64,000 bases of DNA from Bacteroidales bacterium. Its GTDB lineage: Bacteria; Bacteroidota; Bacteroidia; Bacteroidales; F082. The notes under the pieces were generated by a model. That model did not search any database. It was not told where the DNA came from and saw nothing but the letters and a program-made list of their open reading frames with translations. The stretch covers positions 1-64,000 of the forward strand of contig JAGBQJ010000038.1 of the NCBI GenBank assembly GCA_017632935.1, read 5' to 3'. Position numbers and translations under genes: made by a program. Positions 1 to 64,000 of the stretch are shown piece by piece (within the stretch, counting starts at the first letter, position 1; every line of letters begins with the position of its first letter).

Positions 1-1
1 C

Positions 2-370
2 TACCAAAACTACTTCATCGTGGAGTTGCCCCTCGATTTCGACGTCAAGGCAAATGCCGACAACCGACTTGACTTGACCATGGTCATCGACAACTGGTTC
101 CGCAATCCGCATGTCATCGACTTCAACGAGTTGGGTAGCAGCATCATGCAGAACCAGAATGCGCAACGCTTGTTCAACGGCAACGGGAAAGACGTGTTCA
201 AAATTGGAAAACCAGACGACAACAATATAAAGATGAAAAGAGAAGCAAAACTAGTGGAAAAGTTCAACGAGGTAATGCATTATGCCACGCCAAAGCCCCA
301 TTTTTGGACTTGGGAGAACGTCAGACAAACCTTTGAGCAAATCAAGGAAAGCGACAAAAACCGTTCATGA
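2..370 (+). CDS. MbnP-like protein, 3' end only
   Basis: The gene is cut by the window edge; the frame is open from base 2 and about 122 residues of the C-terminus are visible. The segment with a hydrophobic strand, a 'DLTMVIDNWF' stretch and an 'N-A-x-R-L-F-N-G-N-G-x-D-V-F' tail resembles the C-terminus of MbnP-family periplasmic proteins, which are commonly encoded beside MauG/MbnH-type di-heme peroxidases. The next gene is exactly such a peroxidase and overlaps this one by four bases (ATGA), which supports the call and shows translational coupling. In other bacteria MbnP is a copper-binding, tryptophan-modified surface protein; that role is inference here because the metal-site half is outside the window. 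Confidence 0.6.
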   Translation, partial: YQNYFIVELPLDFDVKANADNRLDLTMVIDNWFRNPHVIDFNELGSSIMQNQNAQRLFNGNGKDVFKIGKPDDNNIKMKREAKLVEKFNEVMHYATPKPHFWTWENVRQTFEQIKESDKNRS

Positions 371-1410
371 GGCGCTTGTTTTGGATAGTACCCCTGATGC
401 TGTTCGGCCTGCTATCGTGCCATCCCGAACACAACACTTATACGCCAACGGCGTACGACCTCAATCAACCCTCATATTTCCCGACGAAGAACAACATCCC
501 TGCCGACAACCCCATGACTGAAGAAGGTGTGACCCTAGGCAGAAAGCTGTTTTATGATTCACGGCTTTCAGGTCGCGACGGAACGGACGGCATTCGTAGT
601 TGTTCTTCGTGCCATCACCAGGAGCATAACTTCGAATATGGCTCAGCCACTAACACGCACCACGCCATGCTGCCTTTGATCAACTTGGCATGGAATCGTA
701 CGGGCCTAGGTTGGAACGGTGGTGTGGCCACTCTTGAAGACATGGTCTTGGCAGCAATCACGAGCCCCGTGGAAATCAATGCGGACACCAACCAAGTGGT
801 CAAGTACTTGCAAAAGACCGACGACTATCCCGAACTGTTCGAGAAAGCCTTCGGCAGCCGAGAGATCACTTTTGTCAATGTGGAAAAAGCCATCGCGCAG
901 TTTGTGCGAAGCTTGGTCTCTTCCGACAGCAAATTCGACCGCTATCTGCTTGGTGAAGAAGAACTAACTGAAGACGAGATGGCAGGCTACGAGCTGTTTT
1001 GCACCGAAGAGGGTGCCGACTGCTTCCACTGCCATGGTGGCGGCGGTCTGGCCTTGATGACCACCAACCTGTTCTACAACAACGGCTTGGACGACGAGTT
1101 CAACGACCCCGAAGACCGCTCAGCCATCACGGGAAGCCATTGGGACCAAGGTGCTTACAAAGCCCCTACCCTGCGTAACATCGCCGTCTCGAGTCCTTAT
1201 ATGCACGACGGTCGTTTCACCACCCTTGATGAGGTCATCGACTTCTACAGCGAGGGCGTGAAAGATTCCGAGAGCATCAACCCGCTGATGCATCATGTGA
1301 TGGATGGCGGCGTGCGGCTCACCGACTTGGAGAAGGCGCAACTGAAAGCGTTTTTGAACACTTTGACCGATGACACTTTCTTAAACAACCCTGACCATTC
1401 CAAGCCATGA
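367..1410 (+). CDS. Di-heme cytochrome c peroxidase (MauG/MbnH-like) lipoprotein
   Basis: 347-residue exported peroxidase. A lipoprotein signal (hydrophobic residues 4-17, then Cys18 in 'LLSC') predicts membrane anchoring. Two c-type heme sites are visible: C79-S-S-C82-H83 and C219-F-H-C222-H223. A 'M-H-D-G-R-F' motif near residue 280 is typical of the family, where it supplies the region around the distal ligand. Members reduce peroxide or oxidise partner proteins through the two hemes. It is coupled to the upstream MbnP-like gene and overlaps the downstream radical SAM gene by four bases (ATGA). The MbnP pairing suggests the MbnH-type branch, which oxidises a tryptophan of MbnP, rather than a plain peroxide scavenger; this is inference. 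Confidence 0.88.
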   Translation: MRRLFWIVPLMLFGLLSCHPEHNTYTPTAYDLNQPSYFPTKNNIPADNPMTEEGVTLGRKLFYDSRLSGRDGTDGIRSCSSCHHQEHNFEYGSATNTHHAMLPLINLAWNRTGLGWNGGVATLEDMVLAAITSPVEINADTNQVVKYLQKTDDYPELFEKAFGSREITFVNVEKAIAQFVRSLVSSDSKFDRYLLGEEELTEDEMAGYELFCTEEGADCFHCHGGGGLALMTTNLFYNNGLDDEFNDPEDRSAITGSHWDQGAYKAPTLRNIAVSSPYMHDGRFTTLDEVIDFYSEGVKDSESINPLMHHVMDGGVRLTDLEKAQLKAFLNTLTDDTFLNNPDHSKP

Positions 1411-2414
1411 CTTATCCCTGGGGCGACGAGCGCCGATTCAACAGTTACAGCCGTTATTTTGCGAAGCAATTCGGCGGGCGGGTGCAGAAGATCAGCATCG
1501 ACGCAGGTTTCAGCTGTCCAAATCGGGATGGGAAAATCAGCACGGGAGGCTGTACTTTTTGCAGCAACGAGGCCTTCAACCCTTCCTATTGCAAACCCGA
1601 GAAAAGCATTAGGCAACAGATTGAAGAAGGCATTGCGTTCCATCAAAAGCGTTACCGTCGCGCCAACCAGTACTTGGCTTATTTTCAGCCTTTCTCGAAC
1701 ACCTACAAGCCGTTAGAGGAGTTGAAGGGCGTTTACAGTCAGGCTTTTGAAGCCATAGATTCCATCTCCACACTATCCTGCACACGGAATGACATGGCTT
1801 CAAAAGCCTTGGGAAAACCTGAAATTGTCGGCATCGTCATCGGCACGCGGCCCGACTTGATTGATGCGGATATTTTGCAGTACCTCAGCGAAATCCAGCA
1901 AACGCACTATGTCATGTTGGAATATGGCGTGGAAAGTGTTTACGATGAGACCCTCAAACGCGTTAATCGAGGACACGACTTCGCCACGGCGGAGAAGACC
2001 ATACGCATGACTGCCGACTATGGCATCCCCTGTGGGGCACACTTCATCTTCGGCCTGCCCAGCGAGAGCAAGACAATGATGCTTAGCGCCGCCGCTGTTA
2101 TCTCGCAACTGCCTTTGACCACGGTCAAGTTCCACCAACTGCAAATCTTCAAAGGCACCACAATGGCTGAAGAATACCTTGAGCATCCCGAGCATTTCCA
2201 TCTCTTTGATTTGAAAGAATACATTGACTTCGTCATCGACTTTGCCGAAAGGCTCAATCCTGACATCGTCATTGAACGTTTTGCTGGTGAAGTGCCGCCA
2301 CGCTACCTCGTCAGCGAACCGTGGATGAAGCTGCGGTATGATGAGGTGCTGGCCAAAATTGAGAAACGGATGGCCGAACGTGATACCTGGCAGGGGAAAA
2401 TGCTGTCAGTGTAG
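1407..2414 (+). CDS. Radical SAM protein, TIGR01212/YhcC family
   Basis: 335 residues. The N-terminus carries the family's characteristic iron-sulfur site: a Cys in 'CPNRDG' followed by 'GGCTFC', giving the spaced cysteine pattern of YhcC proteins rather than the plain CxxxCxxC. 'GIVIGTRPDLI' and 'YGVESVYDETL' are conserved SAM-barrel motifs of this family. The biochemical substrate of YhcC is not firmly established. The start overlaps the peroxidase stop (ATGA). The gene converges with the next gene on the minus strand, with only 17 bases between the stops. Confidence 0.9.
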   Translation: MTYPWGDERRFNSYSRYFAKQFGGRVQKISIDAGFSCPNRDGKISTGGCTFCSNEAFNPSYCKPEKSIRQQIEEGIAFHQKRYRRANQYLAYFQPFSNTYKPLEELKGVYSQAFEAIDSISTLSCTRNDMASKALGKPEIVGIVIGTRPDLIDADILQYLSEIQQTHYVMLEYGVESVYDETLKRVNRGHDFATAEKTIRMTADYGIPCGAHFIFGLPSESKTMMLSAAAVISQLPLTTVKFHQLQIFKGTTMAEEYLEHPEHFHLFDLKEYIDFVIDFAERLNPDIVIERFAGEVPPRYLVSEPWMKLRYDEVLAKIEKRMAERDTWQGKMLSV

Positions 2415-2431
2415 TCAAGAGAGTGCCGTAA

Positions 2432-3826
2432 TTACAGTTTCTTCACCGGGAAAGTGAAATACGTGTTGGGGAAAGGCTCGTTCTTCAAGGTGAAGTGCCA
2501 CCATTCCTCGCCGATAGGCTTGAAGCCGTGGCGCAGCATGGCTTCGCGCAGGATCATGCGGTTGTGGAACTGCTCGGCGGTGATACGGTCATTGGGCTTG
2601 TATTTCCCCGTGTTGGGGTTGCCGCCGAAATCGGGATGGCTTTCCAATCCGAACCAGTCGAACGTGCCACCCATATCCACTTCTTTTTCTGTTGCCATGT
2701 CAAACAAGGTGAGGTCGATGGTGGAGCCACGCGTGTGGCCGCTCTTCTTGGCGATATAACCCAACTCGAAGAGCCTGTCGCGAGGCACGTCGGGATAGAA
2801 ATAAGGCTTCATGAGCGTGTCGTTGACATCAGCGGCCCAGCGCACAAAGTGGTCGACGGCACACTGCGGACGGTAGGCATCAAATATTTTCAAACGATAG
2901 CCTTGTTTCATGAGATCGTCACTCACTGCGCGGAGGCTGTCAGCAGCCTGACGGGTGAGCAAGGCGATTGGTTCCTCATAGCCGTCCACGCGGGCACCAA
3001 CGAAGTTATAGGTGTTGTAATAACGTATTTCCAAGATGGCATCGGGGACGACATCGGTAATGTTCACGAACTGGCTGGCATCATCAGTGGACGGCAATAT
3101 CCCCTTCAGTTGCTTGAACTCGGATTGTGCCTTGGCAAGTTGTTCAAGGAAAGCCGGGCTGGTGTGTAGTCGGGCCAAGCCGATGGCGGCACAAAGACGA
3201 CTGGCATCCACATCGCTCTGCCAGTGGGCGCCGGCGATAACACGACTCTCGCCATACATGTAGCCGCGTGCCATGAGGGTATCGGCATTGGCTGGATTGA
3301 CCTCGGAGAGTAGCAAAGCAGCGGCATAGCCACGCTGACTGTGACCCGAGGGATAGGAACCTTCGCCCGACAGTTCAGCTTCTTCATACCTAGTTAACAT
3401 GTGTTCGTGGAAGCGTTCAAAAGGGCGCTTACGATGATAAAAGGCCTTCGGCTTGACGCGCGTCTGGTCGATGGTGGAAAGGCTGTTGACCAAGTATTTG
3501 TATATCTCGGGTGTGCCTTCCTTGGAGATTTTAAGGCCGAAGGGCACGCTAAAAACAGCGAAAAGCGAGTCGTAGTTCCACACTGCATCACGAAACACTA
3601 GGGCGGCGCGGACCGAATCACAACGTTGTGTCTTGCCCCACATGTAACGCATGATGTCGTGGGCAAAGTCAATCCCAACGGTATCGGGCGGAGCAGGCAG
3701 GCATTTGATAAGGTCGGGCATCTCTTCCGCACTGAAATACAGCGTAACGTCGTCGCTTTGTGCTTGGGTTTGTAGGCTACCGCAAAACAGGAAGGCAGCG
3801 AGGAATCCTATGAAAAGCTTTTTCAT
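2432..3826 (-). CDS. Acid phosphatase (PAP2 type) fused to VanX-like D-Ala-D-Ala dipeptidase
   Basis: 464 residues with an N-terminal signal peptide (cleavage near 'TQAQ', residue 23). Residues about 30-235 are a class A acid phosphatase domain: K133-R134-P135, the PSGH motif at 159-162, and S184-R185 with H201-W-Q-S-D205. Residues about 250-464 are a VanX/DdpX-type D-Ala-D-Ala dipeptidase: R329 in 'DAYRP', zinc ligands H364 and D371 in the SGHTRGSTIDL motif, and E441/H444 in 'EWWHFT'. All catalytic residues of both halves appear intact. The two activities in one exported chain suggest a role in periplasmic turnover of phosphorylated and D-Ala-D-Ala-containing cell wall material; this is inference. 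No vancomycin resistance genes lie nearby. Confidence 0.85.
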   Translation of the reverse strand: MKKLFIGFLAAFLFCGSLQTQAQSDDVTLYFSAEEMPDLIKCLPAPPDTVGIDFAHDIMRYMWGKTQRCDSVRAALVFRDAVWNYDSLFAVFSVPFGLKISKEGTPEIYKYLVNSLSTIDQTRVKPKAFYHRKRPFERFHEHMLTRYEEAELSGEGSYPSGHSQRGYAAALLLSEVNPANADTLMARGYMYGESRVIAGAHWQSDVDASRLCAAIGLARLHTSPAFLEQLAKAQSEFKQLKGILPSTDDASQFVNITDVVPDAILEIRYYNTYNFVGARVDGYEEPIALLTRQAADSLRAVSDDLMKQGYRLKIFDAYRPQCAVDHFVRWAADVNDTLMKPYFYPDVPRDRLFELGYIAKKSGHTRGSTIDLTLFDMATEKEVDMGGTFDWFGLESHPDFGGNPNTGKYKPNDRITAEQFHNRMILREAMLRHGFKPIGEEWWHFTLKNEPFPNTYFTFPVKKL

Positions 3827-3934
3827 TTTGTCTTAGAGTTGAGTTTTGGAGTGCAATAATACAGAAATTGGAGGAATTCTTTTCCTCACAATTGCCTTTT
3901 TTTATAAACAAATCAAAACAAGGATAATTTTCAC

Positions 3935-3942
3935 TATTTTTG
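3935..3942 (+). promoter_or_regulatory. Candidate -7 promoter box of the restriction operon
   Basis: TATTTTTG fits the Bacteroidota TAnnTTTG -7 consensus and lies about 78 bases before rhuM. No convincing -33 box was seen. Its position suggests that the present operon begins at rhuM, with no gene upstream in the same unit. Confidence 0.45.
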
Positions 3943-4020
3943 CAGCATATCATACTCTCTGATAGAATTGTATGAGAAAATAAATGTCATATTTGATGAC
4001 TATTTGATAAAAGAATAACA

Positions 4021-5043
4021 ATGGACCAAAAAACAGAAAACACCGGCGACATCATCATTTATCAAACCGAGGACGGTTTGACGAAGATCAATGTGAAATT
4101 GGACAATGATACCGTCTGGCTCAACCAGCAACAAATGTCTGAACTATTTCAGAGTTCTAGGACCAATATTGTTGAACATATTAAACACATATATGAAGAG
4201 GGGGAGCTTACCTTAGAATCAACTTGTCGGAATTTCCGACAGGTTCGCCTAGAGGGCAATAGAGAGGTTAGTAGGGAAATTCCTTTTTATAACCTCGACA
4301 TGATTATATCGCTTGGCTACCGTATAAAATCGGCTATTGCCACGCGTTTCCGCATTTGGGCAACGCAGCGACTGAAAGAATATATGGTCAAAGGTTTCAC
4401 CATGGACGATGAACGGCTAAAAGGCAACGGTGGCGGTAATTATTGGAAAGAGCTGCTTGACCGCATCCGCAACATCCGTTCTTCTGAAAAGGTGCTGTAT
4501 CGTCAGGTGCTTGACCTCTATGCCACCAGTGTGGACTACAACCCTAAAAGCGATGAATCCATTCTGTTTTTCAAGATGGTGCAGAACAAGCTACACTATG
4601 CAGCCCATGGTCATACCGCCGCCGAAGTTATCTATGAGCGTGCCGCTGCCGACAAGCCTTTTATGGGACTGACCACATTTTCAGGAGAAATGCCAGCATT
4701 AAAAGACATAGGCATTGCCAAGAACTATTTGAATGAAAACGAGTTGAAGATTTTGAACAATCTTGTTTCGGGTTACTTCGACTTGGCTGAAATCAATGCG
4801 CTTGAGCACAAACCTATGTACATGAGCGACTATATCAGGCAATTGGATTCGGTGCTCACCTCTGGCAACAGACCGTTGCTCGAGGGGCCTGGCTCTGTAA
4901 GCCATGTACAAGCCTTGGAGAAAGCTACCGCCGAATACCGCAAATACCAAAGCAACACCATCTCACCCGTTGAGGAAGCCTATTTGGAAACCGTGAAAGC
5001 AACGGCCAAATTGGTGAAGAAAAACGCAAAAGGAAAGAAATGA
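4021..5043 (+). CDS. rhuM: RhuM family protein, type I restriction-associated
   Basis: 340 residues. The opening 'IIIYQTEDGLTKINVKLDNDTVWLNQQQMSELFQSSRTNI' region and the 'RFRIWATQRLKEYMVKGFTMDDERLK' segment are diagnostic of the RhuM (virulence protein RhuM) family. The N-terminal part resembles a winged helix-turn-helix unit. These genes are often found inside type I restriction loci between hsdM and hsdS; their role there is not established. Here the stop overlaps the hsdS start (ATGATG), so the two are coupled. The expected hsdM neighbour upstream is absent: the preceding gene is an unrelated phosphatase on the other strand. Confidence 0.85.
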   Translation: MDQKTENTGDIIIYQTEDGLTKINVKLDNDTVWLNQQQMSELFQSSRTNIVEHIKHIYEEGELTLESTCRNFRQVRLEGNREVSREIPFYNLDMIISLGYRIKSAIATRFRIWATQRLKEYMVKGFTMDDERLKGNGGGNYWKELLDRIRNIRSSEKVLYRQVLDLYATSVDYNPKSDESILFFKMVQNKLHYAAHGHTAAEVIYERAAADKPFMGLTTFSGEMPALKDIGIAKNYLNENELKILNNLVSGYFDLAEINALEHKPMYMSDYIRQLDSVLTSGNRPLLEGPGSVSHVQALEKATAEYRKYQSNTISPVEEAYLETVKATAKLVKKNAKGKK

Positions 5044-6164
5044 TGAACGAACTAAACATAGATAAAACCCACTGGAAGAAATACAGGTTTGGAGATGTTG
5101 CCATCCAAACGAAGGATGTGGTCGATATTGAAAATACCAACCTGACTCGATATGTTGCAGGAGAACACATGGGTTCCGAAGATATTCATATTAGAAAATG
5201 GGGTACTGTTGGTGATGGCTATTTAGGACCGGCATTCATTCGTAAATTTAGCAAAGGTGACATACTTTATGGTTCAAGAAGGACATATCTAAAAAAAGTT
5301 GCCATTGCTGATTTTGATGGTATCACCGCAAATACTACTTTCGTGATAAAAGCCAATGAAAAGTTGATAGAACCAGTTCTTCTTGCTCATCTTATGTTGA
5401 GCCATAATTTCACCGAGTATTCGGTAACCAATTCGAGAGGTTCTGTGAATCCTTACATCAACTGGAAGGACATTGCCGACTACGAATTCCTCCTCCCACC
5501 CAAAGCCGAGCAGAAACGCCTGGCCGAGCTGCTCTGGGCTGCCGATGAGGTGGTGGAGAAGGAGAAGAGGGAGATGGAGAGAATGGAATATTTCAGAAAA
5601 CTCACATTTGAGCAGCATACTTCAAAAAAAGCAAACGTGAAACTTGAAAATTGCTTAATTGTCAAAAAGAGAAAAAGCAAAGCACCTCATACTTTTGACA
5701 AATATATTGGTTTGGAGCATATCGAAAGCGGTTCTTATTTTACTACCCAAAACGGTGACCCACAAGATGTACTTGCTGATAGCTATATTTTTCAGAAAGG
5801 CGATTTGTTATACAGTAAATTAAGACCCTATCTGGATAAATGTATTATTGCGGATTTCGATGGAATTTGTTCAACCGAAATAATTGTTTATGATACGAAG
5901 CCAAATACATCTAAAGAATACATGTTAAATGTTTTGCATTCAAAGGCATTTTTAGATTACATAGTTGACAAATCATTTGGAACCAAAATGCCTCGTGTCT
6001 CACACGAACTTGTTTCTGACTATGAGTTATATTTACCTTCTATAGATGAGCAAGAAAATATTTTGGCCACTATTGGAAACATCATAAAGCAAGAGAAGAG
6101 AATTAGAGAGCAAATTGCTCTTTCACAACAGATAAAGCAGGAATTAATCAATAAAATATATTAG
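5040..6164 (+). CDS. hsdS: Type I restriction-modification specificity subunit S
   Basis: 374 residues with the usual two target-recognition domains (about 1-145 and 195-330), each followed by a helical spacer ('PPKAEQKRLAELLWAADEVVEKEKREMERM' and 'PSIDEQENILATIGNIIKQEKRIREQ'). It selects the DNA sequence recognised by the methyltransferase and restriction complex. The first conserved spacer is GC-rich (near 5490-5580), whereas both recognition domains are AT-rich, a mosaic expected from domain swapping. The last 30 or so bases, including the stop region, are repeated at 7374-7410. No second hsdS or inverted hsdS fragment was seen, so there is no sign of phase inversion in this window. Confidence 0.92.
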   Translation: MMNELNIDKTHWKKYRFGDVAIQTKDVVDIENTNLTRYVAGEHMGSEDIHIRKWGTVGDGYLGPAFIRKFSKGDILYGSRRTYLKKVAIADFDGITANTTFVIKANEKLIEPVLLAHLMLSHNFTEYSVTNSRGSVNPYINWKDIADYEFLLPPKAEQKRLAELLWAADEVVEKEKREMERMEYFRKLTFEQHTSKKANVKLENCLIVKKRKSKAPHTFDKYIGLEHIESGSYFTTQNGDPQDVLADSYIFQKGDLLYSKLRPYLDKCIIADFDGICSTEIIVYDTKPNTSKEYMLNVLHSKAFLDYIVDKSFGTKMPRVSHELVSDYELYLPSIDEQENILATIGNIIKQEKRIREQIALSQQIKQELINKIY

Positions 6165-6170
6165 TTATGA
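6134..6170 (+). repeat. hsdS tail repeat, copy 1
   Basis: The 3' end of hsdS plus the following spacer and ATG. The same 37 bases recur at 7374-7410 with two mismatches. This first copy belongs to the intact hsdS and runs into the start of the protease gene. Confidence 0.85.
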
Positions 6171-7168
6171 AACAAGATCGAATTCCTTTGTACCAAGAAA
6201 TTGAATCAAGAAGAAACTCAAAATTACTTGTGTATTATACAAGTACAAGACAAGGACTTGAAACTCAAATAGCTAAAGATGTATTACCTAAATTCTCCAA
6301 TCAATTAGATAATATTGGTGATACAAAAAAAATCTCATTGTTTTTATACACAAATGGAGGTGACACTTTAGCAGCATGGAGTTTAGTAAACTTAATCCGT
6401 AGTTTCTGCAAAGAATTTGAAGTAATAATACCATCAAATTGTTTTAGCTCAGGAACATTGATTTGTCTAGGAGCCAATAGGCTTATTATGACAAAACAAG
6501 CAGCTCTCGGCCCGATAGATCCCAGTATTAACGGTCCTTTAAACCCTATGATTCCTGGGATTCAGAATCCAAACGCAAAAGTTCCTGTTAGCGTGGAGTA
6601 TGTTAATGCTTACATTGAGATGGCGAAAAAGGATTTTGGCATAACAGATCAAAAAAATCTAACTGAAGTATTACTTCATTTATCAGATAAAATTCATCCA
6701 TTGACTTTAGGTCAAGTTTACAAATCTAAGAGTCAGATTCAAATGATTGCTCGCAATTTAATGAAGTATCAAAAAATAAACAAGGAAAAAACAGATACAA
6801 TAATTAAGTTTCTTTGCAGTGAATCAGGAAGTTATGATTATTCTATTCGTCGAGACGAGGCTATTAACAATTTGGGGATCAATGTTGAGAAACCATCGAT
6901 GGAATTGTATTCAATAATAAAACAAATACACGATGACATTAGTGCTGAACTTGAGTTAGAGAAACCATTTGAACCCATGATACTATTAAATAATGCAAAA
7001 CAGCCAAATCATCCATATTCATTTAGACGTGGGCTTATTGAATCCATTATGGATACGGAGGTGTTTATTAGTGAAGGTAGTTTGGTCAAAATTCAAGACC
7101 CAAGAACAGGACAATTATTACCAAATGATAATAGAACTTTCGAAGGTTGGAGACACGAAAATCAATAA
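6167..7168 (+). CDS. SDH-type Clp-fold serine protease (SppA/ClpP-like)
   Basis: 333 residues, no signal peptide. The ClpP/crotonase-like core is visible: 'LFLYTNGGDTLAAWSLVNLI' (residues 58-77, oxyanion strand with NGGD), then 'NCFSSGTLICLGANRLIMT' (91-109, with the likely nucleophile Ser94 or Ser95), then 'LGPIDPSIN' (114-122). This order matches the serine dehydrogenase proteinase (SDH) family. The gene starts two bases after the hsdS stop and is much more AT-rich than the flanking hsdR, consistent with recent acquisition. Its place inside a restriction operon suggests a defence or regulatory role, which is inference. It could cleave a phage or host protein once triggered; the target is unknown. 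Confidence 0.75.
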   Translation: MKQDRIPLYQEIESRRNSKLLVYYTSTRQGLETQIAKDVLPKFSNQLDNIGDTKKISLFLYTNGGDTLAAWSLVNLIRSFCKEFEVIIPSNCFSSGTLICLGANRLIMTKQAALGPIDPSINGPLNPMIPGIQNPNAKVPVSVEYVNAYIEMAKKDFGITDQKNLTEVLLHLSDKIHPLTLGQVYKSKSQIQMIARNLMKYQKINKEKTDTIIKFLCSESGSYDYSIRRDEAINNLGINVEKPSMELYSIIKQIHDDISAELELEKPFEPMILLNNAKQPNHPYSFRRGLIESIMDTEVFISEGSLVKIQDPRTGQLLPNDNRTFEGWRHENQ

Positions 7169-7173
7169 ACGCT

Positions 7174-7341
7174 ATGGAAGAATCAGGATATAATCCAATT
7201 ATACAAACCACGACAGGTGATAGTAGTAATTACTACAATAATGATTCGTCATCTTTACAAACCTCAAAGATTGAATTATTAAAATACGAATTATCAATTA
7301 ATTATTCAAATAATCCAATCATAATAGACACTTGTCCTTAA
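7174..7341 (+). CDS. Small protein of unknown function following the protease
   Basis: 55 residues from an ATG five bases after the protease stop. It is rich in Ser, Asn and Tyr, with one short hydrophobic-charged helix (about 30-42). No family is recognised. Its last two codons and stop lie inside the hsdR-start remnant: the TAA arises because the remnant has A where hsdR has C. The original C-terminus may therefore have been different. It may be a partner of the protease, but may also be an unselected reading frame. Confidence 0.4.
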   Translation: MEESGYNPIIQTTTGDSSNYYNNDSSSLQTSKIELLKYELSINYSNNPIIIDTCP

Positions 7342-7363
7342 ACGAAATAAACGCAGTGGAAAA
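7333..7363 (+). pseudogene. Remnant of the hsdR start
   Basis: 31 bases match the first 31 bases after the A of the hsdR ATG (9691-9721) with a single mismatch. The ATG itself is TTG here. It is followed within a few bases by a copy of the hsdS tail. This marks an earlier hsdS/hsdR junction left between the two cargo modules. Confidence 0.85.
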
Positions 7364-7373
7364 AACAACAAAC

Positions 7374-7410
7374 AAAGCAGGAATTAATCAATAAAATATA
7401 CTAATTATGA
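7374..7410 (+). repeat. hsdS tail repeat, copy 2
   Basis: Repeat of 6134-6170 with two mismatches in 37 bases. It carries the final codons of hsdS and the short leader, and places the ariA start codon in the same position that the protease start has after the real hsdS. Confidence 0.85.
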
Positions 7411-8786
7411 GCACCAAACCATTTATAAAAAAGTATTCAATATCCAATTTGTTTGGATATAAAAACTTTGAGTTATCCTTTGATGACAATATTAAGATTC
7501 TAATTGGAGAAAACGGGTATGGCAAAACAACCGTTCTAAACTCTCTATCATTTTTACTCAAGGGGGAGTATAAAAATCTATCTCGCATCAAGTTCTCAGA
7601 GATCAGAATCGAATTTGACGATTCTCACAATTATGAGTTTTCTTCTAATGATTTGAAATCATATGTACAATATCTTGATAAACAAAAAGAAGGAGAGGAT
7701 GGAATTATTTCATATATAAACCACCGATTGGAACCTTCAGAATTAACTCAATTAATCAAATTGGTCTATACAAACAAAGATGAGGTTATTGAAACAATAA
7801 AAAATAATGATATTCTTAATGGTATCCCATCTAGTATTGTATATCAAGCATTATTAGAATTGTCAGAAAGAACCAATAAATATAAAGTATTTACAGACAT
7901 AGCCACTTATGTGAATAGCACTGGATACAAGATCCTATACTATCCTACATATAGAAGAGTTGAGGTTGATCTGAAAAACATAATGAACAACATATCTCAC
8001 AATACAAGAAGAGGATTTAGGAACGAACAAGACGAATTGATGAATGATAACACCATCATTAAATTTGGAATGAGTGATGTAGAAAAACGAAGGGACAAAA
8101 TATGTGAGGAAATCAGACGATCTTCGATATCTGGTTTTGCTGCTGTTTCTGGAGGTATGATTAGCAAATTACTTGATCAAAATTTCAGCAACACAGAATG
8201 TCATAATTTTGACATTAACGAGATAAAAATTGTTTTGAGCCGAGTTGGTGAGAATATGTCTCAAAACGACAAAGACACGATTCTATCACAAATATCATCA
8301 GATCCTTCATTAAATCAACAGAATTCTTATTTGAGGTATTTCCTTGATCAATTGTTATCGGTATATAAAAAGCAAGAAAAATATGACACAGCCATTAAAC
8401 AATTTGTAAAAACATGTAATAATTACCTATGCGACAAAGAGTTTTCATATGACGAAAGTGCCGTAGATTTAAAATTACATAGAAAGAACAATGCTATAAA
8501 ACCTGAAAATCTTGAATTAATTCAATTAAGTTCAGGCGAAAAACAGATTGTTTCAATTTTCTCGCAATTATATTTAGAGCCAGATAAAAAATATATCGTA
8601 TTATTTGACGAACCGGAACTTTCCCTATCCATTTATTGGCAAGAAAAGCTATTACCTGATATGCTGGATTCCGGACGATGCGTATTTATGCTAGCCGTTA
8701 CTCATTCACCATTTATTTTTAACAATGATCTTAAAGCCAATGTTGCTGGATTAAAAGAGTTTATGAAAAATGGAACAGAAAAATGA
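7407..8786 (+). CDS. ariA: PARIS-like AAA ATPase (AriA)
   Basis: 459 residues. ABC/AAA_15/21-type ATPase: Walker A G34-ENGYGK-T41-T42, a signature 'LSSGEKQ' at 374-380, Walker B 'IVLFDEPELSLS' with D401-E402, and a switch His433 in 'THSPFIFNN'. It overlaps by 17 bases the DUF4435 gene downstream. An ATPase of this type and size paired with a DUF4435 protein of about 300 residues is the arrangement of PARIS. In PARIS, AriA forms a scaffold that holds AriB until a phage anti-restriction protein such as Ocr is sensed. Location inside a type I restriction operon fits that logic well. An OLD-like or other ATPase/Toprim defence pair is the main alternative. Confidence 0.78.
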   Translation: MSTKPFIKKYSISNLFGYKNFELSFDDNIKILIGENGYGKTTVLNSLSFLLKGEYKNLSRIKFSEIRIEFDDSHNYEFSSNDLKSYVQYLDKQKEGEDGIISYINHRLEPSELTQLIKLVYTNKDEVIETIKNNDILNGIPSSIVYQALLELSERTNKYKVFTDIATYVNSTGYKILYYPTYRRVEVDLKNIMNNISHNTRRGFRNEQDELMNDNTIIKFGMSDVEKRRDKICEEIRRSSISGFAAVSGGMISKLLDQNFSNTECHNFDINEIKIVLSRVGENMSQNDKDTILSQISSDPSLNQQNSYLRYFLDQLLSVYKKQEKYDTAIKQFVKTCNNYLCDKEFSYDESAVDLKLHRKNNAIKPENLELIQLSSGEKQIVSIFSQLYLEPDKKYIVLFDEPELSLSIYWQEKLLPDMLDSGRCVFMLAVTHSPFIFNNDLKANVAGLKEFMKNGTEK

Positions 8787-9687
8787 TTTTACCTCGGAAT
8801 CCTTTTTGAGCAAACTTGAAAGCACTTTAACCGTCCCTTTTCAAAGATTTGTATTATTGACAAACTCTTATGGGACTAATCGTCTATATTGCTTTGTTGA
8901 AGGACATGATTTACCATATTATAGTATAAGAATAGAAGCGATTTCCGGTATAACTTGTTCATGTATTGATTCTGGTGGAAAGAAGAATGTCATTGCGGTA
9001 AATGATTTTATTAGGCAAAGGAATGATTATTCCAATTACAAAATTCTATATATGGTTGATCATGATTATGATGACAACAGCAACATACATTCTTCAATAT
9101 ATGTAACGCCATGTTATTCGGTGGAGAATCTTTATAGAGTAGATAATATCATCGAAAAACTATTTGGATTGCTACCTGGAGATTCGAATTATTTAGCTAT
9201 TAAAAGTTTTATTGACGAAAAGCGCAATGAATTTATTAGTGACATTTCTACATTTTGTGCATGGTATTACTGTGTGAAGAAAAAAGAAAGAGACACTTCT
9301 ATCATTAATAAGATCAATTTGGAGGAAAATATTGATTCAAGTTATCTTGAATATAATAATGATGAAAATGGATTTTCTATAACATCACACTATTCATTAA
9401 CTCAGCTTAATTCTGATTTTGGAACGAGCATTTCTCAAGATGAGTTGTCGGATGGTTTAAAATATATCAATCATGACATAAACCACATTAGAGGTAAATA
9501 CATATTTCAGTTTATTGAAAAACTTATAACATTTTTTAATAGCGATTCTTCAAAAAAAGGTCCTCATAGATTTATAAAATCACCGCTCGGTATTAATGTC
9601 GATCGCAAAAAACTAATGACAACAATAAATGTTATTGCCGTTACGCCAAAATGCTTAATAGAATATGTAAATAAATTTGTTGTATAA
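8770..9687 (+). CDS. ariB: PARIS-like DUF4435 Toprim nuclease (AriB)
   Basis: 305 residues. The N-terminal half has the DUF4435 pattern: a strand ending in the acidic E44-G ('FVEGHD'), then 'ILYMVDHDYDD' with D97 and D99, then 'YSVENLY' with E119. These acidic positions correspond to the metal site of Toprim-like nucleases. In characterised PARIS systems AriB is released by AriA and cleaves host tRNA, stopping phage growth. The stop lies two bases before the hsdR ATG, so the gene is embedded in the operon. Base composition is AT-rich, like ariA and unlike hsdR. Confidence 0.76.
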   Translation: MEQKNDFTSESFLSKLESTLTVPFQRFVLLTNSYGTNRLYCFVEGHDLPYYSIRIEAISGITCSCIDSGGKKNVIAVNDFIRQRNDYSNYKILYMVDHDYDDNSNIHSSIYVTPCYSVENLYRVDNIIEKLFGLLPGDSNYLAIKSFIDEKRNEFISDISTFCAWYYCVKKKERDTSIINKINLEENIDSSYLEYNNDENGFSITSHYSLTQLNSDFGTSISQDELSDGLKYINHDINHIRGKYIFQFIEKLITFFNSDSSKKGPHRFIKSPLGINVDRKKLMTTINVIAVTPKCLIEYVNKFVV

Positions 9688-9689
9688 TT

Positions 9690-12650
9690 ATGTCCTTCAA
9701 CGAAATAAACGCAGTGGAAAACTTCGTCATCCATACGATGACGGGAGTGAACTTGAACGAGAGCAACATGGCGCATGAAGCGGTGGCTCCCTACGGGGCG
9801 CAGTGGGAGTACTTGCCCGCCACGGAATTGCCGCGCGAGATTACCGAGGTGATGGTGGAAACGGAAGTGAAAAAGGCCCTCGTCCGCCTCAACCCCGAGA
9901 TTGCCGCACAGCCCGAACGCGCCGACGAAGTCATCTTCAAGCTGCGTTCCATCCTGCTGTCGGTCCACAGCACCGGCCTCGTGCGCGCCAACGAGGAGTT
10001 CGCCGAGTGGCTCAAAGGCAACAAGACCATGCCCTTTGGCAAGAACTATGCCCACGTGCCCGTCCGCCTCATCGACTTCGAGCATATCGCCAACAACAAG
10101 TTCCAACTGGTCAACCAGTTCAGCATCCGCAACCGCGAGACCAAACGCCCCGACATCGTGCTGTTTGTCAACGGCTTCCCTTTGGTGGTGGGCGAAACCA
10201 AAACACCTGTCCGCCCATCCGTATCGTGGCTCGATGCCGCCTCCGACATCCACGACGGCTACGAGAACAGCGTGCCGGAACTCTTTGTGCCCAATGTGTT
10301 CAGCTTCGCCACTGAAGGACGCGAGTTGTTTTATGGTGCCGTGCGTACGCCGCTGGAATTCTGGTCGGCATGGCGGCTCAACGAGGGCTGCGAAGATTCG
10401 GAAATGCCTGGCTTGGATAATGTTTCCGCCGAGATGCGGCAGTTGCTGTCGCCCAAGACCCTGCTCGACATCCTCTACAACTTCACCACCTACACCACCA
10501 ACAAGAGCCGTCAGCGCATCAAGGTGGTATGCCGCTACCAGCAGTACGAAGGTGCTAACCGCATTGTGGAGCGCGTGCTGGAAAACAAAATCAAACGCGG
10601 TCTGATATGGCACTTCCAAGGCTCGGGCAAGTCGCTGCTGATGCTCTTTGCCGCACAGAAGATGCGCCGTATGCCCGAACTGAAAAGTCCCACGGTGATG
10701 ATTGTGGTGGACCGCATCGATTTGGACTCACAGACGCAGAATGTTTTCAAGGAGGCACCCAATGTGATGCCCACGGAAGACATCGAAACGCTGAACAAGT
10801 TTTTGGAGAACGATGCCCGCTATATCATCATCACCACCATCTTCAAATTCAAGGACGCCAAGCCCAACATCAACCGCCGTGACAACATCATCGTGATGGT
10901 GGACGAGGCGCACCGCACGCAGGAAGGCGACCTCGGTCAACGGATGCGTGCTGCCTTGCCCAACGCTTTCTTCTTTGGCCTGACGGGAACGCCTATCAAC
11001 AAATCGGAGCACAACACCTTCTGGACTTTCGGCGCACAGGAAGACAAAGGTGGATACATGAGCCGCTACTCCTTCGAGGACGCCCTGCGCGACAACACCA
11101 TTCTGCCGCTGCATTTCGAGCCGCGCCTGTTGGACATCCACATCGACCGCGATGCCGTGGACGAGGAGTTTGAACGCCTCTCCAACGAACTGGACGAGGA
11201 CGCCAAAATCACCCTCAGTAGCAAGGCCGCCAAGATGCTGGAGTTTTTGAAATCGCCCGAGCGCATACAGATTGTCTGCAAAGACATCGCCGAACATTAT
11301 CGCGACAAGGTGGAGCCACAAGGCTTCAAAGCCATGATTGTCACGCCCGACCGCGAGGCCTGCCATCTCTACAAAATGGAGTTGAGCAACTACTTCCCTG
11401 ATTCCGCCTCGGCAGTGGTCATCTCCACTTCGGGCAAAGGCGAGGACGAGCTGAAACGGCTCTACAGCCTCACCAAAGACGAGCAGGAAAAGGTGATCGA
11501 GAAATTCAACAAGCCCGATTCGGAACTGAAATTCTTAATCGTCACCGCCAAACTGCTCACGGGCTTCGACTCGCCCATATTGCAGACAATGTATTTGGAC
11601 AAATCGTTGAAAGACCACACTTTGTTACAGGCCATCTGCCGCACCAACCGCAAGTTCCCGAATAAGACTTTCGGTCGCATTGTGGATTACTTCGGTGTGT
11701 TTGATGATGCCGCCAAGGCTTTGGAATTCGATGAGGACGTAATGAAAAAGGTCATCACCAACCTCAACGACTTGATTAACGAACTGCCGCAAGCCATGGC
11801 AGACACGCTGTCGCATTTCGAAGGCGTGGACCGCACCGTTGACGGCTTCGACGGTTTGCAAGCCGCACAGGAAGCCATCAATACCAACGAAAAGCGTGAT
11901 GCCTTCGCCGCCGACTATCGCCGTCTGTCCAATATTTGGGAGTCGCTTTCCCCCGACCCTGCTTTGGAACCCTATCGCGTGGACTACAAATGGCTTTCCA
12001 ATGTCTATCAATCCGTTAAACCTTCTGGACCTGATGCTTTGGGCAAACTGATTTGGCTCTCCTTGGGCGCACAGACCAAGAAAATCATGTACGACAACAT
12101 CCATGTAGCAGGTATCCATACTGACATGGAGGAGGTGATATTGGATGAAATGATGGTCTCGACTTTGATGGGCAACAAGGATATGAAGGCTGCCAAACGA
12201 ATGGAGCGTGAGCTTATCAAGCGTTTCAAGAAACATGCCGACAAGCCGAAATTCATCGAATTGAGCAAACGCCTGGAAGCCCTGCGTGACAAAGCCGAAC
12301 AAGGACTGATTTCGAGCATCGAGTTCATCAAGGAACTTTGTCAGATTGCCCGTGAAACCTTACAGGCCGAGAAACAGGAAGCCGAGGTGGAAGTCCGCAA
12401 AACCGGCAAAGAAGCTTTAACGGAGTTATTCTTGGAACTTCGCACCGAAGACACACCTGCCGTAGTGGGCCGCATTGTCGCCGATATCGATAGCATCGTG
12501 AAGGTGGTCCGTTTCCCTGGTTGGCAAAATACCAATGCGGGTGAACGCGAAGTGCAGAAAGCATTGCGCAAGACCCTGTTAAAGTACAAGTTGCACAAAG
12601 AAGAAGCATTGTTTAATAAGGCTTATATGTATATTAGGGAGTACTATTAA
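9690..12650 (+). CDS. hsdR: Type I restriction enzyme subunit R
   Basis: 986 residues, a normal length. The N-terminal nuclease domain has D155 in 'RPDIVLFVNG' and E169-T-K171, the PD-(D/E)xK site. The translocase motor follows: Walker A 'GSGKS' at 311-315, DEAH at 405-408, 'TGTP' soon after, and 'ICRTNR' as motif VI. Residues beyond about 830 form the helical C-terminal part that docks on the methyltransferase. HsdR needs HsdM and HsdS to restrict DNA, and no hsdM is present in this window. The gene is GC-rich compared with the cargo just before it. Its first 31 bases after the start are duplicated at 7333-7363. Confidence 0.95.
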   Translation: MSFNEINAVENFVIHTMTGVNLNESNMAHEAVAPYGAQWEYLPATELPREITEVMVETEVKKALVRLNPEIAAQPERADEVIFKLRSILLSVHSTGLVRANEEFAEWLKGNKTMPFGKNYAHVPVRLIDFEHIANNKFQLVNQFSIRNRETKRPDIVLFVNGFPLVVGETKTPVRPSVSWLDAASDIHDGYENSVPELFVPNVFSFATEGRELFYGAVRTPLEFWSAWRLNEGCEDSEMPGLDNVSAEMRQLLSPKTLLDILYNFTTYTTNKSRQRIKVVCRYQQYEGANRIVERVLENKIKRGLIWHFQGSGKSLLMLFAAQKMRRMPELKSPTVMIVVDRIDLDSQTQNVFKEAPNVMPTEDIETLNKFLENDARYIIITTIFKFKDAKPNINRRDNIIVMVDEAHRTQEGDLGQRMRAALPNAFFFGLTGTPINKSEHNTFWTFGAQEDKGGYMSRYSFEDALRDNTILPLHFEPRLLDIHIDRDAVDEEFERLSNELDEDAKITLSSKAAKMLEFLKSPERIQIVCKDIAEHYRDKVEPQGFKAMIVTPDREACHLYKMELSNYFPDSASAVVISTSGKGEDELKRLYSLTKDEQEKVIEKFNKPDSELKFLIVTAKLLTGFDSPILQTMYLDKSLKDHTLLQAICRTNRKFPNKTFGRIVDYFGVFDDAAKALEFDEDVMKKVITNLNDLINELPQAMADTLSHFEGVDRTVDGFDGLQAAQEAINTNEKRDAFAADYRRLSNIWESLSPDPALEPYRVDYKWLSNVYQSVKPSGPDALGKLIWLSLGAQTKKIMYDNIHVAGIHTDMEEVILDEMMVSTLMGNKDMKAAKRMERELIKRFKKHADKPKFIELSKRLEALRDKAEQGLISSIEFIKELCQIARETLQAEKQEAEVEVRKTGKEALTELFLELRTEDTPAVVGRIVADIDSIVKVVRFPGWQNTNAGEREVQKALRKTLLKYKLHKEEALFNKAYMYIREYY

Positions 12651-12659
12651 CGCAAAACA

Positions 12660-15575
12660 ATGAATACAACAAGAATAATAAAGTGCTTAATTGCTTCACC
12701 AGGAGATGTAGCCAAAGAAAGAGATGTTTGTGAAGAAGTTTTTGATGAAATCAACCGTGAGTTAGGCGATTTATTGAACATTCGAATTGAATCAGTTCGT
12801 TGGGAAAAAGATGCCCGTGCTGGATGTGGTGAGTATGTACAAGAAGTCATTAACCAACAATTTGAAGGCCGCTACGATTTGTTTTTGGGCATCATGTATT
12901 CACGATTTGGAACGCCAACACCAGTAGCAGGTTCTGGAACTGAAGAAGAGTTTGATAATGCATATTCAAAAAAGCAATTAGGAGAGGTTGACGACATTTT
13001 GTTTTACTTTAATAACGCTCCAATTCCACAAGAGATCTTAGACACGAAGCAATACGACAAGGTACTGGAGTTCAAAGAACGATTGAAAGAACAAAATGTT
13101 TATTTCAAGCAATACAATGGCACAGAAAATTTCAAGCCTTTTTTGAAGGATGAATTGACACTTTATTTCCGTCAGAAATATGCTGATAAAGGGAAAAGCA
13201 AGGGGAAAAGCACAAACAAAAAACTGAAAGAAAAGATTGTATTGCAAAAAGCTGCTATTTATGATTATAGACTTGTTTGGCAAGAAGCAATAGATCGACT
13301 ATATGAGGAAAAGAAGTTGTCAAAAATTGTAATAAAGATAGAAAAACAAAAGAAAACAAATCGCTATAACAAAATCATTTATCCACAGGAGAATATTATT
13401 AATCAATTGCTAAGGAAGGATTCGTTCAGCAAAGACGATGCTTCTTTATTTGCAATCGCCGTTAACGATTGCGGCATAAATCCCTATTACTATTCCAAAG
13501 TTATTCATGACTATGAAGAATTGGACAAATTACCTCTATGGAATCTTTTGAAAATAAAAGAAAACACTTTTAATGGCGACGATGCTTTGTGTCAAGATGA
13601 TAGCGATGAGTGTGTTTATGAGAACATCCAAAGACTATTGTTCCATTTAGACTTTGAAAAAGCAAACAAGCGAATTGAAAGTTGGACTCCCAAAAGTGGT
13701 TTTATCACACATAAAGCCATGAGGCTTGCGACAATCAATGGCTGCCAAGACATGGCAAAACAGTTGCTTGACAATTATATTTCAAAAGAAACAAATCCTA
13801 TTGCGAGTTTGTATGCCAAGCAAATTGCTAACTATATTTCCGGACAATATCCTCGACCATATAAATTCGATGAGTATTATAGATTTGGATTAGATGGCAT
13901 CGGCGACAATCTGAATTATATGGTTCAGCAATTGAGAGGCTCTCTTGAAAAGCCAAAATATAGAGGATGGATTGGATCAACGACAAATTTTGGAGGGAGC
14001 AATCCTAACTACGAAAAGAGCCTTCGTATTCTTCGTTATATTTCTGATGTAGGAATTTATACCAGCCTCCGTTTCACTTCTTTTTTTGATGTAGCGTCAT
14101 GGTATCTTGTGTTTCAGAATCTTTATAAAGAATTCCCGTACCCTTGCTTTTTCTATTCCATCCAATACAGCGACAATAATGTATTAACGCGAATAGGCCA
14201 AGATTTTGCTTATTCACCCAAGTTGTTGGATTTCAATAAAGACATTCTAATACGCTCATTGAATGCTATGGGGCATGAGTCCATGCCAGTTGATTTAGTT
14301 GGCGGTCTATTGAGGGTTACTGGACCAATATATATGGCTGTTGACGAAAGAGAATGGTTTGAGTTGTTCAAAGCAAATGTTTTTGATAAGCTTATTAACA
14401 ACTACGATAAATTAGATATTTCTGCGCCTTTGGTAAAAAATATAGCTAATGCGTTAGTAAGTTTGAAGAAACATAAGAATATTGTTTGCATTCTGTCAGC
14501 CCTATTATCTCATTATCGAGAAAACCACAAACTGACGGACATTCTGATTAGAGACAATTTGCATATCAAGTATATCAAAGATATGCCTGATGAAATAGAA
14601 AACATGCTAATTGGTCTAATTGGAGATTATCCAAACAATGACATTACTGAATTGATGTATGTTTTGGATAAAGAAAATCAATTAGCAGAGGCAATACGGT
14701 GTCAGTTTATTAAGCGGGTATCAGAAATCGCTTTGGATGAGTTACCTCAAGGACTCGCTTTGTCACTATATTTATGTCTTCTCTGTAAAAGTGATTCCGA
14801 AACAATGAAAAAGGCAAAAACTCATTTGCTTAATCATGACATCTGGCATTGTGGAGTAATGGAAAACTGCAAAGGATGGTCCGCTCCTAATTATCTTCGT
14901 CTTAATGCATTGAAGGTTGAAATCGAATGGACTGATGATGAATTCAAGCATATTTGTGAGAATTTGGAAAACAATATTCAAAGGTTTAATGAAGCTGATG
15001 ATATGCTAGTTAAAAGTCCGTTTGGAAGGAATATTCAAACACAGTATTTGTCTGATATTTTAAGGTTTATTGATGGGCAAAATGAAGAAAGAAAAGAGTT
15101 GTTATTGAGTGTTCGAAACAAAACGGAAAAACTGCTTCAAAACCGAATTTCATATAAGAATCTTATTGAAGGTATGTTATCCGAACAACCTGCAGATATT
15201 GATAGTATTATGGATGACGTAATGCATGGGATAGACGCGCAAGGTTTATCAATGTATTTGGATGAATTTAATTTCATACTTGATAAAGCTATTGTTGGAG
15301 AGGGGACTACTATCAATAGAATGTTGGAGTTAATACGTTGTGTCGTTAACGAACATCCTAACGAAATAATTGACTTGAATCTAAGTGGCAAACTCCATGT
15401 GTTATTATCAATCTATAAAGACCGTTGGTCGACACTTCAGGAGTTTAAGCCGGTATGGTCTTTCAACTATTTACACTCTATAGCAAGTTTTTTGCGAGAC
15501 AATGGATACAATAGTTCTGATGTGGTTTCCTATTGGTTAAATGATTCTTTTGTTAAATTGTTTATTAGAGTTTAA
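12660..15575 (+). CDS. Large DUF4062 protein, candidate defence effector
   Basis: 971 residues, nine bases after hsdR. Residues 1-105 are a DUF4062 domain: 'IIKCLIASPGDVAKERD', 'IESVRWEKDARAGCG' and 'YDLFLGIMYSRFGTPTP' are its typical motifs. This domain has a TIR/nucleoside-processing-like pattern and is found at the front of several NLR-like and other defence proteins. The remaining 850 residues are mostly helical. No Walker A motif, transmembrane segment or obvious nuclease motif was found, which separates it from the STAND-NTPase users of DUF4062. It is AT-rich like the cargo genes. A sensor-effector role is inference from domain and location. Confidence 0.65.
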   Translation: MNTTRIIKCLIASPGDVAKERDVCEEVFDEINRELGDLLNIRIESVRWEKDARAGCGEYVQEVINQQFEGRYDLFLGIMYSRFGTPTPVAGSGTEEEFDNAYSKKQLGEVDDILFYFNNAPIPQEILDTKQYDKVLEFKERLKEQNVYFKQYNGTENFKPFLKDELTLYFRQKYADKGKSKGKSTNKKLKEKIVLQKAAIYDYRLVWQEAIDRLYEEKKLSKIVIKIEKQKKTNRYNKIIYPQENIINQLLRKDSFSKDDASLFAIAVNDCGINPYYYSKVIHDYEELDKLPLWNLLKIKENTFNGDDALCQDDSDECVYENIQRLLFHLDFEKANKRIESWTPKSGFITHKAMRLATINGCQDMAKQLLDNYISKETNPIASLYAKQIANYISGQYPRPYKFDEYYRFGLDGIGDNLNYMVQQLRGSLEKPKYRGWIGSTTNFGGSNPNYEKSLRILRYISDVGIYTSLRFTSFFDVASWYLVFQNLYKEFPYPCFFYSIQYSDNNVLTRIGQDFAYSPKLLDFNKDILIRSLNAMGHESMPVDLVGGLLRVTGPIYMAVDEREWFELFKANVFDKLINNYDKLDISAPLVKNIANALVSLKKHKNIVCILSALLSHYRENHKLTDILIRDNLHIKYIKDMPDEIENMLIGLIGDYPNNDITELMYVLDKENQLAEAIRCQFIKRVSEIALDELPQGLALSLYLCLLCKSDSETMKKAKTHLLNHDIWHCGVMENCKGWSAPNYLRLNALKVEIEWTDDEFKHICENLENNIQRFNEADDMLVKSPFGRNIQTQYLSDILRFIDGQNEERKELLLSVRNKTEKLLQNRISYKNLIEGMLSEQPADIDSIMDDVMHGIDAQGLSMYLDEFNFILDKAIVGEGTTINRMLELIRCVVNEHPNEIIDLNLSGKLHVLLSIYKDRWSTLQEFKPVWSFNYLHSIASFLRDNGYNSSDVVSYWLNDSFVKLFIRV

Positions 15576-15584
15576 AGCACTTCA

Positions 15585-15623
15585 TTGGGGAACCTGGCCG
15601 TTTTTTTGGGGGAACCTGGAAAA
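15585..15623 (+). repeat. Tandem 21-bp repeat
   Basis: Two near-copies of TTGGGG(G)AACCTGG, 21 bases apart, right after the DUF4062 gene. Such tandem units resemble the multiple terminal repeats of some insertion sequences, but no transposase is present. A TAACTTTG box at 15633-15640 points away from them, with no convincing gene downstream on that strand. The rest of 15624-15786 shows nothing recognisable. Confidence 0.4.
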
Positions 15624-15786
15624 CAATTGTGTTAACTTTGTGAAAAGCATTCTTCTATTTCTTTTAAACACTATAGTTGTATCAAGAAAAACACCATTAT
15701 TGCAATTTGTTTATGTCGCTAATAAAACGACTTGTCAGACAAAAATATACGACAATAAAAAAGATGCCTCAAATCTTTTGACATAG

Positions 15787-16626
15787 TCATTTCTTTATTT
15801 GTGAAGTAATGGAGTTAAGTGTCTTCTTAACCTCTTCAATCTTTTTCTTCTTTGCCAACTGTTCAAGCCTTTCATCTAATATGAGTTCAATGCTTTGACG
15901 CATGCAGTCAAAATAGGCCAAGCACTCTTCTTCGGTCAATTGATGGATGCCTTTGCTCAGAATACCATATATACTGCTGTTTTCAACAATAAATGGCGGT
16001 AGATATCCTTTCAACGATTTTATTCTTTCGTCCATTTTCTGCTTTTCAAATTGTTCAGCATCAACTTTACCTTCTTGTAATGCCTCGTTATAAGCATCCA
16101 TGACAAGTTTTTCAAAAATTCTCCTCAAATATACAAATGAGCCTATTCCAACACCATTGGCTGCAAGTCCAATGGCTTTTGTAAACTCTCTCATTATTGG
16201 TTTCTCTAATACTTTATCATATTGTTTGACTTGTCCAATATGAATGTCCGCAACGGACGGGTATTGACCAACTTTAATCAACACCGATTTCGTTGGATCA
16301 TGAAAAACCGCAATTGTAATCGTGTCATAATAGCGTTGACATGTAAAAATAACGGTCTTGACACATGTCTCTTTCAAAAGAGAGTTTTTAAAACTCCAAT
16401 ATGAAGAGTCTGTTCCAGAATAATACGCCCTATAATCCCCTAATCCTTTAGATAAACAAAATGTTGATTCTTTTTTTTGTATAGGATTATAGCCATCAAT
16501 AGTTATACTTGAGGAGTGTCCCACAATAGACTTTGCAATATCATTGTAGCCATTTTGTATATCAATTGTCTGATACAAAGGAACATTAAATACAAATTCT
16601 TCTAATGTCATTATATTATCCTCCAT
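15787..16626 (-). CDS. Protein of unknown function, helical C-terminus
   Basis: 279 residues, soluble. The first half is a mixed strand region with 'VIFTCQRYYDTITIAVFHDPTKSVLIKVGQYPSVADI'. The second half is helical ('YLRRIFEKLVMDAYNEA', then 'IYGILSKGIHQLTEEECLAYFDCMRQSIELILDERL'), a pattern reminiscent of DUF4145/HEPN-like proteins, but without a clear RxxxxH catalytic motif. No confident family. AT-rich like the preceding defence genes; it converges with the DUF4062 gene. It may belong to the same island. Confidence 0.55.
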   Translation of the reverse strand: MEDNIMTLEEFVFNVPLYQTIDIQNGYNDIAKSIVGHSSSITIDGYNPIQKKESTFCLSKGLGDYRAYYSGTDSSYWSFKNSLLKETCVKTVIFTCQRYYDTITIAVFHDPTKSVLIKVGQYPSVADIHIGQVKQYDKVLEKPIMREFTKAIGLAANGVGIGSFVYLRRIFEKLVMDAYNEALQEGKVDAEQFEKQKMDERIKSLKGYLPPFIVENSSIYGILSKGIHQLTEEECLAYFDCMRQSIELILDERLEQLAKKKKIEEVKKTLNSITSQIKK

Positions 16627-16674
16627 TTTTATACTTGTGTTATTCTGTAATCACATCTATTAACCATAACAAAA

Positions 16675-17859
16675 TCAATATAAGAAGCCAAAATGCCATA
16701 GCGGAATGTTGTTGCCGTAGGCGAATTCAGTGTCGGCTTTCACGACATAGCCTTCTGTAGCCTGTTTGATTTGCTTCTGCCCCTTGCTTTTTCCACCCAC
16801 CTCGAACGTGCGTCCATCTATCTCAAAATCGGAAACCTTGGAGGTAGTGACATTCGAAACTTGCCGCAATTGGTTGTAGAAAAATGTTTCGCGTAAGTTG
16901 TCCGACTCTGGTTTCCCATCGGCTAATAGGTAGCATAGCGACGGATTGTCGATGTAAACCTTCTCCACCTTCCCCAATGCCCTAATGCCGCCAGTGTCAT
17001 CGCGCAACTGCCCGATAAGGCCCGCTTTTTCCATATAGTACATATAATCCTTTAAAAGGAGTCTGGTGGTGTCAAGCATTTGTGAAATAGATTGATAGTT
17101 GGGCTTAAAAGGGGCGCTTTGCGAGACAATCATGAGCAAATGCTTCAGTTTGCGTGCTGTCGCCACATTCAATCCAGCATAATAAGGTATGTCGTTCTCG
17201 ATGGTCTTCTCAACGATTTGCATCAAACGAAGGCGGAAGTCGCGTTCTTTCGCGAACGGATAGTATCCTGATTGGAGATATTGAAGGAACAATTGAAGCG
17301 GATATTCAATATGTATCGCCTCATTGCCTCGCAATGCAAGCACCTCATCGAGCGAAAGAACAGGCGTGGCAATGCCATGAAACATATCAAGGTATTCGCG
17401 GAACGACAAACCTTGCATGTCGTACATGATGGCTCTACGGCTCAAGTCGTCTTGCTCGCCTTTGTCAATGTCGAGTACAGACGAGCCAGTGAACATCACA
17501 TTCAAGTCGGGTCGCAGGTCATAAATCATCTTCAATTCCTTCGACCAGTCTTTATACTTATGGATTTCGTCAACGAAAAGATACTTGCCTCCTTGCTTGG
17601 CAAAAGAAGTGGCCAAATCAAACAAGCGGTGATTGGAAAAATAGAAATGGTCGCAAGTGACAAAGAGAGCCGTTTGCGGATCCAGTGCTTTCTTCATACG
17701 CTGCAACAAAAGCGTGGTCTTTCCAATACCACGCGCCCCTTTTATTCCTATCAAGCGGTTGTCCCAGTCAATCTTGTCATAAAGATACCTGACAAAAGCG
17801 GTATCCGTCAGGGACAACATAAAAAGCGATTGTTCAAAAAGTTCGTTCAGTTCCTCCAT
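16675..17859 (-). CDS. AAA_14/DUF4143 ATPase
   Basis: 394 residues from the ATG at 17859; an upstream in-frame extension has no support and the -7 box lies within it. Walker A 'GARGIGKTT' at 41-49, Walker B 'YLFVDEIHKY' around 112-121, and sensor 'VMFTGSS' mark an AAA_14 domain. The C-terminal part has the DUF4143 fold with 'FEVGGKSKGQKQI'. Such proteins are abundant, multi-copy and poorly characterised in Bacteroidota. This one is unrelated in detail to the duplicated pair at 22 and 31 kb. Confidence 0.85.
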   Translation of the reverse strand: MEELNELFEQSLFMLSLTDTAFVRYLYDKIDWDNRLIGIKGARGIGKTTLLLQRMKKALDPQTALFVTCDHFYFSNHRLFDLATSFAKQGGKYLFVDEIHKYKDWSKELKMIYDLRPDLNVMFTGSSVLDIDKGEQDDLSRRAIMYDMQGLSFREYLDMFHGIATPVLSLDEVLALRGNEAIHIEYPLQLFLQYLQSGYYPFAKERDFRLRLMQIVEKTIENDIPYYAGLNVATARKLKHLLMIVSQSAPFKPNYQSISQMLDTTRLLLKDYMYYMEKAGLIGQLRDDTGGIRALGKVEKVYIDNPSLCYLLADGKPESDNLRETFFYNQLRQVSNVTTSKVSDFEIDGRTFEVGGKSKGQKQIKQATEGYVVKADTEFAYGNNIPLWHFGFLY

Positions 17860-17889
17860 ATTTGCATTGCTTTTGTGACTATTCGTGTG

Positions 17890-17897
17890 CAAAGATA
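17890..17897 (-). promoter_or_regulatory. -7 promoter box for the ATPase gene
   Basis: Reads TATCTTTG on the minus strand, 30 bases before the ATG. Matches the Bacteroidota consensus and supports the start choice. Confidence 0.55.
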
Positions 17898-17964
17898 CAC
17901 AAAATGTACTTTCCAACAACCATTTTTCTCAAAAAAATGTTTGTTGCAAGGTACAATTCAACAA

Positions 17965-17992
17965 AAAAGTGTGCTCCATGGAGCACACTTTT
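17965..17992 (-). terminator. Rho-independent terminator of the etf operon
   Basis: A perfect 28-base palindrome centred on CCATGG, followed on the minus strand by a run of T. It lies 20 bases beyond the stop of the acyl-CoA dehydrogenase gene. Confidence 0.8.
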
Positions 17993-18012
17993 CAATTATT
18001 TAAAACTAATGA

Positions 18013-19740
18013 TTACTCAGCGACCTCAGCAGCCTTCGCCCTGAAGTTCACCAAGTCTTCCTCGATGAAGTTCTTCACATAGACGCTCTTGCCGATGACG
18101 TCTTCCTCGGCGGCGTGGACGTATACGTTGGCCGAACGGAGGAAGAGATGCGGGGCGCGGGTGGCGTCATCCAAGATGAGCAACGACATCATGATGTCGC
18201 CGGTCATGTCGTAGAGACGACGGGCCAGGAAGTCCTGAACCTCTTGGTTGTTGGCGCCCTTCACGTAGTTGATGCTCTGCTCGTAGAGCTCCACGAGGGT
18301 GCGCACCGTGTTTTGCAAGGGCTTCAAGTCCTCAGAAACCTCGTTCTCCAGCATTTCCTTCATGATGGTGAGGTAGGTTCCGTTGGTGATGTAACGGATG
18401 GCAGCCACCACCTGCAACTGCGTCGTGCCTTCGTAGATGGAGAAAATACGGGCATCGCGATAGAGGCGCTGGCACTTGTACTCCATGATGAAACCCGAGC
18501 CACCATGGATGCTGATGGCATCGTAGGCATTCTGGTTGGCATACTCGGAGTTCATACCCTTGGCCAGAGGCGTGAAGGCATCGGCGAGGCGCGAGTATTT
18601 CTTGCACTCGGCACGTTCCTCAGGCGTCAGCGGACGCTCGCGCTGGATGTCCTCAAGGCACTTGTAGATGTCGACATAACGGGCAGTCATGTAGAGCAGT
18701 GAACGACCTGCGTCGATCTTAGCCTTCATGCGTGAAAGCATGTCGTAAACTGCCGGGAATTCGATGATCTTCTTGTGGAACTGCTGACGCTCACTGGCAT
18801 ACTTCAAAGCCTCGTTGTAAGCCTCTTGACCCAGACCGACGGACTGGGCAGCGATGCCGAGACGAGCGCTGTTCATCAGGGCCATCACATATTTGATGAG
18901 GCCGAGACGGGTCTCACCGCAAAGTTCGGCTTTGGCGTTCTTGTAGGTCAACTCACAGGTCGGGGAACCGTGGATGCCAAGCTTGTGCTCGATGTGGCGC
19001 ACGTTGACGCCACCCTGGCGCTTGTCGTAGATGAACATCGACAGGCCACGGCCGTCCTTGGTGCCTTCCTCGGAACGGGCCAGCACGAGATGGATATCGG
19101 AGTCGCCGTTGGTGATGAAACGCTTCACGCCGTTGAGCAGATAGCATCCGTCCTTTTCAGAGTAGGTGGCCTTCAGCATGACGCTTTGCAGGTCGGAACC
19201 AGCATCGGGCTCGGTGAGGTCCATCGACATGGTCTCGCCAGCGCAAACGCGCGGGATGTATTTCTTGCGCTGCTCCTCGTTGCCGAATTCATATAAAGTG
19301 TCGATGCACGACTGCAACGACCAAATGTTCTGGAAACCAGCATCGGCGCTGGCTACCATTTCGCTCAACATAGAGAAGACAGTTATGGGAAGGTTCAAGC
19401 CACCGTAACGGCGAGGCATTGAAACGCCCCAAAGACCGCCCTTGGTGCAGGCATCAAGGTTCTCCACGGTCTTGGAGGCATAGATCATGCGGCCATTCTC
19501 CAAATGCGGACCTTCGAGGTCGACGCTCTCGGAGTTGGGCTCGATGATGTTGGCAGTGATGTCGCCCGTGATGTCGAGCACACGACGGTAGTTTTCCATC
19601 GCATCTTCGTAATCAACGGGGGCGTCTTCGTAGGTATCCTTATCGGCGAAATCGCGTTCCTTCAGCTCGACGATGCGTTTCATCAGCGGGTGGTCGAGGT
19701 AGAATTGCAGGTTCGGGTTGTCGTTATAATAATTTGCCAT
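18013..19740 (-). CDS. Acyl-CoA dehydrogenase family protein
   Basis: 575 residues, the long form of the family. 'MSMDLTEPDAGSDLQSV' and 'YLLNGVKRFITNGD' mark the FAD/substrate core, and 'GGSGFIMEYKCQRLYRDARIFSIYEGTTQLQ' is the C-terminal FAD/CoA signature. It oxidises an acyl-CoA and passes electrons to electron-transfer flavoprotein, whose two subunits are encoded just upstream in the same direction. A role in butyryl-CoA or other short-chain metabolism, possibly electron bifurcation, is inference. The gene ends before a strong terminator and is separated from etfA by a repeat hairpin. Confidence 0.93.
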   Translation of the reverse strand: MANYYNDNPNLQFYLDHPLMKRIVELKERDFADKDTYEDAPVDYEDAMENYRRVLDITGDITANIIEPNSESVDLEGPHLENGRMIYASKTVENLDACTKGGLWGVSMPRRYGGLNLPITVFSMLSEMVASADAGFQNIWSLQSCIDTLYEFGNEEQRKKYIPRVCAGETMSMDLTEPDAGSDLQSVMLKATYSEKDGCYLLNGVKRFITNGDSDIHLVLARSEEGTKDGRGLSMFIYDKRQGGVNVRHIEHKLGIHGSPTCELTYKNAKAELCGETRLGLIKYVMALMNSARLGIAAQSVGLGQEAYNEALKYASERQQFHKKIIEFPAVYDMLSRMKAKIDAGRSLLYMTARYVDIYKCLEDIQRERPLTPEERAECKKYSRLADAFTPLAKGMNSEYANQNAYDAISIHGGSGFIMEYKCQRLYRDARIFSIYEGTTQLQVVAAIRYITNGTYLTIMKEMLENEVSEDLKPLQNTVRTLVELYEQSINYVKGANNQEVQDFLARRLYDMTGDIMMSLLILDDATRAPHLFLRSANVYVHAAEEDVIGKSVYVKNFIEEDLVNFRAKAAEVAE

Positions 19741-19756
19741 TGTTTTCTTGTTTTTC

Positions 19757-19860
19757 TGCTTCTGGCTTCTGGCTCTTGGCTTCTGGCAGCTTTTACAAAA
19801 ATGCTAGATTCTCATCTTCTCTGTAGCTGCCAATAGCCAGAGGCCAGTAGCCAATAGCCA
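19757..19860. repeat. CTGGCTTCTGGC inverted-repeat element, copy 1
   Basis: Left arm made of repeated CTGGCTT units, right arm of CCAGTAGCCAATAGCCA units, together able to form a long imperfect hairpin. A related element lies at 42200-42304. Located between etfA and the acyl-CoA dehydrogenase gene. Confidence 0.7.
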
Positions 19861-20883
19861 TTATTTACTGTTCTGCTTATAATATTTAATCAGTTTCGGG
19901 ACGACTTCCTCAACGGTACCGACAATGACATAGTCAGCAATACGGTTGATAGGTGCATCGGGGTCGCTGTTCACCGAGATGATGATCTTGGAGTCCTGCA
20001 TACCAGCGATGTGCTGGATCTGTCCGCTAATACCGCAGGCGATATACACCTTCGGGTGCACGGTGACGCCCGTCTGACCAATCTGGCGGTCAGTGTCGCA
20101 GAAGCCCGCATCGACGGCGGCACGCGAGGCACCGACTTCGCCGTGGAGCACCTTGGCGAGTTCAAACAGCATATCGAAGCCTTCCTTCGAACCCATGCCG
20201 TAGCCACCAGCCACCACGATGGGTGAGCCTTTCAGGTTGTGCTTGGCAGCCTCCACATGGTGGTCGAGGACCTTCACGACATAGGCCTCGGGCGAGACAT
20301 ACTTGCTCACCTCGGGATAGACCACTTCGTTCTTGGCCTTGCCTTCGTAGATGGCTTTCTGCATCACGCCCGAGCGGACGGTAGCCATCTGCGGACGGTG
20401 TTCGGGATTGACAATCGTCGCCACGATGTTACCACCGAAAGCGGGACGAATCTGATAGAGCAGATTGTCATAATGCTTCTTCGTCTTGATGTCGTCAAAG
20501 TCACCGATTTCGAGTTGGGTGCAGTCGGCGGTGAGGCCGCTGGTCAGCGAGGAGCTGACGCGCGGGCCGAGGTCGCGACCGATGACGGTGGCGCCCATCA
20601 GGCAGATCTGCGGTTGTTCCTCCTTGAAGAGGTTGACGAGGATATCGGTGTGCGGTGCAGAGGTGTAAGGGAACAGACCCTCGCCGTCGAAGGCGAACAG
20701 CTTATCCACGCCGTAAGGCAGGATTTGGTCTTCCACCTTGCCTTTGATGCCAGTGCCAGCCACGACGGCATGCAGTTCCACGCCCAGCTGGTCGGCCAGT
20801 TTACGCCCTTTGGTAAGCAACTCCTGGGAGACTTCGGCCACTTGTATGCCTTCGGTCTCGATATATACAAATACGTTGTTCAT
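19861..20883 (-). CDS. etfA: Electron transfer flavoprotein subunit alpha
   Basis: 340 residues. The C-terminal FAD domain is clear: 'GGYGMGSKEGFDMLFELA', 'VGASRAAVDAGF', 'QIGQTGVTVHPKVYIACGISG' and 'ISVNSDPDAPI'. The N-terminal half is the ETF alpha/beta domain. With EtfB it carries electrons from acyl-CoA dehydrogenases. It is the second gene of the etfB-etfA-dehydrogenase operon. Confidence 0.95.
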   Translation of the reverse strand: MNNVFVYIETEGIQVAEVSQELLTKGRKLADQLGVELHAVVAGTGIKGKVEDQILPYGVDKLFAFDGEGLFPYTSAPHTDILVNLFKEEQPQICLMGATVIGRDLGPRVSSSLTSGLTADCTQLEIGDFDDIKTKKHYDNLLYQIRPAFGGNIVATIVNPEHRPQMATVRSGVMQKAIYEGKAKNEVVYPEVSKYVSPEAYVVKVLDHHVEAAKHNLKGSPIVVAGGYGMGSKEGFDMLFELAKVLHGEVGASRAAVDAGFCDTDRQIGQTGVTVHPKVYIACGISGQIQHIAGMQDSKIIISVNSDPDAPINRIADYVIVGTVEEVVPKLIKYYKQNSK

Positions 20884-20894
20884 AAATCATTCTC

Positions 20895-20973
20895 TTTTTT
20901 GACTCGGGACATGGGACTGCGGGACGCGGGACAAACCAAAGTCTCGTGTCTCGCGTCTCGAAGTCTCGCGTCA
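20895..20973. repeat. GGGACGCGGGAC hairpin element, copy 1
   Basis: Left arm of GGGAC-type units and right arm of GTCTCG-type units fold as an interrupted hairpin of about 80 bases. Its end overlaps the etfB stop codon. Other copies lie at 50612-50690 and 60144-60226. Confidence 0.75.
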
Positions 20974-21846
20974 TCCTATAATCTTTTCTTCAAGTAACTC
21001 TTTAATTAGGCCTTCCACATCGGCATCGCTGGCGGTGAGGGTCTTGCTCTCCTTGGCCTGGAAGACGATGTTCTGCACGGTTTTCACCTTGGTGGGGCTT
21101 CCGGAGAGGCCACATTGGTTGGGGTCGCCATCCACGTCGGCCACGCTCCACTGGTTGAGGTTGAGGTAGTCGCGTTTGGCATAGAGATCGGCGCGAGGAT
21201 CTTCTGGCTGACGCTCCAGCGGGCATGAGGCATACTTGTATTTCATCACCAACTTGGCGTTGCAGGGACGGCAGGGAGCCGCGCTGCCGTTGACCGTGAT
21301 GACGCAAGGCAGCGGCACTTCCACGGTCTCCACGCCACCGTCGATATGACGGCGGATGGTGGCGATGTTATTATCGATCTTGAGGATTTCCTCAGCATAG
21401 GTCACTTGGTTGAGACCCAGTTTCTGCGCCACTTGCGGACCCACCTGGGCGGTGTCGCCGTCGATGGCCTGACGGCCGCCGATGACGATGTCGACATCGC
21501 CGATCTTCTTGATGGCGGTGGCGAGGGCATACGAAGTGGCGAGGGTATCGGCGCCTGCGAAGAGGCGGTCGGTGAGCAGCCAGCCCGTGTCGGCTCCACG
21601 GAAGAGTCCTTGGCGGATGATCTCACCGGCACGAGGCGGGCCCATGGTGAGCACGCCGACGGTGCTGCCTGGATGCTGCTCCTTGAGGCGCAGGGCCTGT
21701 TCAAGGGCATTCAAATCTTCAGGGTTGAAGATGGCGGGCAATGCGGCGCGGTTGACGGTGCCTTCCGGTGTCATCGCGTCTTTACCCACATTTCTAGTAT
21801 CGGGCACCTGCTTGGCAAGCACCACGATTTTCAATGGTTTTGTCAT
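20971..21846 (-). CDS. etfB: Electron transfer flavoprotein subunit beta
   Basis: 291 residues. Opens with 'KIVVLAKQVPDTRNVGKDAMTPEGTVNR', the usual ETF beta N-terminus, and contains 'GRQAIDGDTAQVGPQVAQKLG', the nucleotide-binding signature. Residues about 190-250 are an insertion typical of longer EtfB forms. First gene of the operon, with a -7 box 33 bases upstream of the start. Confidence 0.95.
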   Translation of the reverse strand: MTKPLKIVVLAKQVPDTRNVGKDAMTPEGTVNRAALPAIFNPEDLNALEQALRLKEQHPGSTVGVLTMGPPRAGEIIRQGLFRGADTGWLLTDRLFAGADTLATSYALATAIKKIGDVDIVIGGRQAIDGDTAQVGPQVAQKLGLNQVTYAEEILKIDNNIATIRRHIDGGVETVEVPLPCVITVNGSAAPCRPCNAKLVMKYKYASCPLERQPEDPRADLYAKRDYLNLNQWSVADVDGDPNQCGLSGSPTKVKTVQNIVFQAKESKTLTASDADVEGLIKELLEEKIIG

Positions 21847-21878
21847 AAAATAAAAAATCTCGTTTTCAAATCAGGCTG

Positions 21879-21886
21879 CAAAGGTA
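21879..21886 (-). promoter_or_regulatory. -7 promoter box of the etf operon
   Basis: TACCTTTG on the minus strand, 32 bases before etfB. Confidence 0.55.
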
Positions 21887-22017
21887 CGGAAAAATTCCGT
21901 ATGAGGCTCAATCTCACAAAAAAGGAGTCATATAAAGCGGCAGAAACACATAACCGTACACCAATCCTAAGCATTCATTTCTCAAAAATCTACACCAATC
22001 CTAAGTATTTGCGATAT

Positions 22018-22060
22018 TATTAGTACAGATTTACGATTCAATCGTAAATCTGTACTAATA
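22018..22060. repeat. 43-bp perfect palindrome, 3' border of ATPase cassette A
   Basis: Arms of 21 bases around a single central C at 22039. Its core, CGATTCAATCGTAAATCTGT, is the same core found at the other cassette borders (23239-23272, 31121-31154, 32338-32371). Sits two bases past the ATPase stop and can act as a terminator. Confidence 0.85.
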
Positions 22061-22062
22061 TA

Positions 22063-23211
22063 TTATATATCATTTATAGTCAGCACATTAAATTCTGACA
22101 TATTTAGTTTCTGTTCGCCACCATACACGATATTGCAGTGTTCAGCATCAGCTGACGACAAACCTGCCCAATACTTCAACGAATGGGCATAATCTGCCGA
22201 ATAGGTTTTCCCCGACTTGATTTCATAGGCAAACTGCTGTCCTTCAATGCTTTCCAATAAATCAACTTCGTTTCCTTTATTGTCGCGCCAAAATGACAAT
22301 TGGGGTGATTCGCCTTTGTTGAATGACTTTTTCAAGAATAAATTGATGACATAATTCTCAAAAAGTCCACCTTTGAGATAATGGGAATCAAGCTGTTTTG
22401 CGTCCTTTATCTCCAACAATGAACAAGCTAAGCCTGTATCATAGAAATAAAGTTTCGGCGACTTAATCAAACGTTTTGAGAAATTGTTGAAATCAGGGCG
22501 CAAGCGATAGACGATGTAGCTCGTTTCAAGCAGCGAAAGCCATGTCTGTGCCGTGGAAACCGCAATGCCGCAATCATTGGCAAGTGAGGAATAGTTCAGC
22601 AACTGTCCAATTCGACCTGCGCACAACTTGATGAACTTCACGAACAGACCCAAATCGCCCACATTCTTCAACTGTCTGATGTCGCGTTCCACGTAGGTCT
22701 TGATATAATAAGGATAATACTCCGTAGGCGGGATGCCTTTATCGAACAAGCGAGGATAAGCCCCCATGAAAATCTCTTCCTCCACGGTTGAAGGAAGCTG
22801 ATTTGACGAACCAAGTTCTTCACGAGAAAACGGCAACAGCTCCAAAATAGCCACACGGCCTGCCAAAGACTGCGAAATCTTTTCCATAAGTTGGAAATTC
22901 TGTGAGCCGGAAAGGATGTACATTCCCTCCTTATTGACACTATCCACGTGGGTTTGCAAATAGGAAAACAAGGTTGGGGCATATTGCGCCTCGTCGATGA
23001 TGGTTTTGTCGGGGTAGGTATCCAAAAAACCTCGAGGGTCGTCCAAGGCAAAGCTGCGGTTATCCAAATCTTCCAACGAAACATATTGGTATTCAGGAAA
23101 TTTCTCGCGAAGCAAAGTGGATTTCCCCGACTGTCGTGGACCCGTCAGCAACACAATCGGATAAAATGTCGTCATCCGACACAGTTTTGCGGTAATCGTT
23201 CTTTCTATCAT
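22063..23211 (-). CDS. AAA_14/DUF4143 ATPase, cassette copy A
   Basis: 382 residues from the ATG at 23211; the longer open frame upstream only reads through the border repeat. Walker A 'GPRQSGKST' at 24-32, Walker B 'KTIIDEAQYAP', 'YILSGSQNFQLM' sensor, then the DUF4143 part ending with an 'NEVDLLE...YEIKSGKT' restriction-endonuclease-like site. A second gene of identical length at 31162-32310 differs at about 17 residues. The family is common and multi-copy in Bacteroidota; its function is not known. The gene carries its own -7 box (TATCTTTG at 23232-23239, minus strand). Confidence 0.85.
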   Translation of the reverse strand: MIERTITAKLCRMTTFYPIVLLTGPRQSGKSTLLREKFPEYQYVSLEDLDNRSFALDDPRGFLDTYPDKTIIDEAQYAPTLFSYLQTHVDSVNKEGMYILSGSQNFQLMEKISQSLAGRVAILELLPFSREELGSSNQLPSTVEEEIFMGAYPRLFDKGIPPTEYYPYYIKTYVERDIRQLKNVGDLGLFVKFIKLCAGRIGQLLNYSSLANDCGIAVSTAQTWLSLLETSYIVYRLRPDFNNFSKRLIKSPKLYFYDTGLACSLLEIKDAKQLDSHYLKGGLFENYVINLFLKKSFNKGESPQLSFWRDNKGNEVDLLESIEGQQFAYEIKSGKTYSADYAHSLKYWAGLSSADAEHCNIVYGGEQKLNMSEFNVLTINDI

Positions 23212-23238
23212 CACAAATTCAATTGATTCCGCAAAGAT

Positions 23239-23272
23239 AGTACAATTTTTCGATTCAATCGTAAATCTGTAC
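23239..23272. repeat. 5' border repeat of ATPase cassette A
   Basis: 34 bases, AGTACA...CTGTAC, nearly identical to the border repeats of cassette B. It is in the same orientation as the 3' border, so the gene is bounded by direct repeats. It overlaps by one base the gene's -7 box. Confidence 0.8.
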
Positions 23273-23337
23273 GGAAAAAACATCAGAAACCATGAAACAA
23301 AAAATCCCCGACCCGAATGCCGAGGATTGATTTGCCT

Positions 23338-23415
23338 CACGCAGAATTCGCAGAACCTGCCAGACACAGTTTTTGCGTCGCTTCGCGCTTCATATAGTTC
23401 TGCGCATTCTGCGTG
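23338..23415. repeat. CACGCAGAAT hairpin element, copy 1
   Basis: Arms CACGCAGAATTCGCAGAAC and GTTCTGCGCATTCTGCGTG enclose a loop of about 40 bases. It lies eight bases past the stop of the first T9SS gene and may serve as its terminator. Further copies follow the second and third T9SS genes. Confidence 0.8.
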
Positions 23416-23422
23416 CTAAGAA

Positions 23423-24733
23423 TTATTCCACCACGAATTTACGCGTTGCACCACCCACGGTGATGAAATACACGCCATTGGACAAACCGCGCACGTCGAT
23501 TTGTTGTTTTTCAGACGTGATTTGGCCTTCCATCACGGTTTGGCCGATGGGGTTCATGATGCGATAGGTTTCCACTGGTAGAGACGGTGTGCACTCCGTC
23601 TCTACAAACAGAACACCGTTTGCAGGATTCGGATAAACCTTGAAGGCCGTTGTTTCATTCTCGCCAAGACCGACCAAATCCATGCTACGGTTGGAAAGAA
23701 GGCGCGTTTCGCCGTCCTTGCCGTTTTCCACACCTTGCACGACTATGTAGCCCTGATCGAATTGGCTCTCCGAGCAGGTGTAGCTGGTCACGCTGGCACC
23801 CACAAAATCGATGACGGAGAGCGAGCCGTCGTCTTCGTGCCACTCACAAATGTTGTAGCCCAACAGGTCATAGCCCGTCGGGGTGTTCCATCCGATTTCG
23901 ATGGTGTTGTTCATGCCCAAGGTATAGCTCATGTGGATAGTCTCTTTTGGATAGCTCACAATGGGGCATTCAGTGCCGTCTGTGGCTACTGCTGTGATAG
24001 TGTAGGTACGGGATGCGGAACCGCTACCGATATTGTCAGTGAACTGACCATCGGAGTAATTAGCCGTAGCAACTGTTATACCATCACGTTTCACGTTGAG
24101 ATGGTCAACATACTCCGCTTGAGCTACAGTAGTAGGCCATGTAACCATATTGAGATTACTCTCAAGGTCACAGGTCGCTAAGGAAATTTCCACATTGTCA
24201 CGAACTTGAATTGTATCGGTCAATTCTCCACAATCGTTGTAAATACGTACCCAGTATACACCTGGTTCTGTTAAATTAATTGACTGTTGGTGAGAACCTG
24301 TTGACCATTGATACTGTAAATCATCTCCATAGGGAGCCTCAAGCGAAATTGTTTCACCGTAACGTTTCCATATAAATTCTTGTGACCAGGGCTCGTTGGG
24401 TTGAAAACCATGGAAATGGATGGCAAAAATGCGAATAGGAATATTGCATCCATCATAATAACGAATTTCTAGTTCGTTTCCTATGGCTGAATTTACAGTA
24501 ATTTCATTGGTTTCATAATAATATTCATCTCCGGATGGAAACACTAATACGTTCCATGATACAAAACCGTTGCAAGTTGTATCTTTTGAAATGACAATTT
24601 CATCATACTCATTTTCACAAAATTGAAAATTTTGTCCATTTACAATTTCCGTGATATTCATGTGCAGATAGTTTTGTGCATGCACAGTTGTCAGGTACAG
24701 TACTGCAATCAGTGTTAACAATAATTTTTTCAT
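23423..24733 (-). CDS. T9SS-exported surface protein, tandem paralogue 1
   Basis: 436 residues. Signal peptide (1-19, ending 'VHAQ'). The middle has beta-rich, PKD/Ig-like stretches ('TISLEAPYGDDLQYQWSTGSHQQSINLTEPGVYWVRI') and a fibronectin-like part. The end is a type A T9SS sorting domain: 'KVYPNPANG' near 365, then 'NGVYFITVGGATRKFVVE'. Predicted to be carried across the outer membrane and anchored or released. No enzymatic domain. From about residue 185 on it is almost identical to the next gene, whereas the N-terminal third differs. A palindromic repeat lies in frame within the sorting domain. Confidence 0.85.
   Translation of the reverse strand: MKKLLLTLIAVLYLTTVHAQNYLHMNITEIVNGQNFQFCENEYDEIVISKDTTCNGFVSWNVLVFPSGDEYYYETNEITVNSAIGNELEIRYYDGCNIPIRIFAIHFHGFQPNEPWSQEFIWKRYGETISLEAPYGDDLQYQWSTGSHQQSINLTEPGVYWVRIYNDCGELTDTIQVRDNVEISLATCDLESNLNMVTWPTTVAQAEYVDHLNVKRDGITVATANYSDGQFTDNIGSGSASRTYTITAVATDGTECPIVSYPKETIHMSYTLGMNNTIEIGWNTPTGYDLLGYNICEWHEDDGSLSVIDFVGASVTSYTCSESQFDQGYIVVQGVENGKDGETRLLSNRSMDLVGLGENETTAFKVYPNPANGVLFVETECTPSLPVETYRIMNPIGQTVMEGQITSEKQQIDVRGLSNGVYFITVGGATRKFVVE
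23578..23605. repeat. GTAGAGACGGTG palindrome inside T9SS gene 1
   Basis: 28-base palindrome with one mismatch, in frame; it encodes 'VETECTPSLP'. Same unit as at 25101, 26624 and 43856. Confidence 0.85.
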
Positions 24734-24860
24734 ACGCTTTTAGATTTGATTTGTTATTAGTATTTGTAGTTTTGTTGTATTCATCTATTTTTCTGGGCAT
24801 AAAAAAAAACAGCGTGGAATCAATTCCTTGCTCAAAGCTGGAGGATTCCGTTTTTTTTCT

Positions 24861-24938
24861 CACGCAGAATACGCAGAACCTGTCGGACGAGGATTTTGCG
24901 TCGCTTCGCGTTTCCCATAGTTCTGCGCATTCTGCGTG
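24861..24938. repeat. CACGCAGAAT hairpin element, copy 2
   Basis: Follows the stop of the second T9SS gene by seven bases. Preceded at about 24806-24860 by a 55-base segment with its own GGAATC/GATTCC pairing that also precedes copy 3. Confidence 0.8.
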
Positions 24939-24945
24939 CCAAAAA

Positions 24946-26250
24946 TCATTCCACCACGAATTTACGCGTTGCACCACCCACGGTGATGAAATACACGCCG
25001 TTGGACAAACCACGCACGTCGATTTGTTGTTTTTCAGACGTGATTTGGCCCTGCATCACGGTTTGGCCGATGGGGTTCATGATGCGATAGGTTTCCACTG
25101 GTAGAGACGGTGTGCACACCGTCTCTACAAACAGAACACCGTTTGCAGGATTCGGATAGACCTTGAAAGCCGTTACCTCATTCTCGCCGAGGCCGACCAA
25201 ATCCAAACTGCGGTTGGAGAGGAGGCGCGTTTCGCCATCCTTGCCGTTTTCCACGCCTTGCACGACTATGTTGCCCTGGTCGAACTGGCTCTCCGAGCAG
25301 GTGTAACTGGTCACACTGGCACCCACAAAATCGATGACGGAAAGCGAGCCGTCGTCTTCATGCCATTCACAAATGTTGTAGCCCAACAGGTCATAGCCCG
25401 TCGGGGTGTTCCAGCCGATTTCGATGGTGCTGTTCATGCCCAAGGTGTAGCTCATGTGGATTGTTTCCTTTGGATAACTCACGATGGGACATTCTGTGCC
25501 GTCTGTGGCTACTGCTGTGATAGTGTAGGTACGGGATGCGGAACCGCTACCGATATTGTCAGTGAACTGACCATCGGAGTAGGGGGCTGTACCGACCTGT
25601 AGGCCGTCACGTTTCACGATGACATGGTCGATGTACTGGGCTTGTGCTGGATTAGTCTGCCATGTGACCAAGTTGAGGTTGCTTTCAAGGTCGCAAGTGG
25701 CCAAGTCGATTTCGACGTTGTCCTTGACGGTCTTGGTGCGTACTGAGGTGGCACACATGTCGGAGATCTGGACTGGGTAAGTGCCTTGAGTGATTACTTC
25801 GACAGAGCGTGTGGTCTCGCCACTGTGCGGCCAGAAGTAGCTGTACATGTTCGCAGAGTCTGCACTGACGGCTTCGAGAGTGATAGGCTCGTACTGACGC
25901 TTCCAGAGTTCTGTGGTCGTTTCGGCGGGGACGTTAGGTTCATCGAAATATACGCCAAAACCGAAATTGTAAGTGCAACCGTTGAATCGACAATTGTAGT
26001 AGTATGATACATTTTTGTCGAAAATGATTGGACTTTCATTATCTATCCATTCCCCATTTATCTGCCATGTAAAACTGTTACAGTTTTCTGGCGCATAAAG
26101 GATTACTCGATCATACTTGTTTTCACAAGCATGTATCTGTTTTAGTGGTAGTTGTGCCAATTGTGGAATTGTCAAGATCGTGTCATTTTGTGCTTGAGCT
26201 TTTGTCAGACAGAAAGCAAAGCAAGCAATCATTAGGAGAAGTTTTTTCAT
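24946..26250 (-). CDS. T9SS-exported surface protein, tandem paralogue 2
   Basis: 434 residues. Signal peptide ending near 'TKAQAQ' (residue 21). The N-terminal third differs from paralogue 1, but the same layout is kept: a beta-rich region with 'PHSGETTRSVEVITQGTYPVQISD', then the shared 'LATCDLESNLNLVTW' and 'TYTITAVATDGTECPIVSYP' segments, then the type A sorting domain. Conserved and nearly identical DNA in the 3' half points to recent duplication or gene conversion. Surface display is predicted; the ligand is unknown. Confidence 0.85.
   Translation of the reverse strand: MKKLLLMIACFAFCLTKAQAQNDTILTIPQLAQLPLKQIHACENKYDRVILYAPENCNSFTWQINGEWIDNESPIIFDKNVSYYYNCRFNGCTYNFGFGVYFDEPNVPAETTTELWKRQYEPITLEAVSADSANMYSYFWPHSGETTRSVEVITQGTYPVQISDMCATSVRTKTVKDNVEIDLATCDLESNLNLVTWQTNPAQAQYIDHVIVKRDGLQVGTAPYSDGQFTDNIGSGSASRTYTITAVATDGTECPIVSYPKETIHMSYTLGMNSTIEIGWNTPTGYDLLGYNICEWHEDDGSLSVIDFVGASVTSYTCSESQFDQGNIVVQGVENGKDGETRLLSNRSLDLVGLGENEVTAFKVYPNPANGVLFVETVCTPSLPVETYRIMNPIGQTVMQGQITSEKQQIDVRGLSNGVYFITVGGATRKFVVE
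25101..25128. repeat. GTAGAGACGGTG palindrome inside T9SS gene 2
   Basis: Perfect 28-base palindrome, in frame, encoding 'VETVCTPSLP'. Confidence 0.9.
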
Positions 26251-26374
26251 AGTTTTGTTCCTCTCTTTTTTGTTGTTGATAATTTGTATTTGAATTTACT
26301 TGTAATTTCAGGCAATAAAAAAACAGCGTGGAATCAATTCCTTGCTCAAAGCTGGAGGATTCCGTTTTTTTTCT

Positions 26375-26461
26375 CACGCAGAATACGCAGAATTCGCAGA
26401 ACCTGTCGGACGAGGATTTTGCGTCGCTTCGCGTTTCCCATAGTTCTGCGCATTCTGCGTG
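26375..26461. repeat. CACGCAGAAT hairpin element, copy 3
   Basis: Follows the stop of the third T9SS gene by seven bases. Like copy 2, but the left arm has an extra AATTCGCAG unit. Confidence 0.8.
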
Positions 26462-26468
26462 CCAAAAA

Positions 26469-27812
26469 TCATTCCACCACGAATTTACGCGTTGCACCAC
26501 CCACGGTGATGAAATACACGCCATTGGGCAAATTACGCACGTCGATTTGTTGTTTTTCAGACGTGATTTGGCCCTGCATCACGGTTTGGCCGATGGGGTT
26601 CATGATGCGATAGGTTTCCACTGGTAGAGACGGTGTGCACACCGTCTCTACAAACAGAACACCGTTGGCAGGATTCGGATAGACCTTGAAGGCCGTTGCC
26701 TCATTCTCGCCCACCGCCAGGATTTCATTGTCGGAGCGGTTGGAGAAGGCCAATTCTTCGTAGTCGCGGTTCTTCGCGTCGTTGAACACGGCTGCGACGA
26801 TGCCATAGTCGCCGTCGAACAAGTCCATGTTGTACTTGCCGATGTGGACGTTGGCACTGAGCTGGTCGATGGCGACGAACTCTCCAGTACTCTCGTTGAA
26901 CCTGCCGATGCGGTAGGCCACCACCGAATAGGGCGAACCTTCTTCGATGAACGGGTCTTCCCACGTGAAGTTCATGAGGCTCGGATTGGCGATGTCGGGC
27001 GAAATGATGGTGTTGAACGTACCAAACTGATAACTCGGAATGGGACATTCAGTGCCGTCGCTCGCAATACCTGTAATGCGGTAAATACGTGCGGCGTTCT
27101 CGCTGCCGATGTTGTCCAAGAATTCGCCGTCCGTGTAGGGGACTGTCCCGACGACCATGCCGTCGCGTTCGACTTTCACCTGGCTGACATACTGCGCCTG
27201 TTCTGGAGTAGTCTGCCACAAGACTCTGTTCTTGTTAGTGGCAGGGTCTACACCAGCGCGGTAAATCTCGACATCGTCGCGGACTTGGATGGTGTAGGTC
27301 TCAGAACCGCAAGCATCAGTAATAGTGACGCTATAGGTACCAGGCTCGGTGACGGTGATTTCATTCTCTGTCTCGCCAGTGGACCATTGAACTTCCATGT
27401 TCCAGTTCATTGGCTCGAAGACCAGTGTCGTGGACTCTCCTGTGCGTTTCCATAGGAATGGCTCGACGAATGGATTCACATTGTCAGTGGAGTAGTGAAA
27501 CAGAAAAGCACAAGTTTTTCCTACTGAACAGCCCGAATAGCCAACATAATACCCATAATGTGTATGGGTATTATGCAAGATAATTGAATCGGTCCAATAA
27601 TTAAAGTCTTCACCATCAATGTTTACAGACCAACTAATAGCTCCACTTGGGCAGTTTTGTGCCTTGTGAATGATGATGCCGTCAAATTCGTCGGCACAGT
27701 AGTCATATTCATAACCGTTAATGAGTTCTTCAATGTGGAGGACCTCATAGTTTTGTGCGTTGGCAATCATTGTACATGCCAGCACCGCAATCATTGTAAG
27801 TACTTTTTTCAT
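26469..27812 (-). CDS. T9SS-exported surface protein, tandem paralogue 3
   Basis: 447 residues with a signal peptide ('MIANAQ', about residue 20). Architecture matches the two neighbours, with 'MEVQWSTGETENEITVTEPGTYSVTITDACGS' in the Ig-like part. The sequence between about 185 and 370 is clearly diverged from paralogues 1 and 2, but the last 75 residues and the 3' flank are again nearly identical. So the sorting domain and downstream hairpin look homogenised while the body has evolved separately. Confidence 0.85.
   Translation of the reverse strand: MKKVLTMIAVLACTMIANAQNYEVLHIEELINGYEYDYCADEFDGIIIHKAQNCPSGAISWSVNIDGEDFNYWTDSIILHNTHTHYGYYVGYSGCSVGKTCAFLFHYSTDNVNPFVEPFLWKRTGESTTLVFEPMNWNMEVQWSTGETENEITVTEPGTYSVTITDACGSETYTIQVRDDVEIYRAGVDPATNKNRVLWQTTPEQAQYVSQVKVERDGMVVGTVPYTDGEFLDNIGSENAARIYRITGIASDGTECPIPSYQFGTFNTIISPDIANPSLMNFTWEDPFIEEGSPYSVVAYRIGRFNESTGEFVAIDQLSANVHIGKYNMDLFDGDYGIVAAVFNDAKNRDYEELAFSNRSDNEILAVGENEATAFKVYPNPANGVLFVETVCTPSLPVETYRIMNPIGQTVMQGQITSEKQQIDVRNLPNGVYFITVGGATRKFVVE
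26624..26651. repeat. GTAGAGACGGTG palindrome inside T9SS gene 3
   Basis: Perfect 28-base palindrome, in frame at the same codon positions as in the two neighbouring paralogues. Confidence 0.9.
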
Positions 27813-27893
27813 CTCTGTAAGTTTAATTTGTTGTTATTATGAGTTAATCGTTTTCTTTGAGCATAAAAAAACAGCGTGGAATCAATTCCTTGC

Positions 27894-28020
27894 TTGAAAC
27901 CCGGGTTACCACGCCCAATCCTCTAACAAGTATTCCACGCCGTAACAAGTACGGCATTTGCAACTTGTCCTTGAGGATTTGCCCCCGCCAAACGGGGACT
28001 TGTGGTAAATTGGGTTTCAA
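27894..28020. repeat. Imperfect inverted-repeat element (REP/MITE-like)
   Basis: 127 bases bounded by TTGAAACCC and GGGTTTCAA. Inner pairs include TTACCAC/GTGGTAA, AATCCTC/GAGGATT and a small hairpin GCCGT/ACGGC. Preceded by the same GCGTGGAATCAATTCCTTGC segment seen after the T9SS genes. It fills most of the 307-base gap 27813-28119; the remainder is AT-rich with nothing recognised. Confidence 0.6.
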
Positions 28021-28119
28021 GGACAGCAACAAGTGCTATCTGATTATAATATGTCTATTGTGTTTAACTTCTTTTCTTTTGCTTTAATTTATTGATTATT
28101 AGTTTATTAAATTATTGTC

Positions 28120-29295
28120 TTAGTTTTTATTCAGGTTTCCTCCCAAATATGAGCAATATTCGTCCAACGACTTTTGCATCACTTCTTGCGGGATGAGTTT
28201 ACGGCGGTATTCAGCCACCATTGTTGGGCTCAACGAGCGACTTAATGTGTATTCCACCATACTGCGGTCGGCTGAAGGACAGAGAATGATGCCAATGCTC
28301 GGGTTTTCGTTGTCGCGTTTCACGTCGCGGTCGAGGGCTTCGAGATACATGTCCATCTTCCCGACAAACTCTGGCTCAAAATCAACGGCTTTCAACTCAA
28401 TAGCCACAAGACATTGCAGTGCCCGATGATAGAACAGCAAATCGATGCGTTTCGTGGAACTGCCCACCTGCACTGCATATTCGCTGTCAACGAACAAGAA
28501 GTCCTTGCCCAATTCAAGGATGAACTCTTTCATGTGCTCAATCAAGCCTTTATGCAGATGGTGTTCGTTGTGCTTTTGAGGCAAGTTCAGGAAGTCCACA
28601 ATGGCTTTGTCCTTCAATACAAAATCGATGTTGGGATAACTATCGCGCAACTTTGGCGACATCATTTTCTCCTTGCCTAACAAAGCGACATGCGTTTGCG
28701 TAACAATACAACGACGCAGTTCCTCGGTCTTGAGCCGTTGGTGGTGTGCATAAAGCATATAAAACACACTCTCCTCGTATGAATTGCACCTATTAAATAT
28801 CTCCACATGATTGGTGAACGTAGTGAGAGCCAATATATTAGGCATGAGGACCATCGTCTGCACTGATAATTGTGCAGTTGGCAACTGCACAATTTCATTA
28901 GATTCTTCCACGCTCCCAATTTGTGCAGTTTCCAATTGCACAAATTCACTAATCTTTGATTTCTGGGTAATTCTGGCAAATTCAACTGTATTGTATGTGT
29001 CGAAGAATTTCACCATATTATAGAGGTTCCGTTTTCCGAATCCTCTGCGTTTCGGATTTTGCCGTTTCAAATAATCGGCCAGTTCGCTGACCACCTTGCT
29101 GCCCCAATGGGAAGACTTTAATTGAATGGATATGTATTGACCCACTTCCCAAGCTGTTAGCAACGACTCCATATTCACCGTGGCTATCGCGGTTGTGCGA
29201 TGCTTGTTGATGATGGAATCCACGTAAGCGAATTGCCTTTCAAAGTCATCAGGATTCGATGGTATGATCTGTACAGTCTTCTTGTCCATATCCAT
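28120..29295 (-). CDS. DUF1016 (YhcG-type) PD-(D/E)xK nuclease domain protein
   Basis: 391 residues. The N-terminal DUF1016_N region has 'AWEVGQYISIQLKSSHWGSKVVSELADYLKRQNPKRRGFGKRNLYNMVKFFDTY'. The C-terminal nuclease-like domain has D in 'KRIDLLFYH' and E-x-K in 'CLVAIELKAVDFEPEFVGKMDMYLEALDR'. The cellular function of this widespread family is uncertain; a link to DNA restriction or mobile elements is often suspected. An unusual linker (about 120-148) with two 'FVQL-TAQ/IVQL-TAQ' units is encoded by two palindromic repeats. Own -7 box upstream. Confidence 0.88.
   Translation of the reverse strand: MDMDKKTVQIIPSNPDDFERQFAYVDSIINKHRTTAIATVNMESLLTAWEVGQYISIQLKSSHWGSKVVSELADYLKRQNPKRRGFGKRNLYNMVKFFDTYNTVEFARITQKSKISEFVQLETAQIGSVEESNEIVQLPTAQLSVQTMVLMPNILALTTFTNHVEIFNRCNSYEESVFYMLYAHHQRLKTEELRRCIVTQTHVALLGKEKMMSPKLRDSYPNIDFVLKDKAIVDFLNLPQKHNEHHLHKGLIEHMKEFILELGKDFLFVDSEYAVQVGSSTKRIDLLFYHRALQCLVAIELKAVDFEPEFVGKMDMYLEALDRDVKRDNENPSIGIILCPSADRSMVEYTLSRSLSPTMVAEYRRKLIPQEVMQKSLDEYCSYLGGNLNKN
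28868..28894. repeat. Palindrome within the DUF1016 gene
   Basis: 27 bases, perfect around one central G, core TTGTGCAGTTG. A second, imperfect relative lies at 28918-28946. Both are in frame. Confidence 0.75.
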
Positions 29296-29308
29296 TTATT
29301 TCGCCCTG

Positions 29309-29316
29309 CAAATATA
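29309..29316 (-). promoter_or_regulatory. -7 promoter box of the DUF1016 gene
   Basis: TATATTTG on the minus strand, 14 bases before the start codon. Confidence 0.5.
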
Positions 29317-29354
29317 AGCATTTTTCGGAATAGTGGATTTTATTTTCCAATCCG

Positions 29355-31055
29355 TCAAACCCTATCCAATTCCTGCATCAAAGCGGGGCGTTTGGCATAT
29401 AAAGTGCGAAGCTGGGCGATAAGCTTGTCTGCCTTCGCTTTCCCGCCCAATTTGTTCATCCTGCGAATGTAACGGCAGGCGGTCTGGTAGTGGTCGCGAC
29501 CCATATTGTGATTCAAATAATCCAAAATCTGGCTCACGTATAAATCCACTATTTCATCAGCATAATGCTTGGAAAGATAAGTTTCGTATCGCTCAATGAA
29601 AGACAAGTCAGGATTCCCCTTTACCATTTCCCAAAGTTTGTCCCATTTTTCCTCTTTGATGTATATGTTGGCAACCAATCCCTTGTCATACCAACGCCTC
29701 TTCGCCTTGATTTCGCGGACGATGCCATCGACAACCGCTTCCCAGTTTTCAGGTTTCACGTGTTCCTTCAAAACTTGGTAATAATCCTGCTCATTCCTGA
29801 AGTTGTCAATCAACAGATAACGGGCATATTCGATGATTCTTGGTGTATCTTTCTGTGCCTGCGCAATTTTCAGCAGCCAATCATACCATTCCTTGGCCAA
29901 TCCCGGCTTGTCTTTCATATCGGCTTTCACGCCATCTTCAGCCAATCTGACGGCTTTCGCATAGTTCTTTTGTTCCAATGCTTTCTCAATGGCCTTCCTT
30001 CTAAAATTCGGATTATCCATGTTCTGCTCAAGAAACTTGTCAGCGACATCTTGCCCTTTTTTCTTCACGAGCAAGCCGTACTTGATCAACTGGATTCTTT
30101 CGTTTGCCCAATCCGACTGCTGCTTCTTTTCGGCCAACGCCAGAACGCGGTCAAAATCGGCATCCGTTTCGGCAAGATTGGCGGCTAACGAAAGCAAATC
30201 TTCATGCCAGTCCCAGCCCGCGAAACGGCCTTTTTCAAACTCGTCGGCGCAAAAGTCGAAAATCTGTTTGCGGACGGTCTTTGATTCACACCTCGCAGCC
30301 ATTTCATCCAACAGGTTAGTAGCCTCATCGATGCACCCGCCAATGTCGCCATTGCTGTCATCGGCTCCATTAAGGGCTTCCAGCATCTCCTCCATCACGG
30401 CAAAACAAACCATTGCGGCTTTCTCAAAACTGCCATGGTCGATTTGTTTCTTGGCCGAATCGAGCAATTCATACACAGCCCTTCCCAAAGCCCTTGCCTT
30501 GTTCCAATCGATGAAACCATATCTGTCAGTGGCTGACCTTATTAAAGCCCTCAACTGCTTTTGGTACAATTCTTTGGATAAATTATCATTGTAATGTTCA
30601 AGGAAGGATAGAACATGGTTACAGAACAGGGTATTTCTCTTTGCTTCCGTCCTGATTAACTCTTTCAGTTCTTCGATGGAAGCTTTGTCCATCAGTCCAT
30701 CGATTTGTGTCGCAACACTTTTGCTTTTTTTCACCCCCGACCCGACCGATTTTTTGGACTTGGCCGTTTTCTTCGTCATGCCCAATTCTTCCTCTTGCAG
30801 CGAAAAAATCACGGCGGCCACATGCTTGCAGACTGGTCCCAAATCATACGGACAGTCGCAACTATACTCGGTCACCACGTTGTTTTCAACGGTCAGTCGG
30901 ACGGTGTAGTCCTCCGTTCCCTCAACGATGGCTTCGTAAGTGTTTGGGCTGACTTCCTCAAGTTCATGCACAAGGCCTTTCTTGAAATAGGCCAAGCCAC
31001 GCTGTAAGATTTTCTCGTCAATGACTTGCTCAAACTGGTCTAATGGGATTTGCAT
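29355..31055 (-). CDS. SWIM zinc-finger protein
   Basis: 566 residues from the ATG at 31055, chosen because homologues start with an 'M-x-I-P-L-x-x-F' sequence; a start eight codons earlier is possible. SWIM motif C-x-C-x(7)-C-x-H in 'CDCPYDLGPVCKH', about residue 66-78. A Lys/Ser-rich linker follows, then a long alpha-helical repeat region that resembles TPR-like solenoids to the end. SWIM fingers bind DNA or protein; a specific role is not known for this bacterial family. It has its own -7 box. Confidence 0.85.
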   Translation of the reverse strand: MQIPLDQFEQVIDEKILQRGLAYFKKGLVHELEEVSPNTYEAIVEGTEDYTVRLTVENNVVTEYSCDCPYDLGPVCKHVAAVIFSLQEEELGMTKKTAKSKKSVGSGVKKSKSVATQIDGLMDKASIEELKELIRTEAKRNTLFCNHVLSFLEHYNDNLSKELYQKQLRALIRSATDRYGFIDWNKARALGRAVYELLDSAKKQIDHGSFEKAAMVCFAVMEEMLEALNGADDSNGDIGGCIDEATNLLDEMAARCESKTVRKQIFDFCADEFEKGRFAGWDWHEDLLSLAANLAETDADFDRVLALAEKKQQSDWANERIQLIKYGLLVKKKGQDVADKFLEQNMDNPNFRRKAIEKALEQKNYAKAVRLAEDGVKADMKDKPGLAKEWYDWLLKIAQAQKDTPRIIEYARYLLIDNFRNEQDYYQVLKEHVKPENWEAVVDGIVREIKAKRRWYDKGLVANIYIKEEKWDKLWEMVKGNPDLSFIERYETYLSKHYADEIVDLYVSQILDYLNHNMGRDHYQTACRYIRRMNKLGGKAKADKLIAQLRTLYAKRPALMQELDRV

Positions 31056-31076
31056 GGAAATACTGTTTTGGAAACG

Positions 31077-31084
31077 CAAAATTA
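31077..31084 (-). promoter_or_regulatory. -7 promoter box of the SWIM gene
   Basis: TAATTTTG on the minus strand, 21 bases before the chosen ATG. Confidence 0.5.
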
Positions 31085-31120
31085 TTAAAATTCTGGATTA
31101 TGGAGTTCTATATTTTGCAG

Positions 31121-31154
31121 AGTACAAATTTTCGATTCAATCGTAAATCTGTAC
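31121..31154. repeat. 3' border repeat of ATPase cassette B
   Basis: 34 bases identical to the border at 32338-32371 in the same orientation; contains the short palindrome CGATTCAATCG. Confidence 0.85.
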
Positions 31155-31161
31155 CAATATA

Positions 31162-32310
31162 TTATATATCATTTATAGTCAACACATTAAATTCTGACAT
31201 TTTCATCAGCTTTTCACCGCCATACACGATATTGCAGTGTTCAGCATCAGCTGACGACAAACCGGCCCAATATTTCAATGAATTGGCATAATCTGCCGAA
31301 TAAGTTTTCCCCGACTTGATTTCGTATGCAAACTGCTTTCCATCAATGGTTTCCAACAAATCGACCTCGTTCCCCTTATTGTCGCGCCAAAACGACAATT
31401 GGGGCGTTTCACCTTTATTGAATGCCTTTTTCAAGAACAAATTTATGACATAATTCTCAAAGAGACCTCCTTTAAGATAATGGGAATCAACCTGCTTCGC
31501 GTCCTTTATCTCCAACAACGAACAAGCCAAGCCTGTATCATAGAAATACAATTTCGGCGACTTAATCAACCGCTTTGAAAAGTTATTGAAATCTGGACGC
31601 AGCAAATGCACGATGTAACTCGTTTCGAGCAGCGAAAGCCATGACTGTGCCGTGGAGACCGCAATGCCGCAATCGTTGGCCAACGAGGAATAGTTCAACA
31701 ACTGGCCGATGCGCCCTGCGCACAACTTGATGAATTTCACGAACAGCCCTAAATCGCTCACATTCTTCAATTGCCTGACATCGCGCTCCACGTATGTCTT
31801 GATATAATAAGGATAATACTCCGTAGGCGGGATGCCTTTATCAAACAAGCGAGGATAAGCCCCCATGAAAATCTCTTCCTCGACGGTTGAAGGAAGCTGA
31901 TTTGACAAATCAAGTTCTTCACGAGAAAACGGCAACAGTTCCAAAATGGCCACACGGCCTGCCAAAGACTGCGAAATCTTTTCCATAAGTTGGAAATTCT
32001 GTGAGCCGGAAAGGATGTACATTCCCTCCTTATTGGCACTATCCACGTGGGTTTGCAAATAGGAAAACAAGTTCGGGGCATATTGCGCCTCGTCGATGAT
32101 GGTTTTGTCGGGGTAGGTATCCAAAAAACCTCGAGGATCGTCCAAGGCAAAGCTGCGGTTATCCAAATCCTCCAACGAAACATATTGGTATTCAGGAAAT
32201 TTCTCACGAAGCAAAGTGGATTTCCCCGACTGTCGTGGACCAGTCAGCAACACAATTGGATAAAATGTCGTCATTCGATGCAATTTTGCGGTAATCGTTC
32301 TTTCTATCAT
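31162..32310 (-). CDS. AAA_14/DUF4143 ATPase, cassette copy B
   Basis: 382 residues, same length and motifs as copy A (Walker A 'GPRQSGKST' at 24-32; C-terminal 'NEVDLLETIDGKQFAYEIKSGKT'). The DNA of the N-terminal half is almost identical to copy A, while the 3' half carries many more, mostly silent, differences. Start ATG at 32310, with a GTG just before it. Its promoter box (TATCTTTG, 32331-32338, minus strand) is the same as that of copy A. Confidence 0.85.
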   Translation of the reverse strand: MIERTITAKLHRMTTFYPIVLLTGPRQSGKSTLLREKFPEYQYVSLEDLDNRSFALDDPRGFLDTYPDKTIIDEAQYAPNLFSYLQTHVDSANKEGMYILSGSQNFQLMEKISQSLAGRVAILELLPFSREELDLSNQLPSTVEEEIFMGAYPRLFDKGIPPTEYYPYYIKTYVERDVRQLKNVSDLGLFVKFIKLCAGRIGQLLNYSSLANDCGIAVSTAQSWLSLLETSYIVHLLRPDFNNFSKRLIKSPKLYFYDTGLACSLLEIKDAKQVDSHYLKGGLFENYVINLFLKKAFNKGETPQLSFWRDNKGNEVDLLETIDGKQFAYEIKSGKTYSADYANSLKYWAGLSSADAEHCNIVYGGEKLMKMSEFNVLTINDI

Positions 32311-32337
32311 CACAAATTCAATTGATTCCGCAAAGAT

Positions 32338-32371
32338 AGTACAAATTTTCGATTCAATCGTAAATCTGTAC
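32338..32371. repeat. 5' border repeat of ATPase cassette B
   Basis: 34 bases identical to 31121-31154. Nine bases beyond it the stop codon of the next gene begins. Confidence 0.85.
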
Positions 32372-32379
32372 GAATAAAT

Positions 32380-33645
32380 TTATCGTTTCAAAAATTTCCG
32401 AACATCCCAAAAGTCTTCCTGTACCAACCGAATGATATAAATCCCAGACGGCAAATGTGAAACATCAAGACTCATTTCCGTGGCAGAAACGGTTCCCGCT
32501 AAGACCTCCCGCCCCGTCACATCGATGACAGTAACGCTCAAAGGCTGACATCGGGAAACATCACCAACACTAATGGTCAGTATGTCGGTGGCAGGATTTG
32601 GATAAACCTGAATCATAGTTTCCTCCATTTCGGGCGACGAAGTCGGGAATTTCAGATGATTGTATAGGAAATCGCGAGTGATGCTGAAACAGGCATCGAA
32701 TTTTTCCTCAATCAGTGTATAAAGTACCGGAACAAGGTAGAAAGCGTGTCCCTCGCCCTCAAAAGGATGAAACTCGTAATCGGTGACACCCAATTCATCA
32801 AGGCGGCTAACCATGGCATGCGAACCGTACATAAAGGGCATCACACCTGGGAGCAGCCCGTTGTAGCAATAGCCCGAATCGTAAGGCACTGTGGTGTCAT
32901 CGGTGCCGTGAATCATGCACAGCGGCACATATTCCTCTTTGCTGATGACATCGAGGTCCAACACGCCGCCCCAATGCGGTACGACACCAGCCACCGCTGG
33001 CGAAAAACCAGCGTATTCCTCATAACCTGAACTATGCATCGAGCCTAAATCGGGGCTTTCGTAGGTCTCGGCGGGGCGCTCGCTCTCATCCATAAACATC
33101 TCGCACAAAATGGCAATGGAGCCAGCGGAGTTGCCAAGCAGGAACACCTGTTCTGGGTCGATCCTGTATTCTTCGCAATGGCATTTGAAAAACCGAATCG
33201 CGGAACTGACATCTTGAGCCGCCATGTAGGCATCACGCACTAATGAGGTGGCATTGAGATTCCAAATCGAAAGCAGCCGATAGTCGATGGAAGCCGCCGC
33301 GTAACCATGCTGAGCCAAGCGTGTACAATACTCCACCATGTCGACATAATCGCGACCTCCTGCAACAAATGCGCCACCAAAAACGGTGATCACCAACGGG
33401 CGCGCCGAAAGGGTGTCGCCTTGCGGCTCGTAAAAATCAAGATACAAAGTGATTGGTGATGTTTCACCCTCCTCGATGGCACTGCTGAAAGGGATGTCCG
33501 ATTCAACATTCACCTCATCGAAAACCGGTTCGGCATAGCGTCGACCCGCCTGAGCCATCGCATTTGTGAAAAGGCCACAAAGCAACATGGCCACTACAAC
33601 CATTCCCAATTTATGGATTATCCTCATTCTATTCATTGTTTTCAT
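32380..33645 (-). CDS. T9SS-exported alpha/beta hydrolase (BD-FAE/esterase-like)
   Basis: 421 residues from the ATG at 33645 (a GTG precedes it). Signal peptide ending 'TNAMAQ' near residue 32. Alpha/beta hydrolase fold: oxyanion 'VFGGAFVAGG', nucleophile Ser in 'LLGNSAGSIA', acid in 'HGTDDTTVPY', and His in 'EGEGHAFY'. The last 75 residues are a type A sorting domain ('VYPNPATDI...'). Predicted secreted esterase or acyl-hydrolase; carbohydrate esterase activity is possible but not shown. It is divergent from hydE with back-to-back promoters. Confidence 0.88.
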   Translation of the reverse strand: MKTMNRMRIIHKLGMVVVAMLLCGLFTNAMAQAGRRYAEPVFDEVNVESDIPFSSAIEEGETSPITLYLDFYEPQGDTLSARPLVITVFGGAFVAGGRDYVDMVEYCTRLAQHGYAAASIDYRLLSIWNLNATSLVRDAYMAAQDVSSAIRFFKCHCEEYRIDPEQVFLLGNSAGSIAILCEMFMDESERPAETYESPDLGSMHSSGYEEYAGFSPAVAGVVPHWGGVLDLDVISKEEYVPLCMIHGTDDTTVPYDSGYCYNGLLPGVMPFMYGSHAMVSRLDELGVTDYEFHPFEGEGHAFYLVPVLYTLIEEKFDACFSITRDFLYNHLKFPTSSPEMEETMIQVYPNPATDILTISVGDVSRCQPLSVTVIDVTGREVLAGTVSATEMSLDVSHLPSGIYIIRLVQEDFWDVRKFLKR

Positions 33646-33679
33646 CACCAGTGTTTTTTCTTTTACAGTCTATCGTGTG

Positions 33680-33687
33680 CAAATGTA
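33680..33687 (-). promoter_or_regulatory. -7 promoter box of the hydrolase gene
   Basis: TACATTTG on the minus strand, 35 bases before the ATG; pairs divergently with the hydE promoter. Confidence 0.5.
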
Positions 33688-33706
33688 CACATTTTTCAGA
33701 AATTCC

Positions 33707-33714
33707 TACCTTTG
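33707..33714 (+). promoter_or_regulatory. -7 promoter box of hydE
   Basis: TACCTTTG, 16 bases before the hydE ATG. It lies inside the longer open frame upstream, which supports the internal start. Confidence 0.55.
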
Positions 33715-33730
33715 CGCCAAATTTCAGACA

Positions 33731-34852
33731 ATGACCGTAACCGAAATCTTAAATAATGTCGGCCCTTCGACCCTTCGACAGGCTCAGGACTCAGGGACCT
33801 TCACGCATGAGGAAATCAAATTCCTCCTCGCTCTTGAAGGCGACGACAAGAAACTATTGTTCGACAAAGCCTTGCAGACCAAGCTGGCACACTTGGACAA
33901 CTATGTCCACCTGCGCGGACTGATTGAATACAGCAACATCTGCACAAAGTATTGCCTCTACTGCGGTGTGCGTTGCAAGAACCTCAAGGTGGAACGCTAT
34001 ACGCTCAGCGACGAGGAAGTCATCGAATGCGCCAAACTGGCACATGAGTTGGGCTATGGCTCAGTGGCATTGCAAAGCGGAGAAAGGAGCGATAAGGCTT
34101 TTGTGGATAAGATTACCTATTTGGTCAAGGAAATCAAGAAAATAGACAACGGAAGTCTGGGCATCACACTGTCGCTCGGCGAACAGACCGAAGAGACCTA
34201 CCGCCGTTGGTTTGAGGCGGGCGCGCATCGTTACCTGCTCCGCATCGAGGCCTCGAACGAAGACCTATATTATAAGATTCACCCGCACGATGAGAAACAC
34301 GACTTCAAGCAACGCCTCGCCTGCATCGACAGCCTGCTGAAAGTCGGCTACCAAACGGGCACAGGCGTGATGGTCGGCCTGCCTTTCCAAACCTTAGACG
34401 ACCTCGCCGACGACCTGCTGTTCTTCAAGCAAAAAGACGTGGCCATGGTCGGCATGGGGCCTTTCATCCCCCACCCCGACACGCCGCTTTGGGAGTACAG
34501 AGACCAAATCCCGTCCGCTGAAAAACGCATGGAGTTGACCCTGAAAATGATAGCTGTTCTTCGCTTGATGATGCCTGAAATCAACATGGTGGCGGCCACC
34601 GCCAACCAGACCGTCGACCCGCAAGGTCGCGAGAAGGCCATCCTCGCCGGTGCCAATGTCATCATGCCCAACCTCACACCGAACGAATTTCGCGAGAACT
34701 ACCTTATCTATCCCGACAAGGCCTGCGTGAAAGACAAACCCGACGAGTGCCACAGCTGCCTCGACATGCGTCTCGCTGCCATCGGACACAAGGTTTTGTA
34801 TAACGCTTGGGGAGATTCTGTTGCTTTTACAAGGAAAAATGCGCCAAAATGA
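33731..34852 (+). CDS. hydE: [FeFe]-hydrogenase H-cluster radical SAM maturase HydE
   Basis: 373 residues from the ATG at 33731; a longer upstream frame overlaps the opposing gene and the promoter and is rejected. Radical SAM cluster C71-TKY-C75-LY-C78 followed by GVR, as in HydE. 'GSVALQSGERSD', 'GITLSLGEQ' and 'GTGVMVGLPFQT' are barrel motifs of the family. HydE works with HydG and HydF to build the 2Fe subcluster of [FeFe]-hydrogenase; neither partner is in this window. An in-frame repeat near residues 11-23 ('PSTLRQAQDSG') makes the N-terminus longer than usual. Confidence 0.92.
   Translation: MTVTEILNNVGPSTLRQAQDSGTFTHEEIKFLLALEGDDKKLLFDKALQTKLAHLDNYVHLRGLIEYSNICTKYCLYCGVRCKNLKVERYTLSDEEVIECAKLAHELGYGSVALQSGERSDKAFVDKITYLVKEIKKIDNGSLGITLSLGEQTEETYRRWFEAGAHRYLLRIEASNEDLYYKIHPHDEKHDFKQRLACIDSLLKVGYQTGTGVMVGLPFQTLDDLADDLLFFKQKDVAMVGMGPFIPHPDTPLWEYRDQIPSAEKRMELTLKMIAVLRLMMPEINMVAATANQTVDPQGREKAILAGANVIMPNLTPNEFRENYLIYPDKACVKDKPDECHSCLDMRLAAIGHKVLYNAWGDSVAFTRKNAPK
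33761..33799. repeat. CCCTTCGACAGGCTCAGG repeat inside hydE
   Basis: A GC-rich palindromic unit of the kind found scattered in many bacterial genomes. In frame; gives the peptide 'STLRQAQD'. Confidence 0.75.
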
Positions 34853-34873
34853 CGGCGGTTTCCAAAAAATCAC

Positions 34874-34881
34874 TATTTTTG
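34874..34881 (+). promoter_or_regulatory. -7 promoter box of the C25 peptidase gene
   Basis: TATTTTTG, 40 bases before the ATG. Confidence 0.5.
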
Positions 34882-34921
34882 CCTTTTTAAAACCACCATT
34901 AAAAACAACATTCATTTCACT

Positions 34922-37900
34922 ATGAGAAAACATATCCTTACCGCCCTGCTCGTCATGCTGTCCGTGGTGACCTTCGGTCAGCAGTGGGTCGCCATCAAGA
35001 GTGGCACTCCGAGCACCATCCAGACGACTTTGGTCTCCTCTACTGAGAGCCAAATCACCGTCAACCTGCAAGTTCCTGGCTTCTTCACCCAAGAGGTGAC
35101 CACACCCCGTGGCGAAGCCAACATCATCACAGTTCCCAGAACAGTGAGCACCGCTGCCGCTGGCGAGCCTAACCTGCCCATGATTGCCGTGCCGGCCCTC
35201 ATCGACGACCATCAACACTATAACATCCGTGTCGTTGATGCGCAATACGCTGATTTCCAGATGGAAGTCGCGCCCTCAAAAGGCGATTTCCCGCGCACCA
35301 TCAACCCTGAAGATGTGCCTTACACATACGGTGAGGCTTATTCGACCAATGCCTTCTTCCCCGCTCAGAATGTCGGCCTTTATGAGCCTTACATCCTGCG
35401 CGACTTCCGCGGACAGAACATGGTCGTCTATCCTTTCACCTATAACCCGATTTCGAAGACCCTGCGTGTGTACTACAACATGACCATTGAGATGTACACC
35501 GATGGCATTTCAAGCCAAAACATCCTTGACCGCCGCTCGAACGAGGTGAGAATTGACCCTGAAATCCAAGCGATGTATGAGAACCACTTTATCAACTATA
35601 GCGAAAGCCTGACCAAATACACGCCAACAGTTGAGACTGGACAACTGCTCATCATCTGCCACGATGCCTTCATGAGCGCCATGCAGCCTTTCGTCAATTG
35701 GAAGAAACAGATTGGGCGTCCCACCACGATGGTCGGCACCAGCACTGCAGGTACCACGGCCGCTGCTATCAAGACATATATCCAAAACCAATACAACGCC
35801 AACAACAATATCACACACGTGCTTTTGGTAGGCGACGTGGCACAAATCCCTGGCAACACCTATTCGGCTGGCTCCTATGGCGGCAAGTCCGACAACATGT
35901 ACGGCCAAGTGGCAGGAAACGACCTGTATAACGACATCATCGTCGGCCGTTTCTCTGCTGAGAACGAGTCCCATGTGACCACGCAAGTGAACAAGGTTAT
36001 TCATTATGAGAGAGACATCAATGCTTCCGATACCTGGCTCCCCATTGGCCAAGGCATTTCGAAAAACGAAGGAGCAGGCGGCGGACACTACGGCGAGGCT
36101 GATTACCAGCACATCGACAACATACGCGACGATCTGTTGGATTACAACTACACCACTGTACACCGTGATTACCTAGGTGTTTCCGGAGTCTCTTCCAGTG
36201 CAGCCATTGTCAGCGAACACATCAACCAAGGCGTCAGCATCATCAACTACTGCAACCACGGTTCCCCAACCAGCTGGGGTGTGTTCAGTTACAGTAACTC
36301 ACACGTCAACGCCTTGACTAATGTCCACAAGCTTCCCATCATTTGGTCGGTAGCATGTAATAACGGTCAATACGACTACGGCAGCCAACCCTGTTTCGGC
36401 GAGACCTGGCTGCGCGCCAACAATAACAACAATTCCGAACAACCTACCGGTGCCATCGGCGGCATGTTCTCCTACATCTCGCAGCCTTGGCAACCGCCCA
36501 TGTACGGCCAAGATGAGATGGTGGATGTGCTTGTGGAAAGTTACAGCAACAACATCAAGCGCACCTTAGGTGGCTGCTCCTATGACGGTAACATGAAGAT
36601 TTTGGACCAATACGGACAAAGCCAAAGCGAAGCCAAAGGCACCTATTTGGCTTGGATTCTCTTCGGTGACCCGACCTTGACGCTGCGTAATGCCGTTCCT
36701 CAAAATATGAACGTTTCCCACGCCTCATCGATGAACAGCACTGCGACTTCGTTCACCGTGAATGCCACCAACGGCAACGGCGCCCTGGCCACCCTGACCC
36801 GTAACAACGAAATCATGGGCTCGGCTACTATTAATAATGGTACAGCCAACATCACTTTTACCGCACCAAATACAACAGGCACCGCAACTTTGACTGTGTT
36901 CGGCTACAACAAGATCACCTACATTGCTACTATTAACATTACACAAAGCACGACACAATATACGGTTAACGTGTCGGCCAATCCTTCCAACGGAGGCAAC
37001 GTAACAGGTGGTGGCACGTACCAAGAAGGACAATCGTGCACCGTGTCGGCTACGGCCAATGATGGATATTCTTTCGTCAATTGGACGGAAAACGGCAATC
37101 AGGTATCCTCCGATGCTGATTACACTTTTGACGTGACCTCTAACCGCAATTTGGTGGCCAACTTCCAAGCACAAGTTCAGAGCTACTCCATCAAAGTGGG
37201 AGCCAATCCGATTGAAGGTGGCAGCGTCACAGGTGGTGGCATATATCAAGAAGGCCAATTATGTACCGTGACTGCTACGCCCAATAGTGGTTACACCTTC
37301 ATCAATTGGACTGAAAACGGCAGTCAGGTATCCACCAATGCCAGTTACGCCTTTACGGTAACCAGTAGCCGTAACCTGACGGCCAACTTCCAAGCCCAGC
37401 CACAGAACTACACCATCAACGTGTCGGCCAACCCGAGCAATGGCGGCAACGTCACAGGAGGCGGCTCCTACCAGCAAGGACAATCGTGTACCGTCACGGC
37501 TACGCCTAACGCCGGCTACGACTTCACCAACTGGACCGAGAACGGCGAGGTGGTCTCACCCGATGCAAACTACACCTTCATCGTAAATGGTAATCGCACT
37601 TTGGTGGCCAACTTTACGCAGCAACAGTTTACCATCACTGCCACTGCTAATCCAAGCGACGGCGGGAATGTCACAGGTGGTGGTACCTATACTTATGGTC
37701 AGCAGTGCACTTTGACCGCTGCACCTGCCACGGGCTACGATTTCGTCCGCTGGACAAAGAATGGCCAACAGGCCAGCACCAACGCCAACTACACCTTCAC
37801 CGTCACTGAATCGGCTACCTATGTGGCTCAGTTCCAGCTGCAGAGTTTCACTATCAGTGTATCGGCTAATCCCGACGACGCAGGAACTGTTTCCGGCAAT

Positions 37901-38527
37901 GGCACCTACAACCATGGCGCATCGTGCACCGTGGTTGCAACGCCTACCCAAGCCTACAATTTCATCAACTGGACCGAAAACGGCGTGGAAGTCTCAAACG
38001 AGCCGAGTTTCACGTTCACCGTCGATGCAAACCGCAGTTTAGTGGCCAACTTTGAAGCTTCCATAGTTGAAATCAAGGCCACTGTCGACCCAGAAGATGC
38101 CGCAAGCATCACTGGAACAGGTACCTACAACTATGGCGACGAAGTCACGTTGACCCTTGCCCGCAACGAAGACTGGGCCTTCGTAAGTTGGACCGAAGAC
38201 GGCGAGGTGGTTTCGGAAGAGATGACTTACACCTTTATCGCCACTGAGGACCGCAACCTCGTGGCTCATTTCGTGTTTACGGAAGGTATCGGTGAAAACA
38301 ATATTTCGGCCAAAGTGTATCCCAACCCGACCTCTGGCGAAATCACCCTCGAAGGTGAGAACTTAAGCCATGTCCGCATCGTGAACGCCTATGGACAGAC
38401 CGTTTACAATGCCAAGGTCGAAGGCGAGCAAGTCCGCATCGACCTGTCGAATATGGCCAAGGGCATCTACATGATGCACATCGAGGCTGTGAGCGGACAG
38501 GCTGTCAGAAAGATTGTGATGGAATAA
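34922..38527 (+). CDS. Gingipain-like C25 cysteine peptidase with repeats and T9SS domain
   Basis: 1201 residues. Signal peptide (1-19), a propeptide-like region to about 200, then a C25 catalytic domain with His446 in 'NYCNHGSPTSW' and Cys479 in 'WSVACNNG', and the family's 'LFGDPTLTLR' near the domain end. Residues 680-1117 are six repeats of about 70 residues starting 'YTVNVSANPSNGGNVTGGG' and ending 'LVANF', of the bacterial adhesin (InlB_B2/Flg_new-like) type. The last 75 residues are a type A sorting domain ('KVYPNPTSGEI'). Predicted secreted or surface protease with an adhesive stalk. The repeats match each other in DNA, so copy number may vary. Confidence 0.9.
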   Translation: MRKHILTALLVMLSVVTFGQQWVAIKSGTPSTIQTTLVSSTESQITVNLQVPGFFTQEVTTPRGEANIITVPRTVSTAAAGEPNLPMIAVPALIDDHQHYNIRVVDAQYADFQMEVAPSKGDFPRTINPEDVPYTYGEAYSTNAFFPAQNVGLYEPYILRDFRGQNMVVYPFTYNPISKTLRVYYNMTIEMYTDGISSQNILDRRSNEVRIDPEIQAMYENHFINYSESLTKYTPTVETGQLLIICHDAFMSAMQPFVNWKKQIGRPTTMVGTSTAGTTAAAIKTYIQNQYNANNNITHVLLVGDVAQIPGNTYSAGSYGGKSDNMYGQVAGNDLYNDIIVGRFSAENESHVTTQVNKVIHYERDINASDTWLPIGQGISKNEGAGGGHYGEADYQHIDNIRDDLLDYNYTTVHRDYLGVSGVSSSAAIVSEHINQGVSIINYCNHGSPTSWGVFSYSNSHVNALTNVHKLPIIWSVACNNGQYDYGSQPCFGETWLRANNNNNSEQPTGAIGGMFSYISQPWQPPMYGQDEMVDVLVESYSNNIKRTLGGCSYDGNMKILDQYGQSQSEAKGTYLAWILFGDPTLTLRNAVPQNMNVSHASSMNSTATSFTVNATNGNGALATLTRNNEIMGSATINNGTANITFTAPNTTGTATLTVFGYNKITYIATINITQSTTQYTVNVSANPSNGGNVTGGGTYQEGQSCTVSATANDGYSFVNWTENGNQVSSDADYTFDVTSNRNLVANFQAQVQSYSIKVGANPIEGGSVTGGGIYQEGQLCTVTATPNSGYTFINWTENGSQVSTNASYAFTVTSSRNLTANFQAQPQNYTINVSANPSNGGNVTGGGSYQQGQSCTVTATPNAGYDFTNWTENGEVVSPDANYTFIVNGNRTLVANFTQQQFTITATANPSDGGNVTGGGTYTYGQQCTLTAAPATGYDFVRWTKNGQQASTNANYTFTVTESATYVAQFQLQSFTISVSANPDDAGTVSGNGTYNHGASCTVVATPTQAYNFINWTENGVEVSNEPSFTFTVDANRSLVANFEASIVEIKATVDPEDAASITGTGTYNYGDEVTLTLARNEDWAFVSWTEDGEVVSEEMTYTFIATEDRNLVAHFVFTEGIGENNISAKVYPNPTSGEITLEGENLSHVRIVNAYGQTVYNAKVEGEQVRIDLSNMAKGIYMMHIEAVSGQAVRKIVME
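36955..38275 (+). repeat. Six tandem coding repeats of the C25 peptidase
   Basis: Six units of about 210-220 bases inside the peptidase gene. Repeats 1-3 are the most alike; repeat 6 is the most diverged. Confidence 0.85.
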
Positions 38528-38555
38528 ACTGCAGCATTTTGACTAAAAAACCCAA

Positions 38556-38591
38556 AGTGAGGTGACATTTTTTTGCCACCTCACTTTTTTT
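38556..38591 (+). terminator. Rho-independent terminator
   Basis: Stem AGTGAGGTG/CACCTCACT, 12-base loop, then a T run. Lies 28 bases past the peptidase stop. Confidence 0.85.
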
Positions 38592-38594
38592 GTT

Positions 38595-38602
38595 TAATTT
38601 TG
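38595..38602 (+). promoter_or_regulatory. -7 promoter box of the beta-CASP gene
   Basis: TAATTTTG directly after the terminator and 18 bases before the ATG. Confidence 0.45.
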
Positions 38603-38620
38603 GGCTCAAATTGTGGAACT

Positions 38621-40033
38621 ATGAAAATCAAATTCATCGGTGCGGCCCAGGAAGTGACGGGCAGCAAGCACCTCATCACCACCGACCATGGCAAGAAAAT
38701 CCTGCTGGACTGCGGTATGTTCCAAGGTAAAGGACTCGAAACCGACGCCGCCAACCGCAACATAATGGTCGACCCTAAGGAAATCGATGCCATCATCCTC
38801 ACACATGCCCATATCGACCACTGCGGCCTGATTCCTTATTTCTATAAACTCGGCTTCCGTGGACAGGTGATTTGTACCAAAGCCACTGAAGACCTGTGTA
38901 ACATCATGCTCCCCGATAGCGGCTTCATCCAGGAAAACGATATGGAGTGGTTTAACAAGAAGCGCCGCAAACAAGGGCTTCCCGCTTTGCAACCCATTTA
39001 TACTGAGAAAGATGCTCGCGCCAGCATGGAGTTGTTTGTAGGTATTGCCTACAACCGCTACTTCAACATCGACAACAACATCAAGGTGAAGTTCAACAAT
39101 ACGGGCCACTTGCTGGGCAGCGGCTGCGCCATCCTCGAAATCGACGAGGGCGGCAAGATGACCCGCATCGGCTACACGGGTGACATCGGACGCGAATACA
39201 ACTACCTGCTACGCTCACCAGAGCCCTTCCCGCATTGTGATTACATCATCACCGAATCCACCTATGGTAACCGTCTCCACGGCGACCGCATCAACGCCGA
39301 GCAGCTGCTCTTGGAAGTCATCTATCACACCTGTGTCGAGAAACGCGGCAAACTCATCATTCCGTCATTTGCCGTGAGCCGCACGCAAGAGATTGTGTAT
39401 CTGCTGAACAATTTCTACAACCAAGGCAAACTGCCCGAGAAGATTCCAGTATATGTCGATAGTCCCTTGGCCGTTAACGCCACCGAGATCTTCCGCATGT
39501 ACGTCGACCTCTTCAACGACGACGTGAAAGATGTCATCGAATATGCCCCCGACCCCTTCGGCTTCAACGGACTCACCTTCATCCGTGACATCAACCAGTC
39601 GAAGGCACTGAACGCCACCAAGCAGCCTTGCATCATCATTTCGGCATCGGGCATGATGGAGGCAGGCCGTGTGAAGCACCACATCGCCAACAGCATTGAG
39701 AATCCCAACAACAGCATCCTCGCCATCGGCTACTGCGCTCCCACCACCTTGGGTGCCAAGCTTTTGGCCGACCCAAGACCTCAGACGGTCTCCATCTTCG
39801 GCATGGAGCATGCGGTCAATGCCGACATCTACGAAATCGATGCCTTCAGCGGACACGGCGACTACAAGGAACTGATCCATTACCTGAGTTGCCAAGACCC
39901 GAGCAAGGTGAAAAAGACCTTCATCGTGCATGGCGACCTCGAAGCCCAGCAATTCTACAAGCGTCAACTGCGCAAGGAAGGTTGGGACAATATCGTCATC
40001 CCCGAGCCTGGAGAAGTATTTGAACTCAAATAA
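38621..40033 (+). CDS. Beta-CASP metallo-beta-lactamase-fold RNA/DNA hydrolase
   Basis: 470 residues from ATG 38621. Metal site 'LTHAHIDHCG' (HxHxDH) near residues 62-71, 'GNTGHLLGSG'-type His, 'YTGDIGRE' Asp, then the beta-CASP insert with 'TESTYGNRLH', and 'ISASGMMEAGRVKHH' and 'IDAFSGHGDYKELIHYL' of the RMMBL C-terminus. Members cut RNA in cleavage and polyadenylation-factor-like fashion in archaea; the bacterial orthologues' substrates are less certain. Confidence 0.92.
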   Translation: MKIKFIGAAQEVTGSKHLITTDHGKKILLDCGMFQGKGLETDAANRNIMVDPKEIDAIILTHAHIDHCGLIPYFYKLGFRGQVICTKATEDLCNIMLPDSGFIQENDMEWFNKKRRKQGLPALQPIYTEKDARASMELFVGIAYNRYFNIDNNIKVKFNNTGHLLGSGCAILEIDEGGKMTRIGYTGDIGREYNYLLRSPEPFPHCDYIITESTYGNRLHGDRINAEQLLLEVIYHTCVEKRGKLIIPSFAVSRTQEIVYLLNNFYNQGKLPEKIPVYVDSPLAVNATEIFRMYVDLFNDDVKDVIEYAPDPFGFNGLTFIRDINQSKALNATKQPCIIISASGMMEAGRVKHHIANSIENPNNSILAIGYCAPTTLGAKLLADPRPQTVSIFGMEHAVNADIYEIDAFSGHGDYKELIHYLSCQDPSKVKKTFIVHGDLEAQQFYKRQLRKEGWDNIVIPEPGEVFELK

Positions 40034-40050
40034 ACATAACAGCAACATAA

Positions 40051-40731
<681 letters not shown>

Positions 40732-40761
40732 AACGAAGGAGCCACGCCGCTGCCCAAATCC

Positions 40762-40809
40762 AAGAGGGAAAGGATTTCGTGTTTTTCAGTACGAAGTTCT
40801 TTTCCTCTT
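40762..40809. repeat. Inverted repeat before hisS
   Basis: Arms AAGAGGGAAAGGATTTCGT and ACGAAGTTCTTTTCCTCTT pair imperfectly around a 10-base loop. It lies upstream of the hisS -7 box, so it more likely ends the preceding transcript than controls hisS. Confidence 0.5.
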
Positions 40810-40820
40810 GACATTTTTAG

Positions 40821-40828
40821 TATCTTTG
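40821..40828 (+). promoter_or_regulatory. -7 promoter box of hisS
   Basis: TATCTTTG, 15 bases before the ATG, with TTGACA about 12 bases upstream. Confidence 0.55.
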
Positions 40829-40843
40829 CAAAAATTTTCAGCA

Positions 40844-42199
40844 ATGGCACAAAAACCCAGCATTCCCAAAGGCACCCGCGACTTCCTGCCTGAAGTCATG
40901 GTGCGCCGCAATTATATCTTCGACACCATCAAAACCGTGTTCAAACGCTTTGGTTTCCAACCGATTGAGACTCCTTCGATGGAAAACCTCAGCACCCTAT
41001 TGGGCAAATACGGCGACGAGGGCGACAAGCTCCTCTTCCGTGTGCTCAACTCGGGCGACTTCATGAGTGGCGTGGAACAAAACGGCGAGCCGCTTGAATC
41101 TTTAAAGCTGGCCAGCAAAATCACGGAGAAAGGCCTGCGTTACGACCTGACCGTGCCCTTTGCCCGTTTCGTCACCATGTATCGTGACCAAATCGCCTTC
41201 CCGTTCAAACGCTACCAGATCCAACCCGTTTGGCGTGCCGACCGTCCGCAGAAAGGCCGTTACCGCGAGTTCTGCCAATGTGACGTCGACATCATCGGTA
41301 GTGATTCCTTGCTGAATGAAGCCGAACTGGTGCAAATCGTTGACGAGGTCTTCAACGCCTTGAAAATCAACGTCACGCTGAAAATCAACAACCGTAAGGT
41401 GTTGGCCGGCATCGCTGAATACATCGGCAAGTCGGATGCCTTGGTGGACATCACTGTGGCCATTGACAAGTTGGACAAAATCGGCATCGACGCCGTCAAC
41501 GCAGAACTCGCCGAGAAGGGACTGGAACAAGATGCCATCGACAAATTGCAGCCCATCCTCTTCATGAAAGGCGACACCCGTGAGAAGCTGGCCCAACTGA
41601 AGCCTTTGCTTGACAATGAAGTCGGCCAGAAAGGCATCGCCGAACTGGAGACTTTGTTCGACTATATCGACGACATGGAGCTGAAGATCGACACTGAACT
41701 CGACCTCACTCTGGCCCGTGGCTTGAATTACTACACTGGCGCCATCTTCGAGGTGAAAGCCAAGGACTTCGCCATAGGCAGCATCTCGGGCGGTGGTCGT
41801 TACGACAACCTCACGGGCATCTTCGGCCTGCCCAACGTCTCAGGCGTAGGCATCAGCTTTGGCGCCGACCGCATCTACGACGTGTTGGAAGGCCTCAATC
41901 TCTTCCCCGAGACCATGTCAGAGAGCACCAAGGTCATCTTCCTCAACTTCGGCAAGAACGAGGAGAAGTACTGCCTGAAGTACCTCAACCAGGTACGCAA
42001 GCACGGCATCAACGCGGAGATCTATCCCGATGCCGCCAAGATCCAGAAGCAGATGAAATACGCCGACCAACGCCACATCCCCATCGTCGTCATCGCAGGC
42101 GAAAGCGAAGTGGCCGAGCAGAAGTTCACCGTGAAACGGATGAAGGAAGGCACACAGGAAACCGTTGACGCCAACAAATTGGTTGAAACGATTATTTAA
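40844..42199 (+). CDS. hisS: Histidyl-tRNA synthetase
   Basis: 451 residues from ATG 40844. Class II motif 1 around '[17 protein letters not shown]', motif 2 '[29 protein letters not shown]', the histidine loop '[15 protein letters not shown]', motif 3 '[14 protein letters not shown]', and a C-terminal anticodon-binding domain. Attaches histidine to its tRNA in the cytoplasm. Followed by a repeat hairpin and then a histidine ammonia-lyase gene on the same strand. Confidence 0.97.
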
Positions 42200-42304
42200 T
42201 GGCTTTTGGCAACTGGCAACTGGCCTCTGGCAGTTTCATGAAATACATAAAGCTTCAACCTCGTTAAAACTGCCAATAGCCAGAAGCCAATAGCCAGAAG
42301 CAAC
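42200..42304. repeat. CTGGCTTCTGGC inverted-repeat element, copy 2
   Basis: Starts at the hisS stop. Left arm of TGGC(AAC/CTC) units and right arm GCCAATAGCCAGAAGCCAATAG; same family as 19757-19860. Confidence 0.7.
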
Positions 42305-42336
42305 CAAAAGAAAGAACACAACAAACCCATAACGAT

Positions 42337-43848
42337 ATGAAAATCCATAAGATCTCATCCAAGGAATTGACCTTCAAACAGGTAAACGAAATACTCACCA
42401 AAGGCTACAAGCTCGAGCTCAGCGCCGATGCCATCAAGCGCATCCAGAAATGCCGCGACTACCTCGACAAGAAGATGGAGAACCCGGATAAGCCCATCTA
42501 CGGCGTCACCACCGGTTTCGGCTCGCTCTGCGACCACAGCATCTCGAAAGAAGACCTGAGCACCCTGCAGAAGAACCTCGTCATGTCCCATGCCTGCGGC
42601 ACGGGCGAGATGGTGCCCGAGGAGATTATCCGTCTTATGCTCCTGCTGAAGGTGCAGAGTCTCAGCTACGGCAACAGCGGCGTGCAAGTCGTGACCGTGC
42701 AACGCCTCATCGACTTCTTCAACAACGACGTGCTGCCCATGGTCTACAACCAAGGCTCGCTTGGCGCCTCCGGCGACCTGGCTCCTTTGGCCAACCTCAT
42801 GCTGCCTCTGCTCGGCTTGGGCGAGGTGCATTTTGAGGGTAAGATAGTTCCTGCCGAAAAAGTCCTCAAGAAGTTCGGGTGGAAGCCTATCACCTTGCAG
42901 TCGAAAGAGGGTCTGGCTCTGCTCAACGGCACCCAGTTCATGAGCAGCTACGGTACCTACGTCCTGCTGAAGGCTTTCCGTCTCAGCTATCTGGCCGACC
43001 TCATCGGCACGGTCTCTCTGGAAGCCTTCGATGGCCGCATCGAGCCTTTCTTCGACCAGGTGCATCAAATCCGTCACCACAACGGACAGATCGTCACCGC
43101 CAAGCGCGTACGCGAGTTCACCAAGGGCAGCGAGCTGATTGTCAGGGAGAAGAAACACGTTCAAGACCCCTACTCCTTCCGTTGCATGCCGCAGGTGCAT
43201 GGTGCCTCGAAGGATGCCATCGACTATGTGGCCTCTGTGTTCAGTGAGGAAATCAACGCCGTCACCGACAACCCGACCATCTTCCCCGATGAAGACCTGG
43301 TCATCAGCGCCGGTAACTTCCATGGTCAGCCTCTTGCCATCACCTTGGACTTCTTGGCCATCGCCATGGCTGAGTTGGGCAACATCAGTGAGCGCCGTAT
43401 CTATCAGCTCATCGGTGGCAAGCGCGGTCTGCCGTCCTTCCTCGTCGCCGAACCTGGCCTCAACAGCGGCTTCATGATTCCGCAATATGCCGCCGCCAGC
43501 ATCGTCAGCCAGAGCAAGCAGCTCTGCTCGCCGGCTTCGGTCGACAGCATCGAGTCGTCACAAGGACAAGAAGACCACGTCAGCATGGGTGCCAACGCAG
43601 CCACCAAGGCCTTGCGTGTGGCTGAAAACCTGGAGCGCGTGTTGGCCATCGAGCTGTTCAATGCCACACAGGCATTGGAGTTCAGAAGACCACTGAAGTC
43701 GTCGCCCATCATCGAAAAATTCGTCGCCGCCTACCGCAAGGAGGTTGAATTCGTTCGCGTCGACAAGGTGATGTACACCGAGATCGCCAAATCGGTTGAT
43801 TTTGTGAAGAATTACCCGTTGGCATTTGACGAATTGGAAAACAAATAA
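42337..43848 (+). CDS. hutH: Histidine ammonia-lyase (HAL/PAL family)
   Basis: 503 residues. The MIO cofactor triad A144-S145-G146 lies in 'GSLGASGDLAPLANLMLPLLG'. 'YGVTTGFGSLCD' near residue 51 supplies the catalytic Tyr region. 'QEDHVSMGANAATKALRVAENL' is the C-terminal HAL signature. Converts histidine to urocanate. No other hut genes are adjacent, so it is a single-gene unit; a tyrosine or phenylalanine lyase cannot be fully excluded. Confidence 0.92.
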   Translation: MKIHKISSKELTFKQVNEILTKGYKLELSADAIKRIQKCRDYLDKKMENPDKPIYGVTTGFGSLCDHSISKEDLSTLQKNLVMSHACGTGEMVPEEIIRLMLLLKVQSLSYGNSGVQVVTVQRLIDFFNNDVLPMVYNQGSLGASGDLAPLANLMLPLLGLGEVHFEGKIVPAEKVLKKFGWKPITLQSKEGLALLNGTQFMSSYGTYVLLKAFRLSYLADLIGTVSLEAFDGRIEPFFDQVHQIRHHNGQIVTAKRVREFTKGSELIVREKKHVQDPYSFRCMPQVHGASKDAIDYVASVFSEEINAVTDNPTIFPDEDLVISAGNFHGQPLAITLDFLAIAMAELGNISERRIYQLIGGKRGLPSFLVAEPGLNSGFMIPQYAAASIVSQSKQLCSPASVDSIESSQGQEDHVSMGANAATKALRVAENLERVLAIELFNATQALEFRRPLKSSPIIEKFVAAYRKEVEFVRVDKVMYTEIAKSVDFVKNYPLAFDELENK

Positions 43849-43855
43849 AAAATAT

Positions 43856-43883
43856 GTAGAGACGGTGTGCACACCGTCTCTAC
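43856..43883. repeat. GTAGAGACGGTG palindrome, intergenic
   Basis: Perfect 28-base palindrome, the same as those embedded in the T9SS genes; seven bases after the hutH stop. Confidence 0.9.
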
Positions 43884-43895
43884 AATTTTAATGAT

Positions 43896-44393
43896 ATGGA
43901 AACCACCCAAAAAAAACGTCCTGTAGGGATGACCATCCTCTTGGTGTTGTCATTCATCAACGCCTGTTGGAACATTTTCAGCTCGTCAATTTCGTTGATT
44001 ATGAAACCTGGGCTAACCGAGATGCGCAACAACGGACAACTTGAGGAGATGATGAAGCCGTTTTCGGCCATGGGCGGTGATTTCGCCAAGGCCATGAACG
44101 ATGCCATGCAGATCTTCTCCCAAATCGACTCCAAATTCTACCTCATCCTTATTGTGCTGTTCATCGCATCGCTGATTGGCGTCATCAAGATGTTCAAAGG
44201 CAACAAGCTCGGTTTCCATATCTATTCCATCGCCCAAATCTGCATGCTGATTGACAATTCTGTGTTTGTCTATCCACTGCAAAAGCCCTCGCCATTCTTC
44301 TCCGACCTGATGCTCACCGCCATTATCATCCTGCTTTATTACCTCTATTTCAAGCGTTTGGAGATGTCACAGCCCACGCAAAAACCCGAATGA
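43896..44393 (+). CDS. Small membrane protein of unknown function
   Basis: 165 residues with about four hydrophobic segments (14-35, 85-100, 106-122 and 130-150). A Met-rich soluble loop between the first two ('MMKPFSAMGGDFAKAMNDAM'). No family recognised with confidence. Coupled by ATGA overlap to the next gene. Confidence 0.6.
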   Translation: METTQKKRPVGMTILLVLSFINACWNIFSSSISLIMKPGLTEMRNNGQLEEMMKPFSAMGGDFAKAMNDAMQIFSQIDSKFYLILIVLFIASLIGVIKMFKGNKLGFHIYSIAQICMLIDNSVFVYPLQKPSPFFSDLMLTAIIILLYYLYFKRLEMSQPTQKPE

Positions 44394-44920
44394 CTATGGA
44401 ACAGCGCAAAGGCAAGATATTCAACCTGAAGCCAGAACTGACCCAGCCCATGAGGTTGGCGGCGAGTTTCGCCATCACCTATTACAGTTTGTTGCTTGTC
44501 TTCGCCATCATCACGGTCATTTTCAGCCAATACTATATTGACTCCTATTATTACAACGAAGCCAATGCCCAGCAAGACAAATCCGAGTTGCTGACCCCGA
44601 TTCTTCAGTTGGCATTACTTATAACACTGGTTTTCAGTTTAATACAGATTTTTAGAAAGAAAAACCACGGCAAAGTCATCTTTGTGGTGGCATCCATCCT
44701 CCTTATCATTTTCCAACTCCTGACATCTGGCTTTGTTCCATGGATGAAATACGCCCTCGAGGTGCTGATGGTGCTGATTATCGCACCCATCCGAGTGAAA
44801 AAGAAAATCAAAATCAAGGATGGAAAGCTAAAGTTGGAAACCGTTGAAAATCAAGAGGTAAAGCAAGAATCAACCACAACAGAAACCGCTGTTTCGGAGA
44901 CCCAGCCAAAAGAAACTTAA
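44390..44920 (+). CDS. Membrane protein of unknown function
   Basis: 176 residues with four probable membrane segments (about 22-45, 65-82, 91-108 and 112-130) and a charged Lys/Glu/Thr-rich tail. Likely translated together with the preceding gene. Its stop overlaps the sufS stop by convergent placement. No function can be named. Confidence 0.6.
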   Translation: MTMEQRKGKIFNLKPELTQPMRLAASFAITYYSLLLVFAIITVIFSQYYIDSYYYNEANAQQDKSELLTPILQLALLITLVFSLIQIFRKKNHGKVIFVVASILLIIFQLLTSGFVPWMKYALEVLMVLIIAPIRVKKKIKIKDGKLKLETVENQEVKQESTTTETAVSETQPKET

Positions 44921-46131
44921 CGGAACATCATCGCAGCTTTTTTCACCGCATTCACGAAGACTTCCACTTCTTCCATCGTATTGTACATGGCAAATGAAGC
45001 CCGCACCGTGCCTGGGATGCCGAAACGTGTCATCACCGGCTCGGCACAATGGTGACCCGTACGCACCGCCACACCCATCTTGTCGATGATGGTACCGAGG
45101 TCGTAAGGATGCACGCCCTCAATAATGAAGGAAACCAACCCCGAACGCTGTTCCGCCTCACCGATAAAACGGATGCCTTCGATTTCGGATAGTTTTTCTA
45201 TGGCAGATGTCAGTAGTTGAGCCTCATTACGTTCAACCTCTTCCCTATCCAATCCTTGCAGGAATTGCATGGCCGTCTCCAAACCCAATGCCGCACCCAC
45301 GTTGGGTGTGCCTGCCTCGAACTTGTAAGGCAACACATTGAAAGTAGTCTTCTCAAAGCTCACTTTGTCAACCATCTCGCCGCCAAACTGATAAGGTGGT
45401 AGCTTCTCCAACCATTCCGCCTTGCCATACAAGCCGCCAATACCCATGGGAGCATACATCTTATGTCCAGAGAATACGAAGAAATCGCAATCCAATTTCT
45501 GCACGTTGATGGGATGATGGGCGATGGACTGCGCACCGTCAACGACCACAGGAATTTCATACCGATGCGCCATGGCAATCATCTCTTTCACAGGATTGAT
45601 TGTACCCAACACATTGGAAATATGTGCAATAGAAACTACTTTCGGACCTTCCTTCAGCAACTTTTCATATTGTTCCAACTCCAAGACACCTTTGTCATTC
45701 ATCGGAACTACAAGCAGTTGACCTTGATGGCGCTGCACCATTTGCTGCCACGGCACAAGGTTGCTATGGTGTTCCATTGCCGTGACCAAAACTTTGTCAC
45801 CTTCTTCAATGCAATAATGCTCAAATGAGGTGGCAAGCAGGTTCAACGACTCGGTGGTGCCACGTGTGAAGATGATCTCGCGGGCTTCCTTGGCATGGAT
45901 GAAGTCTGCCACGGTCTGGCGGGCATGCTCGTAGGCCTCGGTCGCCTTCTGGCTCAGGTAATGTACCCCACGGTGGATGTTGCAGTTTTCGTGCAGGTAA
46001 TAGTCACGCTCGCGCTCGATGACACAGAGCGGTTTCTGCGTGGTGGCAGCATTGTCAAGATACACCAAGGGCTTGCCATAGACCTGCTGGTCGAGGACGG
46101 GAAACTGCGTTCGTGTTGTGTTGATATCCAT
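44917..46131 (-). CDS. sufS: Cysteine desulfurase SufS
   Basis: 404 residues from ATG 46131; the longer open frame reads through a palindrome and is rejected. 'VYLDNAATTQKP' opens the PLP fold, 'FVFSGHKMYAPMGIGGLYGK' holds the PLP lysine, and 'VRTGHHCAEPVM' holds the active-site cysteine. Mobilises sulfur from cysteine for iron-sulfur cluster building. Last gene of the suf operon. Confidence 0.95.
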   Translation of the reverse strand: MDINTTRTQFPVLDQQVYGKPLVYLDNAATTQKPLCVIERERDYYLHENCNIHRGVHYLSQKATEAYEHARQTVADFIHAKEAREIIFTRGTTESLNLLATSFEHYCIEEGDKVLVTAMEHHSNLVPWQQMVQRHQGQLLVVPMNDKGVLELEQYEKLLKEGPKVVSIAHISNVLGTINPVKEMIAMAHRYEIPVVVDGAQSIAHHPINVQKLDCDFFVFSGHKMYAPMGIGGLYGKAEWLEKLPPYQFGGEMVDKVSFEKTTFNVLPYKFEAGTPNVGAALGLETAMQFLQGLDREEVERNEAQLLTSAIEKLSEIEGIRFIGEAEQRSGLVSFIIEGVHPYDLGTIIDKMGVAVRTGHHCAEPVMTRFGIPGTVRASFAMYNTMEEVEVFVNAVKKAAMMFR

Positions 46132-46143
46132 ATTGTCAAATTT

Positions 46144-46170
46144 GTAGAGACGTTTCTGAAACGTCTCTAC
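46144..46170. repeat. GTAGAGACGTTTC palindrome between sufD and sufS
   Basis: 27 bases, 12-base arms around CTG. Related to the GTAGAGACGGTG palindrome family. Confidence 0.8.
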
Positions 46171-46174
46171 AGGG

Positions 46175-47002
46175 TTAGATTTTCGAATAATCAATGTCAA
46201 AATTATATTCCTTCGGGTGACTACAACGGAGAACGCAGGTCTCACAACTCGACAACTCACCGCGCAGGCGGCGTTTGATCATATCGTCGATGTGTTCATG
46301 CAGCATCTCATTGCCGATATGATTGCTCACCTCAGCAGCGAAGGCGTACATCAACAATATCCTGGCATTAGCCTTGCTGATACCGCGCTGACGCATGTAG
46401 AACATGGCTTCTTGGTCAAGTTGGCCTGTGGAGGTACCATGCGAACACTTCACGTCGTCGGCATAGATTTCCAAAAACGGCTGGCTGTTGATTTTGGCCT
46501 TGGGCGTCAGGATAATGTTGCTGTTGTTTTGGTGCGCATCGGTCTTTTGGGCATTGGGCGCCACATAGACATGGCCATTGAAAATGCCCGAGGCTTCATC
46601 GTCAAGCACGCCCTTGAACTTTTCGTTGCTGGTGCAGTGCGGCACGTTGTGGTTCACCTTCAAGTAGTTTTCCACATGCTGGGTCTTGTCAATGAGATAC
46701 AAGCCATACACCTGCGTGTCGGCACCCTCGCCATCCAAATCGATATGATATGCGTTGCGGATGTCGCCGCCATTGAAGGTGATGACCACGATCTTCAGTC
46801 GGCTGTCGGCCAGCTGCCTGACCTTGAACTCACGCCGGATGGAGGCCTCGTTGCTTACGTTCTGAAGCACATACAACTCAAGGCTGGCGTTCTCGTTGAG
46901 GACGATTTCGGCGACTTTCGGCTCTTGCGAGACGTGGGCGTCGTCGTCGTACTCGATGATTTCGCGGCATTGGTTGGCGGCTATGATAAGTTGGTTGTCC
47001 AT
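46175..47002 (-). CDS. sufD: SufD, short form
   Basis: 275 residues from the ATG at 47002; a TTG two codons earlier is less likely. Contains the beta-helix core and the C-terminal family end 'QLDQEAMFYMRQRGISKANARILLMYAFAAEVSNHI', with Cys in 'KCSHGTSTGQ'. Usual SufD proteins are about 400-450 residues; this one lacks most of the N-terminal domain. It is two bases from sufC. Forms the SufBCD scaffold with SufB and SufC. Confidence 0.9.
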   Translation of the reverse strand: MDNQLIIAANQCREIIEYDDDAHVSQEPKVAEIVLNENASLELYVLQNVSNEASIRREFKVRQLADSRLKIVVITFNGGDIRNAYHIDLDGEGADTQVYGLYLIDKTQHVENYLKVNHNVPHCTSNEKFKGVLDDEASGIFNGHVYVAPNAQKTDAHQNNSNIILTPKAKINSQPFLEIYADDVKCSHGTSTGQLDQEAMFYMRQRGISKANARILLMYAFAAEVSNHIGNEMLHEHIDDMIKRRLRGELSSCETCVLRCSHPKEYNFDIDYSKI

Positions 47003-47004
47003 AA

Positions 47005-47751
<747 letters not shown>

Positions 47752-47757
47752 ATTATT

Positions 47758-47792
47758 CAGTTGATAATTGATAATTGGCAATTGATAGTTTT
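47758..47792. repeat. TTGATAATTG repeat tract
   Basis: Short AT-rich tandem and palindromic units (TTGATAATTGATAATTGGC) between the glycosyltransferase gene and sufC, of a kind often seen between Bacteroidota genes. Confidence 0.5.
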
Positions 47793-47803
47793 CTGTATTT
47801 TAA

Positions 47804-49111
47804 TTATTGGGTTGGGCTTAGGCTGATTTTGCCATAACGCATAAAATAGGCATGTTTGGCCCAATGTGTGTATTCTTCTGATGATATTTCAATAGTGTTA
47901 TTCTCTCCAGATTCCGTAATCCGATGTTTCACCTCTTCAATCAGCGCCTCATCGCGGCCGTATTTCCCGAAATGAACGACATTCAAGACGACGCCCAGCA
48001 ACACGATACAACTCGCTCCAAGGGTCGACCATTTGCGGAAACGCGGCGTCATCTTCGGTAGCCACAAAGTAAGCCCCGAAAGCGTGATATGTCCGCAAGC
48101 CAAAGCAAAGAACGGCAAGGCGGCCAACATATAAAAGTCGCGTTGCTTCACACTCACCATGATCGGCAATACCCCTAACAATCCAAGAATCAAGAAGATG
48201 CAGAACCATCCTTTGTCAAGCGGGAACTCGAAGACCTTATTGTTGACCTTGTTTTTGGCTTTACAAATCACCAAGGCCAAAGCAATCACAAATGGAGCAA
48301 TCAGTTGCTGCAACAGGCTGAAGACGATGTAAAAACGGGTTGAGACCGTGGTTTCGTGCAGCCCGCCGCCGATGACTTGGAGTTGGATGTAGTCTTTTAA
48401 ATAAGGTAATGACTGCGGGAACACCAAAAACATGATGCCCGCGAAGACCGCCAATGAGATCACTAAAATCAGACTATCGATAGGACCTTGAATCCATCTA
48501 CGCTTTTTGTCGAATGCACAATAAAGGATGGGAAACGCCAACGGAAACAACCCTGTGAAGCCTTTGGACAGGAAGGCCAACAGCAGAGCCAAAGACGCAA
48601 GAATCAACCAGATCTTATGGTTGCGTTGGTATCCGACAATCATCATGTATACCGACAGCAGCACAAAGACTGACATGGTATTTTCCAACATGTTGTTGGC
48701 AGCACACCAGGTGACCAAAGGCATGGCCAACCAAAACAGCAACGGCAGCCAAGCCCAACGGATGTTGTTGGTGGTGCGTTTCCAGATCAAGGAGATGAGC
48801 AGGCCCGAGAGCAAAAACATCAGCACGGAATAGGCTTTTTCCACCCACCAATGGTCGCCCAACGCCTTGAATGCCAAAGCTTCCAATCCCAAGGCCAAAG
48901 GAGGATGTGAATGAAACACAGTGCCAATCGTCTGGGTATAATAGGGATTCCAAAACGACCCTAAGGCATACGCCATATTGCGCGAAATGCTGGCATATAA
49001 AACACCGTCAAGAAACATGCCTTCGGTCAATAGACTCTTGCTCACCAGAATGAGGAACAATCCGATGAGGAGCAACCAGAAGGGCGTGATATTTGAACGG
49101 GCGATTTGCAT
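47804..49111 (-). CDS. Glycosyltransferase family 39/ArnT-like membrane protein
   Basis: 435 residues, about ten membrane segments. The N-terminal luminal loop has the acidic 'EGMFLDGVLYASISRNMAYALG' and 'HSHPPLALG' motifs of GT39/GT83 transferases that use polyprenyl-phosphate sugars. Acceptor unknown; surface lipid or protein glycosylation is plausible. It sits between sufB and sufC on the same strand, although its function is unrelated to cluster assembly. Confidence 0.85.
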   Translation of the reverse strand: MQIARSNITPFWLLLIGLFLILVSKSLLTEGMFLDGVLYASISRNMAYALGSFWNPYYTQTIGTVFHSHPPLALGLEALAFKALGDHWWVEKAYSVLMFLLSGLLISLIWKRTTNNIRWAWLPLLFWLAMPLVTWCAANNMLENTMSVFVLLSVYMMIVGYQRNHKIWLILASLALLLAFLSKGFTGLFPLAFPILYCAFDKKRRWIQGPIDSLILVISLAVFAGIMFLVFPQSLPYLKDYIQLQVIGGGLHETTVSTRFYIVFSLLQQLIAPFVIALALVICKAKNKVNNKVFEFPLDKGWFCIFLILGLLGVLPIMVSVKQRDFYMLAALPFFALACGHITLSGLTLWLPKMTPRFRKWSTLGASCIVLLGVVLNVVHFGKYGRDEALIEEVKHRITESGENNTIEISSEEYTHWAKHAYFMRYGKISLSPTQ

Positions 49112-49150
49112 GATTTCTATATTATCGGACGCATTCGATGCGTCCTTACA

Positions 49151-50602
49151 TTATCCGACGCTGCCTTCAAGGGTTATGGACAATAGTTTCTGTGCCTCAA
49201 CGGCGAATTCCATGGGCAATTTGTTCAGCACATCCTTAGCATAGCCATTGACAATCAAACCGATGGCTTTTTCCGTTGGAATGCCACGCTGTTGGCAATA
49301 GAACAACTGGTCTTCGGAAATTTTAGAGGTCGTGGCCTCGTGTTCAAGGATGCTCGACTCGTTACCGCACTCAACGTATGGCCAGGTGTGGGCGCCGCAT
49401 TTGTCGCCAAGCAACAGCGAGTCGCATTGCGAATAGTTGCGTGAGTTTTCGGCTTTGGCGGCCACCCTCACCAGACCACGGTAGCCGTTTTGGCTGTGAC
49501 CGGCAGAGATGCCCTTCGAGATGATGGTGCTTCGGGTGTTTTTGCCCAAGTGGATCATCTTGGTGCCCGTATCGGCCTGCTGGTAGTTGTTGGTCACGGC
49601 GACGGAATAGAACTCGCCTACCGAGTTGTCACCCAACAGCACACAGCCTGGGTATTTCCATGTGATGGCTGAACCCGTCTCAACCTGCGTCCATGAAATC
49701 TTGGAGCGGTCGCCGCGACAAAGGCCACGCTTGGTGACGAGGTTGTACACACCACCTTTACCGTCCTTGTCGCCAGGATACCAGTTCTGAACGGTGGAGT
49801 ATTTCACTTCGGCATCGGTCTCGGCGATGATCTCCACAATAGCGGCATGCAGTTGGTTCTCGTCACGTTGCGGAGCCGTGCAGCCTTCCATGTAGCTCAC
49901 ATACGCGCCTTCGTCAGCCACAATCAGCGTACGCTCAAACTGACCCGTATTGGCCGCGTTGATGCGAAAATAGGTAGACAGCTCCAAGGGGCAATGCACG
50001 CCCTTCGGGATGTAGCAGAACGAGCCGTCGCTGAAGACTGCCGAGTTGAGCGCGGCGAAAAAATTGTCGGTATACGGCACTACCTTGCCGAGGTATTTCT
50101 TTACCAAGTCTGGGTGCTGCTTTACCGCCTCGCTGAATGACATGAAGATAACGCCGTGCTTCGAGAGCGTCTCTTGGAAGGTTGTCTTCACCGAAGTGGA
50201 GTCCATCACCGCATCGACGGCCACGCCCGAGAGCTTCTTCTGCTCGTCAAGCGAGATGCCGAGTTTATCAAAGGTGGCCAACAATTCAGGATCCACCTCG
50301 TCGAGGCTCTGTTTTTGCTGACGTTTGCGCGGTGCAGCATAATAGATAATGTCCTGGTAGTTGATTTCAGGGATATCGAGATGCGCCCAGTTGGGTTGTT
50401 TCAGCGTTTGCCAATGACGGAACGCCTTCAGGCGGAACTCTAACAGCCATTCCGGTTCCTCTTTTTTCTTGGAAATCAAGCGGATGATGTCTTCATTCAA
50501 GCCTTTCGGCACAAAATCGGTCTCAATGTCGGTCACAAAGCCGTATTCGTACTCTTTGTTCGTGACCTCGCTGATGATATTTTCGTTAGGATTAGGATCC
50601 AT
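49151..50602 (-). CDS. sufB: Fe-S cluster assembly protein SufB
   Basis: 483 residues from ATG 50602. The upstream extension reads the GGGAC repeat and is rejected. '[46 protein letters not shown]' and '[26 protein letters not shown]' are family signatures; Cys in '[13 protein letters not shown]'-type loop. Scaffold for new iron-sulfur clusters. First suf gene; its leader of about 110 bases contains a repeat hairpin. Confidence 0.96.
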
Positions 50603-50611
50603 AAAACTGCG

Positions 50612-50690
50612 TTTTTTGACGCGGGACGCGGGACTGCGGGACACGGGACAAAACCCGTCTCGCGTCTCGTGTCTCGAAGTCCCGAGTCCA
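50612..50690. repeat. GGGACGCGGGAC hairpin element, copy 2
   Basis: Same family as 20895-20973; lies in the presumed sufB leader between promoter and start. Confidence 0.75.
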
Positions 50691-50718
50691 CTATTAAGAA
50701 TGATTTCAAATTAGACCG

Positions 50719-50726
50719 CAAAGATA
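50719..50726 (-). promoter_or_regulatory. -7 promoter box of the suf operon
   Basis: TATCTTTG on the minus strand, about 117 bases before sufB. Confidence 0.5.
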
Positions 50727-50798
50727 CAATTTTATTATGGTTGGGAAGAATTTTTCTACAAAAAACGGTCATCTTTTGGGCTTTCCATTTTTTTCCGT

Positions 50799-50806
50799 TA
50801 GTTTTG
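50799..50806 (+). promoter_or_regulatory. -7 promoter box of the PHP gene
   Basis: TAGTTTTG, eight bases before the ATG; supports the internal start at 50815. Confidence 0.45.
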
Positions 50807-50814
50807 CAGGCCGT

Positions 50815-52056
50815 ATGAGCGAGAAAAAAAAGAAACACGGCTTCTGGTTCAATTTCGGCAGGGTGATGGCTAGTATTGGCATTGCCTTGCTGCTGGTGAT
50901 ATTATTTGTTTACCTCTCCGTGCCCACTTACAGTTTCAAGGAGCCGAGACCTTTCAGCGGCGAATACCTTTACAACCCCTATCAGGACATGCACCCCAAT
51001 CAATGGAAAAAATATCATTTCCATTGCCATTCGCGCAGATATTTCGGTCTAACCAACGGACGCAAGAGCACTGAAAGCACCATCGACAGCGTGTACCAAG
51101 CTTTGGGCTACGACCATTACGGCATTTCAGATTATATGGGCATCAACATGCATAGCTCTGAAAAAGAAGGCTTTATCCCCGCTTACGAACACGGCTACGG
51201 CCTCTTCCGCAAGACACACCAGATCTGCATCGGTGCTGAGAAAGTGTATTGGCCCGACTTCATCTTTGTGCAGAACCTCAACATGAAACAGCACATGATC
51301 AACAAGTTGGGTGAGCGTTGCCGCTTCGTCATGCCCGCACACGCTTCGTTCACCAAAGGCTATCAAGTGAACGACATGGCGCTGTTGAGCAATTACCGCC
51401 TGCTTGAAGTGGTCAATCCGTATGGCAACGCCATCGAACACTGGGACATGGCCCTCTCCAACGGCCATCGCGTGTATGCCCTCGGCGACGACGACACGCA
51501 TGACATCACAAAAGCCAATGAGGTATGTCGCAACCTGACCATGGTCAACACGCCCGACCTCAACCCCGAACATATCTACGAAGCCCTTGACAAAGGCCTT
51601 TGCTACGCCGTGGAGTTCGACAACTGGTACCATCATCCGATGACCTTGGCTGAGAAAGTGGAGCAGGCCCAAAAATTGCCCCATCTGACCCGCGCCGAAT
51701 TGGTCGGCGACACCTTATTTGTCGAGACCTCAAACGACAAGATGCAGCAAGTGAAATTCATCGGGCAGGACGGCCAAGTGCTGAAGACGGATGATCTCGT
51801 GCCGATAGCCTATTATGTCATCCAACCCGAAGACCATTACGTCAGGACGGAAATCAACGTCAACGGCTTGCAGCATTTTTATCTGAATCCCGTCACGCGA
51901 CATGCGACACCCGAGCCCGTCGACCAGCGCCTCGATGTCGTCAACAAGGCGCAGACCTACATGTATTGGTTTGTGTACATCGTTGCCTTCGCGGCGCTGG
52001 CATGGTATCTCTTCAAAAAGGCCAAGGAGAAAAAGCAGCAAACAAGTGAGGATTAA
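50815..52056 (+). CDS. Membrane-anchored PHP-domain hydrolase
   Basis: 413 residues. N-terminal membrane segment (about 20-38) and a C-terminal one (about 383-400). Between them is a PHP-like metallo-hydrolase: 'YHFHCHSRR' (HxH), 'YGISDYMGINMHS', a Glu in 'IGAEKVYWPDF', His in 'VMPAHASF', and 'ALGDDDTHDI'. Likely a phosphoesterase facing the periplasm; substrate unknown. The next gene overlaps its end. Confidence 0.8.
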   Translation: MSEKKKKHGFWFNFGRVMASIGIALLLVILFVYLSVPTYSFKEPRPFSGEYLYNPYQDMHPNQWKKYHFHCHSRRYFGLTNGRKSTESTIDSVYQALGYDHYGISDYMGINMHSSEKEGFIPAYEHGYGLFRKTHQICIGAEKVYWPDFIFVQNLNMKQHMINKLGERCRFVMPAHASFTKGYQVNDMALLSNYRLLEVVNPYGNAIEHWDMALSNGHRVYALGDDDTHDITKANEVCRNLTMVNTPDLNPEHIYEALDKGLCYAVEFDNWYHHPMTLAEKVEQAQKLPHLTRAELVGDTLFVETSNDKMQQVKFIGQDGQVLKTDDLVPIAYYVIQPEDHYVRTEINVNGLQHFYLNPVTRHATPEPVDQRLDVVNKAQTYMYWFVYIVAFAALAWYLFKKAKEKKQQTSED

Positions 52057-53614
52057 AGAGCAAAATATCAACAAAATACTGATTTGGCTTTTGGCCATCA
52101 GCGCAGTTGTTAGAGGTATCCTGGCCGCCTGGATGGAGTTCGGCAACGACGAGGTGTATTACTGGACATACGCCCTTTATCCCGACTGGAGTCATTTCGA
52201 CCATCCGCCTATGGTGGGCTGGGTAATTCAACTCTTTAGTCTTAACTTATTGTTCGACAGTGAGTTCTTCATTCGTTTGGCCTCGGTCGTCTTCATGACT
52301 GCCGACACCTATATCATCTTCCGTATCGGCAAGGAAATCAAGGATGCGCGGACTGGCCTTTATGCTGCCTTGCTTTACACCGCTTCCATCTATGCCTTCG
52401 TCATCACGGGTGTTTTCATTATGCCTGACACGCCTTTGATGCTGTTTTGGCTGCTGGCAGTCTGGATGGCGGTAAAGTCCGAAAAAAAGCAAATTTTGCT
52501 TTTTTTCGGACTTTACGCGGGTTTAGCCATGCTCTCCAAGTATTCAGGCGTCTTCCTTTGGGTCGGCATGCTGCTTTACATCTTGATTTTCAACCGAAAA
52601 CAACTGAAGAATCCCTATCTCTACCTCGCCTTGCTGATTTCCGCCGTCTGTTGTATCCCTATTCTTTATTGGAACATTGGCAACGATTTCATCAGTTTCC
52701 GCTTCCACGGCGAGCGTGTGGGGCTGTTCGGTAAGCCAAACTTCAGCACTTTCGGAACTGAAATTGCAGGTGAGTTCTTCTACAACAACCCGGTCAATTT
52801 CATACTAGCCTATGTCGCTGTCATCACGGCGTTCAAAAAGAAGCTCCTATTAGAGAAATCAGTGCAACGCCTCATTTTATGCATCGCCTTGCCGCTTATT
52901 CTGGTCTTCCTGTTTTTCTCCCTCACCCGCCCCACCCTGCCCCATTGGAACGCGCCCGCATACGTCCTGCTTATCTTGTTGGCTGCGGTATGGCTGCGTG
53001 ACAAAAACACTGATTCAGAGCGATTGCCCCGTTCCATTACGGCAGCTTTAGCGGTACTCGTAATCACTTTGACGATTGGTGTGGCTGAAATCAAGACGGG
53101 CTTCATCCCTTTGGACAAACACTCTGAGCCTGAACAACTTGGTCGCAATGACTTCACCTTAGACATGTACGGCTGGCGACAATTGGGCGAGAAATTTGCA
53201 GATTTCCGAGAGCAGAAAATCGCAGAAGGTGTAATGAAAGCGGAAGATGGCATCGTGGCCAACCAATGGTTTCCTCTCGCCAACCTCGACTATTACGTGG
53301 CACGCCCCTTAGGACTGAAGGTCATGGGCTTAGGCTGGCCAGAATTCTTGCATAAATACCTGTGGATCAATGATAAACGTGGCGGATTCAAGCTCGACGA
53401 GGACTATTGTTTCCTCTCCGATAGCCGTTACATGAAAGACCCAAAGGAGACCTATCAATGGTATTTCAAGGAGATTGAATTGGTCGGCGTCATCCCCATC
53501 GAACGCAACGGGAAAACGGTGAAAAACTTCTTCGTTTACACTTGCAAAGGCTTATGTGCCGAGCCACCCACTTTGGAAAGCCTTAGGGCTGAATACGCCG
53601 CAACAGGTGAATAG
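52046..53614 (+). CDS. Glycosyltransferase family 39 membrane protein
   Basis: 522 residues from the GTG at 52046, chosen because it directly precedes the first conserved segment and overlaps the PHP stop by 11 bases; no ATG is near. First loop 'FGNDEVYYWTYALYPDWSHFDHPPMVGW' is the acidic GT39 motif. About eleven membrane segments, then a soluble C-terminal domain (about 390-522). Transfers a sugar from a lipid-linked donor; acceptor unknown. It converges with and overlaps the next gene by 32 bases. Confidence 0.88.
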   Translation: MRIKEQNINKILIWLLAISAVVRGILAAWMEFGNDEVYYWTYALYPDWSHFDHPPMVGWVIQLFSLNLLFDSEFFIRLASVVFMTADTYIIFRIGKEIKDARTGLYAALLYTASIYAFVITGVFIMPDTPLMLFWLLAVWMAVKSEKKQILLFFGLYAGLAMLSKYSGVFLWVGMLLYILIFNRKQLKNPYLYLALLISAVCCIPILYWNIGNDFISFRFHGERVGLFGKPNFSTFGTEIAGEFFYNNPVNFILAYVAVITAFKKKLLLEKSVQRLILCIALPLILVFLFFSLTRPTLPHWNAPAYVLLILLAAVWLRDKNTDSERLPRSITAALAVLVITLTIGVAEIKTGFIPLDKHSEPEQLGRNDFTLDMYGWRQLGEKFADFREQKIAEGVMKAEDGIVANQWFPLANLDYYVARPLGLKVMGLGWPEFLHKYLWINDKRGGFKLDEDYCFLSDSRYMKDPKETYQWYFKEIELVGVIPIERNGKTVKNFFVYTCKGLCAEPPTLESLRAEYAATGE

Positions 53615-55031
53615 ACCCGTCGGAAGCCACCGTCTCATACTCCGAACGGTTGGTGAACACCATCTTACCCTGACGCTCATATTTGACATAATGCTCCGTA
53701 ATCAGTACATAATCAGCTTCTACCTTGTTTGCGTTGGCAAAATTCTGGATGTTATCGCGCAAGGCCAGATGAGGCACAAACATCGTGGCAGCACTCACCG
53801 TTGCATCCTCAGGAAGCATCGCCATCAACTCGCGGGCATAGCGAATATCGAATTCTTTCTGCTCATAATGCCGCCCCTGATACACACATAACTGGTCGAC
53901 CAGAATGACAGACTTGGGTACGCCCACGGTATAAAAAGTGGTCAGCACCGTGGAAAGCAGCAAAGCCAGACTTAATGCCAGCCTCAACTTACTGTTTTTC
54001 AATTTGATAATCACCAAAAACGACGAAACCACCAAAATCGGCACAAACTCAACCGAATACTGGAAAGAAATACCCCAAAACATAGTATCAGCAGCCAACA
54101 TTTTCTGCGCAACGAGCGGAATGAGCATCAGCAAATAGTTGGGCTTCAGCAAAGTAAGCAACATCCCCGAAGCCAACGCACAAACATAAAACTCTTCCTT
54201 GATCCCATCATATTTCGACCAACCGGTGGTATTGGTAAACAACATCCTAAGGGTCTCCAAAGGTTGTGAAAGCAATCTTCCTGCAATGTCCGCATAATTG
54301 TCGCCCAGATGGGAATAGCGAGCAAAGCCGCCGCCGTTTCCACCCAACCTTGGCATCACTATCATATTGATAATAAAGAAATAAGCCAAAGCAAACACTG
54401 CGTATGCCGCTAAATGCCAAAGGGCTTTTTTCTCCTTCCTGTAATCCCACATCAGGCCAATGGCAATAAAGAACAGCCAAAGCGACATGTTCTCCTTGCC
54501 GATGACGAACAGCACGGCGAACAAGGACGCCCACACAAAGCGTTTCCGCTTCAGGAAATACAACAGCCAAGGCAACATCATGGCCGACAACACGTTGGAA
54601 TGGTAGTCGAAAGCGATAGCGTGAATGATTCCGAAAGAGAAAAAGAAGACGGTAGCGGCCAGAATTGGCATCAGGTCATCGTCCGAATAAAGGCTTATCA
54701 GTCTGTAAACACCCCAGCCACCTAGCAAGGTCGCCACAATCTGCACGACGAGCAAGGTATAGGTCCCGAACACATAAATCAAGGGCGACAAAAGAGGCAG
54801 ATACAAATCGAAATGGTCGCTGAGAAGGCTACACGGAACGTCCTTGAACATGCTGCAATCGGCAGCGCGGAAATGGGCATAGTCGTAGAGCGCATGGGGA
54901 TAGAGTCCCAAGTCGAGCGCGTAGGTCTTGAACAGGTAATGGTTGACCAAGGAGATGAGGGCATACAACACACCAGCAACGGTGAAAACCGAAGCCAAGG
55001 TAATGTTTCTCTGCCGTTTACTCAAGGTCAT
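53583..55031 (-). CDS. DUF2079 membrane protein
   Basis: 482 residues from ATG 55031, which overlaps the pepT stop (ATGA). About ten membrane segments. The N-terminal 'YALDLGLYPHALYDYAHF' and 'LLSDHFDLYLPLLSPLIYVF' motifs are typical of DUF2079, a GT-C-like family. Function is not established; a lipid-linked sugar transferase is likely. C-terminal soluble part with 'LMAMLPEDATVSAATMFVPHLALRDNI'. Confidence 0.88.
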   Translation of the reverse strand: MTLSKRQRNITLASVFTVAGVLYALISLVNHYLFKTYALDLGLYPHALYDYAHFRAADCSMFKDVPCSLLSDHFDLYLPLLSPLIYVFGTYTLLVVQIVATLLGGWGVYRLISLYSDDDLMPILAATVFFFSFGIIHAIAFDYHSNVLSAMMLPWLLYFLKRKRFVWASLFAVLFVIGKENMSLWLFFIAIGLMWDYRKEKKALWHLAAYAVFALAYFFIINMIVMPRLGGNGGGFARYSHLGDNYADIAGRLLSQPLETLRMLFTNTTGWSKYDGIKEEFYVCALASGMLLTLLKPNYLLMLIPLVAQKMLAADTMFWGISFQYSVEFVPILVVSSFLVIIKLKNSKLRLALSLALLLSTVLTTFYTVGVPKSVILVDQLCVYQGRHYEQKEFDIRYARELMAMLPEDATVSAATMFVPHLALRDNIQNFANANKVEADYVLITEHYVKYERQGKMVFTNRSEYETVASDGSIHLLRRIQP

Positions 55032-56260
55032 TCCTCGCCCTCCACCGCCTGAAACAACGTAATGATATTCAAAATCACCTCCGTGGCCTTCATCATGCTT
55101 TCCAACGGCACGTATTCGTATTTGCCGTGGAAATTGTGTCCGCCGGCGAAGATGTTGGGACAAGGTAGACCCATGTAAGAGAGGTTGGCACCGTCAGTGC
55201 CGCCACGGATGGGCTGCACTTTTGGCTTGATGTTGGCCATCTCCATCGCCTTAATCGCCCTTTCCACAATGAAGAAATGAGGCTCCACTTCCTGACGCAT
55301 ATTGAAATACTGGTCCTTCAGCTCCATTGTAACCACCTCGCCGTATTTCTTGTTCAAAAACTCAACAATCGAAATCAGCAAAGCCTTTTTCTCTTCAAAC
55401 TTGGCGATGTCGTGGTCGCGGATAATGTACGACATCGTGGTCTCCTCCACCGTACCCTTGATTTCGGTCAGATGGAAGAAACCTTCATAACCCTGCGTGA
55501 AACGCGGACGTTGCTCCACAGGCAGCATGGCGTTGAATTCCATGGCAATCAACATAGAGTTAACCATCTTGTCCTTACCGTAGCCAGGATGGATGTTGCA
55601 GCCTTGGATGTGGATTTTGGCCGAAGCTGCGTTGAAGTTCTCATATTCCAACTCACCGATTGCGCCACCATCGACAGTAAAAGCATATTTCGCGCCGAAC
55701 TTCTTCACGTCGAACTTGGCCACGCCGCGCCCGATTTCCTCGTCAGGCGTGAACCCGATCTTGATTTCGCCATGCTTGAAGTCAGGATGCTTCATGATAT
55801 ACTCGGCTATATACATGATTTCGGCCACACCTGCTTTGTCGTCGGCGCCGAGCAAAGTCGTGCCATCGGTGGTAATCATGGTCTGGCCTTTATATTGCTG
55901 CATCTCAGGAAACTCCGAAACACGCAAGACAATGTTGTTTTCTTTGTTCAGCACAATGTCGTTACCGTCGTAGTTTGGGATGATTTGCGGCTTGATGTCG
56001 GCACCTGAAGCATCGGGCGAGGTGTCGACATGGGCGATAAATCCAATGGCAGGAATCTCGCGGTCCACATTGGACGGAATCGTGGCCATCACATAGCCAA
56101 ATTCGTCCAGCTCGGCCTCAACACCCATAGCCTGCAACTCATCACGAAGCATCTTCAAGAGATTCAGCTGTTTAGCGGTGCTGGGCTGCGACTCAGAGTT
56201 TTCGTCGGAAGTAGTCTCCACGGAGACGTATCTCAGGAATCTGTCTAAGAGTTTTCCCAT
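55028..56260 (-). CDS. pepT: Peptidase T (tripeptidase)
   Basis: 410 residues. M20 metallopeptidase: 'GFIAHVDTSPDASG' (His, Asp), 'TLLGADDKAGVAEIM' (bridging Asp), 'IGFTPDEEIGRG' (catalytic Glu), and 'PIRGGTDGANLSYMGLPCPNIFAGGHNFHGKYEYV' near the end. Removes N-terminal residues from tripeptides in the cytoplasm. Coupled to the downstream DUF2079 gene. Confidence 0.97.
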   Translation of the reverse strand: MGKLLDRFLRYVSVETTSDENSESQPSTAKQLNLLKMLRDELQAMGVEAELDEFGYVMATIPSNVDREIPAIGFIAHVDTSPDASGADIKPQIIPNYDGNDIVLNKENNIVLRVSEFPEMQQYKGQTMITTDGTTLLGADDKAGVAEIMYIAEYIMKHPDFKHGEIKIGFTPDEEIGRGVAKFDVKKFGAKYAFTVDGGAIGELEYENFNAASAKIHIQGCNIHPGYGKDKMVNSMLIAMEFNAMLPVEQRPRFTQGYEGFFHLTEIKGTVEETTMSYIIRDHDIAKFEEKKALLISIVEFLNKKYGEVVTMELKDQYFNMRQEVEPHFFIVERAIKAMEMANIKPKVQPIRGGTDGANLSYMGLPCPNIFAGGHNFHGKYEYVPLESMMKATEVILNIITLFQAVEGEE

Positions 56261-56282
56261 TGATTATGGTTTTAATTTGCCA

Positions 56283-56290
56283 CAAAAGTA
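56283..56290 (-). promoter_or_regulatory. -7 promoter box of pepT
   Basis: TACTTTTG on the minus strand, 23 bases before pepT. Confidence 0.5.
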
Positions 56291-56305
56291 AGAAATAATA
56301 TGATA

Positions 56306-56338
56306 CGAAAAACCGCGACAGGATCGCTCCTGCCGCGG
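56306..56338 (-). terminator. Rho-independent terminator after yitT
   Basis: Stem CCGCG-CAGGA/TCCTG-CGCGG with one mismatch pair, then a T run on the minus strand, 30 bases past the yitT stop. Confidence 0.75.
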
Positions 56339-56369
56339 CACCATGAAAAAACAAAATCTTACGCTTTTC

Positions 56370-57380
56370 TTAACGCTTTTCCGCGTGTTTTCTTGTACGA
56401 TGTCGGTCTTTTGCCCACAAGCCATAGACCTCGCTCACGTTTCCTGCTGTAGTGAACGCCTTGATTTCGTTCTTATTAAGATATTCCATCAAGGCAGAGA
56501 ATTCATCCTTCGTCAGCAGGGCTTCCAATTCAATGGACTTCTCGTTGGTATAGCCGCCGATGACCTCATAAAGTGTGCAACCACGATCCAAGTCGTCGAC
56601 GATGAAACGTCGAATGCGGTCATAGTCTTTTGAAACAACACACACACGCTTGCGGTTGTTAAGGTTAGCCGTGAAGTAATCCACAATGATGCCGTTGATC
56701 CAAGTGGCGATAAGGCCGATGACGACCATCTGGAAGGGGTTGATAGCAAAAGCCGTGAGACAGATGATGCCACCCGCCACGGTCACCGACTTGCCCATAT
56801 CGAAATGCAAGTATTTGTTGACGATTTTGGCCAGAATATCGAGGCCGCCCGTCGAAGCGTTGATGGAGAACATCAACGTTTGTGCCGCGCTGAGAATCAG
56901 CACGCAACACAACAAGTCGAACCAAGGCGTGCCCATCACTGAATAGGCAAATTCATCAGCTCCGATTTCACCCGTCTTTCTCAGCACTTCCGTGACATAG
57001 TCATTTTTGGTGGCAAATTCCGTCCAAGGATAAATCCATTCGCACACCTTGGTCATGGGACCAAGAATCAAGGCGCAGTAAACCGTCTTGAGGCCAAATT
57101 CCTTTCCGATCAGCAAATAAGCCAAAACCAGCAGGATGGCATTGATGATGGTGATCATCATCGACAAGCTAAGGTTGACACCCATACCTTGGAAAATATT
57201 GGTTAAAACGATGGAGAGACCAGAGATGGAGCCCACAATCAGCTTGCTGGGAACGAGGAAATAATAGACACAAATACCCGTCATGAACATACCCAAAGTC
57301 ATGATCAGCAGCTCGACCCAGAACTTCTTACTCACCAAAGCCTGGCCGATTTCCTTCATTATGTCGTTAAATTTTTTCAT
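56370..57380 (-). CDS. YitT family membrane protein (DUF161/DUF2179)
   Basis: 336 residues. Five or six membrane segments in the first 250 residues with 'GSISGLSIVLTNIFQGMG' and 'FSINASTGGLDILAKIVNKY', typical of YitT, and a soluble DUF2179 domain at the end ('DRGCTLYEVIGGYTNEKSIELEALLTKDEF'). Transport role suspected but unproven. Confidence 0.92.
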   Translation of the reverse strand: MKKFNDIMKEIGQALVSKKFWVELLIMTLGMFMTGICVYYFLVPSKLIVGSISGLSIVLTNIFQGMGVNLSLSMMITIINAILLVLAYLLIGKEFGLKTVYCALILGPMTKVCEWIYPWTEFATKNDYVTEVLRKTGEIGADEFAYSVMGTPWFDLLCCVLILSAAQTLMFSINASTGGLDILAKIVNKYLHFDMGKSVTVAGGIICLTAFAINPFQMVVIGLIATWINGIIVDYFTANLNNRKRVCVVSKDYDRIRRFIVDDLDRGCTLYEVIGGYTNEKSIELEALLTKDEFSALMEYLNKNEIKAFTTAGNVSEVYGLWAKDRHRTRKHAEKR

Positions 57381-57484
57381 AAATATTTGATTTATAATTC
57401 TTTAAATAACAAACTCGCTTCAATTTTTGCGGCTGCAAAGGTCGGAATTCTTTTTGAGATAAAGAAGGGTTTTCAATAAATAAT

Positions 57485-57492
57485 TATCTTTG
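57485..57492 (+). promoter_or_regulatory. -7 promoter box of ygiQ
   Basis: TATCTTTG, 15 bases before the chosen ATG; rules out the start codon six codons upstream. Confidence 0.55.
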
Positions 57493-57507
57493 CAAAAAAA
57501 TCGCGGA

Positions 57508-59334
57508 ATGACCCTGCTCGACTGGCTCCCCATAACGAAGAAAGAAACCGACCTGCGCGGTTGGGACGAGGTGGACGTGGTATTCGTCACAGGCGACGCC
57601 TATGTTGACCACCCTGCGTTTGGGGCTGCCGTCATCGGAAGGGTTTTGGAACACAATGGCTTCCGCGTGGCCCTCATCCCGCAGCCTAACTGGCGCGACG
57701 ACCTGCGCGACTTCAAGAAGTTTGGCAAACCGAGACTGTTTTTCGGCGTTTCGGCAGGCTGCATGGACTCGATGGTGAACCACTACACCGCCAACAAAAG
57801 GTTGAGAAGCAACGATGCCTACACCCCAGGCGGCGAGGCGGGCTTCCGTCCCGACCGAGCCACCGTGGTTTACTGCAACATCTTGAAGCAACTTTATCCC
57901 GACGTGCCCGTTATCGTGGGGGGCATCGAAGCCTCGCTGCGCCGCGTAACCCACTACGACTATTGGTCGGATAGTTTGAAGCCCAGCATCTTGGTCGACT
58001 GCAAGGCCGACATCGGCGTGTACGGCATGGGCGAACTCACCATGGTGGAAATCGCGAATGCCATACAAAGCGGCAAGAAAGTCAACGAGCTGACCGACAT
58101 CCAGCAGACCTTCTTCCTGCAAGACAAGAAACAACCTCTGCCCGCTTTCGAGGGCGAAACCATTGAACTTGTCTCCCATGAGGTCTGCCTGAAAGACAAG
58201 AAAAAATATGCCTCCAACTTCCGACACATCGAAGAGGAATCCAACAAAAAACACGCGGCGAGACTTATCCAAGAAGTTGGCAACCAAAGACTTGTTATCA
58301 ACCCACCATTACCCACTTTTACTGAAGAGCAGATTGATGCCTCCTTTGATTTGCCATACACTCGCCTGCCCCACCCGAAATACGCCAAGCGCGGCGTCAT
58401 CCCTGCTTACGAAATGATCCGCCACTCGGTCAACCTGCACCGCGGCTGCTTCGGCGGCTGTGCTTTCTGCACCATCTCTGCTCACCAAGGCAAGTTCGTG
58501 GCCTCACGCAGCAAGGCGTCCATAATGAAAGAGGTGGAAAAGGTGACCGAGATGGAGGACTTCAAGGGCTATATCAGCGACCTCGGAGGTCCCTCGGCCA
58601 ACATGTACCGCATGAAAGGCAAGGATGAACGCCTATGCGAGAAATGTGCCCGTCCAACGTGCTTGCAACCCAGCGTTTGCAAAAACCTAATCACCGACCA
58701 CCATCCGCTCATCGAAATCTATAAAGAGGTAGATGCGAACCCAAAAGTGAAGAAAGCCACCATCGGCTCAGGCATCCGCTACGACCTGTTTCTGCACGAC
58801 AGCACGCCAGAGGAAAACAAGGCCATGGGCTACGACGAGTATTTCCGCCAGTTGGTCACACGACATGTCAGCGGTCGACTGAAAGTGGCACCTGAGCACA
58901 CTAGCGACGCTGTGCTCAAGCTCATGCGCAAGCCCAAGTTCGATATGTTCGTGAAACTGAAGAAGAAGTTCGACCAAATCAACGAAAAGGAACACTTAAA
59001 TCAGCAGCTTATTCCCTATTTCATCTCCTCGCACCCTGACTGCTACCTTGAAGACATGGCTGAACTGGCCGTGAGGACCAAGGAGTTGGGCTATCATTTG
59101 GAGCAGGTGCAGGACTTCACTCCCACTCCCATGACCTTGGCCACGGAAATCTATTATTCCGGCTACGACCCCTACACCTTGGAGCCTGTCTTTTGCGCCA
59201 AGACCAAAGAGGAGAAACTCGCCCAGCAACGTTTCTTCTTCTGGTACAAACCCGAGAACCGCGAATGGGTGAAGAACGCTTTGCGCAAGATTGGTCATCC
59301 TGAGTGGATCAAGAAACTGTTCGCCAAATTTTGA
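57508..59334 (+). CDS. ygiQ: YgiQ family radical SAM protein
   Basis: 608 residues from ATG 57508. 'WLPITKKETDLRGWDEVDVVFVTGDAYVDHPAFG' is the family N-terminus. Radical SAM cluster in 'HRGCFGGCAFCTISAHQGK' (CxxxCxxC). A second cysteine set 'CEKCARPTCLQPSVC' follows. The C-terminal 'QVQDFTPTPMTLATEIYYSGYDPYT' is conserved. Reaction unknown. Confidence 0.95.
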   Translation: MTLLDWLPITKKETDLRGWDEVDVVFVTGDAYVDHPAFGAAVIGRVLEHNGFRVALIPQPNWRDDLRDFKKFGKPRLFFGVSAGCMDSMVNHYTANKRLRSNDAYTPGGEAGFRPDRATVVYCNILKQLYPDVPVIVGGIEASLRRVTHYDYWSDSLKPSILVDCKADIGVYGMGELTMVEIANAIQSGKKVNELTDIQQTFFLQDKKQPLPAFEGETIELVSHEVCLKDKKKYASNFRHIEEESNKKHAARLIQEVGNQRLVINPPLPTFTEEQIDASFDLPYTRLPHPKYAKRGVIPAYEMIRHSVNLHRGCFGGCAFCTISAHQGKFVASRSKASIMKEVEKVTEMEDFKGYISDLGGPSANMYRMKGKDERLCEKCARPTCLQPSVCKNLITDHHPLIEIYKEVDANPKVKKATIGSGIRYDLFLHDSTPEENKAMGYDEYFRQLVTRHVSGRLKVAPEHTSDAVLKLMRKPKFDMFVKLKKKFDQINEKEHLNQQLIPYFISSHPDCYLEDMAELAVRTKELGYHLEQVQDFTPTPMTLATEIYYSGYDPYTLEPVFCAKTKEEKLAQQRFFFWYKPENREWVKNALRKIGHPEWIKKLFAKF

Positions 59335-59372
59335 ATCTTTAAATTTTGAATCTTTGAATCATCAATAATCAC

Positions 59373-59380
59373 TACCTTTG
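59373..59380 (+). promoter_or_regulatory. -7 promoter box of the nicotinamidase-like gene
   Basis: TACCTTTG, 29 bases before the ATG. Confidence 0.5.
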
Positions 59381-59409
59381 CCGCAAATTTCTTAAACTTA
59401 AATAAAGCA

Positions 59410-60141
59410 ATGAAAAAGCATCTTATCGGAGCCATCGTGCTCGTCGCCGCCTTCGCTTTTGCAAGCTGCGACAACAAAAAAGAAAAAGAAGAAAACAAGG
59501 ATGAAAAGACCACTACCACTGAAGTAAAGGACGAAAAAGTCGTACTGCCCAACCGTCTGCTCATCATCGTCGACCCGCAAATCGACTTCACCACGGGCAG
59601 CTTGGCCACCGTCAAAGGTCCAGCCGCCATGGACTACCTCGCCAAGGCCCTCAACGATGGTGCCTGGAAAAACTACAGCTGGATCATCGTCACACAAGAC
59701 GCCCACCCGACCAACCACTGCTCGTTTGTTGAACAAGGCGGCGTATTTCCTCCCCACTGCGTGCAAGGCACAGAAGGCATGAATGTCTATCCCAGTTTAC
59801 AGGCTGAACTTAACAAATTGACGGCAAATGGCAACAACCAACAAATCCACTTCATGCAAAAAGGCGATTTGGCTGACAAGGAAGAGTTCAGTATTTTCCA
59901 AAACGAACGCAGCGGAGCGAAACTGCGCGCCGTCATCGAAGAACGTGAGCATTTCGAAGGCATTGACATCTGCGGCATCGCCACGGACTATTGTGTCTAT
60001 GAGACCGCCAAGGATCTCATTGCATTCTATCCTGCCAAACAGGTGCGTATCGTCACCAACTGCCTCGCCGCCGTCGACGACAACGACACCAAGCTCGCCG
60101 ACCTGATGAAGGAAAACGGCATTGAAGGCATTGAATTCTAA
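59410..60141 (+). CDS. Nicotinamidase-like isochorismatase-family lipoprotein
   Basis: 243 residues. Lipoprotein signal with Cys20 in 'FASC', then a charged Lys/Glu/Thr linker (21-46). The PncA-like domain has the catalytic Asp in 'IIVDPQIDFTTGSL', a metal site in 'TQDAHPTNH', 'PPHCVQGTEGMN', a Lys in 'FMQKGD', and the nucleophile Cys in 'GIATDYCVYET'. Known nicotinamidases are cytoplasmic; an exported lipid-anchored form suggests use of external nicotinamide, which is inference. Confidence 0.85.
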   Translation: MKKHLIGAIVLVAAFAFASCDNKKEKEENKDEKTTTTEVKDEKVVLPNRLLIIVDPQIDFTTGSLATVKGPAAMDYLAKALNDGAWKNYSWIIVTQDAHPTNHCSFVEQGGVFPPHCVQGTEGMNVYPSLQAELNKLTANGNNQQIHFMQKGDLADKEEFSIFQNERSGAKLRAVIEEREHFEGIDICGIATDYCVYETAKDLIAFYPAKQVRIVTNCLAAVDDNDTKLADLMKENGIEGIEF

Positions 60142-60143
60142 TC

Positions 60144-60226
60144 TTTTTGACGCGAGACTTCGAGACGCGAGACACGAGACGTTGGTCTTGTCCCGTGTCC
60201 CGTAGTCCCGCGTCCCGCGTCAAAAG
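60144..60226. repeat. GGGACGCGGGAC hairpin element, copy 3
   Basis: Third copy, in the opposite orientation to the other two. It occupies almost the whole gap between the two genes and may end the upstream transcript. Confidence 0.75.
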
Positions 60227-60230
60227 AGTT

Positions 60231-61256
60231 ATGAGCAAATTCAAATCATTCCTACAGCGCAAGGGCGTCGACATGACCTGGAAGGCCTATTTCGTCGACG
60301 CTCTTGGTGCTATGGCGCTGGGTCTGTTCGCCTCGCTGCTCATCGGCACCATCTTCCAGACCTTGGGCGACAAGACGGGCATTGAGGCCTTCGTGACCAT
60401 CGCCAAATACGCCAAGGCCGCTACAGGAGCCGCCATTGCCGTGGCCATCGCCTATAAGCTCAAATGCGAGGGCTTGGTGCTATTCAGCGCCATCGCCGTC
60501 GGCATCGCGGGCAACGAGTTGGGTGGCCAAAACCCAATGGGTGCCTATGTTGCCGTCATCGTGGCCATCGAATTAGGCAAGATGGTTTATAAGGAGACCC
60601 AAGTCGACATCCTCGTCACCCCTGCCGTAGTCATCATCAGTGGCGTGTTGGTGGCTTGGGCCATCGGACCCGCCATCGGCAGACTGATGACCGCATTAGG
60701 CGATTTTATCAAAACTGCCACCGAAATGCAACCCTTCCTCATGGGCATCGTCGTCTCAGTGGTCATCGGCGCCGTGCTCACCCTGCCTATCAGCTCGGCA
60801 GCCATCTGCCTTGCCATCGGATTGGGCGGCATCGCCGGAGGCGCCGCCACAGCCGGCTGCTGCGCCCAGATGATCGGCTTTGCCGTGTTGAGTTTCAGAG
60901 AGAACCGCTGGGGCGGATTGGTGGCACAAGGTCTAGGCACCTCCATGCTGCAGATGGGCAACATCGTGAAGAATCCCCGTATCTGGATTCCAGTGCTCCT
61001 CACCGCCGCCATAACCGGTCCTATCTCGACCTGCATCTTCCATCTGGAGAACATCCCCATCGGCTCCGGCATGGGCACCTGCGGCCTCGTCGGACCCATC
61101 GGCATCTACACGGCCATGCCCGATGGTGGCATAAACATGTGGATCGGCATGGGCTTGGTCTGCTTCGTGCTTCCTGCTGTGCTGACATGGCTCTTCGGAC
61201 TCATTTTCAGAAAGATAGGCTGGATCAAGGAAGGCGACCTCAAAATCGAGTGCTGA
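60231..61256 (+). CDS. PfoR-type PTS EIIC-like membrane protein
   Basis: 341 residues from ATG 60231; the upstream extension reads the repeat. About nine membrane segments, with Gly/Ala-rich 'AIAVGIAGNELGGQNPMGAYVAV' and 'GGIAGGAATAGCCAQMIGFA' motifs of the PTS_EIIC_2/PfoR family. No other PTS parts are adjacent, so sugar phosphotransfer is unproven. The next gene overlaps by one base. Confidence 0.88.
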   Translation: MSKFKSFLQRKGVDMTWKAYFVDALGAMALGLFASLLIGTIFQTLGDKTGIEAFVTIAKYAKAATGAAIAVAIAYKLKCEGLVLFSAIAVGIAGNELGGQNPMGAYVAVIVAIELGKMVYKETQVDILVTPAVVIISGVLVAWAIGPAIGRLMTALGDFIKTATEMQPFLMGIVVSVVIGAVLTLPISSAAICLAIGLGGIAGGAATAGCCAQMIGFAVLSFRENRWGGLVAQGLGTSMLQMGNIVKNPRIWIPVLLTAAITGPISTCIFHLENIPIGSGMGTCGLVGPIGIYTAMPDGGINMWIGMGLVCFVLPAVLTWLFGLIFRKIGWIKEGDLKIEC

Positions 61257-61735
61257 TGCCAAAAAGTCCTGCCAAGCCGCTCACGCCCGACCAGGTGTTG
61301 GACAAGATGGCCAAATACTGCGCCTATCAGGAGCGTTGTGTGAAGGATGTCAGGGACAAGCTGAAGACCTTCAACATTCCCCAAGAGGAAAAGACTAAAA
61401 TTCTTGAATATCTGTTAGATAACCGCTTCGTCAACGACGAGCGGTTTGCCAAGAGTTTTGTGCGCGGCAAGGTCAACCAAAGCGGTTGGGGCATGAACAA
61501 GATCCGTTTCCACCTCATCCAAAAAGGCATCACCAAGGAACTCATCGATGAAGCCTTAGGCCAGACCGATGAAGAGGTGTACCGCCAACGACTCATCGAA
61601 ATCCTGAAAACGAAAGCCAAGACCGTGAAGGCCGCCAACGACTACGAGAAAAAGCGCAAACTGGCCGCCTACGCCATGCAGAAAGGCTTTGAAAGCAACC
61701 TGGTTTGGGAAGTGCTGAAGGATTTGGCAGTTTGA
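61256..61735 (+). CDS. recX: Regulatory protein RecX
   Basis: 159 residues from the ATG in TGATG, overlapping the preceding stop. Three-helix repeats with 'LLDNRFVNDERFAKSFVRGKVNQSGWGMNKIRFHLIQKGI' are the RecX signature. Modulates RecA filaments. recA is not in the window. Confidence 0.92.
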   Translation: MPKSPAKPLTPDQVLDKMAKYCAYQERCVKDVRDKLKTFNIPQEEKTKILEYLLDNRFVNDERFAKSFVRGKVNQSGWGMNKIRFHLIQKGITKELIDEALGQTDEEVYRQRLIEILKTKAKTVKAANDYEKKRKLAAYAMQKGFESNLVWEVLKDLAV

Positions 61736-61745
61736 CAAGTTTTCG

Positions 61746-61753
61746 TATCTTTG
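61746..61753 (+). promoter_or_regulatory. -7 promoter box of the LytTR gene
   Basis: TATCTTTG, 22 bases before the ATG and just past the recX stop. Confidence 0.55.
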
Positions 61754-61775
61754 CCGCACTTTTGTAAGCACCATC

Positions 61776-62654
61776 ATGAGATTCACGAAACGCCTGATAA
61801 CGCAAACACCTGAATGTCTGACAGAACACACCAGTCAGATCATTAACGTCATCATTTCGACGTTGTTTGCGTTGGTGTTTCTGACGGCTTACGTCCCATT
61901 CTCGGAGACTGCCTGGTTCCAAGTTGGACGCGGAGGTTATTTCTTCATCACGGCGGCATTTGTGGGTAGCGGTATGATGTTTCTGGCGCTCAGCCGTGTG
62001 CTGATGAACTGGGTAGTCCGGAAAAGCCGGCATTTCCCCTTCTGGGTCTATCTTCTGTGGCTGTTTCTCGAGATCATGATCATTGCGGTGTGTCACACGC
62101 TGATCTCCTATTGTGAGATTCAAGCCACCGACCACAGCTTTGGCTATCTCTATGGCAAGAGTGTCCTGATCACCTTTGTCGCTTTGGCAGTACCCTACGC
62201 CGTCACCATTCTGGCCATCTTGCTGAAAGACACACAACAACGCCTCATGCTCACCAAGAGCGACACGGTGGAATCGGACGACGAGGTGATGCCCGAACAT
62301 ACTGAAATCATCAATTTGATGGACAATAACGGCAACCTCAAGCTGTCCGTCAAGCTCGACAACCTCTATTACATCAAGGCGGAAGACAACTATATCAATG
62401 TCTTCTACCAACGCAGCGGTGCCATAGCGAGTTATATGCTGCGCTGCAAGATGCAGACCATCGCCGACAACTGTGTGGATTCCAGTAGTTTGATGCGCTG
62501 CCACCGTTCTTATATCGTCAACATCAAGAAAGTGAGCGTATTGCACAACGAAGCCGATGGCTTTGTTATGGACTTCGAGCGCGAGGGATTGGATTCGGTG
62601 CCTGTTTCGAAGACCTATTCGGCAAAGGTTTTGGAGGCGTTTAATAAGAAGTAA
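61776..62654 (+). CDS. Membrane-bound LytTR transcription regulator
   Basis: 292 residues. Four membrane segments (about 23-44, 53-74, 88-110 and 128-151), a linker, and a C-terminal LytTR DNA-binding domain (about 188-290) with 'LDNLYYIKAEDNYINVFY' and 'FMRCHRSYIVNI'-like motifs ('LMRCHRSYIVNIKKV'). No receiver domain or kinase gene nearby, so it may sense a membrane signal directly. Confidence 0.9.
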   Translation: MRFTKRLITQTPECLTEHTSQIINVIISTLFALVFLTAYVPFSETAWFQVGRGGYFFITAAFVGSGMMFLALSRVLMNWVVRKSRHFPFWVYLLWLFLEIMIIAVCHTLISYCEIQATDHSFGYLYGKSVLITFVALAVPYAVTILAILLKDTQQRLMLTKSDTVESDDEVMPEHTEIINLMDNNGNLKLSVKLDNLYYIKAEDNYINVFYQRSGAIASYMLRCKMQTIADNCVDSSSLMRCHRSYIVNIKKVSVLHNEADGFVMDFEREGLDSVPVSKTYSAKVLEAFNKK

Positions 62655-62862
62655 AAATTCTTATTTCAGAAGGATTTCAAACAAAAACATCGTTTTATTT
62701 TTCTGCAATTGGTGTTTTTATATCTTTGCAGAAAAATAAAATCACTTTTCAAGAAAAAGATCAGTTGTTTTGAACTAAGTTCGAGCTGCAACCTTTTTGG
62801 GTGGTCTGATACTCGTTTTATCGAAATGTTGACGAAAACAGGCTTGGATTACGAAAAAAACG

Positions 62863-62870
62863 TACTTTTG
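62863..62870 (+). promoter_or_regulatory. -7 promoter box of the small acidic gene
   Basis: TACTTTTG, 24 bases before ATG 62895; an upstream TATCTTTG at 62721-62728 may also be used. Confidence 0.45.
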
Positions 62871-62894
62871 CAGGTGCAACAACAACAGAAAGCC

Positions 62895-63074
62895 ATGTCA
62901 GAGAAAGAAATCAATGCCTACCGCTTGACTTCGTTGGAAGAACCGACGGACGAGATGTTGGCGTATATCATGCGGGAAGTGGCGGAGGAAGCACGCCGCA
63001 CAAATGAAGAAGCCGAAGCTCGGTTTTTTCAACAGATTCGAGAGTTGTACCAACAACAATACGGCAACAACTAG
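62895..63074 (+). CDS. Small protein of unknown function
   Basis: 59 residues, Glu-rich and helical ('LEEPTDEMLAYIMREVAEEARRTNEEAEARFFQQIRELYQQQ'). Start chosen behind the -7 box; an upstream in-frame ATG at 62826 is possible. It lies just before a toxin-antitoxin pair but has its own promoter. No family function known. Confidence 0.55.
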   Translation: MSEKEINAYRLTSLEEPTDEMLAYIMREVAEEARRTNEEAEARFFQQIRELYQQQYGNN

Positions 63075-63093
63075 TTTTTAGAAAAAAAAGTTA

Positions 63094-63101
63094 TAACTTT
63101 G
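63094..63101 (+). promoter_or_regulatory. -7 promoter box of the toxin-antitoxin pair
   Basis: TAACTTTG, 23 bases before the antitoxin ATG. Confidence 0.5.
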
Positions 63102-63124
63102 CAGTTCAATAAAAGTAATCAATT

Positions 63125-63316
63125 ATGGAAGATTTCGTTTTATCAATACCAACCCGCGACCAAAGTTTCATGGAGATTTTAGCTTCAAGAATGGGTTGGA
63201 AACTACGCCCGCGTCGCTCATCGATTGAACAATTCATCAATTCCTGCCCGCAGACTCCCGTAATGACAGACGAGGAGATTGCCTCAGAAGTTAATGCAGT
63301 ACGTTACGGAAAATGA
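63125..63316 (+). CDS. Antitoxin of a PIN toxin pair
   Basis: 63 residues. Short helical protein ending 'MTDEEIASEVNAVRYGK', a pattern common for antitoxins encoded just before PIN toxins. The ATGA overlap with the PIN gene supports the pairing. Confidence 0.7.
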   Translation: MEDFVLSIPTRDQSFMEILASRMGWKLRPRRSSIEQFINSCPQTPVMTDEEIASEVNAVRYGK

Positions 63317-63738
63317 AAGTCCTTTTCGACACCAATCTGTGGATTTCATTCATGATAGGCAAACGCCTTTCATCATTGGCGAATGTGCTTAATCGTCAAG
63401 ATGTTGAGGTATATGTCAGTGAGCAACTGTTGGACGAAATCCGCATGGTTATTTCTCGTCCGAAATTCGACAAACTCATTTCAAAAGAGACGCGCTATTA
63501 CTTCTTCGAGATGGTGTATGATGTTTGCCAAGTAACGGACATCACCGTTCAAGCGGATTCACCTATTCGCGACATTAAGGACTTGTATCTTCTGTCAATA
63601 GCCGAGAGTGTTCCTGTTGACTTTATTGTAAGCGGCGACAACGACCTAATTGACCTTGGTTCTCATGCAGACATCCCTATTCTGAAATATGCTAATTTTG
63701 TGAGTATGCTGTCTGCGATGGAAAAGGGAAATAATTGA
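63313..63738 (+). CDS. PIN-domain toxin (TIGR00305/COG1569 type)
   Basis: 141 residues. 'VLFDTNLWISF' (first Asp), 'SEQLLDEIRMVISRPKF' (Glu), 'IRDIKDLYLLSIAES' (Asp) and 'DFIVSGDNDLIDL' (Asp) form the PIN acidic site. Predicted ribonuclease toxin neutralised by the upstream small protein. Confidence 0.88.
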   Translation: MKVLFDTNLWISFMIGKRLSSLANVLNRQDVEVYVSEQLLDEIRMVISRPKFDKLISKETRYYFFEMVYDVCQVTDITVQADSPIRDIKDLYLLSIAESVPVDFIVSGDNDLIDLGSHADIPILKYANFVSMLSAMEKGNN

Positions 63739-63850
63739 ACAATAAAACATACAAATAACTAACGCTAAACCCAATAAATTAAAACTAAAAAAAGACAAAC
63801 AAACCATCCTAACATAACATAACCCCTGAGCTTTACGCTCTTGTTCTCAT

Positions 63851-63965
63851 TCCTATAAAATCTGGTAAATTTTAAGCAACGAGAATAAGCAAGCGGAAAG
63901 TTTGCGTTTTAGGCGCAAGCTTTATCGTGCTTATTAGTTGCGCAGGTTTACCAGAGCCTTTAGGA
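63851..63965. other. Nested long hairpin, possible structured RNA or element end
   Basis: Five stacked pairings around one axis: TCCTA/TAGGA, TCTGGTAAA/TTTACCAGA, GCAAC/GTTGC, AATAAGCA/TGCTTATT, and AAAGTTTGCG/CGCAAGCTTT with a 7-base loop (one G-T pair). Internal loops are small and nearly symmetric. No known RNA family was recognised. A second small hairpin AAAGGC/GCCTTT at 63985-64000 touches the window edge. The stretch 63739-63850 is AT-rich with nothing recognised. Confidence 0.5.
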
Positions 63966-64000
63966 TTTAATAAGCAATGAAACGAAAGGCGAGCGCCTTT

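Follow-up and report, generated by a model that had tools for sequence, protein, structure and literature searches.

The hsdS-hsdR junction as a probable swap slot for defence modules in a family of type I restriction operons

Why should a restriction operon carry the end of its hsdS gene and the start of its hsdR gene twice, the second copies being fused to each other between two sets of accessory genes? This arrangement was found in the window, the whole stretch of 64,000 nucleotides analysed here (GCA_017632935.1, contig JAGBQJ010000038.1, positions 1-64,000, forward strand). We consider it probable (roughly 0.8) that the hsdS-hsdR junction is a swap slot inside the operon and that the fused repeat, hereafter the joint, is a stacking scar carrying both anchors of the slot.

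Gene content of the window operon and the fused repeat

All genes of the operon lie on the + strand, and their order agreed with a previous sequence-only reading of this DNA: RhuM-family gene, hsdS, SDH protease gene, small ORF, joint, ariA, ariB, and hsdR. Both hsdR and hsdS of a type I restriction-modification (RM) operon were present. The RhuM-family gene (4021..5043; Pfam PF13310, 1.8e-105; PADLOC PDC-S05) is cargo of the hsdM-hsdS slot. The hsdS gene (5040..6164; Pfam Methylase_S, 8.6e-18; PADLOC Specificity_I, 3.1e-89) ends in a tail, its conserved final ~40 nt by sequence comparison (6125..6170), which is the putative left anchor of the slot. The putative right anchor, defined by alignment, is the start (9690..9721) of hsdR (9690..12650; Pfam HSDR_N, 3e-32, and SWI2_SNF2, 6.2e-68; PADLOC REase_I, 4.5e-128).

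The first cargo module (6167-7341) comprises a gene encoding an SDH-type ClpP-like serine protease (6167..7168; Pfam PF01972, 2.6e-16) and a small ORF (7174..7341; 55 aa from the ATG used). Five relatives of the protease were detected besides the window, four in the order sample and one in the family. The S-x-G-T-L motif of the protease was present in five relatives, and a small ORF of similar length followed the protease in four of the five, the fifth ending at a contig edge; the small ORFs shared weak sequence similarity. None of the five relatives had an hsd gene of this family next to it in the DNA covered, which was cut on one side by a contig end in three of them. The second module (7407-9687) consists of genes for an AriA-like AAA ATPase (7407..8786; PADLOC AriA, 2.7e-29, top of 95 families; Pfam AAA_21/AAA_15) and an AriB-like DUF4435 protein (8770..9687; Pfam DUF4435, 1e-23; PADLOC AriB, 6.5e-23, the sole match), that is, an AAA_15/AAA_21 ATPase gene adjoining a DUF4435 gene, the same pair as in PARIS (AriA-AriB). 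The motifs GENGYGKTT and VDHDYDD, which we take to be a Walker A and a Toprim motif, respectively, were readable in the translations of this module. Two relatives of AriB (29-32% identity) were found in 393 genomes of the order, and none besides the window in 173 genomes of the family.

Between the two modules, the joint begins with a copy of nt 1-32 of hsdR in which ATG has become TTG (7332..7363, by alignment), followed by a copy of the hsdS tail that reaches into the ariA start codon (7365..7410, by alignment). The repeats described in the sequence-only reading were recovered exactly: 6134-6170 recurs at 7374-7410 with two mismatches, and 9691-9721 recurs at 7333-7363 with one mismatch in 31 nt. 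The hsdS-end copy could be extended to 46 nt (6125-6170 and 7365-7410, 91% identity). Local-alignment scores were 28 for the head (hsdR-start) copy and 26 for the tail copy, with maxima of 11 and 14 in 60 slot shuffles; the repeats are genuine and exceed chance by a wide margin. Head and tail copies abut (7363/7365), forming one fused joint. This two-part joint was present once in the window's own genome, where the other matches were the hsdS end and hsdR start themselves. Among the 173 family genomes, the full joint was found only in the window; 62 of its 85 nt were found in G071 (locus L047), and the remaining matches were single ends or short. A folded, attC-like recombination site at the joint was rejected, as six folds of four joints gave z values of -0.88 to 1.67 and thus did not surpass shuffles, and an integron-like cassette array with a foldable attC-like site was rejected on the same folds.

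Cargo at the hsdS-hsdR junctions of related operons

The comparison set comprised 23 loci of a restriction operon family sampled from gut and rumen bacteria; in 17 of them, all from other species, the hsdS-hsdR junction was complete and hsdR was 86-98% identical (best segment). By their record titles, all close relatives are either metagenome-assembled genomes or isolates described as uncultured. The count of complete junctions omits L053, L059, and L067 (hsdS off contig), L063 (hsdR start replaced), and L064 (contig begins inside hsdR).

All 18 complete junctions (window and 17 loci) were filled, with 15 module types that included Kiwa, Hachiman, Septu, SIR2-HerA, OLD-like, Mrr-NACHT, and AbiC. 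Non-RM genes that differ among relatives are located between hsdS and hsdR, as in embedded-defence slots of the rlo/PrrC/DarTG2 kind, which supports the earlier proposal of accessory defence genes being swapped at this junction. The opposite pattern, in which relatives always carry both modules and never a single one, was not seen, because single-cargo junctions were common. The same proposal had predicted protease-only and PARIS-only alleles, and neither occurred at the slot among close relatives. Empty junctions, also predicted, were found in distant relatives (L080, hsdR about 62%; L066, hsdR 52%, one of the 23 loci but counted separately from the complete junctions) and in none of the close ones. 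One of the 18 slots, L057, contained just IS200-type transposase ORFs (one of the two identical ORFs was scanned) and short unmatched ORFs; no integrase family was found among the scanned slot and neighbouring proteins.

Several two-module slots were sums of single-module slots. Single-cargo counterparts were identified for both halves of the double slots in L047 (L061 and L068) and L067 (L054 and L050), and for the first halves only in L060 (L051) and L069 (L056). The L067 modules were assigned from their resemblance to those of L054 and L050 rather than by scan, and the same holds for the second member in other shared pairs. Encoded on the same strand as hsdS and hsdR, the modules fill the space from the hsdS stop to the hsdR start, usually separated by a few nt only, and are therefore probably expressed from the hsd promoter. 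In the window, the SDH-protease module occupies the first position of the slot and the PARIS-like module the second; by analogy with published PARIS biology, the latter would be expected to act as a guard sensing anti-restriction proteins. A 248+139-aa pair, a 567-aa protein, the SDH-protease pair, and an NTase-TIR protein occupy the position held elsewhere by Kiwa, Hachiman, and Septu, and the slot may in this way serve as a finder of new defence genes.

Exchange boundaries and the origin of the joint

Comparison of the loci points to exchange of modules in place, at a fixed chromosomal site. The operons of the window and L047 are located at one chromosomal site: from the start of hsdR the alignment extended for 10 kb (89%), RhuM and parts of hsdS aligned as well, and between hsdS and hsdR the in-register alignment was confined to a 62-nt joint (87%). 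The pairs L048/L051, L054/L069, and L062/L068 were also syntenic with different cargo. In the tree, the window, L047, L060, and L061 formed a clade (99/99). Its members carry three different modules in the first position; in the second, there are three different ones or none. Restriction operons that are close relatives, and in some cases share a chromosomal site, thus carry unrelated modules as traces of immune-module exchange.

In the two most recent exchanges, the shared block started inside the last ~46 nt of hsdS, with unrelated hsdS upstream, giving a left boundary that is sharp to tens of bases. The cargo of L048/L065 was 99.2% identical at the nucleotide level, the 46 nt before it 100%, and the next 100 nt 61%; for L049/L055 the values were 95.4, 93.5, and 58%, and hsdR was just 81-83% identical. 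In 115 pairs that share no module (16 loci; L057 and L050, the latter with too short an upstream stretch, were omitted), identity over the 46 nt before the cargo averaged 75.7% and peaked at 91.3%; over the next 100 nt the mean was 63%. Such a tail-bounded block was found in two of the five pairs sharing a first module, those with the most similar cargo; the tails of the other three (70-74%) were at the level of unrelated pairs. In L052/L060, which have the second module in common, the upstream hsdS was also alike (86-93%), and hsdS may therefore have moved or stayed with the cargo; the baseline of unrelated pairs for this comparison comprised 99 pairs among 15 loci, omitting L050, L051, and L062. 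Exchange would proceed by recombination, presumably RecA-dependent, in conserved flanks, with the last ~40 nt of hsdS, right after the variable recognition domain, as the left crossover flank and the hsdR start as the right one. The case for a DNA element under strong conservation in the first codons of hsdR is weak, as silent-site conservation was only moderate: 0.191 of codon pairs differed in codons 1-11, against a mean of 0.345 and a minimum of 0.132 in later 11-codon windows.

Both halves of the joint were significant in the window, L047, and L069; L060 reached significance with its head half alone (tail, p=0.118). In two further multi-module slots, L052 (head, p=0.004; tail, p=0.146) and L067 (head, p=0.484; tail, p=0.088), the joint is doubtful or absent. 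The head copy ended at nt 32-33 in the window, L047, L069, and L060 alike, and the tail began at nt 3 in all three joints with a recognisable tail (window, L047, L069). The sequence CAACAAACAAA was common to these three joints and occurred in none of 19 hsdS tails. Such recurrence in separate genomes (the window, L047, L069, and with its head half L060), with diverged sequences, makes an assembly chimera of two strains' alleles exceedingly improbable, even with close relatives that appear to be metagenome-assembled or uncultured. It is also very unlikely that the tail copy was retained just to supply the following cargo with a translation start, in which case the repeats would be functional leaders and not scars. 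The tail copy does end a few nt from the start codon of the second cargo in the window, L047, and L069; this reading leaves the adjoining hsdR start unexplained, however, and the tail copy was not significant in L060, L052, and L067. As a control, neither a head nor a tail copy was found upstream of gene starts inside a module (0/10 at p<0.05), where second genes do without one.

As to how the joint arose, the sequence-only reading had invoked recombination between two tandem operons with different cargo. A single deletion from hsdR of the first operon to hsdS of the second would yield exactly the observed order, as would other routes, and L056, in which hsdM1-hsdM2 lie directly behind hsdR, is permuted or tandem-like. 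The joint is nonetheless probably an old shared scar that predates the present cargos, because the same joint, with the same breakpoints, sits between other module pairs in L047 and L069. Window and L047 even carry unrelated cargo at both positions, across species, and no two complete tandem operons were seen upstream in 21 loci, nor in the 4.5 kb that follow hsdR in 18 loci and the window. A recent fusion that joined exactly these cargos is accordingly unlikely. An independent origin of the joint in L069, which belongs to another clade, is possible.

One-sided illegitimate insertion, in which an incoming hsdS-cargo-hsdR segment paired through the hsdS tail and its other end was joined by microhomology (hsdR nt 32 to hsdS tail), falls just short of even odds. 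It would be a route to the founding joint and is compatible with the swap slot. By eye, one or two bases overlap at the junction, and the tail copy starts at most 2-3 nt from where different hsdS alleles become alike; the final sequence, however, would be the same after tandem deletion or circle integration. Head duplication can also arise in other ways, as hsdR-start copies of other lengths without an hsdS tail were found: a 42-nt copy next to a repeat element in both L048 and L051, and a 57-nt copy directly after hsdS and before the cargo in L081. The latter belongs to a subfamily with 60-63% hsdR identity, in which, of seven loci with both gene ends, one was empty (L080) and five had no copy above shuffles.

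Under the swap-slot reading, the scar would have formed when one module was stacked on another, fusing hsdR codon ~11 to the hsdS tail. Since both anchors are duplicated in the scar, the first and the second position could later be exchanged separately, and the joint can probably serve as an internal anchor for further exchange. The short fused repeat suggests that stacked modules are swappable one by one and can retain a readable record of past exchanges.

Related systems and the loss of hsdM in the window operon

Cargo between hsdS and hsdR is already known (PrrC, rlo, DarTG2, and TgvAB); the exchange boundaries and the stacking joint appear to be new, and no description of an hsdR-start/hsdS-tail joint was found in the literature searched. 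EcoprrI/PrrC, a type IC RM system, shares a toxin-type defence gene inside the operon and the anti-restriction guard logic (PMC3874165, PMC12707154), whereas the present slot holds many unrelated modules, single or stacked, with a common repeat joint; PrrC was absent from the families listed for the scanned slot cargo. In Campylobacter jejuni, variable ORFs likewise lie between hsd genes, rlo between hsdR and hsdS and mlo between hsdS and hsdM (PMC5183652, citing Miller et al., 2005), but the passages seen describe no joint, tail-bounded exchange block, or stacking. DarTG2 of the Escherichia coli RRDM island occupies the same position as the present slot; the corresponding passages name two cargo kinds and no duplicated flanks, while the present slot has more kinds and duplicated flanks. 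The two-gene TgvAB likewise lies between hsdS and hsdR in the type I RM cluster of Vibrio cholerae VPI-2 (PMC11411939), where one cargo in one lineage is described. PARIS was described in a P4-satellite hotspot, whereas the window pair is inside an RM operon. Guilt by embedding (Payne et al., 2024, as cited by later work) shares the broad idea that defences can be nested within defence operons of several genes. Neither the hsdR scan nor the joint-pattern scan matched viral contigs, and plasmid carriage of the window operon was rejected, as all 25 records at E 1e-100 were below 60% identity (best, 48.6%).

Relatives have two hsdM genes in tandem, and both are missing from the window operon. Displacement elsewhere was rejected, no orthologue being found among the contigs of the window genome (92% complete). 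L047 hsdM1 and hsdM2 gave one weak match each in that genome (23%, E 8.9e-4; 27%, E 2.4e-5), and direct comparison with its four PF02384 loci gave at most 26% identity. Because both hsdM genes are absent, restriction by the operon is probably dead, and the operon may now mainly carry and express its cargo. The swap slot offers a concrete, testable route for bacterial re-arming. A tentative extension, with the odds leaning against it, is that the joint is a reusable exchange site of an integrase-free cassette array, where copies of the operon's gene ends, ~40 nt long, would allow the gain, stacking, replacement, or loss of single defence modules while the RM operon stays intact; such an array could persist after the modification genes are gone, as in the window, so that an RM operon becomes purely a vehicle for defence modules. 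Upstream, 20 nt (3935..3954, + strand) were identical to the stretch just before L047 hsdM1 (BLAST E 0.004) and contain TATTTTTGC, presumably a Bacteroidota-type promoter motif; the segment may be the promoter end of the operon left after loss of the two hsdM genes.

Duplicated gene ends in the window

The gene ends that border the slot (the stretch between the hsdS end and the hsdR start of the type I restriction-modification operon) recur inside it. Both duplications and the surrounding gene order, as described in the sequence-only reading, were borne out. A copy of 46 nt of the hsdS end (6125-6170) lies at 7365-7410 (91% identity), and the hsdR start (31 nt, 9691-9721) has its copy, differing at one position, at 7333-7363. 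The genes run in the order RhuM, hsdS, SDH-type serine protease, small ORF, joint, AriA, AriB, and hsdR. The observed alignment scores were 28 and 26, compared with maxima of 11 and 14 in 60 shuffles of the slot. Within the joint (7332-7410), the copies directly adjoin each other, running from hsdR nt 1-32 (head) through the hsdS tail (tail) to the ariA start codon.

The cargo on the hsdR side of the joint (module 2) is PARIS-like by PADLOC (AriA, 2.7e-29; AriB, 6.5e-23). The protease and the small ORF (module 1) look like a two-gene module, because the protease has relatives in five other genomes, four of which have a small ORF of comparable size behind it, the fifth being cut by a contig end. 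These small ORFs were weakly alike among themselves, and none of the five protease relatives lay beside a gene of the window's hsd family in the stretch seen around each.

Cargo of related hsdS-hsdR junctions

A collection comprising one genome per species was scanned, which gave 23 loci with a related hsdR (numbered with L); L047, L050, L056, L058, L065, and L061 are the same as G071, G080, G046, G079, G127, and G444 (genome handles), respectively, and these duplicates were not counted as added evidence. A complete hsdS-hsdR junction together with an hsdR 86-98% identical in the best segment was present in seventeen loci, and all 18 complete junctions, including that of the window, were filled. 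Empty junctions were found only in L080 and L066 (hsdR about 62% and 52%, respectively). L067, in which hsdS is off the contig, was excluded from the 18.

Modules were named by mutual comparison, Pfam, and PADLOC. Besides the SDH protease pair and PARIS of the window, the slots contained a 248+139-aa pair with no Pfam match (L047, L061), OLD-like (L047, L068), Septu (L048, L065), a 645-aa ATPase (L049, L055), an Mrr-type nuclease (L050, L067), an Mrr-NACHT-like module with Mrr and NACHT matches under the Pfam cut-offs (L051, L060), a 536-aa AriAB-like ATPase (L052), nucleotidyltransferase-TIR (L052, L060), SIR2-HerA (L054; HerA end only in L067), a 567-aa protein without family (L056, L069), Hachiman (L058), AbiC (L062), and Kiwa (L069). 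The nucleotidyltransferase-TIR protein (L052, 9091-9993; L060, 9080-9988) is a single protein of about 300 aa in which a nucleotidyltransferase is fused to a CAP12/Pycsar-type TIR domain, and is a candidate defence protein. The slot of L057, possibly an eroded allele, held IS200-type transposase ORFs, two of them identical (8683-9996), and short unmatched ORFs.

Gap lengths were measured in 17 loci on the hsdS side (hsdS to first cargo) and on the hsdR side (last cargo to hsdR), and were mostly 1-5 nt. Exceptions on the hsdR side were 200 nt in L048 and 101 nt in L051, each housing a repeat element, 12 nt in L060, 9 nt in L065, 7 nt in L052, and an overlap in L056; those on the hsdS side were 12 nt in L051 and overlaps in L049 and L062.

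Genes carried as cargo in the hsdS-hsdR interval are, as such, already known. PrrC of EcoprrI has its place between these two genes. DarTG2 also lies there, at a site that has been termed a potential recombination hotspot. Published reports describe PrrC embedded in a type I operon (PMC3874165, PMC12707154), rlo genes as cargo between hsdS and hsdR in C. jejuni (PMC5183652), and TgvAB in the same position (PMC11411939). The literature searched yielded no account of a common joint that fuses the hsdR start to the hsdS tail, nor of exchange blocks that have their boundary in the hsdS tail.

Stacked modules and their exchange

In four relatives, the stack included modules that recur in other loci: L047 carried the module of L061 and behind it that of L068, L060 the L051 module and then one common to L052, L069 the L056 module and then Kiwa, and L067 the L054 module and then the L050 module. 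Between the modules, both halves of the joint were significant against shuffled sequence in the window, L047, and L069. In L060 the head half was significant (tail, p=0.118); in L052 a trace resembling the head was weak (p=0.004) and the tail was not significant (p=0.146), and neither half was significant in L067 (head, p=0.484; tail, p=0.088). No head or tail copy reached p<0.05 at the 10 control sites, which were second genes within a module. The head copy stops at nt 32-33 in the window, L047, L069, and L060, and the tail copy starts at nt 3 in the three with a recognisable tail (window, L047, L069). The joints of these three have CAACAAACAAA in common, which occurred in 0 of 19 hsdS tails. 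A single founding event would be the simplest reading of the joint sequences.

The operons of the window and L047 share one chromosomal site. Identity was 89% over the 10 kb that begin with hsdR, 86-88% in RhuM and in parts of hsdS, and 81% in the upstream DNA. In the hsdS-hsdR interval, the joint (7333-7394, 87%), with unrelated modules on either side, was the sole in-register match (BLASTN, E 1e-5, plus strand). Further syntenic pairs with differing cargo were L048/L051, L054/L069, and L062/L068.

Among five pairs with a common first (hsdS-side) module, the left exchange boundary could be placed in two, and fell within the hsdS tail in both. For L048/L065, identity was 99.2% in the module, 100% in the 46 nt before it, and 61% in the next 100 nt; for L049/L055, the values were 95.4%, 93.5%, and 58%. 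In 115 pairs without a common module, the 46 nt averaged 75.7% (maximum 91.3%) and the next 100 nt 63%. The L049/L055 module has moved between backbones, since the hsdR genes of these loci are just 81-83% identical. In L047/L061, L051/L060, and L056/L069 (cargo 80-93%), the tail was 70-74% identical, the level of unrelated pairs. L052 and L060 also had hsdS in common (86-93% in three segments). In the hsdR tree (first ~1400 nt), the window, L047, L060, and L061 formed one clade (99/99), in which three different modules occupy the first position and three different ones or none the second (hsdR-side) position; joint-bearing L069 fell in another clade. Taken together, the syntenic pairs, the boundary pairs, and the hsdR tree indicate, at the level of sequence comparison, that modules move and both slot positions turn over while the joint stays.

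Modules may be exchanged by homologous recombination in the hsdS-tail and hsdR-start flanks. The joint would have been founded through an illegitimate join in which one to two bases overlapped, and afterwards used as an internal anchor, and the cargo may be expressed from the hsd promoter. The hsdR start was only modestly conserved at silent sites. There was no sign of an integrase among the slot and neighbouring proteins scanned, nor of a foldable site at the joint in a folding test.

Loss of hsdM and other variation around the operon

Upstream DNA was inspected in 13 loci, and in these two tandem hsdM-sized ORFs preceded RhuM or its substitutes, and both ORFs of the L047 pair were hsdM when scanned. 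An arrangement of two hsdM genes in tandem (about 491 and 486 aa; L047, 1783-4709, with same-sized pairs in other loci) ahead of one hsdS, as in this family, seems unusual. Both genes are absent from the window upstream of RhuM (3827-4020), where 20 nt (3935-3954) identical to a stretch upstream of L047 hsdM1 are retained; the hsdS and hsdR ORFs are open. No orthologue of either hsdM was found elsewhere in the window's genome (92% complete). Since HsdM is required for type I restriction (PMC11411939), the window operon has probably lost restriction and kept its cargo.

A second variable slot lies between hsdM2 and hsdS (L048, 4996-6792; L060, 3885-5336; L061, 5710-7601; L057, 6304-7170) and contains RhuM, Schlafen/AlbA_2, AbiEi-AbiEii, or Fic. 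The more distant 60% hsdR subfamily (L078-L082) has genes between hsdM1 and hsdM2 as well. In L048 (9810-9969) and L051 (9205-9898), a 42-nt hsdR-start copy, adjoining different cargos, precedes a GC-rich repeat element, and both lie ahead of the true hsdR start; in L051 a DUF559 gene accompanies the element. In L081, with an hsdR about 60% identical to that of the window, a 57-nt hsdR-start copy (8771-8828 of the reversed locus) lies directly behind hsdS, ahead of the cargo. The L056 operon (378-9096) is permuted to hsdS, cargo, hsdR, hsdM1, and hsdM2. In L063 (3865-6552), another reading frame, ATPase-like by eye, replaces the 5' third of hsdR and is fused to it in frame. Behind the window hsdR, at a distance of 10 nt, lies a gene for 971 aa (12660-15575) with a PADLOC PDC-S60 match at residues 5-177, and L047 has a 79% identical counterpart in the same place.
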